From NCBI GenBank assembly GCA_905250025.1, contig CAJNOJ010000001.1, forward strand, positions 1,633,171-1,697,170: DNA of 64,000 nt. The letters run 5' to 3'. The first letter of the stretch is position 1, and each line of letters begins with the position of its first letter. The stretch is from Adineta ricciae (taxonomy: Eukaryota > Rotifera > Eurotatoria > Adinetida > Adinetidae). Of the stretch, positions 1-64,000 are shown piece by piece. Both the position numbers and the translations under genes were made by a program. Below the pieces are notes generated by a model, which did not search any database, was not told where the DNA came from, and saw only the letters and a program-made list of their open reading frames with translations.

Positions 1-296
1 GTTTGTTGCTGGTAGAGTGTAGCGCTCTCTAGGTGTATTTATCGCACATGGTTGCTTTTATACTACAATTACGAATCGGAGTACAGAATCGAGAGAATAT
101 TTATCCATTGTACGTCAACTCAACATTTTGTCAATATTATGCTGTCGAAAAACAGAAAGGATTGTGAATATTGGAATAACAGTGGCAGAAAAAGAAAAAA
201 TCACTAGACACGTATATTTGAACTCCTCTATGCGAACTATTTCTCGTAGATTTCTCATTGGAACTGACTTACCTCGTATATAAATTAAAATTAGAC
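1..296. other. Left edge, no gene seen
   Basis: I see no supported coding exon here. The stretch lies upstream of the small gene that starts at 297 and may hold its promoter. A short minus-strand open frame (115-321) has no recognisable content. Confidence 0.4.
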
Positions 297-852
297 ATGG
301 CATCATCATCATCAACAACAACTACTACTACCGCATCGGTAGTAACAGCAGAACCAAGTCCTCAGTTAAACCAAATCGGTAAGCTTGATGATGGATCAGA
401 CCAGAAGAATGCATATCATAATGAGAGCGATACAATCAGAATAGAAGCTAAACGAGATGATCCCTCACGGACGGCTTATAGCGGTATGTATCGATGCTGC
501 GATAAACCTTTTTTCGCTATTCTAAAATTACTTATCTTCTGATGACATATTTTTGCTGTTTGAAACATGTAATCATATCCATGTTTAATAGTTCAATCAC
601 GTGGTTATGAACGTGCGGCTTGCAGATGTTCATCAGTACTTTATTCTGGATCACGTAAGACATTACCTGAAGTATATTCTTCACAATCTGTTGTATTTAT
701 ATCTTTTAGAATTACACTCAAATTTGTTCGGTGGTCAATATAGAGGGTCATCAAACTTTGCTCGACCGTTTGATGAATTCCTAGCAGGACCAGGAAATTC
801 AGATGAGCACAATATAACTGACACGAAACAAGGTGATAATAGCAAATCATAG
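297..852 (+). CDS. Small hypothetical protein, three exons, 130 aa
   Basis: I do not recognise this protein. The model is exons 297-483, 592-654 and 710-852, joined by GT-AG introns of 108 and 55 nt with phase 1 kept at both junctions, ending at TAG. The ATG at 297 is the first ATG of the frame; upstream in-frame codons do not include ATG. The N-terminus is a Ser/Thr run (residues 2-20), the middle is acidic and basic, and the C-terminal part is rich in Gly, Ser and Asn. No signal peptide or membrane segment is visible. The splice structure resembles that of the confident genes in this window, but without a homologue the model is moderate. It could also be a fragment of a longer gene. Confidence 0.45.
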
Positions 853-1447
853 GCACATCGCAAATATTCCGTATTACATACTTTCGAAGAGCCTATTAAC
901 TATTTTTATATATTTAAGTACAGATTATGATATGATATAGTTAGCCGTATATTGACAATAATAAATATTTTGTCCTTGAAGAAATCAATCATATGAGATT
1001 CTGCTACGTATCATTCATAGCTGACGTACGAACTTACGTCATATCTCAAGGTTAGAGTTGATTGAAACTATCTGTTCAATTGACGTCAAAGTAGTTGCCA
1101 AAACAAACCGATTTCTTTCTGGTATAACCGAAGACGTAATTTCATTAAAAGAAGAAGGTGTATTCAGTTGACGTCCAGATTCATGACGTACGTTTGTTTT
1201 TTCGTTAATTAGTGTCTTGTTTACACTCATAAATCAAACCACAGAACATTCATACCTTTCGGACTGCATTCGTCATCCGAAAATAACCTGCACAATATCG
1301 ATGATAAGAAAAATAGATAAAACAAAATATATCCTAATACTGCGCAATTCAATTAAGAGAAATTGATCGGGTTTAGGCATCTATAAATACTGTGACGAGT
1401 ACACACCGAATATCATACTTCTCTACAGATAAACTTCAATTCAAACA
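853..1447. promoter_or_regulatory. Intergenic region with probable heat-shock promoter
   Basis: This stretch lies upstream of the first small heat-shock gene. It holds a perfect two-unit heat-shock element of the form GAAnnTTC at 1244-1251 and a TATA box (TATAAATA) at 1382-1389, about 60 bases before the start codon. The heat-shock role is inferred from the downstream gene family. No coding exon is seen. Confidence 0.55.
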
Positions 1448-2426
1448 ATGTCACATTTTCCAATTACACACTACCGTTCATTCAATGATCCATTCGATCG
1501 CTTCTTTGGAGATCAATTGAATTTCTTCGATCCATGGCGTGATTTCGATACGTTTCCAACAGCTTTCTCAACATTTCCTAATTCATTCCGATGGATCAAT
1601 GCACCACGTCAAATGAGTCGTCGATCATCATCATCCTATCACACATCATCTTCATCGGGCAATGTAGGTGCTGGTAGTACCCTTCTTCCAATTTCTTCAC
1701 CATCATTACCAGCTCTTTCTGAAAAATTTCGTGTGCAATTGAACGTGGCTGGTTTCAATCCTGACACAATTCGAACACACGTTGAGGGTCGAAAAGTCAT
1801 TGTCGAGGCAAAAGAAGAAGATCGTCAAGCCAGTGGTGACTATAGTCTTCGTGAAATCCGAAAGACCTATGATCTTCCTGAACATGCTGGTAAGTCAATC
1901 GTTATCTATTGAGTAGATTTACCATTGATATTGTATAGATTCATCAAATTTGGCTTCATTTGTTACACCAAACAACATGCTTGTCATTGAAGTACCTATC
2001 CATGCTCCACGTATCGAACGTCGTCCATCACAAACGCTAGCCGATACTCAAGCACTTAGTTTATTTGGTCAATTTCGTGATCCACTTTTTGACTATCCCG
2101 GATTTATTGCTTCAGCAGACTTTCGTCCCAGTATTATTGATATTGGTGGTGGACAAAAGCGCATTAAAATGTCGTTGGCAGTGAAAAACTACCGACCTGA
2201 ACAAATCAAAGTTTCAGTGAAGAATAATGAATTACTTGTACAAGCTGAAAACATTTACAACGATAATAATCGTTCCGAACGGTCGTTCTTAACAAAATCA
2301 ATTACATTACCACCCGGCACACAAGCTAATGAACTGAAATCCTTTCTGAATTCGGACGGACAACTGGAAATCGAAGCACCATTCATCGAACCTACACATA
2401 TGCGATCCATTGAAGTTCAACATTGA
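1448..2426 (+). CDS. Small heat-shock protein with two alpha-crystallin domains
   Basis: An ATP-independent chaperone of the HSP20 family, expected to hold unfolding proteins in the cytosol. Exons are 1448-1889 and 1939-2426 with a 49-nt intron, giving 309 aa. Two alpha-crystallin domains lie in tandem. The first (about residues 92-175) starts with EKFRVQLNVAGFNPDTI and is interrupted by the intron. The second (about residues 215-300) contains KMSLAVKNYRPEQIKVSVK and KSITLPPGTQ. The N-terminus has the aromatic DPFDRFFGDQ-type segment common to HSP20 proteins. Most animal sHSPs have one such domain; two-domain forms are known in flatworms. The next gene downstream is a paralogue with the intron at the same place. 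A TATA box and a heat-shock element lie upstream, and AATAAA signals follow the stop. Confidence 0.93.
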
Positions 2427-2841
2427 TGAACTATTTCAATACTTGACAGTAATGTTTTTTTCTCTGTATCTTTTATTTTAAATAAATAAAGTCAAGCTCA
2501 TTTCTGACAAAAAAACGATTGCTTTTCCATGGATGTATTCTCGTTTTGAAAACTGTCATATCAGATCAACTGACATGTGGCCTGACGTTACCTAAATAGA
2601 CCACACGTTAGAGGTTGATTAGCAAAAGAAAGCGACGAAAAAAAAACAACAGAAAGAAAAAAAGCGAAGAAAAATGGTGAAGCCTTGCGATTCTTCTAGA
2701 ATGCTCGCAATACTACTCGAATAATTTTCTGTGTGATGGAAAGCTATATATAAATATCCGATTGTCAGATTGTATCAAGCATACAAAAACAACATAATAC
2801 ACTTTCTATTTGTCTGACTATTACTCGCTTCGTTTGAAACA
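2427..2841 (+). promoter_or_regulatory. Heat-shock promoter of the second sHSP gene
   Basis: The first part carries the AATAAATAAA polyadenylation signal of the preceding gene (about 2480). At 2691-2706 there is a clustered heat-shock element: TTC repeated, then TTC-TA-GAA-TG-CTC, which is two perfect units and one near-match in the right spacing. A TATA box (TATATATAAATA) is at 2745-2756, about 90 bases before the ATG at 2842. This is the clearest heat-shock promoter in the window. Confidence 0.7.
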
Positions 2842-3819
2842 ATGGCTTTCTTTCCTATCTATCATTATCGTATACATGATGATCCGGGTGTCCGATACTT
2901 TGGAGACCAACTCGACTTTTTTGATCCATGGAATGATTTGAATTCATCGCCAACAGCTGTAGTCGTTGCTCCTGACAGATTTCATTGGGTCAATCAACCG
3001 CGACAACAAAGACGCTCTTCAAATACCAAATCTCCGTGTCAACATCAAGTAGCACGAGCGCCGAATGTCGAAAAGTTTCGTATTCAATTTAATGTCGCCG
3101 GTTTCAATCCTGAAACGATCAAAACTCATGTTGAAGGTCAAAAGGTAGTCATCCTAGCAAAACAAGAAGAGCGTCTACCTGATGGTGATTATAACATTCG
3201 AGAAGTACGAAAATCATGTCCTTTACCTGAACATGCTGGTAAGTCTTTATTTCGAATAGTTTCTATTCTGATTGATTATTTGTCTTTTATAGATACAAAT
3301 CAATTAGTTTCATACGTGACACCGAATCATGTCTTGGTCATTGAAGTTCCAATTAAAAATCCCGAACTTGAACGTCGCCAATCAGAAATCAAATCTGAAA
3401 ATCAAAACTTATCTCAATTTGGTTCAAATCGTGATCCACAGTTCAACTATAATGCTTTCTTGGCTGATTCAGGTTTTCAACCACAGATCATCAATAAAGA
3501 TGATAATAAGAAACAACTGGCAATGACTTTGGACATGAAGAATTATGGCGCAGATGAGATTAAAGTATCCGTAAAAAACAATGAATTGATTGTCAAAGGT
3601 GAACAGCGAAATAAGAACAATAACTATTCAGAACGATCATTCTTCTTCAAATCAGTGGCATTACCACCGGGTGCACAAGTTGAACAATTGCAATCGTATT
3701 TAACCCCGGAGGGTCAATTAAAAATTGAAGTACCTTTCGAGGAACAAAAAGAAGAAGCACAATCTGTTGAAAATCAAAAAGAAGAATCCAAACCTGCAGA
3801 AGAACAAAATAAAAACTAA
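2842..3819 (+). CDS. Small heat-shock protein with two alpha-crystallin domains (paralogue)
   Basis: Tandem paralogue of the gene at 1448. Exons 2842-3238 and 3293-3819 give 307 aa. The 54-nt intron is at the same codon as in the neighbour, after PEHA, and ends in TATAG. It has no in-frame stop and a length divisible by three, so an unspliced message would encode a 325-aa protein with an 18-residue insert inside the first alpha-crystallin domain. The first domain has EKFRIQFNVAGFNPETIKTH and the second has MTLDMKNYGADEIKVSVKNN. The C-terminus is a charged Glu/Lys/Gln tail of about 30 residues that the neighbour lacks. The promoter has heat-shock elements and a TATA box. Polyadenylation signal AATAAA is near 3898. 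Confidence 0.92.
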   Translation: MAFFPIYHYRIHDDPGVRYFGDQLDFFDPWNDLNSSPTAVVVAPDRFHWVNQPRQQRRSSNTKSPCQHQVARAPNVEKFRIQFNVAGFNPETIKTHVEGQKVVILAKQEERLPDGDYNIREVRKSCPLPEHAGKSLFRIVSILIDYLSFIDTNQLVSYVTPNHVLVIEVPIKNPELERRQSEIKSENQNLSQFGSNRDPQFNYNAFLADSGFQPQIINKDDNKKQLAMTLDMKNYGADEIKVSVKNNELIVKGEQRNKNNNYSERSFFFKSVALPPGAQVEQLQSYLTPEGQLKIEVPFEEQKEEAQSVENQKEESKPAEEQNKN

Positions 3820-3980
3820 ATCTATTATGTCAGAATAGCTATAATCTTTTGTTTCGTGTGTATTTTGATTTTATTTCACAGTTTCTATTTTTAATTGAAT
3901 AAATATAATATAGTTGTAAAATACAAAAGTTCTGAGAATTTTTCCTACTTTCAAAAGATACCTATCCTGGCCTTACTCTC

Positions 3981-4051
3981 GCCGCGGTAGTATAATGGTA
4001 GTACATCCGGTTGTGGTCCGGATAACGCAGGTTCGATTCCTGCCCGTGGCA
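3981..4051 (+). tRNA. trnH-GTG: tRNA-His (GTG anticodon)
   Basis: A full cloverleaf can be folded. Acceptor stem GCCGCGG pairs with CCGTGGC. The anticodon stem TCCGG/CCGGA encloses loop TTGTGGT (anticodon GTG), and the T arm is GCAGG-TTCGATT-CCTGC. The A-box region and the B-box (GGTTCGATTCC) are present. Discriminator A is at 4051, and a T run directly downstream (about 4056-4063) fits a Pol III terminator. No intron. Confidence 0.95.
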
Positions 4052-4363
4052 TATGAATTTTTTTTACCAACATTGAATCCTTAAATCGTCGGAACTCAAT
4101 ATCAACAAATGGATTAATACTTCGTTCGACCACATCCATCGTTCAATATAATAAAAATATTCTGTCGATACGTGAACGATCTGTTTTATTTTTATTTTAT
4201 TCTGAAAGATCGAGTTGATATGTTCTGCATTCTAATGAATGAGCTGTACAAGTCATAGGCTTTGAACTTTCCATTGAAAGAAAATGAACATTCGCAGTTC
4301 CGTTTGAACTTAGCTTTACAAATGGTGGTTGGATTAAAACCGAGTTGTTTGTAAAGGTATCTC

Positions 4364-4434
4364 GCCGCGGTAGTATAATGGTAGTACATCCGGTTGTGGT
4401 CCGGATAACGCAGGTTCGATTCCTGCCCGTGGCA
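4364..4434 (+). tRNA. trnH-GTG: tRNA-His (GTG anticodon), second copy
   Basis: Identical over the mature region to the tRNA at 3981-4051, in the same orientation and 383 bases further on. It also has a downstream T run (about 4441-4450) as Pol III terminator. The flanks differ apart from a few bases next to the gene, so the copy is either old or the mature part is held by selection or gene conversion. Confidence 0.95.
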
Positions 4435-4803
4435 TATGAAATTTTTTTTTCCGAGAAAATTTCATATCCACGATTTGATGTGGATTTAGAGCGACATTTT
4501 CGATTTGTTTACACACGCATTGATCATAAGGAGAAAAGATCTTTTCATACGTCTTTATATTAAATAACATCATTTTTTTTGTTTATTTCGATTTAGAAAA
4601 ATCGTTCGTTGAATTTTGTTTTTCAAAAATCCATTCATTGAGAACGATTTAAATCATGTTTTCTTATTCTTTTTTTTGCGAGAACAACAACAACAATAAC
4701 AAGAAGAAGAAGACAATTACAAATCGGTCGGTCATACAAAAACAAAACTGTTATTCGTAATGATGTTATAGATTCTTCTTGACTTGTTGTTTTGTTAGTC
4801 GAT
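4435..4803. other. Intergenic, 3' side of RACK1
   Basis: Contains the Pol III terminator of the second tRNA-His and then AT-rich sequence with a CAA/AAG-rich simple tract (about 4680-4710). It is probably the 3' UTR of the minus-strand RACK1 gene. No coding exon is seen. Confidence 0.4.
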
Positions 4804-5906
4804 TTAACGTTGTCGAACTTCGAATACTCGAATTTGTTTGTCAGTGTAACCAGCAAACAATGTTTGACCGTCAGCGGACCAAGCCAATGATGTACATTGC
4901 TTGTCGGATTTAACTTCTTCGGCCACAGTTTTTGTTTCCAAGTCCCAGATTTTAATCGATGTTCCGCTTGCTAGAATAGAAAAGCAGATCATTTAGATTA
5001 TCTTTCTATTTTTCTGGCGACCTCTATACCTGCGCAAAGCCAGTATCGATTTGGTGAGAATGTCAAAGCATTGATCATAGCACCGCTATCGAGTGTGTAT
5101 AGGTGTTTTCCGTCGTTAAGATCCCATAACATAGCTTGGCCGTCTCGGTCACCACTGGCACATAATGAACCATCTGGAGATACTGTAACAGTATTTACAT
5201 AGGAATTATGACCATGATGATTTGTACGTAATTTGCAGTTGGTTAAATTCCAAACCTAATATACGAGTTGAAATCCGAGTGAAAGTTAACTTATCGAATG
5301 CTTACTTTGACAAGTTTATCCCAACCAGCTGAAACGATAAGTGGATCTTTTTGATTTGGACTGAAACGTACACATGAGACCCAGTCTGTGTGGTTATCAT
5401 CGACAATTGTATATTTGCCTAAATAAAAGTGTAAAGTATAATTTTCATTGAGTTCCAACGTTTGTCTTCTTACATTGACCAACGGTGTTCCATAATTTAA
5501 TTGTTTTATCTCGACTTCCACTAACAATTTGTCGATTGTCGGCGGAGAAGGCAACACTTAGAACGTCTTTCTTATGGCTGACAAATTGGCGTGTGCTGGT
5601 ACCGACGGATAAATCCCAAAGACGAAGTGAACCGTCCCATGAACCACTAACAGCGAAGAGACCATCACTTGAGATGACAACATCAGAAACGAAATGTGAA
5701 TGACCACGTAATGCTTTGCTTGGCACACCACATGATGTACTTTCACCTGTTGGATCGTGTTGGTTGTTCAATTGCCAAATGATGATGGATTTATCTCGTG
5801 AAGACGAGAGAACGATATCAGGAAATTGAGGTGTTGTTGCGATTTGCGTAACCCAATCATTGTGACCGACGAGAACGCCTTTTAAAGCAAGATAGTCGTT
5901 CGACAT
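4804..5906 (-). CDS. RACK1: RACK1, ribosome-bound WD40 scaffold
   Basis: Receptor for activated C kinase 1, a seven-bladed WD40 propeller on the 40S ribosomal subunit that docks signalling proteins. Exons in reading order are 5906-5474, 5418-5306, 5255-5030 and 4970-4804, with introns of 50-59 nt; 312 aa, close to the usual 313-317. Typical segments include [16 protein letters not shown] at the N-terminus, [29 protein letters not shown], and the last blade with [12 protein letters not shown] and VFEVRQR. All phases agree across the junctions. In vertebrates RACK1 introns host snoRNAs; the introns here are too short for that. Confidence 0.96.
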
Positions 5907-6305
5907 AATCGATGTTTATTTCCTGGTGAGAAGAAAAATCTAAAAGAAATCGACAAGTCTTAGTTAAACCATGTTACTCAACAGAACAAATAAACAAAAT
6001 ATTTCTAATGTTGTTTTACATATGAAAAACCTGACGGTCATTTAGACCAATAAACATTTTAAAGAAGTGAAATCGGTACGAACAAGATGTAAATAAATTT
6101 TTTCTACTTTTCATGTTTTTAAACTAATTTTTATCACAAAAAAATATTCCTAGGTTTTATTTCAAATAAAACTCGGAAAAATTTTCAGTAAAAAATTTTC
6201 AGTTCGCTAGATGGCGCTAGTCTATGTTCACACGTGTTCTCGTTATCCTAGACGAAGGTATCTAAATTTTACTTGAATTGTTAGTTTTTTGTTTTTCATG
6301 AACTT
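5907..6305. other. Intergenic, RACK1 promoter side
   Basis: AT-rich region between the starts of RACK1 and the end of the HAD gene. No coding exon or clear motif is seen. It should contain the RACK1 promoter and the 3' end of the downstream minus-strand gene. Confidence 0.35.
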
Positions 6306-7028
6306 CTAACTAAATTTATTGATTAATTCTTTAAGGCTGCTAATCGTGTGACTTCTATCGATATCGGCATGTTCATCCTTCGTCAACAAGAGAACATGAC
6401 AACCTGCTGCTCGTCCTCCTTGGTAATCAAGTTTCACATCATCACCGATATGACAGAGATGTTCGTTGGATTTCACTTGTGCTAATTTTGCTGCACGATT
6501 GAAAATGTCTGCTTGAGGCTTGTACGCTCCGCAATTTCGAGGTGTTAGAATAAACTGGAAATATTGTCGGAGTTGATGTTGTTCAAGCAGTGATTCCAAA
6601 CGTTCATCAAAATTTGATATAACACCGAGTGTTTTCTTTGGTTTCAATTCTCTTAAAACTTCATCAGCTTCAGGATGTTTAACCCACAGTTCGCCTTTAG
6701 CGAATTCATCATAAATAATTAGACTTAATTTATTCAATTGTTCCGATGAGAGATGATAATCTTTGAATGTATACTCAATCAAGAACGTCCACCATTGACG
6801 AGAAGTTATATTCGTACGAACACCATAGCCCGGATGCTTGATATTCAACGTACGAAAAGCTTGAATAAAATTTGTTCGAAGTAATGATTCATCGATCGAT
6901 TCCACGCCTAAATGTTGACGAGCTAATCGTGCATACTGATGAGGCGCACCATTTCGAACTGTTAATAGAACGTTATGAACATCAAATGTAATAGCTTGAA
7001 TATGTTTTAAAATAGATTTTGCCGACAT
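6306..7028 (-). CDS. HDHD3: HDHD3-like haloacid dehalogenase family protein
   Basis: A single-exon 240-aa protein of the HAD superfamily, closest in layout to animal HDHD3. The HAD motifs are in order: motif I ITFDVHNVLL (residues 13-22), the cap with TSRQWWTFLIEYTF (about 73-87), motif II GVISNFDERL (about 134-143), motif III Lys in CGAYKPQADIF (about 165), and motif IV HIGDDVKLDYQGGRAAG (about 192-208). In motif I the second Asp of DxDx[TV] is His, so acid/base catalysis should be altered. HDHD3 proteins also deviate here (DVKDT in the human protein, from memory). The substrate is unknown. The start is the first ATG, seven bases after an in-frame TGA-containing leader. Confidence 0.88.
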   Translation of the reverse strand: MSAKSILKHIQAITFDVHNVLLTVRNGAPHQYARLARQHLGVESIDESLLRTNFIQAFRTLNIKHPGYGVRTNITSRQWWTFLIEYTFKDYHLSSEQLNKLSLIIYDEFAKGELWVKHPEADEVLRELKPKKTLGVISNFDERLESLLEQHQLRQYFQFILTPRNCGAYKPQADIFNRAAKLAQVKSNEHLCHIGDDVKLDYQGGRAAGCHVLLLTKDEHADIDRSHTISSLKELINKFS

Positions 7029-7174
7029 TGACGGTGATCTAGAGAGATGCAGTCATCGATAGGTAACCGAGAGCATTGATATTTATATTCCGAATAAACA
7101 AAACACAAGTCGATTTTTTCGAAAAAGCTTTATTGAATATTTTTGTTTACGTTAGCGAGAAAAAAAAACACTAT

Positions 7175-8014
7175 TTAATTTAAAAATTTCATGGACATTT
7201 TTTCGTCCACATCGATATTCGAGAGAGTTTCGCAAAATTCTTCAAATGTTATCGTCAAATCACCATCAGCATCCTAGAAATAAATAATCAATTATCGCAA
7301 ATGATACGGAATTCGTTTACCAATTCTTCTATCGTATGATCTGCAATCGTGGCAATCTGTTCGTCGTGAATATTTCCACCAACCTAGATCATCCAATTAT
7401 GGTTTTGTCTCAGTATTTCAATCACTGCGATTGAACTTACCATAAGTTTTAAGATTTCTGTTAGTTCATTTCGATCGATTTTCGAATCATGGTTACGATC
7501 GTACATCTACACGACCAAAAAAATCGATTAAGTTTCAGTTTTGCATGTACAATCAAGACGACTGACACTGAACAGAAATAATAACTTCTTATCTTTGGTA
7601 TTCAAGTTGGTGATTATCTTGCCACGTCGAAATCGAGCAAGGACATTGGCGAATTGTCGAAAATCAATACGATTATTTATTCCTAGAGAACAGAAAGTGT
7701 TCGCGAATGATTTGATCATCGAATCGACTAACCATGATCTTGAATGATGATATCAGCAAGACGTTCACCTAGAGGATTCATTGAAACTTCACGAATTTCT
7801 AATAAATCTTCGCGAGTAAGGAATCCAGTTGGTGGAGTTCGTTTTTCAAGTTCTTGAAAACGAACGTACAATCGTTGAAGTTGTCGCGGGGTGAAGCCTA
7901 AGATCAGAGTTAAATAAACAGAAGTAACTCAACCGAAAAGGATATTCAACCTGTTTCGTGGCAAATCTCCTCGGCTTGATCTGCTGGTAGTACAGCGCTC
8001 TTATTCGCTCCCAT
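7175..8014 (-). CDS. CHP1: CHP1-like calcineurin B homologous protein (EF-hand)
   Basis: An N-myristoylated calcium sensor; CHP proteins bind and support Na+/H+ exchangers and inhibit calcineurin. Exons in order are 8014-7951, 7897-7733, 7682-7567, 7506-7441, 7383-7321 and 7273-7175; introns 46-60 nt; 190 aa (human CHP1 is 195). The N-terminus MGANKSA fits myristoylation at Gly2. EF-hands 1 and 2 are degenerate, as in CHP. EF-hand 3 (YDRNHDSKIDRNEL) and EF-hand 4 (DADGDLTITFEEF) keep the Asp/Asn ligands and the Glu at position 12. The C-terminus DVDEKMSMKFLN matches the CHP1 ending pattern. The third donor site (GTCAGT) is weaker than the others but is needed to keep the frame. Confidence 0.9.
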
Positions 8015-8430
8015 AAAAACTATGTATTTACAACATGGAATATATACTACGTATTTATAAGTGAAAGCTTTCGCTTTTTTGTTCTTCTGCGGGAGGGAGA
8101 AAGAGAGTCTATTATAATGTAATTCACTTGCGCAGGTAGAGAGAACGATAACACAAGTCAACATGATTATTATCATCAATCAATATAGGAATGTTTGAAG
8201 TAATGAAAAGAACAAACGAGTGTTTTATAACTTCTTTCAATATTCATATTTATTTTCGATTTTTCCTGCGCATATCCTATTCAGACAAAATAAGTATGCA
8301 AGGAACGAGGACGAAGAATGAAACGATCTAATCTGACGTGGAAAAGAAAGTTAAGTTTCTGGACGGTGAAGAAACAAGAAAATTTTTTATGTTAGAAACG
8401 AATTTGACTAGATTTGATTGAAAATTGCTT
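8015..8430. other. Intergenic, no gene seen
   Basis: Between the start of the CHP1-like gene and the end of the Dispatched-like gene. It contains AT-rich sequence with no coding exon. It should hold the CHP1 promoter and the Dispatched 3' UTR. Confidence 0.35.
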
Positions 8431-11400
8431 TTAAATCTTATCTAATGGTTCATTAGAACTTCGACATCGTTGAAAGCAGGTCTTTATCCGTGCAAATGGA
8501 ATCGATCCACAGGTGCCTACTGGTCCAATAATCGCACATAAAGGCAGAAAGAAGAATGTCGCAAATAGCCACGATGTAGACACTACAAAGTTCAAAAATA
8601 CGATTCACCCAGTGATCGAAATATGGAGAACATACTGATAGTCATGAGAAATTGTCCCATTCGTTGGAAAGAACTGAGTGATGATAATGTCATCGAAAAT
8701 CCTGCAGCAAATGTGGTGAATGCAGCCATAAAAACTGCTGATCCAACGCGTGACGCTGATTCTGTCACACGTGTTTCTCGCTCAGCTTGTTGCTCCTTGT
8801 ATAGCAAATGATACGGACCGATTTCTAAAGAAAAGATACTCTTACTTCAAACTCAAACAAGAAAAGCATACCTGGTTGATTCGATTCTAACGTTGACGGT
8901 GTATAACGATGACGAATCTTCTTTCTCTCATTTTGAATATCCGTCATGTTCGTATGAATATATCCAACACCGAAATGAACAACAAAGTCAACAGATAAAC
9001 CAACAGCCATGATCACAATAATCGCTTCTACAATACCCAATTCCCATTTTAGAAGAACGAACACTGCAACGCCATCAGCTAAACGAAAAGATCGATGTCA
9101 TTTATTCTTTCTGAAGGATCGTTAACTACCTATAGCGAAACTAATGGTCAGCAAAGCATACAATGCAATAAACAAATTGCCAGACGTTAAGAATAAGACT
9201 AATAGAGCGATAGCCAACGATGCTATCAATGACGAAAAAGAGCCCACCAGCAATTCACGTTGAATACCGTAGAATGCAAAACCCGGCGAAGAGAACCAAG
9301 CGTGTTTCAAATGTTCAGGCGCATGTTCTTTTATATACGGATCAAAGAAGCTTTTCACTTGCAAATAGTAACTATTGTATGAATCATAATCAGTACGATT
9401 AAGAGCACCTAAAATCGGTACATCGATGCAAATAATTGCAAGAAATCGAACTTTATACCGTACCTCGAATGGTAATAATGACTGCAAATGGTCGAATACT
9501 TCCGTCGATTGGTGATGGCTTATCGGGTAAAACGGCCCAATTAACAGATCGTTGTTGAGTCAACTGTCTATCACAAAAATCTGCTGGGACATTATTCGCA
9601 CCCGCTTCGCCAGTTAAACATTGCATAGCGGTTTTCAATGCCGACCGTTGATATTCTTCAGTTAAGTCATCACGCACGGAACCATTGAGATAATTTCGAA
9701 TTTCTTCAATATCATAACTTCGTTCAATCTAAATGGAACGAAACCGTTTACAAAACAGAGTTTTTTTTTCTAATAGAAATCAAACCTGTTCTTTGTAAAG
9801 TCTTGCTAAAGTACGATTGAATAATTTCCGATAATTCGAATAAATTATTTTGGGATTTCTTATATTGGTCAGTTGTCTGTAACTAACTCGATACAATGTC
9901 ATATTGATTCGCTCCATTTTCCTATCAATATAGCCTTCCTGGTTCGATAAATCCTCTTCAACCTTATAACTAGTTGTCCGTACAGTATCGGCGACTAACT
10001 TTTCGATTAATTTCATATTGACTTTACCGATATATTTAATCATATCGATATGATTCGTTTGCGAAGTATTCAATCGTGCTCGATCATCAGCTATTTTCTC
10101 GATCAGTATACTATCTGTGGTCAGCTGAAACATATTCGATATAGTTCTTCGTATCTAAAACTCAACTCCCTTTCTTACTTGATTGAATGCGTCGAAATCT
10201 TTTTCTAGATCATAGGTTGAGGAAAACAGATCTTTACGCGTTCCTAAATGTGTAATAAATCGTTTGAAAAATTGTTGTGTTCGTTGTTGATTCAAATAAA
10301 CTGGCATTAGATGAAGCTTGCCGCGGTCATTCATATCGAATACGTAACCATCGTCAATATCACGTATGCCAAATATGAATGAAACGCGTGGATAAGCAAA
10401 TAGACGACGTTCATCTTTTATATAACCATTGAATTTATGTTTCATTCCAAACTCGTAGTTTTCCATTGGATTGCCTTGTAGAAAGAAGATGACTTTTTGA
10501 GTCGTTGGAACTTGCAATTTCGGATAATAGAAAACTCCGATGAGACCTAAATCATCGTTGAAATTCTTTCTTAATCGAGTCAGAAATCTCTTCCTACCTA
10601 ACACGCCGAGACATAGAAATAATGGTACTAACAAATAACGTAGTTTAATTACAATTTGCGGAATAAGATGGGCAAAAATGTAAATTCGAATATCTTTGCA
10701 ATACAGCGCAAAACGGCGATAGAATGTCACGGGTGGATGAGTCGTTGTTGATGTTTGATTAGTCTTTTTCGAGCATATAGATACCAAACGAGAGAGTATA
10801 TCAAGAATATGTTTCTCATAAATAACCTTGAACGAAGAAAAAAGTGACAATCAGACGAAGATAAAACAGCAACTTACTGCAAATGCAGCAATGGCAGTGA
10901 CTGTGATAAAAAAGTAAAGTAAAATACATGTTCCAGTATAAACACCGAAAACTTGAACAAACGAGATGTTTGTTAACATGTTCGTAAAGAAAGCTGCCGA
11001 TGTTGTGAACGAAGTGACAAACATGGATGATGCAGCATGTTTCAATGTATTGGACATGATTTCGATGAGTGCGGCTTCATTTAAGAGACTTTTTCGGATT
11101 TCTTCGGTTTCATGGTACAAACGAGTACGATGACGAAATTGAAATGCATTCAAAGGCCTTTTCGATTTACTTGGTTTTATTTTTTGATTTGATGAGAGAA
11201 TTTCATGATTAGATGGAGCATTCAACGGTATGTCTGAATCTAAATATAGAATATTCAATAAGTGTATGATGTGTAAATAGGAACTCATAATACTGTCTTT
11301 CAAATTGAATCGTTCATGTACCCGATATACGGGTCAAACGGCGCTCACAATGAAAAACAAATAACTTACTATCGGACGTGAGTTTTTCTTGATGTTGTTT

Positions 11401-13552
11401 CAACCATGTCGCCTTTTCTTGTTCCCATGTATCGAAAAAGACAAAAATATCATCACAACCAATGCCAATCAAGATAAATGCTGACATTAAATTCATATAC
11501 GGAAATATCGGTATACGGTAAATTACTCGATAAACAAAGTAACTGACGCCAAGTGATAAAATAGCACCAATGACGATAATCAAAGCAATAGTTATACTTC
11601 GGAGATAGAGAACTGTTATTCCAACAATTAAGATTGCAGCCATAAGAACAAGTAACATATCTAAATATTTTCATCAAGTGGAACTTTTGACGCATTCTTC
11701 TTTTTGTTCTACTAACCTTTGTGTATTTGTGCCATAGCTGCTTTTTCTCTTACATTGGCTAAATTAAATGCAATTAGCTTGATAAATCGATCCTTATATG
11801 CTGATAATTTTCGCTTTCCACCAAAATATTTTCCAGCTATACCAACTAATTCCTTCTCTTTTAACTTTGGCGTTAACAAAATCACTTCTTCCGTTTGATT
11901 GATGCATTCATATTTACAATGACAGTACTTCTCACAATTACCATTCGGTGGACCTTGATCGACGCATGATTTCGTAGTGAAATTGTTTCTATAATCATCG
12001 ATACAACCACGTTCGTAGCAATATCTTCTTGAGAATGGTTGTCGTCTTAAACACATCGTTTGATCACGTGTACGATTGTATTTACTTATTTTATAATTGG
12101 TTATGTAGATCATCGATATCGATACTTTAGCGTTCACTTTCGATTGTTGAAAACTTTGAATGAATTGTTCATCAACGAAATGATCGAAGATGAATCGAGT
12201 GATATTCTTATAAAAGCATATATGTCTCAAGGCAGGATAGATGGCTTTGATTTGTTCTTGATGAGTCGAATAACCAGGATGATGTTCGATCACGACACGA
12301 TTGAGAAATTCATCACTCAATGGAATGTCCATATAACCATCGATATAATATGGTAGACATGTATGAAGTATCGAACGAAAGTGTTCGACATCGTCTGTTG
12401 TGATTAATTGACAGTCAGTTTTCGATGAATATAGAGCAACAAATGTCGATAAGGATAAGCTTGGAGTGTCATCAAGTGAGAGAAGATGTTTAAATTTCTT
12501 TTCCCATTGACAAATGGATTGTAGATATTCAAGTGATAGTAGATCAGCAGTTGGATCAATGCGTTCCATGTAAAATTCGATCATACCATCACGACCTAGA
12601 ATTTAATGACTTGATGGATGCTCGACCGAACGAATGTCCTTACCTGCTCGACCGCGATATTTTTCTTCGAGTAGAAAAGCATATGGTCGGAAAAGATCGA
12701 ATGATAAACGAGCCGATTGGTAATTTGTTCGATTGAACTGTGGAAGATTTCGGACGAAATCTAATACAGAAATATTGATTCTATAGAAGAAGAGAGCAAG
12801 TATAGCTTTTTTGTTTCATAAAATATTGACATTGATTTACATTTTATCATCTACATATTTAAATATGGAATTTTTAATATCAAAATGTCGGTTACGGTGC
12901 CATTTGTAGATTGAGGCTGCTTGCGAACCGTCTTTCTCGTTCTCATCATCTTCATCGTAATCAGGACTATCATCATCTCCTTCTTGATCGACATCGTAGA
13001 ACGTTTCATTCAAACTTCCATAGTCAAATAACTGATCCGATTGAGAATTGACACTTTTCTTTCTCCACAGATCATATTTGGCAAGAATATCAGACCGATA
13101 CGTGTTTTCATCGAGATTTTCAACAGTGATATTATAAAACTGACCAAATGCACCGAATAATTCGTTGGTATCTAATGGTAATTCATAGGCGAGACGAAAT
13201 CTTTCTGATGCATGACGTAGAACCATTAATTGAGAAAAGATCGTTCCTTTTCCACGCGCGCCCCATCCCTACGAAATAACAAACAATAAAGACTTATGTC
13301 TATTCGACTTCTTACCATTCGTGGATCGGAAAAATCTGGTAGTTGAGTAAAAACCAGACCAACAAGTGTTAGAATAACGCAGATGAAGACCACGAAACAT
13401 AGTACAAGCCAGTGATGACGGACCAGTACACGCGAATAGCTTTACAGAGAAAAAACGTTTAGAAAAATGACAGATCAGTAAATAAGAACCAATCCTGCTT
13501 CTAGACGTCTATAGAGTTCGCTTACTTACGTAATGTTGGAGAAGTATGACAT
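8431..13552 (-). CDS. disp: Dispatched-like RND transporter (sterol-sensing domain)
   Basis: A Patched/Dispatched-family membrane protein; Dispatched releases lipid-modified Hedgehog from producing cells. Fourteen exons in order: 13552-13530, 13439-13316, 13268-12841, 12780-12644, 12595-11717, 11660-11370, 11239-10878, 10826-10179, 10124-9786, 9728-9464, 9408-9130, 9078-8872, 8824-8636, 8582-8431; 1440 aa, all phases consistent. After the first membrane segment comes DFSDPRMGWGARGKGT, like the FxDPxxGFExRG segment of Dispatched. The membrane half-sites have GIGCDDIFVFFDTW (about residue 595) and VGLSVDFVVHFGVGYIH (about residue 1290). Both keep the Asp residues used for proton or sodium coupling in RND proteins. 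An acidic stretch (DDDSPDYDEDDE) and a Cys-rich region (about residues 390-450) lie in the first extracellular domain. The C-terminus WLFATFFFLPLCAIIGP is also Dispatched-like. Most introns are 49-60 nt; one is 130 nt. Confidence 0.92.
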
Positions 13553-15345
13553 TGTCGAACGTTTTTCAATCAGAAAATAATAGACCGATACAATAATATA
13601 AAATGTCTGTTCTACAAAAAGAAGTAATAAAAATGAAAATGATTGATTGCTCTTCTTTCATTTTATTTTTCTTCTCTCTCTCTCCTTCTAACACAATTTA
13701 CTTCTCTTCGTGCAGGTACTCGATTACATTTGTACTTCATATGCAAACTTAAAGTACACATTCTATGACATGTGAACACACATTATAATGACTAAAAATT
13801 CATCGATAATGCGTCATTTCGCCATCGAAAAGGAGAAAAATGTAATGAAACTGAAGTAAAAAGAGCGAACAGATAGCAATCTTTTCTATTAACGTACCGA
13901 GACGTTCTGGTATCGATGTTTCATCCTGTCACCACACCTACTCACATTGAATGAACCGAACGAAACTAAACAAGTCTTTTCACATGATCAACTAGCTTGT
14001 TTATTTAACTCTTTCGGTATTTAACATGAATACGCTAATTAGTTGACTCAGATATAATGATCGATACAAACTAGACTCTAAACAACAAAGGTAAAGAGAG
14101 AGAAAAAACAGCTTATCTAGTCATACATACATCGACTTTCTTGCTAAAGAATTCGTTTTAGTAAGGCTGTTAATGCCAAGTAAATTTATAAACAAACATG
14201 AAAATAAACGATCGAACGAGCAAGTAAGCAATGAAAATATACAAATCTTCTTAGCTCAATTTGTTGTTTTTCCTTCTGATTAATGTTTTTCTCCCGTGTT
14301 GTGATTCTGATACATTGACATTGTTGGAATTTCTATTTTTTTTTCTTTTTCTTCCTTCTTAAAATCTAAACGCGTCTACACACGCTAAGGTATTGTCTAT
14401 AACATTACTATGACTCCTGATTAAAAGAGACGATCGAGATTGCTTTGTCCTTCAGAACTACCCGAAGTACTATTTTCAATATTCATGTGTTTCTACGTGC
14501 GGAAATCATCTTTTGAATCCGCTCAATACCCGCTGAGTCTAATGATGCATTGCAAAAAAGAAAATGAGCAAAACTTACCACGACAACATTGAGACGAGAG
14601 AAAATAGTCTTTTATCCTCTTATGAAAAACGCGACACGCACATTGAGAAGTAGGGATATATTTTCAAGGTCGCTCTAATGTGATGCAGAGAAGGAATGAT
14701 ATTGAACATTTGAAGAAATTGGTCATAGAAGGAAAATATTTTAAAAAATGTGTTCGTCGTTAAATGAAGCATTTTTTCATTCGACATCTTGCATTTATTT
14801 GTCTTGAATATTTGTTGTTATATCTGAAGTAGGAAAAGAGAAAGCAAAATCGCTGTTCGTAATAATGAGTAAGAAGACATTGACATGCTACAAATATCAG
14901 AGTAACTTTTTTCTCGATGAAAATGAATTTTATGTGAAGGTTTGTTATTCTGTTGCATAAAAGTATCTTGAAAAAGAAAAGAACAAGTTGAAACTGTCGT
15001 TATTTTATGAGTTGTGTCTACACCTGAATTTCAATCAAACAACGATATCTTTGATTGTCGATTGAAAATATAGCACAGACTATAAAAGAAAAAGGAATTC
15101 GTTTTCACCTTGAAACAAAGCTATTATTTTACTTTGAGGTTAAAAAAATGATCTCGGTTTCGCAGGCAATCGGCCACGAAAACAAAATGGTATATACTAC
15201 TAATCAGTTTTTCAAACCATATTTACTTAGTGACAGATGAATACGTGTGTCATGGTTGAATGAAGCGCATTTTAAAAAAATGCATGTGTTCACCTAATAT
15301 TATGTATTTGTGTTTGATCGAATCTATCCGCTGACTGTCTTCTGA
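13553..15345. other. 1.8-kb intergenic region, no gene supported
   Basis: AT-rich sequence between the starts of two divergent genes (Dispatched-like, minus; SLC17-like, plus), so it should contain both promoters. A TC-rich tract lies at about 13670-13690. Short open frames on both strands have no recognisable content. Splice-like signals on the minus strand around 14440-14640 could be a 5' UTR exon, but no consistent coding frame is found. Confidence 0.4.
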
Positions 15346-17084
15346 ATGATTAATGAAATAGCGCTCGTTCGGCCACGATTTGTTCCGTCGACAAGATTTC
15401 TTTTATCGCTACTTGTTTGCTTCGCATTTGTGGTACAATATGCGCAGCGAATTAATTTATCGATTGCTATTATCTGTATGGTTCGCCGGAAAACATCTGA
15501 CTCTGATGAGCAACAAAATACAATTAGTGATCGCATAAGTTTCGTATTCGAAGAGACAACATTCCACTGGAGCGAATGGGATCAACAAATCATTCTCGGT
15601 TCTTATTGGGCTGGTTACCTATTGACTCTCATTCCAAGTACGCCTAGAAATATCTTTTTATATATAGAAAAAAGATGAACTCTTCTGTTCTTCAGGTGGT
15701 TGGTTATCAATATCCTTGGGAGCAAAACTAATGTCTGCCATTGCAATTTTCCTTAGCTCATCAGCTACAATCGCGCTTATTAGTATTTATTACTTCGAAA
15801 ATATTTCATTTCTACTTGTTGTTAGCTTACGAATACTCATCGGTGCTGCTCATGGTACTCTCTTTCCAGTCACCTATACACTTTGGTCACAATGGGCAGT
15901 ACCTAACGAACGCGGCACTTTGGCATCAATCGGTTTTTCTGGAACCAACATCGGAACGTGTATGACTAAGATCATATTTTTGCAACATTATAGAATTGAT
16001 TTGTTTTATAGCACTGGCAGTCCTTGTCGGTGGTCTCTTTTGTCGTTATATAGATTCCGGTTGGATCTACACATTTCTTCTATCAGGTATTCTTGGCTTT
16101 ATCTGGTTACCATTATGGTTATGGCAGGTGTCTGATGCGCCAGAAAACCATCGAAGTATTAGTAATGCCGAACGAGAATACATTGTTGGTATCATCGGAA
16201 AAAATTCACAGCGTCGTTCTATATCATTATCTGCATTGCCGTGGAAGACTATTGTCCGTTCAAAGCCGATTATAGCATTATTCCTAACGGAAACATGTCA
16301 ACTTTTCGCCTTATTTTTCTTTCTTACTAATTTCGGCAAAATTCTGCGAGAAATTCAACAAATTCCTAGTCAATATACCGGTTATATACTAGCTTGTGGA
16401 TTCATCTTCATGTTAGTCGGAAATATATCAGCAGGTAAATGCTATATTTTATAGTTAGACCTTGGTAACGATTATGAATATTGATTGATGAATAGGAATT
16501 GCTGCAGATAATCTCGTTCGAAGAAACTTTATGACATTGGTAGGAGTGCGAAAGCTATTCAATTCTTTGGGCTCATTCATACCTTGTCTATGTATGATTG
16601 TATTCTGCTTTTGCGATGAAAAACGGAGAATACTAGGCGTAATTAACGCTATACTCTTCCTTTTAAGTTCAGGTAAATTATTTTTTATACAGTTTTTTGA
16701 AACATCTGTCAAAATATAGGTTTTTCGTATGGCTCTGGTTATATTGTGAACTATGCAGATGTTGTACCGGCATATGCTGGTTTAATTTTTGGCATCGTCA
16801 CTACAATTTCATCGTTTGGCGCAGTAATCGCAAATATAATAGCAGGAATCGTGATTAAACAGCCCATACTTGAAGACTGGAGAAAATTGTATATTCTCTT
16901 CGGTATTGTTTATCTTGTCGGTGGACTAGCTTTCATGTTATGGGCTTCAGCTACACCAGAGAAATGGGCTACTTTGGAATCTCAACAAGAAAAAGAAACT
17001 ATCGAAGAGACAGTACCAATGAAAGAGAGTGAACCGAACGATATTGGAACTCGGAGGGATGAACATTTGTATATCAATGCTTAG
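15346..17084 (+). CDS. SLC17-type MFS anion transporter
   Basis: A major facilitator superfamily membrane protein, most like the SLC17 family (sialin, vesicular glutamate, Na-phosphate transporters). Exons 15346-15637, 15696-15959, 16012-16434, 16496-16672 and 16720-17084; 506 aa, a usual SLC17 length. The first membrane segment is followed by VQYAQRINLSIAIICM, matching the RVNLSVAIVAM-type SLC17 motif. Then come a luminal loop with FHWSEWDQQIILGSYWAGYL, the RILIGAAHGTLFPVTYTLWSQW segment and PNERGTLASIGFSGTNIGT. About 12 hydrophobic helices are present and the tail is acidic and cytosolic. The second intron was placed with donor GTATGA and acceptor TTTTATAG because nearer acceptors break the frame. 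The substrate cannot be told from sequence. Confidence 0.9.
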
Positions 17085-17456
17085 ATCATTCGAATTCCAA
17101 AATAAAATCAGAAGACTACTCAAGAAATATAAAAGATATGTGTATAGTGAAAGAAACATTCAAAGTAAATGACAGCAGTGAACTTCAAGTCTCAGTGACA
17201 CTAATAAGTCTTGATATATCCTAATGAATGAATGGCATCACGCAAAGTACACTTTCTAATTGTTCTGTGAAAGATGTCGCTATCTGCCACCTTCGTGAGG
17301 CATTAGTAATTTCTTAATGGTTTTGTATACAATGCGCTATGAATCCAAGAGTTATTTCTTCTCCGTTATGTTGTGATGTTACCTTTTATGTCATTCGGTG
17401 AATTGTCTTTTCTATGTCTGCCTATACTTTAGATATAATCGTTTATTTGAAATAAA
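17085..17456. other. Intergenic, no gene seen
   Basis: Contains the end of the SLC17-like transcript and the promoter side of the PP2A subunit gene. No coding exon is seen. Confidence 0.35.
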
Positions 17457-19857
17457 ATGGCTTCAGGAGATGTTCAATCGGATGAAAGTCTTTATCCAAT
17501 TGCCGTTTTAATCGACGAACTACGCAATGAAGATGTTCAAGTAAGTTCTTTCTTTTCACAAAAGATTTCGTGTCTAATCGATGTTTGATTTCAGTTACGC
17601 TTAAATAGTATCAAGAAACTGTCAACTATCGCATTGGCACTTGGTGTCGACCGTACACGATCTGAACTTATACCATTTCTTACCGGTTTGTTGATGGATC
17701 ATTTCCATCGATTGACGTATGTTTCTTTCTTGTAGACACGATATATGACGAAGATGAAGTTCTTTTGGCATTGGCAGAGCAACTAGGAACTTTTACCCAA
17801 CTTGTCGGTGGTGAAAGTTACGTTCATGTTTTATTGGTAGGAATCAATTAATAGATTCGTCCCATCGTCAGGAAAGATTGCTTGTCTGTTTAGCCACCGT
17901 TGGAAAGTTTGGCACAAGTCGAAGAGACAATTGTACGTGACAAAGCGGTCGAATCATTACGGACTTTAGCACCACAACATTCAGCAACTGACTTAGAAAC
18001 GTACTTTATTCCAACAGTTAAGCGCTTAGCACAAGGCGATTGGTTTACGTCACGTACATCGGCATCAGGTCTTGTTTCTGTTTGTTATTCACGTGTTTCA
18101 AACCATGTCAAAGGCGAATTACGACAGTGAGTTCTTCTGGCTGGAAATAATGATTTTTCTAATTGAGTTTTCGTTATAAGATTGTTCAAAAGTCTCTGCC
18201 AAGATGATACACCTATGGTTCGCCGTGCAGCTGCATCGAAATTAGGAGAATTTGCTAAAGTTGTCGAATCCGAATATTTACGTCAAGAACTCGTCCCGCT
18301 GTTTACAAATTTAGCAAATGATGAACAGGATAGTGTACGTTTGTTAGCAATTGAAGCCGGTATTGCTATGGCTGCTCTATTTCGACACGAAGATTTGGAA
18401 CAACAAATGATGCAAACATTACGTACGGCCACTGAAGATAAATCATGGCGTGTACGTTACGTTGTAGCTGATAAACTTGTTGATGTAAGTCAAGGCTGAT
18501 GTCGAAAAGGGAGAGAAATCATTTTTATTTTCAGTTACAAAACGCGGTTGGTCCGGAAATAACAAAGAATGATTTAGTTGGCGCGTATTGTTCTTTATTA
18601 AAAGATCCTGAAGCTGAAGTTCGTGCGGCAGCAGCTTCGAAATTGAAAGATTTCTGTAATAATCTACCAGCTGACACACGCGAACAAATCATCATGTCAC
18701 AAATTTTACCATGTGTCAAGGATATGGTCGGCGATATGAATCAACATGTGAAATCTGCTTTAGCCTCAGTTATTATGGGTCTTTCGCCAATACTTGGAAA
18801 GGATAAGTATGTCTCGCGGGAAGATATCATTTCGATGAACCATCCCATCACTTGTTCTTTCCTTTAGTACACTCGAACATCTTCTTCCACTTTTTCTTAA
18901 TCAACTAAAAGATGATTATCCTGAAGTTCGATTGAATATTATTTCCAATCTCGAATGCATCAATGAAGTATGGTAGAAATAGTGCATAGAATCGATTGAT
19001 TATCAGTCATTTGTTCATAGGTTATTGGCGTTCGTCAATTATCTCAAAGTCTTCTTCCGGCTATTGTCGAATTGGCCAGTGATGCCAAATGGCGTGTTCG
19101 TCTCGGCATTATCGAGTACATGCCGCTCTTAGCTGGTCAACTTGTAAGTAGTTTCCATTTCAATCAACGTGGACTATTTCTATGATTGAATATTTGTTCT
19201 AGGGTCCAGAATTTTTCGACGAAAAATTGAGCAGTCTTTGCATGAGTTGGCTCACTGATCATGTCTTTGCTATTCGTGAAGCTGCAACAAATAATTTAAA
19301 GAAATTAGTTGAAAAATTCGGCCGTGATTGGGCACAAAACACAGTCATACCTAAAGTCATCCAACTAGCTCGTGATCAGAACTATTTATATCGAATGACA
19401 TGTTTATTTGCTATTAATGTACGTAGATCATAACTCCAACTCTTCTCCTTGCTAGACCTGCTTCTTTTCCTATTAGGTCTTAGCTGAACCCTGTGGTCAA
19501 GAAGTCACACAAAGAATGATGTTACCTACAGTCATCACGCTCGTCAGTGATCCTGTTGCTAATGTACGATTTAATGTTGCGAAAACTCTTCATCGTATCT
19601 ATCCAGTATTGGATTCCAGGTAAATTAGTAAAGATGTCTATTTATTGCGTACATGTTTTTCTTTAGCGTATTGGCATCACACGTCAAACCTGCACTGGAC
19701 AAATTAAGTCAAGATGGTGATCATGATGTTCAGTATTTCGCGAGTGAAGCTCTTGAAAGTAAGTTTATTATTCTTCGCAAAAAAGAACACAATACCGAAA
19801 ATTTTCCAACTGTATAAAACCAATGTTGATCTTGTAGAAGTTATCGAAGCTTTATAA
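17457..19857 (+). CDS. PPP2R1A: PP2A scaffold subunit A (PR65), HEAT repeats
   Basis: The structural A subunit of protein phosphatase 2A, which holds the catalytic and regulatory B subunits. Twelve exons: 17457-17540, 17595-17685, 17736-17836, 17894-18126, 18181-18484, 18535-18806, 18868-18967, 19021-19143, 19203-19418, 19477-19619, 19667-19758, 19838-19857; 592 aa against the usual 589. The protein is a run of about 15 HEAT repeats. Diagnostic stretches are [87 protein letters not shown] and [18 protein letters not shown]. All junctions are in phase. The last exon encodes only the final six residues. Confidence 0.97.
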
Positions 19858-20868
19858 AGAAAAAGAGATTCTTGCTATTGGTTGGTAGTTGTTTGAACTA
19901 TGTGTGACAGTATGAGCAGTACTTTTCTTGCTTTTGAATAATTCTAGATACTAACAGAATTGAAATTCTTTTACAAAAATTTGATTTCATCAATTTGTTT
20001 CTCTTGTATATTATAGTGTTACCCAAAGCTTGATGAATTTCAACATCGGACATCTTGTTCTCTTATTTTATTTGTAATTCTGGTTTTCTTTCTTTTTTCT
20101 GCTACCCTTTAATGTTGTCATATTTCTCGTATTCTCTCTTTTCTTTTGGCGTCATCAGTTCGATTTTACATTAGTTTTCTATAAGAAAACATTTCTATAT
20201 ATATACATATTACACTTTATTTTCTCTCTTTCTCTGCCAGAAAACAAAACAGAATAGTGTACTTTTTCTCTCTTCGTCTGATTGAACAACACGGAAATTT
20301 ATCAAATAAAGAAGATCAAAAACTCATCAGTTGATCGCAAAGTGTTCGTTCGTTTCTGATAGACAACGTGCACCAAGAATCAGTTTAAAACATCAGTTCT
20401 ATAGGAGAAGAACTTCGAACTCGGCTAATAAAATATTGATTGATAAGTGCAGCTGTACCCTCGCTGTGTACAGTATTTGCATTTAACATCAGGACGTATA
20501 TTACACAGAGTGTTGGTGCTGAAGTTGTCACCGAGAAATATACCGACATAAATAAAGATAGTTGAATCTTAGCAATACGAAAACCATCGTATCAAAGACC
20601 CCCGAACGTCATAAGAATGAATTTCAGGTTTTATCTGAAATATTTGCTCTAATCAATCTTACACCACGACTTGGTCATAACACTTCATGCTAACCAATAT
20701 ATCTATGCATCCTCCACGATGAATCACGTTCGATGTATAATCGATGACGCGACTTGCACAACATTTTACGTGTTCTGTCTGTAATTTCACAACATAGCAT
20801 GAATAAGATGCATTTGCCAGGCACGCTATAAAAGTGCACTTCTTCTTTACAATTTCTCATCGTCTACC
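19858..20868. promoter_or_regulatory. Intergenic region with TATA box of the AAA gene
   Basis: No coding exon is seen. A TATA box (TATAAAAG) is at 20827-20834, about 35 bases before the ATG at 20869, so the 5' UTR of the AAA gene must be very short. The first half is probably the PP2A subunit 3' UTR, with AATAAA signals. Confidence 0.5.
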
Positions 20869-22181
20869 ATGCCAGGAAAAACTCAAACTGTGATGAATGG
20901 TAACGGTGGCGACAAGTCATACGCCGGTGCTTGCATTGACGTCGACACCAATAGTTTTCTTTTATTCGGTCCAGAAAATCGTTATAGTGAAATTCCAGCT
21001 CTTCGACTTTTCCTTGGTAAATACAAAATTTATCCATCGACTATTGAATGTCAAACTGATGACGATGGCCTTTATTTCCATACTACAACCATTCTGAATT
21101 ATATTCATGAAGAATTCGGTCATGATCTCGGAAAAGATTGTATTACACAAAAATACAATCGAAAAATCAAGAAAAATTACAACAGTGGTCGTCTGATTGA
21201 TCTTGGCAATGGAGTTATGATTGATTTCATTGAATCATACCTGGATAATGAAGTTCAAAATCCTAATAAACTCAAACCCGATCATCCGGAGAATTATTTT
21301 CTCATTTGTGAACAAATCAAAATCTATCATTTACCAAATCAAGAACCATTAGCTGAAAGTTTAGACAGCAAAATCAAAGAAATGACTGTCTTCTCATCAA
21401 AATCCTGTACTTTACAAATGGTCTGCCGCAATTCATGCGGTTTTTATCTCAGTGCAATTAAAATTAAAAAACCATTGATCACCGATCTTGCTCTGCATTA
21501 TGGTAGAAAATTTGTGAATGTGCACGATAAGATTCTCAAAAATCTCAATACCAAAGATTCCAAAGGCATCGTCCTTTTACACGGTATTCCCGGTTCAGGT
21601 AAATATCCATTCAATTTGATGTTCTCATGTCTATTCACCTGGTGATCGTTTAGGCAAAACCCATTACATACGATATCTGATTCAAGAAGTTCAAGATAAA
21701 ACATTGATCTATGTACCACCAGACATGGCGAAAGAAATCTCATCACCTCAATTTCTTCCATTTCTGATGGAATGGCAAAATGCTATTCTAATCATCGAAG
21801 ACGCCGAAAATATCATCAAAGATCGAAGTGAAACATCAACACCTTCACAAGCTGTTGCTAATCTTCTTAACTTGTAAGTCTAATCTAAATTAGTGTCGAC
21901 TAGAATCTATTGGTTGGTTTTCTAGATCCGACGGTTTACTAGGCGATGCTATGCATCAACAAATTATCGCCACATTCAACTGTGATTTAACAATTATTGA
22001 TCCAGCTTTATTACGAAAAGGTCGATTGATTGCTAATTATGAATTCAACAAACTTGATATTGAAAGTTCCAAGATTTTATCAGATAAATTAGGATACGGC
22101 ACTGAACAAATAACTGAACCAATGACATTGGCTGAAATTTATAACCAAGGCACCACAGAAGAGAATGAATTGGAGAATTAA
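20869..22181 (+). CDS. AAA-type ATPase, function unknown
   Basis: Exons 20869-21598, 21654-21873 and 21926-22181; 401 aa. The N-terminal 230 residues have no family I can name. The C-terminal half is an AAA ATPase: Walker A HGIPGSGKTHY (about residues 237-246) is split by intron 1, Walker B is AILIIEDAEN (about 286-295), sensor 1 is IIATFNCDL, and an arginine-finger-like segment is LLRKGRLIANYEF. The Walker B reads I-I-E-D, so Asp follows Glu and the usual DE pair is reversed. The order and spacing resemble BCS1-type and bacterial AAA proteins, but there is no membrane anchor. Bacterial origin by transfer is possible in a bdelloid and is only a hypothesis; the two introns show that it is a resident gene. 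Confidence 0.75.
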
Positions 22182-23066
22182 TTCGCATTATTCCAAATCG
22201 TTGTCATGTTTTGACTTGAAGTTTAATAAACAAAAAACCGATGTAAAAAAAAAACTCCGACTTTCGCCTCTCGTTCGTTCGACTGTACAAGAGGCTTATT
22301 TTGACAAACCCGCCGATATTTTTCTTCTATTGTCGATCTAACATCGCTTTGCGATTGTGGAAAATAAGATACTGTCGAAGTAATATGTATCGGAGGAAGA
22401 ACAAGAGGAAAATGTGACGACGAAGACGATGTACATGTTTATAATACACACACACATATATATTCTCTTGACATGCCATAGGTATTGGCGTCATTTAAGC
22501 TGGCAAAAAAACATTTGGCATACTCGAGAATTTGTTATTGGTAGTAGGAAAAGAAAAAAAAAACATCAACAACAACAACAACACAAACGATGGGGATAGT
22601 TAGAGAGGGGGGAAAAGCATCTTTATCCTGTTTTCTCTGATTTTGGTGCCTAGCAGAGTAGAAAAAAAAGCTATCTGATAATATAAGTTGTTCTCAACTA
22701 GCGTTAGATAGAAAGGTTACACACATCTCAAGACCGACTAATCATATATTGAGATTACTTTAGACGAAAGACAAGAATTAAATAAAAGGTACTTATTTAT
22801 ATTTATAGTAACATGTCACTTCAATCAAGTATTTTGTGCGTAACTGTATGACGACAAACATATATATTACAGAGTTTTTTTCTATTTTAAAAAAAGAAGA
22901 TTATTTGCATATTTTCGAAAATATCTCACCAGATGACAGACTTTTTTTGACATGATATTTTCTCCATATGGAGGCTAAAGAAGCGTTACGCTTTCTGAAT
23001 GTGTTTGTGTGTGTGTGTCACTTCTTGTATTAATTTAAACGATTAGATATATTGGAATCTTTAGCG
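22182..23066. other. Intergenic, simple repeats only
   Basis: Contains short microsatellites: CA/TA alternation near 22447-22462, a CAA-type run near 22565-22585 and a GT run near 23005-23018. No coding exon is seen. It is upstream of the PDZ-LIM gene. Confidence 0.45.
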
Positions 23067-25023
23067 ATGCCGTCGTATACAAATCTTCATGTTAAAATGC
23101 AACGTGATTCAAACGCGATACCATGGGGTTTTCGTATGCAAGGTAACTCTGTTCGGCGGGTAATTCCGATGATTTTGAACGTATGACTTTAGGTGGAAGG
23201 GACTTCAATTGCCCCATACAAATTCAATATGTCAACCCGAACAGCTTAGCTGAGCGATGTGGAATGCAAACGAATGATTACATTCTTCGCATTGGACAGG
23301 CTTCGACCGAACATCTTCAACATCAAGAAGCTCAAGAACAAATCAAACGACAGAGCAATGTTTTGGAATTCGTTTTGCAACGGTTTGTACGGAAACGAAC
23401 AAAAAGTCCTTCTCACTCGTCTATTTTCTAGTGGTGCTCCACCGACAACTGCCGATTATAATAATCGTATCGATTTTTCAACACCTCAACCAATTCATCC
23501 TCACTTCTACCCACAATCTAACTATCAAACACCACCTCAATCACCAGGCCCGCAGGTATTGTTATAACTACGTGTATGAGTCGGATAATTCTCCATTTAT
23601 CGCATAGATCGTTATGCCAATCTCGAACAATCGTACGATATCAAGTCAAACATACAATACTCCAATAGGTCTCTATTCAGCTGACAATATTACTGATACC
23701 ATCGCCCGTACACTTAAAAGGTATCACCAAACAAACAGTGCATTCTCATCTTATGCTTCTAATTATATCTTGTTTTCCTTCATAAAGTATAAATGTAGCC
23801 TCCAATCCCAGCTTTGAAGAATCACCAAGAAAGTAAGGCATCCAACTGATTGACGGATGACTATTTCTTATATGAATGTGCGAATTTAAGTGCTAACGAA
23901 TATCAACCAACAGCGGCTAAATCTATGCCTAAACCAGCACCAGCACCTCATAATAATTTTTCGAAACCAACACCACCCCCACCACCACCAACAATGTCAG
24001 CACCACCTAAAGCACAACAACCAACATATCCAACTCCGTTCGGTGCTCCTCCGAAACCGATCGGTAAGCATTCATATTGTGTGACAGAGATTCACATCGG
24101 TTCTACCATCCAATTAGGAAATAAACCGGCGTTCAATAGCAATGCTCAAGTGCCATCCGGTGCTGGTAATCGAGGACCTAAGAAAGGTACTAGAGGTACA
24201 GCTTTATTAAATCAAAATGATAACGCTAATCAAATTGCTATTTGTCATACATGTGGAGTTAAAATACGGTAAATTATATAGAAATCCGTGGTATTCTCAT
24301 TTAAAGCTATTTTGATAGAGGCCCATTTATTTCGGCCGTTGGCAATTGCTATTGTGTCAACCATTTTACCTGTTCACATTGTTCGAAGGATCTTGTTGAT
24401 TGTGGCTTTATCGAAGAGAACGGTAAATTATATTGTGAACAAGATTTTGAACAATTTCTCGCACCGCATTGCTCAAAATGTTCACAAAAAATATTAAAAG
24501 TAAGATCAAAAAACTTTTTGCCTCAGATATTTTAGCTTCTATATGATCAAAAACAAAAGGAATGTGTTCACGCATTGGAACAAACATGGCATCCGGAATG
24601 TTTTGTGTGTACCGCCTGCAAGAAATCGATTGGATCCGGATCATTTCACGTCGAAGAAGGTCAACCTTATTGTACCGAAGGTATTTACCAACAATATTTA
24701 TCATTGTAATAAACTATCGAAAAGTAAATATTTAGATTATCGACGAATGTTTCAAGCAAAATGTACTTCTTGCGAGTTTCCCATTGAACCAGGAGATAAA
24801 TATTTGGAAGCCATCGGTGGAACTTACCATGTCGAATGTTTCAACTGCTCCGTATGTTCATTCGTAGAGCTGTCGAAGGAGAATCGAATCCTACTGAAGT
24901 TCTTTTTTTTTTGCTTCTTTTTAGCAATGTCAAACTAGTTTAGATGGTCAACCATTTGTCGTGAAAAACAATCGACCTTATTGTCGTCAACATGGCCATC
25001 CGGTTGGTTCACTCTTCAATTAA
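23067..25023 (+). CDS. PDZ-LIM protein of the Zasp/Enigma family
   Basis: A cytoskeletal adaptor expected at Z-disc-like structures and actin-alpha-actinin sites. Eleven exons: 23067-23142, 23193-23382, 23432-23555, 23608-23720, 23788-23832, 23891-24063, 24118-24268, 24319-24499, 24560-24680, 24736-24851, 24925-25023; 462 aa. An N-terminal PDZ domain (residues 1-88) has the family signature [10 protein letters not shown] Zasp-like motif ([16 protein letters not shown]) follows near residue 145. A Pro-rich linker has [11 protein letters not shown]. Three C-terminal LIM domains start near residues 283, 343 and 401 with paired Cys/His ligands (CHTC, CSKC, CTSC, CYCVNHF, HPECFVC, HVECFNC, YCRQH). 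Three LIM domains after one PDZ is the layout of PDLIM5, PDLIM7 and LDB3. Confidence 0.94.
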
Positions 25024-25431
25024 TCACTTTCTTCTAACTAACAATTTCAAATGAACCAAAAAAGACAAAAAAAAAGAAAAGAAATCACAGCTCATTATGA
25101 CAGACATATACGTGTATGAAATTGATCTTTAATAAATAGAATAATATTACTTTGAATTGAAGCGATTTCTTTCCTTTCGTTCTGATGATTTACGAGAGAA
25201 AAGCAAAAAATATCAATCTGAAAATGTCCGATGACAAACATTCAATTCACTTCTTCTTCTTTCATCAAAGTGCGGATTTCTTTGTACTAAGACGTATTTG
25301 TTTTCATCTTCAATAACAAAAAAAACGATTTTTGTTGCTTTTTTCTCCTTTCTCGTCGTGAAGAAAAAGAAAACTTTTCAACATAAACATTCATTTCGAC
25401 GTTTTCTTTTCGTTGTCTATGTTTGTTTCAT
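25024..25431. other. Intergenic, no gene seen
   Basis: AT-rich sequence with A-rich and T-rich runs. It contains the PDZ-LIM polyadenylation region (AATAAA near 25131) and the promoter side of the next gene. No coding exon is seen. Confidence 0.35.
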
Positions 25432-27070
25432 ATGGCATCGTCCAACGAACGAACTTATGTCGAAATGTTACCGTCTGCTAGTCGCATGCACGCGACTGGC
25501 GGAACGTTGTCATTAGATCATTATCAACCACCAACAATCACATCTGATTATCGAACAAATCCTGGTTCATCCAGAATGTCTTTGCAAAACATCACACTAT
25601 CGACAAAAGCTCGACCGGATGAATCTTATGATGTACTTCAAAATCAGAAAGTTGACGATAACAATTCATCGAAGAAAATTTTTGTGGATAGACAAATAAA
25701 AAAAGTCAAATCTTTATCCGGATTAATCAAGTAAGCAGAAATCGAGTTTTTCTTTTCGATTTTATCAAACTCAATAAAAGAAAAAGATTAATATGACATT
25801 GATTGAAGCGGTTTACATCGAATGTACATTCCTATTGGATGAAACGTTTCGAACAACCTGAATGGTTACAGCAAATCTTTGAGCCACAGGATAATCATAT
25901 TCAACTTACTTTTTTTCGTTTTATTGAAGAGGTACTGCTTTGACACGGCAACTTCCTATCCATTCAACAATAGCTGATCAACACTCGGACAGTGCATTTC
26001 TGTCTGACGCAATGCATCATCAGGAACATGCAGCCCTCACACGACAAGATTCTGAACAGACGAGTGAAACGCGTCGGCCACGGGTTTCGTTTTCCGACTT
26101 TGATAAAATACAGTACTTCGATGATCATAAACCACATTATCGGCATCGAGGTCGTTCTGCAAAACGAACAACTAACAACCTTAACTATACATCATCAGTA
26201 TTAGCACCACATTCAGAGACACCAAACTCCTTCTATTATCGTCAACCGGAAATTCCACCAGGATCGAATGTTGAAAAACAACCTGTTATCACTTCACCGC
26301 GCGCATACTCGTCATCACGTTTAACTCTTTTACCTGATATAGTCAATCATCCATCGCTACCATCTGAAGTTTCATTGCCAGACGCCAAACATATTCTGCA
26401 TCGTGAGAAACCTCTATTCCATATACCTGAACCTGCCATCGAAATACCTATGAGCTGTTCTACTGAAGTTTCACGTGAAAGTGCTCGACTGGGTAGTGTT
26501 CATCCATCAGTCAGTCAAGTTTTCAATGAACAGAATGGAAAAGTCGAAGCCAATGATCGAGGTTTACGAACGTCATTCAGTAATAGCTCATTATCTTCTC
26601 TATATATGAATCGACAACGTCCATCACTTCGAACTATTTCTCTTCGACAACAATTTGCCTCACCAACTCGATTAAGACCATCACCTAGTCAGCAAATGCC
26701 CATGAATACACGCCGGTCAACTTCTCTCAATCATACTACTGCTCGGACACAGTCGAGTAATAACGACGGTGAAGAAGTCAACGATGCTGTACTATTATCA
26801 GCATTCGGACATCGACCAATGACAAGTCTCAGCTCAGCCAAAGAATTAAAACGTAATTACATTGTACATTTTGATTCCAAACGCTCCATGAATGGATACA
26901 CGTCACCGTCATCATCAACATTGTTAACCGATATGAGTGAAACAAGCCCAGCGACACGTGTTCAAAGTGCACTGAAACTTGTTCGATCACCATATTCATC
27001 AACGCGGACGAATACGACTGAGCATGTCTCAACTGACTTTCATCCTATTTCGAATACTATTTATGTATAA
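25432..27070 (+). CDS. Large disordered hypothetical protein
   Basis: I do not recognise this protein. The model joins 25432-25730 and 25930-27070 through a 199-nt intron (phase 2), giving 479 aa. The second exon is one long open frame of 1141 nt. The composition is Ser, Thr, Arg, Pro and His-rich with few hydrophobic residues, and repeated SxxRxS-like patterns, so it is likely intrinsically disordered and phosphorylated. No domain, signal peptide or membrane segment is visible. The intron is longer than its neighbours and contains its own Trp-containing open frame (25810-25931), so a further exon or alternative splicing is possible. The ATG at 25432 is the first in the frame. The region after 25940 is the most certain part. 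Confidence 0.6.
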
Positions 27071-27340
27071 GAAATACACTGTTCACACAGTGACTATGCT
27101 AAGGCACGAGAAATATTCTTCTAAAAAAATGTTTCAAAAATTGATGACTAATGAATAAAACAGTTGTCGAAAGTATTGAAAAATTATTCATTAATGACAA
27201 TTGATTTTTTGCTTTAGAAGATACAAATGTACAACAGAGTGATAAACGATCCTTCTTTGATCTCTCGCTGCGTGATAGTTGCATAAAATATAACATATTC
27301 GAACTCGTTTTCATGCTACATTGAACATCGAATCGTATTT

Positions 27341-28096
27341 TTATTTTATTGGCATAAAAAAGTTCCGACAAGTACATTCCTGTCGACCATGCGAACTTTT
27401 CGATGATCTACATGGATAATAATACATTGGTATTGGACGCGATGTATAGATCGAATGCGATTTTTCATAGTATGACAAGGCACATGAACAGCATGAACAA
27501 TGTCGATGATTTGACGATAGTCGAGCGATGTCATAAATGTTCAGAGAATGATTATGATAGGGTAGATGCGTTTCAGAATTCGAATTGGATTGATTGATCA
27601 CGAGTAATGACGGAGATTGATTGGTGGTTAGAGTGATGGGTGTGAAAGATTTGTAAGAGGCGCGGAAAATCTGAATAAAGAAAAGAGAAAGAAATGTACG
27701 ATCGAACATGATCTTTTGTCTTACACTCGGCAACGAAGTAGACGTTTTGATATGATTTGTGTCGTTTGTCTTCTGGTGATATTGCTTTTGAGTTTTACGA
27801 TAGATTCGAATTCTAGTGATCGAAAGAGAACTTTACAGATTGAAGTTTGATGATTAATCTTACTTGATTACAAATACGATCAGAAGAAAACAAATTGAAA
27901 TCAGAGAAAGAACAATTCCAAATAGAATCAAATAAACATCGATGTTTAAAAAAGAATAAGTCGATGCAGATGGCGAAATCGTTGGAAGTAATTTTGGAAA
28001 TGTCGGTATTCGAGGTGGAGGACGGAGACGGTAGCAATGTGAGTGCTGGCGACATATTTCATATATCTGAATTTGATTCCATAGCGATCGATTCAT
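27341..28096 (-). CDS. Single-pass membrane protein, unknown
   Basis: I do not recognise this protein. Exons in order are 28096-27864, 27812-27725 and 27670-27341; introns 51 and 54 nt; 216 aa, with phases consistent. A single hydrophobic segment (about residues 52-78, ILFGIVLSLISICFLLIVFV) is followed at once by basic residues (KIRIYRKTQK), which suggests a type I or III orientation with a cytosolic C-terminus. No clear signal peptide is present. The C-terminal half is rich in Ser, Asn, His and Tyr, with a Cys cluster (CSCCSCA). It converges with the disordered-protein gene, leaving only 270 bases between stops. Confidence 0.6.
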
Positions 28097-31000
28097 ACTG
28101 TCTAAACTATAAGAAGAAGAGAAAGAAGTGTGATTCGCTTTTTTTGCCGTCTATGTATAGCATAGAATAAATAGTTCAAAGCATGATCATTTTTCTCAAC
28201 ACGAAAGGGAAAAGAACTCTTAGTGATATCTTTGCTTTATTTGATCTGTATAACTAAATGGCGATAAGTGTTGACAGACATAGTTTCGAAGAGAAAAAAA
28301 GTAAATATCAAAAGTGCCTTTTCCCTGAATTAGGCTGTTCTAGGTCGAACAGTTTTAGATACAAAACAGAAGATTAACCTTGCATGTACAAATTCGTGTA
28401 CCTGAGGGGAAAAATAAAGATGTTTTTAATCATATTGTTTTTCTACTATATTCCTCGTAGGTCAAATATGACCTTGAATGAGATGTAATCATTTCTAGCA
28501 GCATCGGAATCACGACTGGTGAAGTTTATTAATAACAGAAGTGATACACTAATGTGAGTTGCACCTCATACGAATGAATGTTACTATGCAATTCACATAC
28601 AAATAACATTCTTGTAATTATCGTTTTCTCCATCAATCTCACCAGACGAAAATAACATCTTCAAAGAATTTTATGGTCTCATGATAACGTAATTGTTTAT
28701 ACGAAGACAAGTGAGTTCAAAGCTAGTGTTCTTTGTTCATAGTGGCACTGTACACATATTTCTAATTCGATTCCGTTGAACAATATCTTTGTGTACAAGG
28801 AAATATGTCATCGTAATTAGTCATGTCATTCGTCGAATGTGTATGAAGATGATGTTTGAACTTACTCTACTTGTGTCGTACATGTGAACGGAAGAAGTGA
28901 AGTTTATCACGCAATAAAAATGATTCTTTCTTTTACGAACGCGTAAATGCGCGGAATTGACATATGAAATTGTATTAGGTAACCTATGTGTGTAGAAAGT
29001 TCTGATTAATGATGGAGGTCAGTAGGACTCTATTGTTTGGTTAATGCCTCAAGAGACAATTGCTATTAAGACTATTCAAGTAGACAATACCGATGATTTC
29101 CGTATTAGTAATCAATAGTGAGAGAATCGGCATAGGAGAAAAAGAGGAAGTATCTTTCAAACAATGGACAGTAAAAAAGTCTTCATCTCAGTTTGTTTAA
29201 CCGAATTTTCTCTATAGCTCTATGTCATACTGTCTGTTAATTTTCGTTATGACCGTGTCTTGTCTTCACACGAATGAAATGACCTTGACGGTAGTCTCAA
29301 GAGTGAATGTGTATATGCCACTTCGATGGATGATGATGACAGAAGCGATGCTCATGCGAGTGTGTGTGTGTGTGTCAATAGAGGGCGAACTGCTAATACG
29401 ATTATTTCTAATCAATTTTATCTACGTGTGAAGTTGTTTAATGTTGTGTACATTAGAAGTAGATAACAATCAAACATTGAATGAACGAACGCGTGAACAT
29501 ATTTTGAAAAGAATTTGTATGTCACACAACCTTGATGCACTATGCCGAAAATTTGATAAAAAATGTCTTTCTTTCTGGAAATTTGACTGGTTCACAGTCA
29601 CACAGAATGATTAACTTTTCTAATTATCCGAGTATGCAGCTGGATCAATCAGTAATGATATCTACACTATGTGATACAGTCTCCGACCTTGTTTAATTAA
29701 CTAATTCAATAGGATATCTTCTGACGTAGCGGGTGTGATGCCTATGTCAAGGCGACAATGATGATGATGATCAGAAGAAGATTATCATCAAGGATTTGTA
29801 GATCAATTTAAACCTGATTCTGTTTGTTCAAGAAAAAAAAAGAATCGGTTAGAATAACATATAAATACGCAAATAATATCAGTTTTCCATGCAATTTATC
29901 ATAACTAAAGTGTTCATACTGTAGAACGACTCTCTCTCTCTCTTTTCCCGAATTAGCTACTTAAGAACAAACTTGTTCTCGTTATGAGAAAATAATTGCA
30001 CTAGTTTCTTCATCTCACATATGACAAGTCGAACTAGTGGCATAGAATTATCTTTCTTGTTAGAGCAAAATCATCAGTGTTATATGATAATAGTACGTTT
30101 CCGACAGGATATATTTTTTCCTAGCACATTGAAGAGCAATGTTTTTTCCTTGTTCAATCCTTGAAAACGAGTTGTTGATAGCGAAATCGAATTCGCCTAA
30201 CTATCCAAACAGTCTCTGTCGATTCATGACACTTATTGTGTAATTGAATCAAGTATAATCAGTTCTGTCATCGATCAACTAATCAGATAGACAAAGTTCA
30301 GTATGACTCTCTTTCCTTGTTGTCATCTAGCACAAAAAGAAAATGAGAGAAAGAGTGAATTGTCATCACTCTCGAGGGAATAGGAAGTCAAAGAAGTTTT
30401 CTCGTGTTTCTTAGAATAGTATTTATAATACTTGAAGAAGAAGAAGAAAAGAAACAAGTATTTCTGTATGTAAATCGTTGTTTCATGTCTAGATGAGAAT
30501 TAGAAGAGCTAACCAATTTTGAATAGACTTTAGATCCTCTGCTACTAGAAAAGACCAAACATTTTGCATGCACCTGCTCGAACACTGATTATGTCTATAG
30601 TATAAGACCTTGGCGTTATTGCACGTCTCGACAATCATCATCATATATCTCTCGTCTTCTTCTTCTACTTCTTTTGTACGTAGGATTAGTCCTTCTCGTC
30701 TAATAAGAAAACAATGACAAACACCTGCACGCACAAGAATACGTGAGTAAGCAAGCTCATGTTTGAATCAGCAAGTCAGGTAGATAGAATGACTTGTTTA
30801 TTGAAAAGAAAAATCAAGGACGTTTTCATCTTTTCATCAGCTAGTTTGGGATGATAAAGAAGACTGTCACTAGCTACATTTGATTAAACTATCAAGAAAT
30901 ATAGTTAGAATAACGATGAAGAAAAGAGCGAGCGTATAATAATCATTATTTGCTTCGTACATCCGGGGTGTCTGTTATGCGTTCCAAGGAGACACTAGTG

Positions 31001-31232
31001 TTACTATTATTAAAACAACGAAGGATAGTTAGTTGTTGAGATCCGTTTTGTTTCATATTTTCTTGAATGTTATTCTTCTTCTGTGTCAGCTGATGTTGAG
31101 ATTTTCATGGTTCAGTCATAAACATAACTTATGAGACATAAAATCTTCCTCTTTTTTCTTCTTAGATATACGATGAATTAAATCATCTCATGATTCCAAT
31201 TTCAAATTGATTTACTTATCGAATAATGATGC
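28097..31232. other. 3.1-kb region without a recognisable gene
   Basis: AT-rich. Short open frames only, none with a recognisable motif or a convincing splice chain. A GT run (about 29361-29375) and GAT/ATG-rich runs (about 29755-29790) are present. It may hold regulatory DNA for the ephrin gene or long non-coding exons. I see nothing I can name. Confidence 0.4.
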
Positions 31233-31348
31233 ATGGCGCACACAGTATTCAAACGATCACTTAATTTCTTACTAACGCTGTTTTTCATATCAATTTGTAC
31301 CAATGCCCATCATACATTTGTTGTCTACTGGAATCGTACGTCATTTAA
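31233..31348 (+). CDS. Alternative first exon of the ephrin gene (exon 1a)
   Basis: ATG at 31233 opens a frame with a signal peptide (hydrophobic core LLTLFFISIC, then AHH) and then VYWNRTSFK, the start of an ephrin receptor-binding domain. It ends at a GTAAGT donor after 31348 in phase 2, the same phase and the same protein position as the first exon at 32445-32557. No matching second exon lies between 31349 and 32444, so the natural partner is the exon at 33316. I read it as an alternative first exon with its own promoter. A relic of a duplicated ephrin gene is the other explanation. Confidence 0.7.
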
Positions 31349-32444
31349 GTAAGTCTAATATTGAAGAAGTTCATTCAGCATGAACACGCCTAGACTCGTT
31401 ATGTTTGTCGATCTTCATTTTGTGTTGAGCTAATTTTCAGGTGTAAAATCTATTAATCATTGACGTAATCAAACAAAACTAGAACTAGAGTCATACAGGC
31501 GTGGTTTATTACCTCATCAGACACGTTCAAACATTATACAGTCGTGATCAAAGTGACCTTTCCTTTATAGAATGAACGAAGAGATGTGTTTTGCAGATTG
31601 CATAAAGACTAACGTAGAACACATCCGTTTGCTCATTAATAAATACACAACATTTTGTTTCGAGGATGTGTTTTTTTAATTGCACAAAGATCAACGTAAT
31701 CGAATCTTGAATAAACACATCTGATAACAGCAAAAAAAATTACATCCATTCAATGTTCATTGAGACCATTGTACTAATATCAAGTTTACTTTGCTACCGA
31801 GAAATGAACGCTTAATGAGTCTTTTTCACCTATCACAAATATACACTTAGACGGCCACATTGACGCTCAAAAGTTTTCAATATGTACTCTAATTCTATAG
31901 TATTATGATATGACCGATGAGTGCAGAAATCATTCAGAAAAAGATAGAACCAGTTGGCGACTCGGTTTGTTCGAGCTCTTCAATCATCAATCCCTTGTTC
32001 GGATACGATGACACACTTTGGTCATTCATAGGGCCATATGCGTTTATTATGTTCATTTCTAGATGCACTAAAACATGACGAGCATCAATGAACAGAAGAC
32101 AGGAATAGAATTAACGATCGATAAAATAAAAAAAGAGATAGTTTTGCATATAAGAACAATCTAACTCTTAGATGTTAGCCTATAATTAACCAACGATATT
32201 TTGTCTCGATAGAACAAGTGTATAAAGAGCTCGTTGCTATCACTATCAACTAGTCGGTTTCTCTCCCTCTCTCCTTCCTCTTCTCCTCGCTTGTCGGGAT
32301 CAAAAGAGACGACAGAAACGATAATTGGACCATTTCTTTTCCTCATCTTACTACAGAAAGAGAACGATAGAGTGAAAGAGAAGGGCTAGTTGAATAGAAT
32401 CGGAGCGTGTGTATACATTCAGTCGATGTACCGACATAAAAACT

Positions 32445-34421
32445 ATGTTCATCAACGAACTAGTCCTAGTATTAATTATTCTATTCACCTTCGTAACTAA
32501 ACAACTAACTCATTCAGTAGCTCTTCGATCATTGTATTGGAACCATACGACATTCAGGTAATTGAAAAAAATATCCTTCTTTCTTTCTCCTACTATTCTT
32601 GTTCGGTAATACTAAATGAGAGATATTTCGTAGTAATGCTGTTTTAATTAGTCATAATTGTTCAGATAAGTCGTTACTAAGTCAATCGTATTTTTTCTTC
32701 GACGCCTGTCTATTTGTTTAACAATGCTTGAGATCTAGACGTATTATGTAAGTAATGAACATGTAAAAAACTGTTTCTTGAAGAACATTGAAGAATAATT
32801 TCCTTCTCAAGGTTGAGCAGACAATCGAACATTCATGTTTCCTGTTTTGCTCGATAGATTTCACATCGAATTCTGTGGAGAAGACACTTACAAGCAAATG
32901 ATTTCTTTTTCGATATTTTAACAGCGCCATTTTCAATAGGTCTGCATTTATTTAAAGAAAGATTATTGTTCGTAATAAAAATGTCACTCGTACAACATAG
33001 GAAACTGATTAGTTCATTGAAAGAACACCGGACATCCTTTGATATATATAGTAAATTAGACATTGAGCATGTACTTATCTACCGACAACTTCGGTCATAT
33101 TTACATCTTTAAAATACGAGATCGAATGTAATCTCCATATAGAAATGCTTACGACATCGAACGCATTACGAGGAAACCGAGTGACCTTGTCTGGAAAGTA
33201 TCCATTTCAATTAGATTTTCCGTCTACATTTTTCTTTTCAAGTGTCGAAGAACACTCGAAAGTAAAACGCGGAAATAGAAATCAAACAAATCATCGTATA
33301 ACTTTATATCTATAGGCCATATCAAGACGGTTCATTGATCTTTGAAGTACATTTGGGCGATGTAATGGATCTTATATGTCCATTTTATGACGAACAAGAA
33401 TCCTATTTGTTAAATGAACTCGAACAATACGATATTTACCATGTACGGATGATCTTTTCTTGTTTTCATTGAAACATTCATAGTTGATTGTATTCAGGTA
33501 ACAAAAAATGAATTCGATATGTGTAATATAGACCAATTAAATATCAATCCAACCACTCGGATTCTAATTGCGTGTAATAGTCCTTATGAAGTGATGAAAT
33601 ATACACTTAACTTTCGTTCGTATCTGCCCATACCGAATGGATTGGAGTTTCATTCAAATCAAACGTATTACTTTCTTTCAACAACATCAATACTATCATT
33701 GAATCAACCATGTTACAAGTTAAAAATCAATGTACATGAGTACCGTAAGTCAAATTCTCGTGTCGTTCTAACTAGACAGTCATATACATTCAATATCGAA
33801 ATGATGTTTCATTGCACAACGAAGTTATTCGAGATTGTGTAATCTAATTGAAATTTTTTTACTCAGCGAAGACGAAAACTATCGTATTGAACTCGATTTT
33901 GAATATAGAGAAGCAGAACATTGCTTGAAAAGAGATGTTTATCTACTTCATTGTTATATCACAAGTTTTTCTTCAATCGAATGTTTTTTCTAGAACGAAT
34001 TTCATCATCGTCAACTGCAATACCATCTCTCGATGAACAGGAACGTAATTTTCCGATAATTTCTCATAAATCCAATAATCAAATAACTTCGTCAGCAGAT
34101 AAAACAATCGAGTACAATGAACATCATCCTTTATTCTCAAAAATAGTCAAAGCCCAGCGCCACAGTGATCCTTATTCGATAAAATGGATCACCGACGTAC
34201 CATCACGTTTCAACGATTTTCGTATGTATTCCGTTCTTTGCACTGACTGCTTTTATACGAGCTCATTCTCATTTCTTTCAATAGATGAATCCTACAGAAC
34301 AGCAAATAGCGTGTCTTCATCAAAACCGAACACACTTAGTCTCGCACTGAGTGCTTCATCAACTACAAGTCTATCGATACCGTTTGTCAACTTAATACTT
34401 CTAATACTTTGTCAATTATAA
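32445..34421 (+). CDS. Ephrin, GPI-anchored type
   Basis: A ligand for Eph receptor tyrosine kinases at the cell surface. Exons 32445-32557, 33316-33442, 33498-33744, 33994-34221 and 34285-34421; 283 aa. A signal peptide is followed by LYWNHTTFR, FEVHLGDVMDLICPFY, NEFDMCNID, ILIACNSP, LEFHSNQTYYFLSTTS and NQPCYKLKINVHEY. These are the ephrin core segments with the four expected Cys residues. The tail is Ser/Asn-rich and ends in a hydrophobic stretch (FVNLILLILCQL) without a cytosolic domain, which fits GPI attachment (ephrin-A type). The junction 33744/33994 spans a 249-nt intron and is the least certain; a small extra exon near 33867 is possible. A second first exon lies at 31233-31348. Confidence 0.88.
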
Positions 34422-35219
34422 GAAGGATGTTTTATCATTTCGTTCACTTACCGGTGTTCCGCTTGTTGTTTACAATCGAAAGACGATCAATCTGATGATG
34501 GCCTAAATATTATCTTTTTTCTTTTTGTTTTATTTTTTAAAAAACACTTCATCCCTAAGACACATACATGCATAACAAATAAAGCAATATTCTAACTCAG
34601 GCATCTTATAAGTATTGTTGTGCACCTTGATCAGAGATGAACTGTTGAATTTATCTTCTAATTATCAGTAAATATGCATATCTCTTTCGGACTAGCACGA
34701 TACAATCATTCATAACTATAGTGTCTGAAGGAAATGGAGAATCGTGCATTGATTTTCCTTCTGACATCTTATCTTTATTTCCCTATCGAGATACCACCAT
34801 AGGTGATACACCGGAAAGAAATGGCCAACATAAATTTTACAGTCATTGTACACTTTCGACCAATATATTCACAGTAAATTCTTCAACTGAAGCAAGTACA
34901 AACGTATGCAGAATCGTTTGCTGCTGTTTATTGGATTCAAAGAAAACTGACCTTTCAATGATACTTGCTTGACTTTCTATTCGCGATACTATAAAGTTAG
35001 CCTCGTTAGATTTGTTCTAGAATTCTATCTTTTGAATATGTCATCCATAACTACTTCTGCATCCGTGATCATATCCGATCGTGACGAAATTATTCGAGCA
35101 TTTTCTATTTCAACAAATGATTTCAATCATTGACTAGTTTTATTTTATTGATGATTAGAGACATATTCATGGTAAAGAAAAAAATTTAATGTAATTGTGC
35201 CCATCATTCGTCAAAAGAA
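34422..35219. other. Intergenic, no gene supported
   Basis: Contains the ephrin 3' side and an open frame of about 80 codons on the plus strand (34721-34972) that lacks an ATG start and any known motif. It borders the secreted-peptide cluster. Confidence 0.35.
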
Positions 35220-35755
35220 TCATCCACACATGATTTCACCTTGTGAAATTGTAACGACACCATTACCACATTGAATGTCTAGAAGAAAAACGACGTATTT
35301 ACATATCTGACAGGTCAAAGCAATCACGTCGATTGACAGTTACTATCTCACGCGCGAAATCTGGTCTCGAGATCTTCAGCTGACTTTAAGGAGACGATAA
35401 AATAGGTCGAAGATGATAAGCGGTATCCAATCACGAGAAAAATTTCAATATTACATATTTATCTATCTTTCACACTATCTTCGCTCTCTCGGTCGGAAGA
35501 AGATGAAATTCATTACTTTGACGTTTTTCATGGTGTTTTTCGAGTAATGGTTTTGATTCTGCGGTAGATTCTAAAAGTGAGATGAAAAAAAATCGTATCA
35601 TCGAATATAAACATGCAACTGCACATACGTTCGAAGGTGATTTCGACGGCAGGTTCCGCGACTGATTTGTCGCCAATTGCCATTGCATTGGTTTGGTGTG
35701 CAGCAAAGATGATCATTGTGCATAAAAATAAGCAATAGATGGTTGATGATTGCAT
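35220..35755 (-). CDS. Secreted peptide precursor, C-x13-C family (gene A)
   Basis: First member of the clustered family. Exons in order are 35755-35629, 35570-35517 and 35278-35220; 79 aa. Exon 1 is a signal peptide (LFLCTMIIFAAHQTNAMA) plus an acidic spacer. Exon 2 ends in HHEKRQ, a dibasic Lys-Arg cleavage site. Exon 3 encodes the conserved tail with IQCGNGVVTIS and MCG at the end: two Cys spaced by 13 residues. Cleavage after KR would free a 20-residue peptide that starts with Gln and ends in Cys-Gly, so pyroglutamate formation, one disulfide and C-terminal amidation are all possible. All introns are phase 1. The last intron is 238 nt and could hide another exon. Function unknown. Confidence 0.75.
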
Positions 35756-36075
35756 GATAACAGATTCACGAATTGTATTTAACTGTAAATGACGAATGAA
35801 TGATGAAATCTCTCGCACAAACCCACTTCTATTTATACAACAACACGACCAATCGTTTACTACTTCTATCTCTCTTCCACATATCGAACAATGAGAAGCA
35901 CAAAAGACAAGCCTCGATAGCGATCCATTACAAAGCAACTATTTCGATATCTTCCCTGGATAGATCTTCGAGAACAGTGATTTATGTGACACATATAGTG
36001 ATGACTTCTTAGTCCACTCGGATAGTCATCGGACGATTTACTGACTTGCCTATGATAACTCGAAATAGTCGGCAT
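35753..36075. repeat. Inverted copy of the promoter at 38898-39221
   Basis: The upstream region of gene A is nearly identical, in reverse complement, to the region upstream of the gene at 39219, including the TATA-like TATTTATAC sequence and the bases up to the ATG. The third copy lies upstream of the gene at 46663. The copies differ by scattered single bases only. Confidence 0.85.
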
Positions 36076-36543
36076 GCGTGTGAGAGAGAGAGAAAGAAAA
36101 TCTAAACCGTTTCAATCGCCGAGAAAGCGATGCCATTAAACAACACCAAGACTTCTATATCCTTTCGTTAAAGGAAAACAAATAGAATTATTCATTCGGA
36201 ATAAATTAGCAAAATTATTCCCCGATTAAGCCATTTTGGATTACGCGAATAAAATCGCGTATGAGATAGTTCGAAGTGAATAAGTACATGCCTTGATACA
36301 TGGATGATGATTCATTTGCGAAGGATAATTTGTTCGTCATGTTAGAAAGAGAATAGTTGATGCGGTTATTTTGACTGAAACGAAAAGGCATTGTTTTTGT
36401 ATTTGTTTGAATGAACATCCAATCAATAAATAATGATGCGTAGCCATTTGGCCGATATATACATATATACGTTAGCTGAATAGGTCGGATTAGTTATTCT
36501 GTATTCGAATTCTGGTCAGTTAAATTATTGTGAATCTTTCGCC

Positions 36544-37127
36544 ATGAATTCATCAAATATTTGCTGCTTATTATTGTGTTTCCTGTTCATTTTGAATGCA
36601 CATCAGACAGCTGCAGCACCTGTCGTTCTCGAAATGACGACAAACTTTGCACCTTCAATAGTGTCCGTTGGTAGGCGCAGCATGAATGTGATTTTTCTTT
36701 TCAAATTGTTTGTACACTAGATGACAAGATACAAGATGGAGCACACGAACAACTTAGTGAAAAAAAAGTGAAACGTCGTTGCGGAAAAGTCAATCGTAAG
36801 TTTACTATACCCATTGAAGTTCTCTCGTGATGACACACGATTCAGACTGTAGCTTTATCAGCAGATACACCACGAGAATGATACGAATCTTCTATCAAAT
36901 CAGAATTAGTCTCGGGTCTCACGCATTTCGCTTACCTGACTAATTTATGCATACATCATCGTGAATACTTACTTTTCATTCTAGTTGCCGGTAACTTTGG
37001 CTCTGGAGACGTCAACGGTGAGTATTCATGCTATTTCACATTCCATATCTAAATTCTTTTTTTTCTTTTCATCGCAGTTGACGTAGAAGGCTTTGGTATC
37101 ATCAATGGCCGTATAAATGGCTGTTAA
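36544..37127 (+). CDS. Secreted peptide precursor, GDVN/INGC subfamily (gene B)
   Basis: Exons 36544-36670, 36721-36795, 36985-37017 and 37078-37127; 94 aa; every intron is phase 1. Exon 1 is a signal peptide (ICCLLLCFLFILNAHQTAAA) with an acidic or neutral spacer and has the same 127-nt length as exon 1 of genes A, D and H. Exon 2 ends in KKVKRRCGKVN, a basic cleavage site followed by the first Cys. The last exons encode GNFGSGDVNV and GIINGRINGC, so the mature tail has two Cys about 31 residues apart, the second at the very end. Its last exon differs at one base from the last exon of the gene at 45084. Function unknown. Confidence 0.78.
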
Positions 37128-37678
37128 ATCAGTGTGAACAATCATTGAATGGACATTTCATTGACCTATATGCCATTTTTCACGATAGTTTTCCATCATT
37201 TGTGCTCGTATCTCTTCCAATCGCTTCATGTAGTCTTGTTCACTTCGAATATTTAATAAAGAAAATAATTCAATGTACATCTAATCTAACAATTGTCATT
37301 TGTTCTTCCTATCGGTTGAAAATGTATTCATCAATGAAAGTATGAAAACGAAAGAAAAGTCTCATCAACACTGATATTTACAACTGTAAACGAAATCGCT
37401 GATGTCTGTCCGATTTTCGTTTCGAACGGACTGTTTGTATATAGGATAAAACGAGTTTGAAATGAAGAATGATTTTGATTAGTGTTTGAAGCAGATTTTA
37501 TTTAACTACACAATTCATTAGACAACAAGAGAAGAGAACTATTGATAAATTTGAACAACTAATCATTGGTGACATTGTCACTCTTGTTTTTCGCTACGAT
37601 GATTGGGTTTTGTTTGATTATTTGCAGGATATACTTTGACCAGATATATTGACAACACCGTTAGCAGCATTGGAGCCT
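37000..37678. repeat. Left arm of inverted duplication (pairs with 44525-45215)
   Basis: Includes the last exons of gene B, about 490 bases between the two convergent genes, and the last exon of gene C. The reverse complement matches 44525-45215 closely, with mostly single-base differences in the middle and more divergence at the edges. The two arms are therefore a duplicated convergent gene pair in opposite orientation. Confidence 0.85.
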
Positions 37679-38467
37679 ATGAATAGAAAAGGACTAATCT
37701 GCTTGAATCGTAAAATTGACGGATTAAATCACATGGAATGATGAGAAAAACGTAAAGAAAACATTGCCACTTAAAAGTTTAGAAATATGACTCAAGTACT
37801 GACCGTATTGCAAATCATTCATACTTGAACATTCTCTCTTACAGGGGAAGAGATCAAAAATAGCTAGCGATAGATTTTTCGTACTTCCGATAGCTCAAAA
37901 AAAGCAAAAAAGTCATACTTATATTATGCTTCTACTAGCAGGGGTAGACCTTACTCTTAAGTTTATGCGAGTGTAAAGCGCGTATTGGTCATGTTCTAAA
38001 ATTAAATTTTCACATACCTTTCGATGAACAACCTTGAGAATTACCACTTTGTCCTGAAATGAGAGCAAAATTTTCATAGGATATGTAGAACGAGTGAAGT
38101 GTCATGGCAGGAAATGAATCAGTTGAAAATATAGATCGTCTACTACAGAGTGCAGTATAAGTTTACGCTCTACAGAGGTTATTTGAGTAGAGATCTCTCC
38201 TGACAAATACTTTCAAATCAGGGAACGATTAAATATTTTGGATACTTTACCATTTGCTGACATTTGCACTCCCGCCAAAAGTTTTTGAATATCCAGTCCT
38301 GCAATTTGAACTATCGGTTGATTAAGTGATGCTGATTTCAACATTTCCTCTGGCGTGCTGGTAGCAGGTGCGCTTGATGTATTTTCCACTGGATTAGCAT
38401 GTGTTCCGTACAAAACACAGGCCATCACAACGCAGAAAATCAAACACGAAACATTAAACGAATACAT
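37618..38467 (-). CDS. Secreted peptide precursor, SGQSISCK tail (gene C)
   Basis: Exons in order are 38467-38251, 38053-38018 and 37676-37618; 103 aa; phase-1 introns. The signal peptide (LIFCVVMACVLYGTHANP) is followed by a Thr/Ser/Ala-rich spacer and a short amphipathic region (IAGLDIQKLLAGVQ). The middle exon gives GQSGNSQGCSSK and the last exon SNAANGVVNISGQSISCK. Compared with the C-x13-C members, the first tail Cys is replaced by Ala, and a Cys one exon earlier may take its place. The last exon is 59 nt, the same length as in genes A, F and H. No dibasic site precedes the tail. The last intron is 341 nt, so another exon is possible. Confidence 0.72.
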
Positions 38468-38630
38468 GTTAGAAGGTGTACAAAAGTATAGCGAATAATC
38501 AAATATATTCAGCCAACATTTACACACATGCATATATATATATATATGTATCACCGAAACGGACATTCATTACCGTTTTTTCTTTTCGACAGGCATCGAA
38601 ACGAATATACAGACAATGCTTTTTCTCGTT

Positions 38631-39299
38631 CTTTCCAACATGCTATCATGACGAACAAATTATTCGTCATATATGATTCATCAGATCCATCACAAACCAT
38701 GTACTTCTTGAACTACCTTGTGCATCGCTCATTAAAATAGACCTCATTGCAACACGAGTCATCTCGACCACATTCATCTGTCGTTGTTCAGAAATATAGG
38801 ATTTCTATCGACATAAGCTATTCCATTTCAGGAATATCCTCACAAAACTGTTCATGTCGAATGACGTCACTCTCCTCTTTTCTTCTTTTTTTCGATACAT
38901 GTCGACTGCTTCGAATTATCATAGGCAAGTCAGTATATCGTCCGACGACTATCCGAGTGGACTAAGAAGTCATCACTATATGTGTCACATAAATCACTGT
39001 TCTCGAAGATCTATCCAGGGAAGATATCGAAATAGTTGCTTTGTAATGGATCGCTATCGAGGCTTGTTTTTTGTGCTTCTCATTGTTCGATATGTGGATG
39101 AGAGATAGAAGTAGTAAACGATTGGTCGTGTTGTTGTATAAATAGAAGTGTGTTTGTGCGAGAGATTTCATCATTCATTCGTCATTTACAGTTAAATACA
39201 ATTCGTGAATCTGTTATCATGCAATCATTCAGTGTCTACTGCTTATTATTATGCAGCATGATTATCTTTGCTGCACATCAAATCAATGCAATGGAAACT
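38631..39299 (+). repeat. Direct repeat copy 1 (pairs with 46067-46743)
   Basis: About 670 bases nearly identical, in the same orientation, to 46067-46743. It covers the whole intergenic promoter and the first 81 bases of the coding sequence of gene D. Identity stops abruptly just after the signal-peptide codons. Small indels occur in a TC-rich tract near 38880. Confidence 0.9.
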
Positions 39300-39846
39300 G
39301 AAGACAGATTGGTCACGGAAGTTCCATCAAAAGTCGACTTTGAACGTAGGAAGAGTTGCATTTTTAAATAACGATACTGAAGTTTTTATTGTATTTGCAG
39401 ATACTACCGTAAAAACATGGCCACTACCCGAAAAAGTTCATGAAAAACGCGGATCTATTGCTGCCGGTATGTCATCTACGTCAGATTGCGATCGGGAATG
39501 AATCTAAATAGTAGCTAAATATATATCGAGAAAGGATGCTTGAATATGTAAATAGTTGTGCAACGAAAGGAAAGCATAATGATGAAGAAGTTCACTAGAT
39601 GCAGAGGAAAGATAGGAAAATACTGTTGCGATTGATCAAATAGGTGAATTAATTTTTTGTTGTTTTTTAGCTGCCGTTTCAGGTTCAGGCTCACGTAGAC
39701 CTGCTCGAGTTCGAGTCAACAGACCATCCAGTAAGTGTCAATCAAAGTAGTTTAGAATGCGTAACTTAATTGTTTCTTTTGCAGATATCCAATGCGCTAA
39801 TGGTGTTGTTACTATTACCGATGGTCAAATCACATGTGGCAAATAA
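39219..39846 (+). CDS. Secreted peptide precursor, C-x13-C family (gene D)
   Basis: Exons 39219-39345, 39401-39466, 39671-39730 and 39785-39846; 104 aa; phase-1 introns throughout. Exon 1 gives the signal peptide LLLCSMIIFAAHQINAME. Exon 2 has PEKVHEKRG, a dibasic site in the same place as in gene A. Exon 3 is an Arg-rich segment (GSGSRRPARVRVNRPS) not found in gene A. The last exon gives NIQCANGVVTI...ITCGK with two Cys 13 residues apart. The terminal Gly-Lys could be trimmed and amidated. Its promoter and first 81 coding bases are shared with the gene at 46663. Confidence 0.8.
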
Positions 39847-40410
39847 TTGTATCGGCGAATGATATGGACAATTTGATCAAATTCAATATTTTTCGTACAC
39901 ATTTTCTTTCTTTCGCTGTTGTTAACATGTATTAATCATCAATAAAATATCACTCATCAAATAATAAAACCATTTTCAATGTGACTGAATAAAATCAAGA
40001 CAAAAGGTACTCATTCATGTTCAGAGTGTCAAATGTATGTGTTGTTGCAGCTTTAAGAGCCATGTATTGTAAACAATTGCGAGAGAAATTTGCTATCCCT
40101 CTCTTCTTTTGAAGCTGTTTTGCGACCACGCGTATTCACTCGCGGGCGTCAGATTATCTAGCAAATTATCTTGTCATCGTGAAAGCTATTATATATGACA
40201 GTGAATGATCACTGTTCTTTAAGGATCATGTTCACATTTCTATTAGTGAATAAATAATTTCAAAGATTTAGATATATACATATATCTAATTATTTTCTTT
40301 ATTCACTATTCAAGACAGAAATAAGGACAACAGGTGGTACAATTAAAGATTATCATGAAAAATGGCATGTTCGCAGGTAAAATGTTGTTCCATTCTTTGC
40401 CCATCCCAGT
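39847..40410. other. Intergenic within the peptide cluster
   Basis: No intact gene. The part from about 40290 to 40410 resembles, with decay, the 3' flank of genes B and I (for instance the GTGAAAAATGGCAT stretch), so it is the 3' flank of the pseudogene next to it. AATAAA signals of gene D are near 39942. Confidence 0.5.
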
Positions 40411-41060
40411 TTAACAAAAACCTCTACCACCATAATCATGTACCCTCGCTGTAAAAAAAAGCAACGAAACAAGTTGAATACTTACCATCGATATCGCCTA
40501 TCGAAATGATACTTTCTCTCGCTGGAAGGCAAAAAAATACATATAGTGATGAACATGGCGTTAGCCGTTTCATTCAGCTATTGATCAGTAAGATCTTGAA
40601 TTGAGGATGAACACAATACTACATTGATCACCCTGTTAACTACGATGGTGTTCATCTCTTCGTTTGTGAATGTATCCAGCATATGATTAACTCAAGCGAG
40701 ATTTCACTCTTCGAACGCACTGTGTACTCGATTTATAAATATTATTAATTATGTTAGACTTTGTTCTGCCCTATCCTAAATGAGCTTTGCATGAATGCGG
40801 TACACTTACCATAGCTTCACGTAAACGATGTTGTCGTTTGAGATTCCTTTCGACCACTCCTAATTACTTGTGATTCATCTCGGATCTTGTCGTCTAGTGT
40901 ACAAACCATTCAACAAAGAAACATTCGATCTACAATATGCCTACTAGTTAGAACTGTCGAAAGAATAAGATTGTCCGTCGCTCCAAACGATCAAGAGACA
41001 CAATAGTAAGCAGCAAATATTTAATGACTTCACAAAAAAGATTCACAATAATTGGACTGG
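40411..41060 (-). pseudogene. Decayed copy of the GDVN/INGC peptide gene
   Basis: Runs on the minus strand. Parts of all exons of a gene B-like precursor can be aligned: a signal-peptide exon remnant (about 41060-40950) whose start codon region reads GTCATTAAATATTTGC where gene B has an ATG; an exon after TGTACACTAG (about 40895-40812) beginning with the codons for DDKI but ending in an early TGA unless the frame shifts; a 30-nt exon (40515-40486) encoding IGDID; and a last exon (40448-40411) ending in GFC and TAA. The missing ATG and the frame break argue for a pseudogene. A recently altered gene with another start cannot be excluded. Confidence 0.6.
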
Positions 41061-41949
41061 TCAAAGTTGAACTATAGGCCAAATTGTGAAATCTATAGTC
41101 AACTAACAGTCTATATAAACACGGACGAAAGGATCATTCAGTACCTTTTCTCTTTTCGATATTTCTTGAAGCCAATACACAAACAATAACTTTTCGTTTC
41201 TGTCGAAACAACTATTTTATTTCTAACACGCTAACTTGACGTGGCGAACAAAGCATCGTTCGTACACGATTCGTCAATTCATGCCAAAAGTCATTAAGAT
41301 TGTCTACTGAGCACTTTTTAGCGTGTTTCTTATTGACCACAGACAGTTGCGACATGTGTTCAATCCTCAATATGATGTCACGAAATGAAATAGGGAAGGA
41401 TTTTTCTACACAGGCAATGCTGGAATGACGTTCGTGTGAATACACACAAGTTTTTGAAAGTTTTCAAGAGTGATATATAGTCAGGACATGCATTCTAAAC
41501 CATTCCGGACTAAACTTCATCCCACTTCTACCTTTTGACTGCTCCTCATCGAGTTAAAATTATCGGATAACATTGAATATAGAAAAATGTACTTTTCAAA
41601 CTTTCTTAGTATGATATGGTTCTTATACAATGATCGAAAGATTTTGAATGAATGCGATCGGTCACGATAGCGCTGTATAGAATAGTAGATGTGTTAGAAC
41701 TAATTAATTCCTTGATGAACATCGATTTTTGCCCGACTCTAGGCTGATTAGATCCATTCTTACTGTACTTAAGCGTTGACCATTTTCTGAACACTCGATA
41801 TGCCAAGGAAAATTAGTAAACAAATGATCTGAGAATTTTAGACAGTGTGCACACAATTATATTCTTCATTTATTAGGTTGAGAATTAGTACAAGAAATTG
41901 ACGAGAACAAAATTGAAATAGAAAGTGTATGGTTGCCATCTTCTTGGAA
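41061..41949. other. Intergenic with one unexplained open frame
   Basis: A minus-strand open frame (41445-41212) encodes a protein-like stretch with DFWHELTNRVRTM near its end, but it has no ATG start and an in-frame stop a few codons upstream. It may be an exon of an unrecognised gene or a remnant. Nothing else is seen. Confidence 0.3.
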
Positions 41950-42660
41950 CTATTGTAATTTACAGACGATTCTGCCACGCTCCATTGTAATCACGCCATT
42001 ACCACAGACTGCAGCTAAACGAAATAAGAAACGAAGACGATCAAACATGATTGTTCGAAATGACTATTGAAAAACTTACTTTTAACTACTCCAACACGAC
42101 GTTGTCGTTGTAAAGCTAAAACAAAAGGAAGTCATGAATAAACGGATATTAGAAATCAATTAAAATCGAAGGCTAGTTTTGAATGAGAACGACCAACAGT
42201 CTGTAAGATCTTAGATTTATACAAAATCCGTCTTGCATTCAGCGATGGAGCTTCGTATGAGGAACTGAATGCCCTCTTCAAATTTCTCGCGTAGCTCTCC
42301 GACTCGTTGTCAGAAGATCTAGAGATGAATTTGTCTGCCAATCGATTTCATAACTACACCAACTTATTCATATGTTCGACAATCAAACTACTCTCGTAGG
42401 AATATCATTCACTTACGAATATTAGAAACATCACGCTTTTTTCTAGATGACAATTGCACATTTACGCCCGTACCCACCGTTTCGTGTCCTCCTACAATGA
42501 GACGAATGTTTTAACAGCATCCGACAGCAACACAGTTACCTGTATTAACATGGATCGATGAAAGCCCTGGTCCTCCGATATGCACATTTGCATTGGCTTG
42601 GTATGCAGCGAAAATAATCAAGACACAAAAGGCTAAGCAGTACGCAATGGATGATTGCAT
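41950..42660 (-). CDS. Secreted peptide precursor, C-x13-C family (gene F)
   Basis: Exons in order are 42660-42540, 42491-42417, 42115-42080 and 42014-41950; 98 aa; phase-1 introns. The signal peptide (LAFCVLIIFAAYQANA) is followed by a Gly/Val-rich segment, a strong furin-type site RKKRD at the end of exon 2, a second basic stretch QRQRR in exon 3, and the tail AVCGNGVITMERGRIVCK with two Cys spaced by 13. The tail has two more residues after the usual Lys. The overall plan matches genes A, D and H, but apart from the signal peptide and the tail there is little similarity. Confidence 0.8.
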
Positions 42661-43440
42661 GGTAAAGGGTACGTAAGGCGAAATTAATAAAGAAATTCGA
42701 TAGAAGGCGAATGATGAAATTTATTCAAGGGACATAAACATATATACATTCCGAAGACCAATCGTCTCTTATTTCTTTCTTAAAGCGAATGATAGGAAAA
42801 GAAAAGAAAATCATGCCCTAGACGAATAGTCCCTGTATAATAGGTCGCTTTTGCTCTTTCTTTAATCGAAAGTTCGAGAACGGTGCTTTCTATGGTAAAC
42901 ATGATTGTTTTTAGTTAATGCACGTTTCGGTCGGACGATATCATTCTTCGCCTATGATGATCTTAGTATAATGGACTTGTGTACGAGAAGAACGAAGGAC
43001 GTGACGTCATTCAATATAAATAACTTTGTCCAGAGGTTCATCAGAAACATAAAATTGTTCAATCGAAATTATCTAATAAAAGTCTTGTTCACCAAAATGG
43101 ATGGAGATGAATGTTAATTAGTTAATTTGAGGTAGAGAGAATTGCTTTGTTCATATATGTGAAGTCGTATGGATGGGCAGATGACCGCTATCGGTTAAAT
43201 GAGTCATGTGGGGGAAAAGTATTTGTTTTTTGATTCGTCATGTTAGTATGTTAGAAAGAGAAGAATTGCCGACGTTGGTTCGGCTGAAGTGAAAAGATAT
43301 CATTTATGTTCGCATGAATATTGGAGAGGAGAAGAAAAACGATTGACTTCAATTTATAAGTAAGTGATCGAACGTTAGTAGTATTCGTATCATCATTACT
43401 TCATAGGACGATTCATTTAGCTATTGATATTTATCAACCT
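42661..43440. other. Intergenic between divergent peptide genes
   Basis: Promoter region for gene F (minus) and gene G (plus). The part next to gene F resembles the other family promoters weakly (TATATACAT near 42745, ATGATGAAAT). No coding exon is seen. Confidence 0.4.
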
Positions 43441-44585
43441 ATGAACATGACTTCATTGACACTGTATTTCACTACGATCTGCACGGTTCTCATGTCTCTG
43501 ACATATAGATCGGAGGGTGCTTTTTTACGATTTGGACCAGAAGGTTTACAATTAGGTGGAGGTGCTGATGGTAGTGCAGGTTTTCTGAATATTCCATTCT
43601 CAACCGGTGGTGTCAAGATAAACTCGGCCGTAGCCGGGGGATTTGCTAATTCGTTGGTAAACGTACCAATGGTGCAGCGATTTGGATCACGATACAATCG
43701 GTATGTGTATCCAACAAGCACTAGTAGACCATTCGCGCGAACGAATTGCGATTGGTATTATCGCTGGGGTCTTCCTTATTCAAATTTATTCAATGGTCAA
43801 ACTTATCAACGAGGATATGGATCATCTGGTGCTCAATGGGGAAGCCAAACAGGCACACAAACCGCTTCTTCAGTAAATTCTCAAAGTATTCGTCCTTGGT
43901 TTTTTAACATCAATCGATTAGCTAATGTTCAAGTAACTCCACCCAATATTCCTATGACCGGTATGTAGTCTGTCAAAGCGGTTTAGTTATGTCATTTCAA
44001 CCAGCCTATCCTGGATTTCTAATGGCACATAAATCGTCCAGTTGTATCCGTCTTGAAACAATGAGGAATGGTGGAGAAGCACCTATAGAACATATGATTT
44101 CTTTGAACTTTTCTTTTGCATCGACCATATCTGCTACAATTTTTTTTTCGTATCTTGCATTGATCTGAATCTTTGTTTATGTTTTAGGCTTTGCTAGTTC
44201 TGGAAGCGGATGTTCAAGAGGAGGTACGTGATAATTGCTCAAATTAATATTTCCTTCGACTAGCATGTGGATACAATGATCGATGTCAGATTCACTTCTA
44301 TCTTGCTTTTTCTCTTTCTTTGACACGTCTATACATGAATTACCTTTGATTAAAACTTCAATTAGTAAGCCATAAAGCATTGCCTCCGACGATGATTCCA
44401 TTTCAAATAAAAACTAAATGTTTCTCGTTTATTTTAGTTGATGCAAATGGTCAACAATGTAACTATCTGAACGACTATTTTTGATCTATAGACTCATGCG
44501 CACTAAATTTTTCTTTCTATTTATAGCCATCAGTGCGGCTAACGGTGTTGTCAATCTGTCCGGCCAAAGTATTTCCTGTAAATAG
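43441..44585 (+). CDS. Secreted protein with large first exon and SGQSISCK tail (gene G)
   Basis: Exons 43441-43960, 44188-44223, 44438-44458 and 44527-44585; 211 aa; phase-1 introns. Exon 1 is far longer than in the other members. It has a signal peptide (LTLYFTTICTVLMSLTYRSEG) and then a Gly-rich, Tyr/Asn/Gln-rich secreted region with AFLRFGPEGL right after the signal peptide. The small later exons give FASSGSGCSRG, VDANGQQ and the tail SISAANGVVNLSGQSISCK, nearly the same as in gene C. Here too the first tail Cys is Ala and a Cys lies one exon earlier. It looks like a family tail joined to an unrelated secreted body. Function unknown. Confidence 0.75.
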
Positions 44586-45215
44586 TCAACTCAATTACAA
44601 TGATCATAGTGTAGAACAAGAGTGACAATGTCACCAATGATTAGTTGTTCAAATTTATCAATAGTTCTTTTCCTCTTTTCTCTTGTTGTCTAATGAATTA
44701 TGTAATTAAATAAAATCTGCTTCAAACACTAATCAAAATCATTCTTCATTTCAAACTCGTTTTATCCTACATACAATCAGTCCGTTCGAAACGAAAATCG
44801 GACAGACATCAGCGATTTCGTTTACAATTGTAAATGTCAGTGTTGATGAGACTTTTCTTTCGTTTTCATACTTTCACTGATGAATACATTTTCAACCGAT
44901 AGGAAGAACAAATGACAATTGTTAGATTAGATGTACATTGAATTATTTTCTTTATTAAATATTCAAAGTGAACAACACTACATGAAGCGATTGGGAGAGA
45001 TACGAGCACAAATGATGGAAAACTATCGTGAAAAATGGCATATAGGCCAATGAGATGTTCAGTCAATGATTGTTCACACTGATTTAACAGCCATTTATAC
45101 GGCCATTGATGATACCAAAGCCTCCTACGTCAACTGCGATGAAAAGAAAGAAAATGAATTCAGATATGGAATGTGAAATAGCATGACTACTCACCGTTGA
45201 CGTCTCCAGTGGCAA
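44525..45215. repeat. Right arm of inverted duplication (pairs with 37000-37678)
   Basis: Reverse-complement partner of 37000-37678. It carries the last exon of gene G, about 498 bases between convergent stops, and the last two exons of the gene at 45084. The intron before the final exon of that gene is also conserved. Confidence 0.85.
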
Positions 45216-45873
45216 AATTACTGTCCGCAACTAAAATGAAAAGTAAAGATTCACGATGATATATGGAGAAACTGATACAATAAACGAAAATGTTTTTGTC
45301 CATGTATCAATCGTGTGATGCATCAATCGGTATATCTCTCATTAGATATTTATGATCGATGAAATCTTTGACGAAGAGTGCTTAAGAGATTGAACTGCTC
45401 TGCTTGTTAGCTATCAAAAAGATCATTTATTTGGTTCCTGCATCTATCGACTGAAAGAAGTGTTTAGTCATCTCTTAAATATTTGAGCACACTGATTATG
45501 ACAAGCTGCAGTTTGGATTTTGTCTTATCACAAGAGAACTTCGAACGATTGCAATTTACTTACAGTTGATCCAACCGCACGGTCGCTTCTTCGCCTTGTT
45601 TTTCGCAGGCATTCTCACGTTTGCCCTTGTTTGTCCCATATGATGCACATTTCCGACAGGCACTTTTACACGGGATTCATCCTCTCTTTGGTCATCTAAT
45701 TAGTAAAGGGACAATTCAACAAGGAGACTTGTGTTTGCACTGTGCTTACCGCCTGTCATCATAGAAGGATCAGAATCGCTCATCTCGTCCATAGTGCCAA
45801 TTACTGCAGCTGTTTGATGAACATTTAAAGCCACCAGGACACATAATAATAAGTAAAGAATTAATAATTTCAT
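45084..45873 (-). CDS. Secreted peptide precursor, GDVN/INGC subfamily (gene I)
   Basis: Exons in order are 45873-45750, 45695-45564, 45230-45195 and 45133-45084; 113 aa; phase-1 introns. The signal peptide is LYLLLCVLVALNVHQTAA. Exon 2 is larger than in gene B and ends in a basic stretch KNKAKKRPCGWIN, a cleavage site followed by the first Cys. The tail has SNFATGDVNV and GIINGRINGC, so the predicted mature peptide is about 34 residues with two Cys, one near each end. The last exon is identical to that of gene B except for one base (Glu to Gly). Confidence 0.8.
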
Positions 45874-46066
45874 GATACAACAAGATCAATCAATATTGAA
45901 GCAAACAGAGTTGGGATATCTCGTGAATGACTAAACCTAGTCAGTCAACATCTATACATATGTTTCTTTTCCAAACGTTTACTTAACACTTTTCTTTTTC
46001 GATATTTAGTCAGGCAGCAATGATCGTTTTTCGTTTCAGTCGAAACAATTACAATAACTATATTCT

Positions 46067-46743
46067 CTTTCCAACATGCTATCATGACGAACAAATTATT
46101 CGTCATATATGATTCATCAGATCCATCACAAACCATGTACTTCTTGAACTACCTTGTGCATCGCTCATTAAAATAGACCTCATTGCAACACGAGTCATCT
46201 CGACCACATTCATTTGTCGTTGTTCAGAAATATAGGATTTCTATTGACATAAGCTATTCCATTTCAGGAATATCCTCAAAAAACTGTTCAGTCGAATGAC
46301 GTCACTTTCCTCTTTTCTTCTTTTCTTCTTTTTTTCGATACATGTCGACTGCTTCGAATTATCATAGGCAAGTCAGCATATCGTCCGACGATTATCCGAG
46401 TGGACTAAGAAGTCATCACTATGTGTGTCACATAAATCACTATTCTCGAAGATGCTATCCAGGGAAGATATCGAAATAGTTGCTTTGTAATGAATCGCTA
46501 TCGAGGCTTGTCTTTTGTGTTTGTCATTGTTCGATATGTGGATGAGAGATAGAAGTAGTAAACGATTGGTCGTGTTGTTGTATAAATAGAAGTGTGTTTG
46601 TGCGAGAGATTTCATCATTCATTCGTCATTTACTGTTAAATACAATTCGTGAATCTGTTATCATGCAATCATTCAGTGTCTACTGCTTATTATTATGCAG
46701 CATGATTATCTTTGCTGCACATCAAATCAATGCAATGGAAACT
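46067..46743 (+). repeat. Direct repeat copy 2 (pairs with 38631-39299)
   Basis: Second copy of the promoter plus signal-peptide block, in the same orientation as the first. It ends inside exon 1 of the gene at 46663, after the codons for Met-Glu-Thr, which is about the predicted signal-peptidase site. Confidence 0.9.
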
Positions 46744-48192
46744 ACTGAAAAATTTGAAACTACTTTTCCATCTGAAATCACCTCTGAACGTAAGTTGAAT
46801 TACCTGCTTGGATTCAACGATAAGAAGCATTTATTTTCACTCTAGGTGCTCCGGAAAAGGTTATGACATTACGTGATGTACTTATTCACAAAACTAGAGG
46901 CGCTGCTGCCGGTAAGTGATTTTCCTCTGTTTGAAAGGCTTGTACTGAGAATGAATGCATGAAAGATATGATAGTCTGGGGGGGGGGGGGGGGGAAGAGA
47001 GGGGGGGCCTGGAAAGTGAAAAAACGAAAAACGTAGGGGTGGGGTGGGAGGAATTGACTAAGGGATGAATTTTTGGTCGACTTGTTTTTGGTGTATTCGT
47101 TACCCCTGTAGTAATTGAAGTCACTCGCTTCATCGTCCACGATCGGACGGTAAACGTCGGCAACCCATTCGGCTACGTTACCGGCCATATCATACAGACC
47201 GAAGTCGTTTGGCGGGTACGATTTAACTTTGTTTGTGATATCGGCACCATCATCAGACCAACCTGCGATTCCACCGTAATCTCCTTTTCCTTGCTTGAAG
47301 TTGGCCAATTGGTCACCTCTAACCTGTCTTTTTCCTGAACGGGTATAGCTACCAGACCAAGGATATTTCTTTTGTCCTTTGTAGATGTTGTATTCGCGTT
47401 GACCGACGTCGGCAGCAGCGGCATATTCCCATTCTGCTTCGGTTGGCAAACGGTACTCTGGCAAAATAAAACCTGAGGTACGTTGTGCGTAGACATTCTT
47501 TTGTTCCTTAACGTTGCCGTCTTTGTCTGCTTTGCCTGGTTTAGACAAAGAGTTTCTCCGGCCTTTCAAAACGATCTCCTCGTCACCGCCCAAAGTCTTG
47601 GTTGGTGCAGCCAAATAGGTTTCTGTGCTAAAGGTCTTATCGGCACTTACCGCAGTAACTTTAGAGCCTTTTTTCAAGTATCCTTGCTGCTCNNNNNNNN
47701 NNNNNNNNNNNNNNNNNNNNNNNNNNNNNNNNNNNNNNNNNNNNNNNNNNNNNNNNNNNNNNNNNNNNNNNNNNNNNNNNNNNNNNNNNNNNTGTTTGTT
47801 CTGTTTGGGGTGGGGGGGTAGGGAGGGGAGGAGGGGGAAGAGGGGGGGGGGGGGGGGGGGGGGTGGGGGGGGGGGAGCGATGTAAGAGGGTGCTAGGTAA
47901 TGGAGAAATCTAAAACAGTAGTGATGCGCTGGAGAGAATTAACTAAGTGATCAATTTTTGTTCTCTTTGTTTTAGCTTCATCTGTATCGGACGATATTGC
48001 TGCTTCTGCTGTTGCCGGTGATCCAGATGCGGAAGCAAGTGTTTCCGTGGAAGGTGAAGGAGTCGATTGTAAGTACCGAACACAATGGTTTCCCTCTTCC
48101 TTTGAGTACGTAAATGTACTTTCTCTTTTGTAGCCGTTCAATGTGGTAATGGTCAAATTACAATTGCAAAAGGTACAATTGCCTGCAAATAG
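46663..48192 (+). CDS. Secreted peptide precursor, C-x13-C family (gene H)
   Basis: Exons 46663-46789, 46846-46911, 47976-48068 and 48134-48192; 114 aa. All introns are phase 1, and exons 1 and 2 have the same lengths as in gene D (127 and 66 nt). Signal peptide LLLCSMIIFAAHQINAME; then an exon with LIHKTRGAAA, an acidic Ala/Val/Asp/Glu exon (AASAVAGDPDAEASVSVEG), and the tail VQCGNGQITIAKGTIACK with two Cys 13 residues apart. It lacks the Lys-Arg site of gene A. Intron 2 is 1064 bases in this assembly because it holds poly-G tracts, an N gap and bacterial sequence; the true intron is probably much shorter. Confidence 0.78.
46978..47092. repeat. Poly-G tract and garbled copy of the intron end
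   Basis: A G run (46978-46994) is followed by more G-rich sequence and then by a stretch (47037-47085) that looks like an error-rich copy of 47932-47975, the true 3' end of the same intron. This fits a G-rich intron that was sequenced or assembled badly. Confidence 0.7.
47083..47692 (-). pseudogene. gldJ: Fragment of a Bacteroidetes gldJ-like gene (probable contaminant)
   Basis: On the minus strand, one intron-free open frame encodes part of a formylglycine-generating-enzyme-like domain as found in gliding-motility lipoproteins GldJ/GldK. Recognisable pieces are FILPEYRLPTEAEWEYAAA, NDFGLYDMAGNVAEWVADVY and RPIVDDEASDFNYYRGN. GC content is clearly higher than in the surroundings. The frame has no start, runs into the N gap on one side and into poly-G on the other. 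It sits in an intron of a host gene. I read it as a contaminating read joined during assembly; a real bacterial insertion is much less likely. Confidence 0.85.
47693..47792. other. Assembly gap (100 N)
   Basis: Exactly 100 N, the usual placeholder for a gap of unknown size. Confidence 0.99.
47793..47885. repeat. G-rich tract
   Basis: G runs of up to about 20 bases, broken by single T or A. Together with the run at 46978 they flank the bacterial fragment and the gap. They may reflect a true poly-G stretch in the intron or a sequencing artefact. Confidence 0.8.
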
Positions 48193-49150
48193 AAATTTGA
48201 TTGACGAATAATGAATATAATTCAATCGAATTTAATATTTTTTCTTACGAGTCTTTTTTCTTTATTATTAACATCGCTAATTATCAATAAAACCTCAAGA
48301 TTTTCAAATAGAAAATACGTATCATTTGAATGAATTTTTCGATGAATGAACATGATTATCGAGAAGTAGCTGAATCGAACATACACGAGAGTTACCATTA
48401 GTTATGCGCTAAGGATACATTCGAATCCTTCGTTCTGGTTGTGGACACTTATTCACTCTTGTGCTGCTATTATGTTCTATTCGAAAATGGTGGCAGAAGT
48501 CCAATTCACGACGAACGAAAATAGCTTTTGCCAAGAATAAACGAGGACGCACACTGTGAATAACCCCTTCTCAAGGTGTCAAGAGTGATTCGCTGGAAAT
48601 ATATATTTTTAGTGCTTTATATTCACTTTACGTATCTGTCCACCTTAATCGATGTGATTAGTAGATTGAAAAAGTAGAAAAACCTATGTTTTATTTCTAA
48701 AATGCTTTTCAATTAACTATCTAATCACGAAAAAAATAATTTCTTTTACTAATATACACACAAGGAGGCGTAGGCCACGATATGTAATTTATTTGTCACA
48801 TTCAAACTTGCAAATTACCTTCTTAGTCTAAGAAATGGAACATTATTTAAATTACCTTCTCTCAACGATCTTCCGTCACGCTAGAAATCTTGTCAGGCAA
48901 CAGAACAATGCACTATCGATCGATGCTAATGATGATAATTATTACTTTTCCTCCTCTATTGTTTTCCGCCTGCACACAAGTCTGTTATATAGATTAGAGA
49001 ACTAGAAAAATTCACATCACATGCAAGACTCTAAATAGGAAAAGCTATTATCTTTGCCTTTCAATCTTATAAATAGAACAATAAAATATCAGAAAATTCA
49101 TTCATATTTGACTATTCTGAAAAGTTCTGTTTAGATACGTATTCATCAGC
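48193..49150. other. Intergenic, end of the peptide cluster
   Basis: Holds the 3' end of gene H (AATAAAAC near 48286) and the promoter side of the FLRFamide gene. No coding exon is seen. Confidence 0.4.
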
Positions 49151-49709
49151 ATGTATTTCTTCACCATTCTAGCTTCCTTGATCTGCCTTCAATTAATCTC
49201 GACTGTTACTAGTGGTAGGAATTCGAGATGCTTCTTTTTTTGCTTTCTCACTGTTTCATTTTTGTTTCAAATTCATAACTCAAGACTCAAATGATGCTAG
49301 CCGAAGTTCGCAGCCAAATACTTTAATTCAACCTTCAACAGTAATTGATAACGAAGATATAACCAATTATGACAAGGAGGATGACGAGGACTACTTCGTT
49401 GTACCGCGAGCTGCAGAATTTTTAAGATTTGGTCGTCAATTTCCATCGACATATTCGTCATTTCTTCGTTTTGGTCGTTCCCAACCTACCTTTCTCCGAT
49501 TCGGTCGTCCTGATCCCAATGGAGCTGCTTTTCTTCGCTTTGGCCGACAAGCTCCAAGCTCCGCTTCGAGCAACTTTCTTCGATTCGGTCGACAGTTTCA
49601 ACAAGCAGCTTCGAACAATTTTCTTCGTTTTGGTCGCGAAGCTCAACCAGCAGCATCAAGCAATTTCCTCCGATTCGGTCGTAAAGGTGAATTCTTACGA
49701 TTTGGTTAA
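49151..49709 (+). CDS. FLRFamide neuropeptide precursor, eight copies
   Basis: A secreted precursor of FMRFamide-like peptides. Exons 49151-49214 and 49285-49709; 162 aa; phase-1 intron of 70 nt. Signal peptide [21 protein letters not shown], then an acidic spacer ([12 protein letters not shown]), then eight FLRFG units. The first seven are followed by Arg: [92 protein letters not shown]. The eighth, GEFLRFG, ends at the stop. The Gly gives the amide, and single Arg is the main cleavage site. All copies are N-terminally extended, so at least seven different FLRFamides are predicted. Confidence 0.95.
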
Positions 49710-49990
49710 ACAACTGACCACGGCAAGCATATGAACACTTTGTTAAAAAATAAAAGCAATACAAACCGAGCCTGAAATCTTGTTTATTCGCGTCTTTTGT
49801 CAAATTGAATTGTTTATTATAAAGAATAACTGAAATAGTCTCTCGATGTTCAATGAGAATATAATAAAAAGGAAATATTTGAGCAAAGATAGGCTCAGAA
49901 CGATGAGACACGATTGAAGTTAACAGTCGACGATTCGTTCGGTTCTACCGATGGCACTGACAAGTCGATTTGATTATTTAACTTTTTATT

Positions 49991-51943
49991 TTATTCAGAT
50001 GTTAATAAACTCAACGTCTGCTGTAAATTTTTTACATCGGGATGTTCAGGAGGCAATACTTGACGTCGATATTTCAAAGCTTGCTCATAAAACATTTTCG
50101 CTTGAGGAAATTTCATATCTAACTCGTGAATTAATCCAAGATTAAAGTATGCGGAAGCCAAAAGCTCTTTTCGAAATGGACAGGTTTTCTCATCCATGTC
50201 CGATACAATAGTTACTGCACGAAATCCATGATCCACTGCATTGGAAAAGACATTTAACCGTTCGTAAGATACTCCCACATTCGAAAATATCGGTGCGAGA
50301 CATGCATAATCGACGGAAAACCCGTCCGGTGTGGTTTGTCGGGCGAATTCTAAACCGTATTTATATTCGCTAATAGCTTTTCCGTATTCACTCATACAAT
50401 CGTAAATCACACCCATATTATAATTCATCAGAACCGTACGCAATTGTCGAATTTTTGAAGAGTAGGTTTTTTCAAATAGTTTGCGCGTTGATTTGAATTG
50501 ATACAGTTTGTGTGTAACGGACGACGCGAGTTCAGGTAAAGTGGACTCTTCAAGCTTATAAGTTAAAGTTAAGTAATGCACTATATCAGTATATTGCTCA
50601 TCCTTTTCACCAATTAACGTCAGATAGATATGCCAAGACGCAGGATCTTCCGGAAACTGTTCAAGTTTATCAATTCGATATATACTTGTCATGGATATGA
50701 GATAGTCATTTTCATGAACAAATTCACTGTCTGCACCAATGTTCGCAAACGGAACATTCGGTTTCGCATCATGCGGAATTGTGATGTTGAGGATTGCATT
50801 GATCTGAATGGGATTGATGATAACGGTGTCTGTTGCTGGTGTTGTTGCAGGCGTTGTTGCAGGCGTTGTTGCTGGCGTTGTTGCTGGCGTTGTGGCTGTT
50901 GCTGCGGCTGGTGTTGCGGCTGGTGGTGGTGGTGCTTGATATTGCAGAAATGTCAAAGGTATTGCCTTTTCGGTGTTAGCAGAAGTAAATTGATTAATAC
51001 ACATCAGTCCTCCTTCGTTTAGTCTGATTTTTTCAAAATCATCAAATGATAATAATTGATATGAATACAACACTAAATCTTTCGACATTGAAATGCTCTG
51101 TTCTTCATGTAAATTTGTCAGTTGCTTGACAAGTTGTTGTATGAACGGACTCATCGTACATAGAGTAAATAGATCATTGATTTGTAGAGCACGATTAACA
51201 ATAGTTTGAAGGAAACTGTCTCGTGTATACCACCAAACAGGATCATATTGCGTATAGACCTTTTCTAAATCATTGATAAAATGCTGCTGATGTGGACTCG
51301 AATATTCAATTCGACAGTAACTAATCATATCTTCAATTTTAATTAAATTCATATTCGATAAAATCAATTTGATTAGAATAGAATGAAGAACCGGTACGTC
51401 TTGCCGATCACCCAAAGATAAATCAGGATTTTTCCTGAAAATGTCGAATTGTAATTGTTCTTCGTCAGATATTGATGATTGGGCGGCAAAATATTTTCGC
51501 AAATAGTCACATATCTCATCGATTTCGGTATAAACTCCACGAATTTTATTGAATTGTTTCGCCCATTGATCGTATTTTGATTTATTAAAACAGAATATAT
51601 AAACCGAATGTAATTGATGAAGACCATGAACTAATGGAACAAGTTGAGTACCCATTTGACCAGACACAATCAAGCAAACATTACTCGCATGATAGATAAA
51701 ATCTTGACATGCATCTAACTCGCTGAAAGTATGGATCAACTGCCGTTTTCTATTCACAATACGTGTCAATTGTATTAAGGTATTCACATCATCGCTAGCA
51801 TTTGTATCTGAGCCGATCGATGCATCACACCAGACCACAACGAACGGAGGATCAGTTGGGTCATCGACAAGACTTGTCTTCGACGAAGAACCGACAATAG
51901 GATGATATTTTGGCAATCGATCTTTACCATGCAGATTACCCAT
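49991..51943 (-). CDS. TPR protein with degenerate ADP-ribosyltransferase domain
   Basis: A single-exon 650-aa protein with the bdelloid ART/TPR plan. The N-terminus MGNLHGKD allows myristoylation at Gly2. Residues about 40-170 form an unnamed alpha/beta region (FVVVWCDASIG, CLIVSGQMG, YIFCFNKSKYDQW). Then comes the ART-like region with VWWYTRDSFLQTIVNRALQ (about 237-255), LVLYSYQLLSFDDFEK (about 290), CINQFTSANTEKAI and FVHENDYLISMTSIYRI. Where the paralogue at 60011 has Tyr-Arg-Ser-Gln this protein has Tyr-Ser-Tyr-Gln, so the NAD-binding Arg is missing and activity is unlikely. A TPATTPATT repeat interrupts the domain. The C-terminal part (about 480-645) has TPR/kinesin-light-chain-like repeats ending in LPPEHPDVKNLQQTL. 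Confidence 0.85.
   Translation of the reverse strand: MGNLHGKDRLPKYHPIVGSSSKTSLVDDPTDPPFVVVWCDASIGSDTNASDDVNTLIQLTRIVNRKRQLIHTFSELDACQDFIYHASNVCLIVSGQMGTQLVPLVHGLHQLHSVYIFCFNKSKYDQWAKQFNKIRGVYTEIDEICDYLRKYFAAQSSISDEEQLQFDIFRKNPDLSLGDRQDVPVLHSILIKLILSNMNLIKIEDMISYCRIEYSSPHQQHFINDLEKVYTQYDPVWWYTRDSFLQTIVNRALQINDLFTLCTMSPFIQQLVKQLTNLHEEQSISMSKDLVLYSYQLLSFDDFEKIRLNEGGLMCINQFTSANTEKAIPLTFLQYQAPPPPAATPAAATATTPATTPATTPATTPATTPATDTVIINPIQINAILNITIPHDAKPNVPFANIGADSEFVHENDYLISMTSIYRIDKLEQFPEDPASWHIYLTLIGEKDEQYTDIVHYLTLTYKLEESTLPELASSVTHKLYQFKSTRKLFEKTYSSKIRQLRTVLMNYNMGVIYDCMSEYGKAISEYKYGLEFARQTTPDGFSVDYACLAPIFSNVGVSYERLNVFSNAVDHGFRAVTIVSDMDEKTCPFRKELLASAYFNLGLIHELDMKFPQAKMFYEQALKYRRQVLPPEHPDVKNLQQTLSLLTSE
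50826..50935 (-). repeat. In-frame TPA/TTPA-coding repeat in the ART/TPR gene
   Basis: A tandem array of 12-nt units (about GTTGTTGCTGGC on the plus strand) encodes Thr-Thr-Pro-Ala repeats and a Pro/Ala-rich stretch inside the ART-like region. The length is probably variable between alleles. Confidence 0.7.
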
Positions 51944-52735
51944 TTTGATTGAAATCTATGTACAAAACATCATCTTATGAATATTGATTTGCATTTCGTA
52001 CTTACTTTGAGATTCGACAGTGAAGAAAAAAACGTATCGAACTGCTGTCTCGATATGACGTTCTTCTCGACGTGTTAGGAATAGAACGAAAAAGAAAAAG
52101 AAATTCCCGACGTAGTACGTAATCATACACGCAAAGAATGATATTAATCTTGTTATTTTTATATTAGTCTCGACATGCTTCAGTAATTTCGTCATTTGTT
52201 GATAAAACAGGATGCATCAGTTTTATTTTCTATCCTGCTCTATCTCGAAATATATATACTAACATTTTCAAGACTCGATATAAGAGTTCTTTTATTTCTT
52301 TTACAGAACGCTGCAGCTATCAACTCGAGTTTGATTTATCAACTTTCTCTGCTTGAGGCTGCATATGACTGCAGACAACATCAAAGTCCGGTTTTTCAAA
52401 GGTCTGAACAATGAATTTTTGTCATAGAATATATTTCTTCATTCCGATAACATAATCAAGAAATATGGCTTCATTTCCGCTTGATATTATGCAAAAATCA
52501 ATCGAAATCGGGCATGCTCATACTGAAAGCGCTTTGAATGCTCTGAGAGCAAATCCCATGAGAGTTTATATAAATTCGTTCCAGGTTCTACAGCAAGTCG
52601 GTGTGTGTAGCTTTACAAACATCTGATCGATGCTTTGTGTGACTAAGGAACATCTGTTATCATGAAATAGAACTCTTCTTCGTTTCTATACATATGTTTA
52701 TTAATCGCAATTCTATTATAAACAATCTACAAGTG
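51944..52735. other. Intergenic, no gene seen
   Basis: Between the ART/TPR gene start and the GPCR gene end. A possible 5' UTR exon of the ART/TPR gene may lie on the minus strand near 52010. No coding exon is seen. Confidence 0.35.
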
Positions 52736-54498
52736 TTAATGAGATAGAACAGCTATAGTAATTTTATCATTCTCTTCACAAAGAGTCGGATGTGATGATA
52801 GAAGACCGTTTATTTCTGTATTACCACCTGTTGTTACTATTCTTCGTGTTGAATTTTTGCCGTTAACAATCGACGATTTTCTTTCGCCATTTCGTGAGAT
52901 TAATGATGATTTTGTTCCAAGGAAATTCCATGTTTTCTGTCGATGTTTCGAAAATGTTTTACAGAAATGGTCCGTTAAAACAATGAAGAACAATGGATTT
53001 AAAATGCCTTCAATATGACTAAGTAGAACAACAAGTTGATGTGCATATGTCAGAAAATGTCTTAGTAATGGTCGACGACGTATCGTTTCATCCAGTAGGA
53101 AACTTGTGTAAAATTTAAAGATCCAGAACGGTGTATAACAGATGAGAAATGATAAGACAATACATAGGACAAGCTTAACTCCACGTGTACGTTTCTTGAC
53201 AATATTTAATCGCGTTAATTTCTGCTTTCGGTTCAACCATTGACGTAGAAATCGAAGTAGTTTCAATGAAAATACGACTATTATTGAATATGGTATGATA
53301 AATGCCATGATATAAAGAACGATTTCGTAGATAAGTAGAGTATGCTCGGAGAGAACAGATCGACATGTTAAGATTGATGTTGTCAGATTTTTCGTCGAAC
53401 TTTTATTTTGATCATAAAGAAATGTGTAGAAAATGAATGGATATGGTAACAAGATTCCAACTGTCCAGATGACAATCACCGATGCAAATGTGATGAAGAA
53501 CCGAACTTTAGCTGACAATTTCGATCGAGCATCGATGTAACGTTCAACGCTCAATGCTGCGACTGTATAGACAATGACCTAGAAGAAATTTCAGATGATT
53601 TCGAAGGTGTTTTGCGAAAATCATTTGCAATTGTTCGCATGAATGTTTTTCTCTAATGAAATCAGAGCTTCTGTCATCATTAATAGATTTCCTTCTAATG
53701 AGATAGTTATCAACTCATTTGGATATTATTGTTATGGTGTTTATTAATAATACCATTGTCCTTGATTCGTTGTTTTTCGCTGTCATGTTTTTATGTATGC
53801 ATTTATAAACAAGAAGTTAGTTTCAAGTATTAATAAACACTTGGCAATTATGTTATTCTGTTTTTCTTTCGTGGTTATATATAATTATGCCTTTTGATCC
53901 GATATCAGCGATTTTTTTTTCAAAGGATATTATAGACACTTGTTTGAACTTCTTCACGACTTGCAGTTGAGCACAAACAAAAAAAAAACTTCTTTTAAAC
54001 TTTTCCTGTTTTCAGTGTACTAAAATGTCATGTTTCCTTTGGGGTGGAACAAATGCAGACTCAGTCAGCTTTTTATGTGTATTTTATTCCTCGTCACTGA
54101 ACAAGGAAATGGACGTCGCAAATCAACCGGCTCTCATTCGATTAAAGAATGAAACGTATCTAATCTTACCACAGTACAAAGAACATCGATGGATAAACTA
54201 AATTTGCATCCAAATTCACCAAACACCCAGCTTGGAGTAAACAAATTAGTACTAAAGAAGATAATTCCCACTAGAAAGAAACAAGAACGAAAGAAAAACT
54301 TGGAAATCTTCAATTCATCCGAGACATACTGGCATGAATGATGTCGGCAATCGCTAAATTAACAACAAGAATAGCAATTGACGTTTTGTCTCGCCTTGAA
54401 CGAATATAAACAATAGCTAGAAGATTAAGAATGATTGTTCCAAGAAATATGGCAGCACTGGTTAGCACAAATAGATTCCGCAAGATAATATTATTCAT
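52736..54498 (-). CDS. Class A G-protein-coupled receptor, peptide-receptor type
   Basis: Exons in order are 54498-54330, 54270-54170 and 53578-52736; 370 aa; introns 59 and 591 nt. Seven hydrophobic segments. TM2 has the LAIADIIHA Asp. The extracellular WVFGEFGCKF carries the Cys at the top of TM3 that pairs with extracellular loop 2 (TCRSVL). The DRY motif reads ERY (ALSVERYIDA). TM6 has LICYTPFWIFKF and TM7 has GILNPLFFIVLTDHF, the NPxxY region with Phe. The cytosolic tail is Ser/Arg/Lys-rich. The layout fits rhodopsin-like receptors for neuropeptides. The ligand is unknown; an FLRFamide gene lies 3 kb away, but that is only proximity. Confidence 0.87.
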
Positions 54499-57400
54499 GA
54501 TAAGTTTGTTTTAATTACATCTATCAATGGATTAATATGTAAAATATCATCGCGTTATCTAGAAGAAACAAATGTATTCATCACCCAATTGTCAAACATC
54601 GAAGAAAACTCTATTTATATGAATGGATAATGTTTGACTGCTCGATCATTTAGCATGCGGAGAATAAATGTATATAACAATGAACAATATGATTTATGTT
54701 GAGATAAACATACTTAATAGTTATTAGTAAGTCGCGCTGTACACATATATATTGATATATATGTATCTGATTGACCGGAGTATGTCGTCATCGTTAAAGG
54801 GAAGGATTTGCGCAGACGGAGAGATAAAAGTAACATAAGCAAGGTTAGATTCGACGATCGAGCCACCTAGATGGAGACAGAGACTACCGGGCATGGTGAA
54901 GGTCTCGCGATTTGTCTTTCTTTTCATTGTCATACTTATCCGATATTTAACGCTTGAAAATACAAAAGGAAACGACAATAGTTAATCTTATTTTAATAAT
55001 GGGAAAAAAAGCAAAGAATCTATCATGTGAACTACACGAGAAAATTAGCGAGATATTTGTTGGCATGGAACTTCATTCTGCTCGTGATAATTGCAGACTT
55101 TTGCGATGACATAGACAGAAAATCTTTACATATGTCCTTGTTTGACCCATTGTTCTACAGACACATTTTCAATGCGAGACTTTCTACGAACGGAAATCTC
55201 ATCTTAACATGAGTGAGTTGTTCAAATTTTGCTCAGGCATCTATCCTGTGAGTGATATTCATTCTTTGCTACACTAATCTAATATTGTCAAAACGACTTA
55301 GAAGATAAATCCGCCATACAGTTGTCATTGGGTATCTACTTTCGACACTTACCTCAATCTTCCGTCAAAAATATCTTCTACTGATGGGATACATCAGACT
55401 AGTACTATCTGAATCATTGTGTATGAAACAAGGACTACAATTACGTCTCTTCATGATTTTCTTCTCTCTCTTTCTCGTTCTCTTTCTCGTCTTCTCTCTT
55501 TCTCTTCCCTTCGCAATATGCTAGTCTACTTCCGCCAGATATCCACGATGATAATTTAACCATCTATCAATATCCTCTATAGTTACATTCGATGTACCAC
55601 CTAACTCATTCTTCGAAAATTGGAAATTTATTCTACAGTATTTAAATGCATCTTATAATAAAAAAAATGAAAGTGATCGCTTTGATTTGACAGGCAACGA
55701 AAGCGTTTGATGCTAATGAATTGAATGTTAATCATTTCAATCAATATGTTTGTTTCTTAAATGAAAGAAAATATTCGATGTCATTTTGTGTAGTGTTACA
55801 TACAAGGTTATCCTTTTCTACTAACCATACTATTTGTCTTTGTCGTCTGTAAATGGTTAGAATGTTTATAACAGATTCTTGACTGCTCATGGTCGTACAA
55901 ACAACTATAAAGAGATATCCGCTTTATTTTATGTGTCACTTTGACGAACAAAAACAATAATAACAAGATGATGACGTCAAAATAAATCGTAACATATGTT
56001 CTTTTCAGTTTTTTTTCTTGTTATTACAAGATTTGATCGATGTACTCTCAAACTAGGACGTTTCACTCTTCTTTTCGTCTACATGACAGGCCCAGCTATT
56101 AATATTTTCATAGGAATGTGATCGGAAGAATTTATTAAACAAAGAATTAATATGTAAGACACATGCTATCAATCAGTCTGTCTTGTATTATCGTTTAACA
56201 TAGATTATCTGCTTTCTTTCTATCCCTATCTCTATCTTCTTTTGCCATGCAAATCTTTCAATCACACTCGATTACATGGATTACCTGTCTTGGAAGAACA
56301 TCCATACGGACTGGTCTCTTTTTTTTTGCATTTCTTTCGAGAGAAACGCGTACGATGAAAACACTCTTTGGACAGGCACATAACAAGACAATTTGTACAT
56401 CAATCGTATCCAATAATTGAACAAGCTATTACGTTTTAGGTCAAGGCTCGTCGCTGCATTAGATATCTTCATGAGAGAATATCTCCTATTAGACAACATC
56501 TGTATGCTCTTTCGTAATACATATCTGTCTGTTAATTACTATTTCAAGTCAGTTTAATGCCCTTTACTTTTGTACCGATGGAAGTACAATTAGTCTGTAT
56601 GTTACAGCTGACTCGCTTGGGTTTTATTGACCGTGACGTGATAAAGAAATCGTAGTCTATTCGCATTCGGTGACACAAAGAAGAGAAGTTTGTTTGATCA
56701 GTGCTGATAGTTCATAGTGAGAAACTCCGATTTTCTTACCTTGAAATATCGAGCTTATGTGATTGAAGTACTTTCTCAATGACGATGGAAGTAATTATTA
56801 ATAGTTGTAACAGCGGTCGAATATCTCAAGGTTGAAGAAGGAAATAGGAGCGTATTGAGGAAAAAAACGGAAAGAGACAGAAGAAGAAAACAGAAAAATA
56901 GGAGAGAAAATCAACCTGCTCTCTTCAAGAAAAAAAAATTCAACTCAATTGAGCACAGTTTCATCTTACAGCATTCTGTCATGAACGAATCAATCTGTAT
57001 ATTCGAAAAATAGCAATGTCACCAATGTGACATGTGTCATTGTTTCGACAGAAAAAATGATCAATTTAACTTGCCTTCAATAAACTTTGAGCACACTCGA
57101 ATAAGAAATGTCTTTTTCGTGATAGTGAATGTCATCTCCATGGATGACGTACTTACAAATCTTTATTAAAGAAATAGTTAAGTTAATTATGTATAGAACA
57201 TTTAGTGTTCTGATGGAACATGTAGATAATTTGAAAATAGGATCGAAACATGACAGTTATCTCAATGTAGTTTCTGCATCCTTGAACTGAATTCGGAGGA
57301 GTTTGTTTTATCAATGTACTCATGTTGTTTTGCTCGAAACGAAATCTATCGTCGTACAAATGTTGACAGATGATCTGGAAACAATTGGTTTTCGACACAG

Positions 57401-58295
57401 TAGATATAATTGAATAGATTATTAATGTTGTTTATGCTTTCAATAATCGTTTTTTGTTTCTTTGTCAGTGCAAATTCCTATCCGACATTGTCACCAAGAT
57501 GATTGATGTACTCACACAGTATTTTACACAGCGATTAGAAATTGAATTTGCAATGACTTTTTTATTGTATTAATCAGTAAGTCGGAACGTAATCTTCTTT
57601 CGATTTCTTTGAATCCTTCTCGCGCATGGTCAGTTCGAATGTCATACGAAAGGTCTAATCATTAGTTTCGTATGCACACCCCCGTAACTTTTAATATATT
57701 ATCAATCGGAACATTGTTCGAGAGTAGAATGTGGGCATAGAGAGATAAACTTGACAGACGATGTAGATAGCTGCTTGTCTCCGAGGAATAACGATAAAAT
57801 TTCTCCGAATTATGAATACGTTCCACGTTCTTTAATTTAGTAGTAAATGCACTAAGGTGGCTATTTTGTAATAAAAAAAAGCGAATAAAAATAGAAATAA
57901 TCGAGAAGTATATACTTAATGTGACAAGATTTCGACATTACTGTAATACATGAAACTCTTCTGGGAGAATAGCGCTGATGGCAAGAGTACTTATACATTA
58001 ACCTTGTTTCTTATTGAGAAAAGAGGGATGACGTATGTAGGGCAAAAATAATACAAAAAGCATGATCTCTCATGCTCAGTTAACCTTTCTGTTCATTTAA
58101 CCAGCAAGAAATCGTCACGTGAAAAGTTGATACTTTCCCTTCGTAGTAATTCACAATATCATTTGTGATAACGATAGAAAGACATAGGTCTTTCAACTTA
58201 ACCAATTACATTTCTGAATGAAATAGATAAAAAAAAGTCGAAACGGTGACAAAAACTAAGTGAATTTATCATTGACGTTGGCTCTATTTGTATAC
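54499..58295. other. 3.8-kb region without a recognisable gene
   Basis: AT-rich, with a TA alternation (54745-54765), a long TC-rich tract (about 55455-55510) and an AGAAGA-rich tract (56860-56935). Open frames are short and have no known motif. It contains the promoters of the GPCR gene (minus) and the lipase gene (plus). I see nothing else I can name. Confidence 0.4.
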
Positions 58296-59762
58296 ATGGC
58301 ATGTGCGACTCGATGTTTATCCATTTTCATCATCATCGTAGGAATTACCATGGCGTATCTTTATCGTGCACCGAATAATAAAGGCATCGAACAGATAGAT
58401 CGAATTCGAATACTTTGTATACCGATGAAAATTGCTCATTTAATTGTATGTTGATATGGACTATAGTGTTATAGAATGATAGTTTTTGCTTCGATAGGGA
58501 CAAATAGTGGAATTTTTCGGTGTATCTGATCGTGTGATGGTACTACGAAAAGTAATCGATTTTGCCGCATTGTTACAGAATAAGAAAGTTGTTGATGCTA
58601 ATCTTCAAGTGACAACGATATTTTTCCTAATAAAGTTGTAATATTCTTTATGTTGAGGTCAAAGATACATTGATTGAAAACGTACATGTTCGAATCGTTC
58701 GACCATTGAATGATAATAGTTCATTGCCTGTTCTTATTTACTTTCATGGTGGCGGTTTTTACATGGGTTCAGTTGGTAAACTCCCTCTGACATCAATAGA
58801 GTATTCTCGATTATTTCGTATTATAGATACGTACAATACACTGACGAGCACATTGTCACGATCAGCAAATATTGTTGTTGTTTCTGTTAAGTAAGTTAAT
58901 AACTCTCTGAATCTATTCGCTGTACATTCGTATAGTTATCGCCTTGCACCCGAACATCCATTGCCTGCTGGTCTGAATGATTGTTATACCGTCGCGAAAT
59001 ATCTTCTCGAGTATAAGCAATCAAAAGACTTACATATCGATCCAACACGAGTGATTATAGCTGGAGACTCTGCTGGTAAATGTTCTTTTTTTGTCAATTG
59101 TTCGAATGTTTTGTGTGTATATTCCAGGTGGTAGTCTTGCTGCTATCATAACGATGCGACTAGTGACACATCCGGTTAGCAAATATCTACCTCGTCTCCA
59201 AGTTTTGATTTATCCATCTCTACAATTTTTCGATATGATGCTTCCATCTTATCGACAGCAACATTTTACTTTTCTACACTATACTTCTTCGCATAAACTA
59301 TCAGTCTATTTGAATGATAGTATCGACGAAACACTGTATTTCAATCAGCATACCAGTCTCGAACAAAAACGATGGTATCGCAAATATGTTGATTGGTCAC
59401 TGATTCCAATAGAATATCGAACGATTTATACAAATCCAATAATGGATGGTCAAGAGGGTGACTTCAAACTTATCGAAAAGATGAAAAGAGCTCTCGAACC
59501 GGACGTTTCACCACTGCTTGTAGATAATGAGCAGTTAGCAAAGTTACCATCGACTTATATCATCACCGTTGGGCACGATCGGCTTCGTGACGAAGGATTC
59601 ATTTATGCTCGTCGCGTCAAACGCACGGGTGTTGACGTTACTCACAAACATTACGAAAATACATTTCATGGCTCAATAACATTTCTCTATGGATCATTGG
59701 GATTGAATATCGCTCGAGAAATGGTTGATGATATCGTTCAACATATGAAACGAATTCTGTGA
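58296..59762 (+). CDS. Arylacetamide-deacetylase-like lipase (HSL family)
   Basis: A membrane-anchored alpha/beta hydrolase of the hormone-sensitive lipase/AADAC type. Exons 58296-58445, 58498-58608, 58658-58775, 58827-58890, 58936-59075 and 59128-59762; 405 aa. An N-terminal hydrophobic anchor (LSIFIIIVGITMAYLY) suits ER membrane insertion. The oxyanion motif HGGGFYMG is near residue 117. NYRLAPEHPLPAGLND follows, then the nucleophile motif GDSAGG with Ser193, Asp345 in GHDRLRDEG, and His375 in FHGS. These form the full catalytic triad. The start is the first ATG of the frame; an upstream in-frame GTG (58260) is not used in animals. The substrate is not predictable beyond lipophilic esters or amides. 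Confidence 0.92.
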
Positions 59763-60010
59763 TACTTTTTGTTGTAATGAAATTTTTTGATAAATCAGCT
59801 ACTTATCAATAGTGTAGTTCGGCTCTTTTCTCGCTCCTTAGAACGTTACTTTTTTTGTCACTGCATCATCAATGACTCCTTCTGATTGCTTGACACCGTC
59901 TAACCAATAGAGAATCAGACGAAAGTTATCGTATTTTTTAGTACGGAGAATAGAGACATTTCATATATTCTTCATCGACTCATAAACCTTCAAATCTGAT
60001 CTTTTCAACT

Positions 60011-61427
60011 ATGAGTGATCAATCTCAATCGAAACCAAAATCCGATACTGCTTCGGCTTCTGCTTCATCCTCCATTCCATCAGATCCCAATCAATCTGGC
60101 AATGAGTTGACGATCGAATATTTTCAAATGCAGTTGATTCTCGAGTATCTTTTACGGCTTTCATATAATTCGAACGATCACACCGAACTTATTGCAATGT
60201 GTTACGAACAACTTAATCACCAACGTCATGAATTACGAATGTTACACGCATTGAAAACAGATTACTCTGCAGATCGAGCTCTTTGGTGGTACATTCAAGA
60301 ATGTTTCCTGTACAAAATTTTGAACAATTCCCTCGAAAGTCGAGATATACGTAATCTATTCCTCTTTCGTGGAATTCTGCATGATATCGACCAACAAATC
60401 CGACAACATCGATGTTCCACTCCACTCCACGTGTACCGAAGTCAAATAATGCCAATTGAATTGCTTGATAAATGGATAAGTTCCGTTGGTCAATGTATTG
60501 TAATTAATTCGTTTCTTTCCGCGACCACAAATAACGAAGTTGCTCTTACTTTTCTCAATACAAGTCAGGAGACAAAACCAAACTGTGAACGCGTTCTGTT
60601 GGAAATCGATGCTGATCCTCGAGTACCCGGTTCAAGACCATTCGTTCAAATCGGTTCATTAAATTTCTCCGGTGATAAAAATGAAGTCTTATTTACATTC
60701 GGTTCGATTTTTCTGATTAATAATATTACATGTGCAAACAATGGCATCTACACAATTGAATTAACCTTGTACAGTGACACCGATCATGAACTCAAACAAG
60801 TCTTCGATGAGATGAAAAAGAAATACAATGATCAAGAGATAAATCTTCTTACATTTGCCAAACTATTGTACGATTTGGATAGATTCGATGAAGCGGAAGA
60901 ATACGCAACTGTTTATCTTGAAGAATTACCTGCGAATAATTCGAATAAAGTCGAGTGTTACAAATTACTGGGATTGATCGCCGCAGCGAGAATTGATCTT
61001 GATACCAGTCTTTCGTGGTATAATAAGGCACTTGAATTCGAAATGCGACGAGCTGGAAGATCAACAGATACGAAAATTGCAGATATACATGAAAGTATCG
61101 GGGATCTCTACTGGAAACAAGGTACGAGCAGGATTTTCCTTATCTATTCTGATAGATCTTTCTTTAGGTTTGTACGATTATGCGTTGAAACATTACACAA
61201 CTTCATTGGATATTAAAACACGAAGTCTTCCACCACAGCACCCATCAACGGCAGTCACTCTGGAGAATCTCGGTCGTCTCTATGAATCGAAAAAAGACTT
61301 CTCTCAGTCAATGGCATGTTTTCAACGAGCAAGTGCGATATATCGACGTTCATCTCCACCAACACCACAAGATAAAATCAATCAACTCGAAGAACATATC
61401 AGACGTATTTCGCGCTATTTAAAATAA
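60011..61427 (+). CDS. NAD-arginine ADP-ribosyltransferase with TPR repeats
   Basis: Mono-ADP-ribosyltransferase fold joined to TPR repeats, an architecture expanded in bdelloid rotifers (family knowledge, not tested here). Exons 60011-61121 and 61168-61427; 456 aa. A Ser/Pro-rich start (about 40 residues) is followed by the ALWWYIQECFLYKILNNSL segment (about 94-112) and the R-S-E set: Arg143 in VYRSQIMP, Ser168 and Ser170 in NSFLSATTN, Glu225 in GDKNEVLF. The Arg-specific class has ExE; here the first position is Asp/Lys-Asn, so target specificity is uncertain. Residues about 260-450 form TPR/kinesin-light-chain-like repeats with RSLPPQHPSTAVTLENLGRL. There is no signal peptide, so it is probably cytosolic. 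The gene at 49991 is a degenerate relative. Confidence 0.88.
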
Positions 61428-61784
61428 ATCTGTAATTTCCGTTTTGTCTGTATTCTTTTTTTTTCATTCACAGTGAAAATCGAACGCTATTCTAGATAAA
61501 TGTTAAACCTTGAGTAATGCTCTTAATACTCTCGACAGATGGCAGTTCTATTCACTCCAACCGGAGTAATCGAACAGTGTCGCCAGGAGATTTTCAATAA
61601 TGTGGACTGTCCTTAAATTATATAGAAAATTGTCATCAATATTGACAAACATTGCGCATCTTATATCAAATTAACTATCAAATAATCAAATAGGAATGAG
61701 TCATTCGTCAACATTGTTTTCGACTCAATCAACAAATCAGTTGATGCGTTCTTTGCTCGATCATTGACAGTAGAGAAAACAACG
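61428..61784. other. Intergenic, no gene seen
   Basis: Short AT-rich spacer between two plus-strand genes. No coding exon is seen. Confidence 0.35.
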
Positions 61785-62488
61785 ATGACTGAACAAGAAG
61801 ACATTGTCGAACTGCCTCAAATTCCAGCCGACGCACCACAATGGGTTCAAAATCTACCATCAAATGGTCGATTTCTTGATCGAACAAAATTCTACGATAT
61901 AACCGGTCATCTTCTATTTGATTCTCTATTGAATTCAAATGGCATACGTCATTTTTACTATTTTGTGGGTACTGAAAAACAAACGGAACGGACGAACAAT
62001 GCTTCTAGTAACTCATCGGAATCTCAAGACACGACAAGTCAACTGTATGAAGAAGTCCGCGTTGCTTTTCATCTCGGTGAAGGAGTTTGCGGACATAAAG
62101 GCATAGTGTAAGTATCCGAACAATTGCTTTGTCATGATGTCATGAATTTTTTGGTAGACATGGAGGGCTGACAGCCACGATGATCGATGAAGTTAGCGGT
62201 GCAGCAGCGTAAGTTGTTTTGTTTGCGCATAGAAGCGAATCGCTTGATTTTTTTTATAGATTTTTTTCGGTCGGCCCTTGTTTTACAGCCAATCTTAATG
62301 TAGATTATAAAAAGCCATTACTTACACCGGCATGGATTCTTGTTCGGGCTCATGTTGAACGTGTCGATGGTCGAAAAGCATATATACACGCTTCGGTCGA
62401 AAATGGCGAAGATGAAATCTATGCGGAAGCTGTTGTGCTTTATATCAAACCGAAAAAACCCGCAGAAGAAATAATCAAACAAAACTAA
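61785..62488 (+). CDS. Hotdog-fold thioesterase (THEM4/PaaI-like)
   Basis: An acyl-CoA thioesterase-like protein of the 4HBT superfamily. Exons 61785-62107, 62158-62208 and 62260-62488; 200 aa. The hotdog core is in the C-terminal two thirds: GHKGIVHGGLTATMIDEVSG (about 104-123) holds the HGG motif and the Asp that acts in this class. Then come TANLNVDYKKPLLTPAWILVRA and KAYIHASVENGEDEIYAEAVVLYIKP. The HGG motif is split by intron 1. The N-terminal region (PQWVQNLPSN) resembles the THEM4/THEM5 N-terminus. A Ser/Asn/Thr-rich loop precedes the core. The substrate is unknown. The upstream in-frame codons lack an ATG, so 61785 is used. Confidence 0.88.
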
Positions 62489-63015
62489 TTTGTCATTGTC
62501 CGGTGCGCTCTATTTTTAGTTAAATGTTTTAGGTAAAAATTCTCTCAACAAATCAGTTTTCAGAATTCTCGGTGTTCGAACGCAAATAGATTCATTTATT
62601 TATGTTTTGCTTTCGTCATGTATCGTATTTCGTTTTACAAATAAATGTCAGACAATAACGAAGAGTTCTACAATGCTAGACAAAATCATTAGAACAAACT
62701 ATGTAAACATTATCATATGTCCATATTCTTTCTAAGAAGAGAGTATTTCATTGAGTTCTATTGCGAAGGACATTCTTGAAGAGCAAGTCAAAATCTGTGC
62801 TTCACATTGGAACACAATACAACATCCTCTTCTTAGAAAGAATATAGACATATGATAATGTTTACATAGCTTGTTCTTGTAATTTTATTCGAGACGATAT
62901 TTTTATTTAGATAATCTACGAAAAAAAGAAGATAACGAACACCTGCAATGATAGTGATAGATAATGTTTAGGTTTTCTATCTGAACACAAATCGTATGTC
63001 TTATCTTTTCCAAAT
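62489..63015. other. Intergenic with foldback repeat
   Basis: Contains the polyadenylation region of the thioesterase gene and the foldback at 62691-62879. The remainder is AT-rich with no coding exon. Confidence 0.4.
62691..62879. repeat. Foldback: two about 50-bp inverted arms
   Basis: Arm 1 (about 62691-62742) and arm 2 (about 62827-62879) are reverse complements with about three mismatches, separated by about 84 bases. The RNA or single strand could form a long hairpin. It has no coding capacity. A miniature transposable element or a fold-back insertion is possible; no target duplication was confirmed. Confidence 0.8.
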
Positions 63016-64000
63016 ATGTTACATTTTTTGACGAAAACAATTTTCTTATTGATATTTATTGTTATTTACTGTGAATTTTTTATCTATTATTTTGTATTAT
63101 TGGCTTGTTCATGGCCTCAGTTATCAAAATTTGATCAGGATTTTACAATTAAATCAACTAATGAGCGAAACCAAAAGCCATTACATGTTATGTTCGTTTC
63201 TGATACACATTTACTCGGTTCACGTGAAGGCCATTGGTTTGACAAACTACGGCGCGAATGGCAAATGTATCGATCGTTTCAATCTGCAAGATTTCTCTTT
63301 GATCCCCATGTAATATTTTTTCTGGGCGATGTAACTGACGAAGGAAAATGGTGTTCAGATGATGAATGGGAAGCAACAGTGCAACGCTTTCATTCCTTAT
63401 TTGCTGTTCCAACGGATACGAAAGTGTATGTTCTGGCAGGAAATCATGATGTTGGCTTCCACTATGCGGTATCAGATGGTCGTTTAAAACGATTTGAGTC
63501 ATCATTTCAAGCGCCACATGTTCGTTTGATCACGATTGACAATAATGATGATAATCTTTATTTTATACTAATCAATTCCGTAGCATTCGAGGGTGACCAA
63601 TGTCGATTATGTATGCGTGCTGAAAAAGAACTCAATGAAATTGTTCAAGATTTAAAACAAGTACGAACATGGACACGACCCATCTTATTATCCCACTTCC
63701 CGTTGTATCGTCCATCAGATGAAAATTGTACGCAATACATACAGGTTAAACAAAACATCTTTTCTTTGACTACAATCAAAACTATCTTTCCTTTTAGTCT
63801 TCTTCATCGTTTACTTCATCTCGATTCACTTTGCTCAAGGAACGTTATGATGTCTTATCTCAAGAAGCATCCCAGCATTTATTAGAAACAATACAGCCTC
63901 GTCTTATATTTACAGGCCATACACATGATTTTTGTTATACTCGACATATAGGAACCAATGGTCGAATCATTCCCGAATGGACAGTGCCATCATTTTCTTG
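63016..64000 (+). CDS. MPPE1: MPPE1/PGAP5-like metallophosphoesterase (partial, runs off the window)
   Basis: An ER-to-Golgi metallophosphoesterase that removes a side-chain ethanolamine phosphate from GPI anchors in animals. Exon 1 is 63016-63744 and exon 2 starts at 63798; the 3' end lies outside the window. An N-terminal membrane anchor ([20 protein letters not shown]) is followed by the metal-binding motifs in order: [37 protein letters not shown] and FTGHTHDF. The segment [19 protein letters not shown] is typical of MPPE1. Only about 310 residues are present here. The ephrin gene in this window encodes a likely GPI protein, but no direct link is implied. Confidence 0.92.

What the first reader, a model, noticed from the sequence alone, without database searches (positions are those of the whole stretch)
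35220..48192. Clustered family of two-cysteine secreted peptide precursors
Seen in the sequence: at least eight small genes plus a pseudogene share an exon plan (signal peptide in exon 1, all introns phase 1, tiny last exon) and end in one of two conserved tails: C-[GA]NG-x-[VI]-T-[IM]-x13-C, or GDVN...GIINGRINGC. Most have Lys-Arg or similar basic sites before the tail. The Cys spacing of 13 is kept in four genes (A, D, F, H); in two others (C, G) the first Cys is Ala and another Cys sits one exon upstream. I do not know a described family with these tails. Inference: the products are cleaved, disulfide-closed peptides, with defence, toxin-like or signalling roles all open.
Basis: partly seen in the sequence, partly recalled or inferred. 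Interest (0 to 1): 0.9.

Follow-up and report, generated by a model that had tools for sequence, protein, structure and literature searches.

The report
Rotifer cluster of two-cysteine secreted peptides
A rotifer genome holds a cluster of small secreted-peptide genes that match no described family, where some promoters and tail pieces look copied between neighbouring genes while the middles differ, and whose likely use is defence or signalling outside the cell.

Summary
The window is the end of a 1.7-Mb contig of the bdelloid rotifer Adineta ricciae. All eight gene models translate; all 22 introns are GT-AG and phase 1. A second haplotype carries the same eight genes plus the pseudogene: one in-frame coding indel against 17 intron indels, pooled dN/dS 0.45. 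A second cluster on the same contig and one single gene bring the models to 24.

No described family matched. Protein searches found only A. ricciae and two unnamed contigs, while the neighbouring FLRFamide gene finds A. vaga and Rotaria.

New here: four head-to-head pairs with 751-789-bp spacers; three spacers hold TGACGTCA, as do most promoters of the second cluster. Proximal promoters (D/H, part of A/D) and the B/E tail exon match better within a haplotype than between alleles; gene bodies do the reverse: modular gene conversion, barring assembly error.

Best reading: co-regulated secreted precursors, often cut at basic sites, ending in a disulfide-closed tail; defence most likely, unproven.

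The parts
35220..35755 (-). Gene A, exons 35629-35755, 35517-35570, 35220-35278; 79 aa; ...KR|QNIQCGNGVVTISQGEIMCG
   Evidence: no deposited identical protein among those returned
36544..37127 (+). Gene B, 4 exons; 94 aa; GDVN-type tail GFGIINGRINGC
   Evidence: identical to P0005
37618..38467 (-). Gene C, 3 exons; 103 aa; Cys one exon upstream, tail ANGVVNISGQSISCK
   Evidence: identical to P0007
39219..39846 (+). Gene D, 4 exons; 104 aa; KR, then an Arg/Pro-rich stretch, then CANGVVTITDGQITCGK
   Evidence: identical to P0003
40947..41033 (-). Pseudogene: exon-1-like signal-peptide remnant (GTG where the others have ATG)
41950..42660 (-). Gene F, 4 exons; 98 aa; KKR and RR sites, tail CGNGVITMERGRIVCKLQ
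   Evidence: no deposited identical protein among those returned
43441..44585 (+). Gene G, 4 exons (520, 36, 21, 59 nt); 211 aa; tail ANGVVNLSGQSISCK
   Evidence: contained whole in P0012
44438..44458 (+).
45084..45873 (-). Gene E, 4 exons; 113 aa; GDVN-type tail GFGIINGRINGC
   Evidence: identical to P0006
46663..48192 (+). Gene H, 4 exons; 114 aa; tail CGNGQITIAKGTIACK; intron 2 swollen by a foreign insert
   Evidence: identical to P0002
35756..36543 (.). Head-to-head spacer A|B, 788 bp, no TGACGTCA
38468..39218 (.). Head-to-head spacer C|D, 751 bp, TGACGTCA at 38862
42661..43440 (.). Head-to-head spacer F|G, 780 bp, TGACGTCA at 43002
45874..46662 (.). Head-to-head spacer E|H, 789 bp, TGACGTCA at 46297
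38630..39310 (+). 5' repeat: promoter of D and most of its exon 1, in three pieces repeated at 46066-46754 (promoter and exon 1 of H) at 96-99%; the within-haplotype site pattern covers the proximal promoter and only the start of exon 1
37057..37537 (.). 3' module: tail exon of B and downstream DNA; inverted copy at 44674-45154 (tail exon of E), 96%

Best explanation
The locus encodes a lineage-restricted family of secreted precursor proteins. Shown from sequence: an N-terminal hydrophobic leader of signal-peptide type; phase-1 exon modules; two cysteines kept in the C-terminal part, the second followed by at most three residues; head-to-head gene pairs; TGACGTCA in three of four shared promoters; purifying selection overall. 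Inferred: a prohormone-convertase-type enzyme cuts at the dibasic site where there is one; C-terminal Lys is trimmed and Gly, where present, is turned into an amide; one disulfide closes the tail, in the CGNG type as a hairpin with a Gly-containing turn. A bZIP factor of the CREB/ATF kind switches the pairs on together and the products are released as a mixture. The most likely use is as extracellular effectors against microbes or competitors (defence), because the family is multi-copy, clustered, found only in A. ricciae and unnamed contigs, and most varied between leader and tail. Ectopic gene conversion keeps proximal promoters (D/H, part of A/D) and the B/E tail exons alike within a haplotype, while the bodies follow allelic descent.
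For: Genes real; dN/dS pooled 0.45, tail 0.33 (0.14-0.82), leader 0.31 (0.16-0.60), middle 0.52 (0.37-0.69). Leader: most hydrophobic 11-residue stretch N-terminal in all 24 models and a (-3,-1) site by a permissive rule in all 24 (no dedicated predictor). Residues after the last Cys are none, G, GK, K, KK, VG, VGK, AGK, N, KLQ or ELQ. Basic site directly before Gln-x-Ile-Gln-Cys in A, I and P0009. Pairing and element. Modules: D/H upstream 48 within-haplotype sites against 0 allelic, D/H middle 0 against 47; B/E tail 24 against 0, B/E upstream 2 against 101. Restriction: against the control. Arg/Pro-rich stretch before the tail in D and K.
Against: No expression, peptide or activity data were available. 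C, G and H have no dibasic site. Predicted pieces after the last dibasic site are not generally cationic (A -1, B -1, E -2; D +3, F +3). dN/dS is not above 1 overall, as an arms race might give; a few short segments exceed 1 on very few changes (A middle 1.24, C tail 1.61, E leader 1.58). A kept C-terminus with a varied N-terminal part also fits signalling peptides. TGACGTCA is missing from the A|B spacer in both haplotypes and from I2, P and R, 2 of its 5 window copies lie outside the cluster, and its 12-letter form is hardly commoner in the genome than its reversed control (34 against 31). Exon 1 of D/H follows alleles at 9 of 11 informative sites. The AlphaFold model of G' is uninformative (mean pLDDT 32).
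Confidence: 0.42

Rival explanations
1. Peptide hormones or neuropeptides: the C-terminal disulfide loop, amidated in the GVVTI group, is the receptor-binding part and the N-terminal extension varies.
For: Leader, dibasic sites and a C-terminal G or GK in A, D, I, P, J; Gln after the basic site in A and I could give pyroglutamate; kept C-terminus with varied N-terminal part; CRE-like element, common in neuropeptide promoters (recalled).
Against: Found only in A. ricciae and unnamed contigs, while the neighbouring FLRFamide precursor is found in A. vaga and Rotaria; many copies; C, G and H lack dibasic sites, and G is over 200 residues long.
Confidence: 0.25
2. Structural or adhesive secretion (mucus, cement or pedal gland, surface coat): beta-rich tails that self-associate or cross-link by disulfides.
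For: Ala/Gly/Ser-rich middles in D, H, J, K and a long Gly/Ser-rich G (by eye); multi-copy and lineage-restricted.
Against: Small sizes, exactly two Cys after the leader in 7 of 8 window proteins, basic sites directly before the tail in A and I. The described rotifer biopolymer Rotimer is predicted to be mainly a SCO-spondin-like protein (PMC12154537, search listing only).
Confidence: 0.2
3. The within-haplotype likeness of promoters and tails, and the swapped gene pairs of the second haplotype, are assembly errors at near-identical repeats rather than gene conversion and inversion.
For: Repeats are 96-99% alike; the scaffold shows a likely join problem at 46979-47878 (poly-G, 100 N, bacterial gldJ piece).
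Against: Module copies still differ by a few per cent, so they were not simply copied by the assembler; tract edges are sharp and differ between A/D, D/H and B/E.
Confidence: 0.2
4. Gene-model artefact or decaying genes.
For: One member is a pseudogene in both haplotypes.
Confidence: 0.03

Closest known systems
Single-disulfide beta-hairpin host-defence peptides (arenicin, thanatin, bactenecin; recalled)
   Same: Short C-terminal stretch with one predicted disulfide, at the end of a secreted-type precursor.
   Different: No sequence match among solved structures: none for tail A at E up to 10, one chance hit at E 1.8 for the 19-member profile; predicted tails of A, B and E are acidic; no Pfam domain above cut-off in the 7 proteins scanned.
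Pro/Arg-rich plus Cys-domain crustacean peptides (penaeidin type; recalled)
   Same: D and K carry an Arg/Pro-rich stretch before the Cys loop.
   Different: Two cysteines only; only D and K show the stretch clearly; no Pfam match for D (K was not scanned).
Disulfide-closed amidated neuropeptides of animals (CCAP, elevenin, allatostatin C types; recalled)
   Same: Leader, basic site, two Cys near the C-terminus, Gly for amidation in part of the family.
   Different: Loop of 13 residues (11-31 across the family), no shared motif known to me, found only in A. ricciae and unnamed contigs.
Disintegrin and DUF4215-type CGNG motifs (recalled)
   Same: The letters C-G-N-G-V-V.
   Different: No such Pfam match in 7 proteins at E up to 1; spacing and remaining cysteines differ (recalled).

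Membership tests
Neuropeptide / peptide-hormone precursors | Signal peptide | tested here: met
   Hydropathy and a permissive (-3,-1) rule only, no dedicated predictor: 24 of 24 models
Neuropeptide / peptide-hormone precursors | Dibasic cleavage site before the bioactive part | tested here: inconclusive
   5 of 8 window genes
Neuropeptide / peptide-hormone precursors | C-terminal Gly (or Gly-Lys) for amidation | tested here: inconclusive
   A and D of the 8 window genes; also I1, I2, P and J elsewhere
Neuropeptide / peptide-hormone precursors | Mature peptide conserved across related species | tested here: not met
   against the control; limited to annotated proteins that share 5-residue words
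Neuropeptide / peptide-hormone precursors | Neuronal expression, receptor | not testable with these tools
   No expression data
Beta-hairpin antimicrobial peptides | Sequence similarity to a known member | tested here: not met
Beta-hairpin antimicrobial peptides | Cationic mature peptide | tested here: not met
   Of the 5 window genes with a dibasic site D and F are +3, but A, B and E are negative
Beta-hairpin antimicrobial peptides | Disulfide-closed hairpin | not tested
Beta-hairpin antimicrobial peptides | Antimicrobial activity | not testable with these tools
   Needs a bench test

The most novel reading that the evidence does not exclude
In an ameiotic animal, a lineage-specific secreted-peptide system is kept modular by ectopic exchange: bidirectional promoters with a CRE-like element are homogenised at one end, disulfide-tail exons at the other, and inversions through the promoters re-pair the genes between haplotypes, so that private middles are recombined into a co-induced peptide mixture.
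Probability: 0.35. Interest if true: 0.75.

Novelty: new variant of a known kind. Interest (0 to 1): 0.58.

Why it matters
Peptide systems of gnathiferans (rotifers among them) are poorly sampled (PMC8557429, passage read), and the fungal-challenge study of A. ricciae says that it did not closely explore its metazoan genes (PMC11258130, passage read). This family gives a concrete set of genes to look up in that public RNA-seq. If the defence role holds, home-grown peptides would act beside the horizontally acquired antibiotic-type genes. The sharp exchange tracts between paralogues in a clonal animal would also show how such a lineage can shuffle gene parts without meiosis.

Tried and rejected
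Known-family matches: Pfam (7 proteins: A, C, D, E, F, G, M; B and H not scanned), NCBIfam (7 proteins: B, C, D, E, H, G inside P0012, P0009) and solved structures (the 19-member profile, P0012, tail A) gave only hits far below cut-off or at chance level. A disintegrin-like reading of CGNG was dropped because no such match appeared. A glue reading on the Pfam hit New_glue (E 0.29, 11 bits, cut-off 31) was rejected as chance. The second cluster as an ohnologue of the first: among window ORFs of 40 aa or more, the only match outside the family was a weak GPCR one (22% identity, E 1e-4), so this stays open. The protein tree of 20 rows (G, G', M and I2 left out) is unresolved, 2 of 16 inner branches firmly supported; no use was made of it. 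The structure model of G' has mean pLDDT 32, so no fold search was run. C7:827729 and C65:94435 (E 0.4 and 0.7) and C104:294783 (E 0.1; not looked at further) were taken as chance hits to the leader and left out of the family count. Literature searches for the tail letters and for secreted peptides in Adineta gave no paper; in the listings (titles and abstract starts) I saw none on this family.
Full report
WHERE. The window is the last 64 kb of contig C1 (1,697,170 bases) of a 130-Mb genome. Database proteins on contigs of exactly 1,697,170 and 635,175 bases are named as from Adineta ricciae, so the organism is that bdelloid rotifer.

THE GENES. Eight precursors were rebuilt from the window. 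All 22 introns are GT-AG and all are phase 1. B, C, D, E and H equal deposited A. ricciae proteins, and G with a 21-nt microexon lies whole inside the deposited protein P0012; A and F had no match among the proteins returned. A. ricciae gene models were made with BRAKER and RNA-seq in PMC7943196 (passages read); if these proteins are that set, which I infer, this is indirect transcript support. The gaps between the last two Cys are 13 (A, D, F, H), 20 (C), 27 (G with the microexon), 30 (B) and 31 (E). Seven of 8 proteins have exactly two Cys after the leader; G has a third at residue 103, which its allele lacks.

SECOND HAPLOTYPE. Contig C27:326-389 kb aligns to the window flanks at 92.9% and to the cluster in pieces of 84-90%. 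A. ricciae homologous gene copies differ by a median 4.55% (PMC5916493, passage read), so C27 is most simply the homologous copy, more diverged in the cluster. It carries all eight genes and the pseudogene piece. Coding sequence shows 1 indel (12 nt) in 2751 columns, introns 17 indels in 2695 columns (H intron 2 and the stretch between G exons 2 and 4 left out). Pooled dN/dS over 8 pairs is 0.45, bootstrap 0.36-0.58 (G without its microexon). Single segments with values above 1 rest on very few changes (A middle 1.24, C tail 1.61, E leader 1.58).

MORE MEMBERS. A second cluster lies at C1:328.7-353.8 kb (genes I1, I2, P, J, K, L, M modelled, I1 and I2 giving the same protein; N and a 5'-damaged copy Q seen but not modelled) and a single gene R on C196. 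That makes 24 models: 8 in the window, 8 in C27, 8 elsewhere. L links the two tail types: it has GDVQ like the GDVN of B and E, but a CNWGMVQGGGVSC tail with spacing 11. The genome was searched with single exons only, so the count is a lower bound.

ARCHITECTURE. In the window the genes stand head to head as A|B, C|D, F|G and E|H with spacers of 788, 751, 780 and 789 bp. In C27 the pairs are H'|C', E'|D', F'|G' and B'|A' with 770, 764, 770 and 803 bp, so two pairs have exchanged partners; L|M and J|N in the second cluster are 867 and 990 bp. TGACGTCA occurs 5 times in the window against 1.86 expected by shuffles, 4 of 100 shuffles reaching 5: as a count this is weak. Its placement is stronger: 3 of 5 fall in the four spacers (4.9% of the window; binomial 0.001), and 4 of 4 in C1:320-360 kb fall upstream of family genes (10% of that stretch; 0.0001). 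These tests were made after seeing the placement, and the promoters are partly duplicates, so the events are not independent. In C27 3 of 6 copies in 80 kb lie in the spacers. Upstream regions of the two clusters are otherwise at shuffled likeness in the four pairs compared (45-50% against a mean of 47%). A 16-letter pattern written from these loci occurs 6 times in the genome, all six at this family, and its reversed control 0 times. A 12-letter form occurs 34 times against 31 for its control and is not specific. The A|B spacer lacks the element in both haplotypes, as do I2, P and R within 700 bp.

MODULES. Site patterns in four-way alignments (window and C27 copies of two paralogues) show clean tracts. 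D/H, 700 bp upstream: 48 sites unite paralogues within a haplotype, 0 unite alleles, 29 unite D with H' and H with D', all 29 in the distal part, as the exchanged partners predict. D/H exon 1: 2 against 9, the 2 at its start; middle 0 against 47; last exon 0 against 18. A/D upstream 400 bp: 18 against 14, in two blocks with the 18 nearer the gene; A/D exon 1: 0 against 21. B/E: upstream 2 against 101, exon 1 1 against 23, middle 2 against 23, tail with flanks 24 against 0. A/H and C/G were not put through this test. The simplest reading is gene conversion within each haplotype, confined to the proximal promoter (D/H, part of A/D) or to the tail end (B/E). Assembly mistakes at near-identical repeats remain possible; the window has one likely problem of that sort, the gldJ insert below.

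RELATIVES. A profile of 19 members found 11 proteins at E up to 10, ten from A. ricciae and one from an unnamed contig. G found 3 at E up to 1, two from A. ricciae and one from an unnamed contig. As a control for coverage, the FLRFamide precursor about 1 kb away found 44 proteins, among them A. vaga and several Rotaria. The search needs shared 5-residue words and annotated proteins, so small unannotated genes in other bdelloids would be missed.

FUNCTION. Shown: secreted-type leader by hydropathy and a permissive (-3,-1) rule, purifying selection, kept Cys pair. Inferred: cleavage (dibasic site in 5 of 8), trimming or amidation, disulfide, joint regulation by a CREB/ATF-type factor, defence role. 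I put the secreted two-Cys precursor reading at about 0.9, processing to a disulfide-closed peptide at about 0.7 and the defence role at about 0.4; signalling is next. The charge of predicted tails is mixed, which does not speak for a plain membrane-lytic peptide.

COMPARISON. The family works like the known kind 'clustered secreted disulfide peptides', but no membership in a described family was met: no Pfam match above cut-off in the 7 proteins scanned, none in NCBIfam in 7, none among solved structures by sequence. Names of hairpin, penaeidin-type and neuropeptide families are recalled, not taken from a call. Four tail strings occur in none of the held papers.

Noticed in passing
46979-47878: Intron 2 of H holds a poly-G-flanked insert with a 100-N gap and part of a Flavobacterium-type gldJ gene (best relatives 83% aa, a Flavobacteriaceae and a Flavobacterium MAG; GldJ model E 3e-100 though below its full-length cut-off). 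It is absent from the second haplotype; most likely an assembly join of bacterial contamination.
   Followed up: yes
49151-49709: FLRFamide neuropeptide precursor (Pfam FARP) with eight FLRFG units, about 1 kb beyond the cluster; relatives in A. vaga and Rotaria.
   Followed up: partly
52736-53578: Rhodopsin-family GPCR (7tm_1) near the FLRFamide gene.
   Followed up: no
35220-48192: Inner gene order differs between haplotypes by inversions whose ends lie at repeated promoter or tail stretches.
   Followed up: partly
1433-3819: ORFs that look like two small heat-shock (alpha-crystallin-type) genes side by side, by eye only.
   Followed up: no
49991-51955: Long single-ORF TPR protein (Pfam TPR); a similar-looking gene at 59954-61427 by eye.
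   Followed up: no
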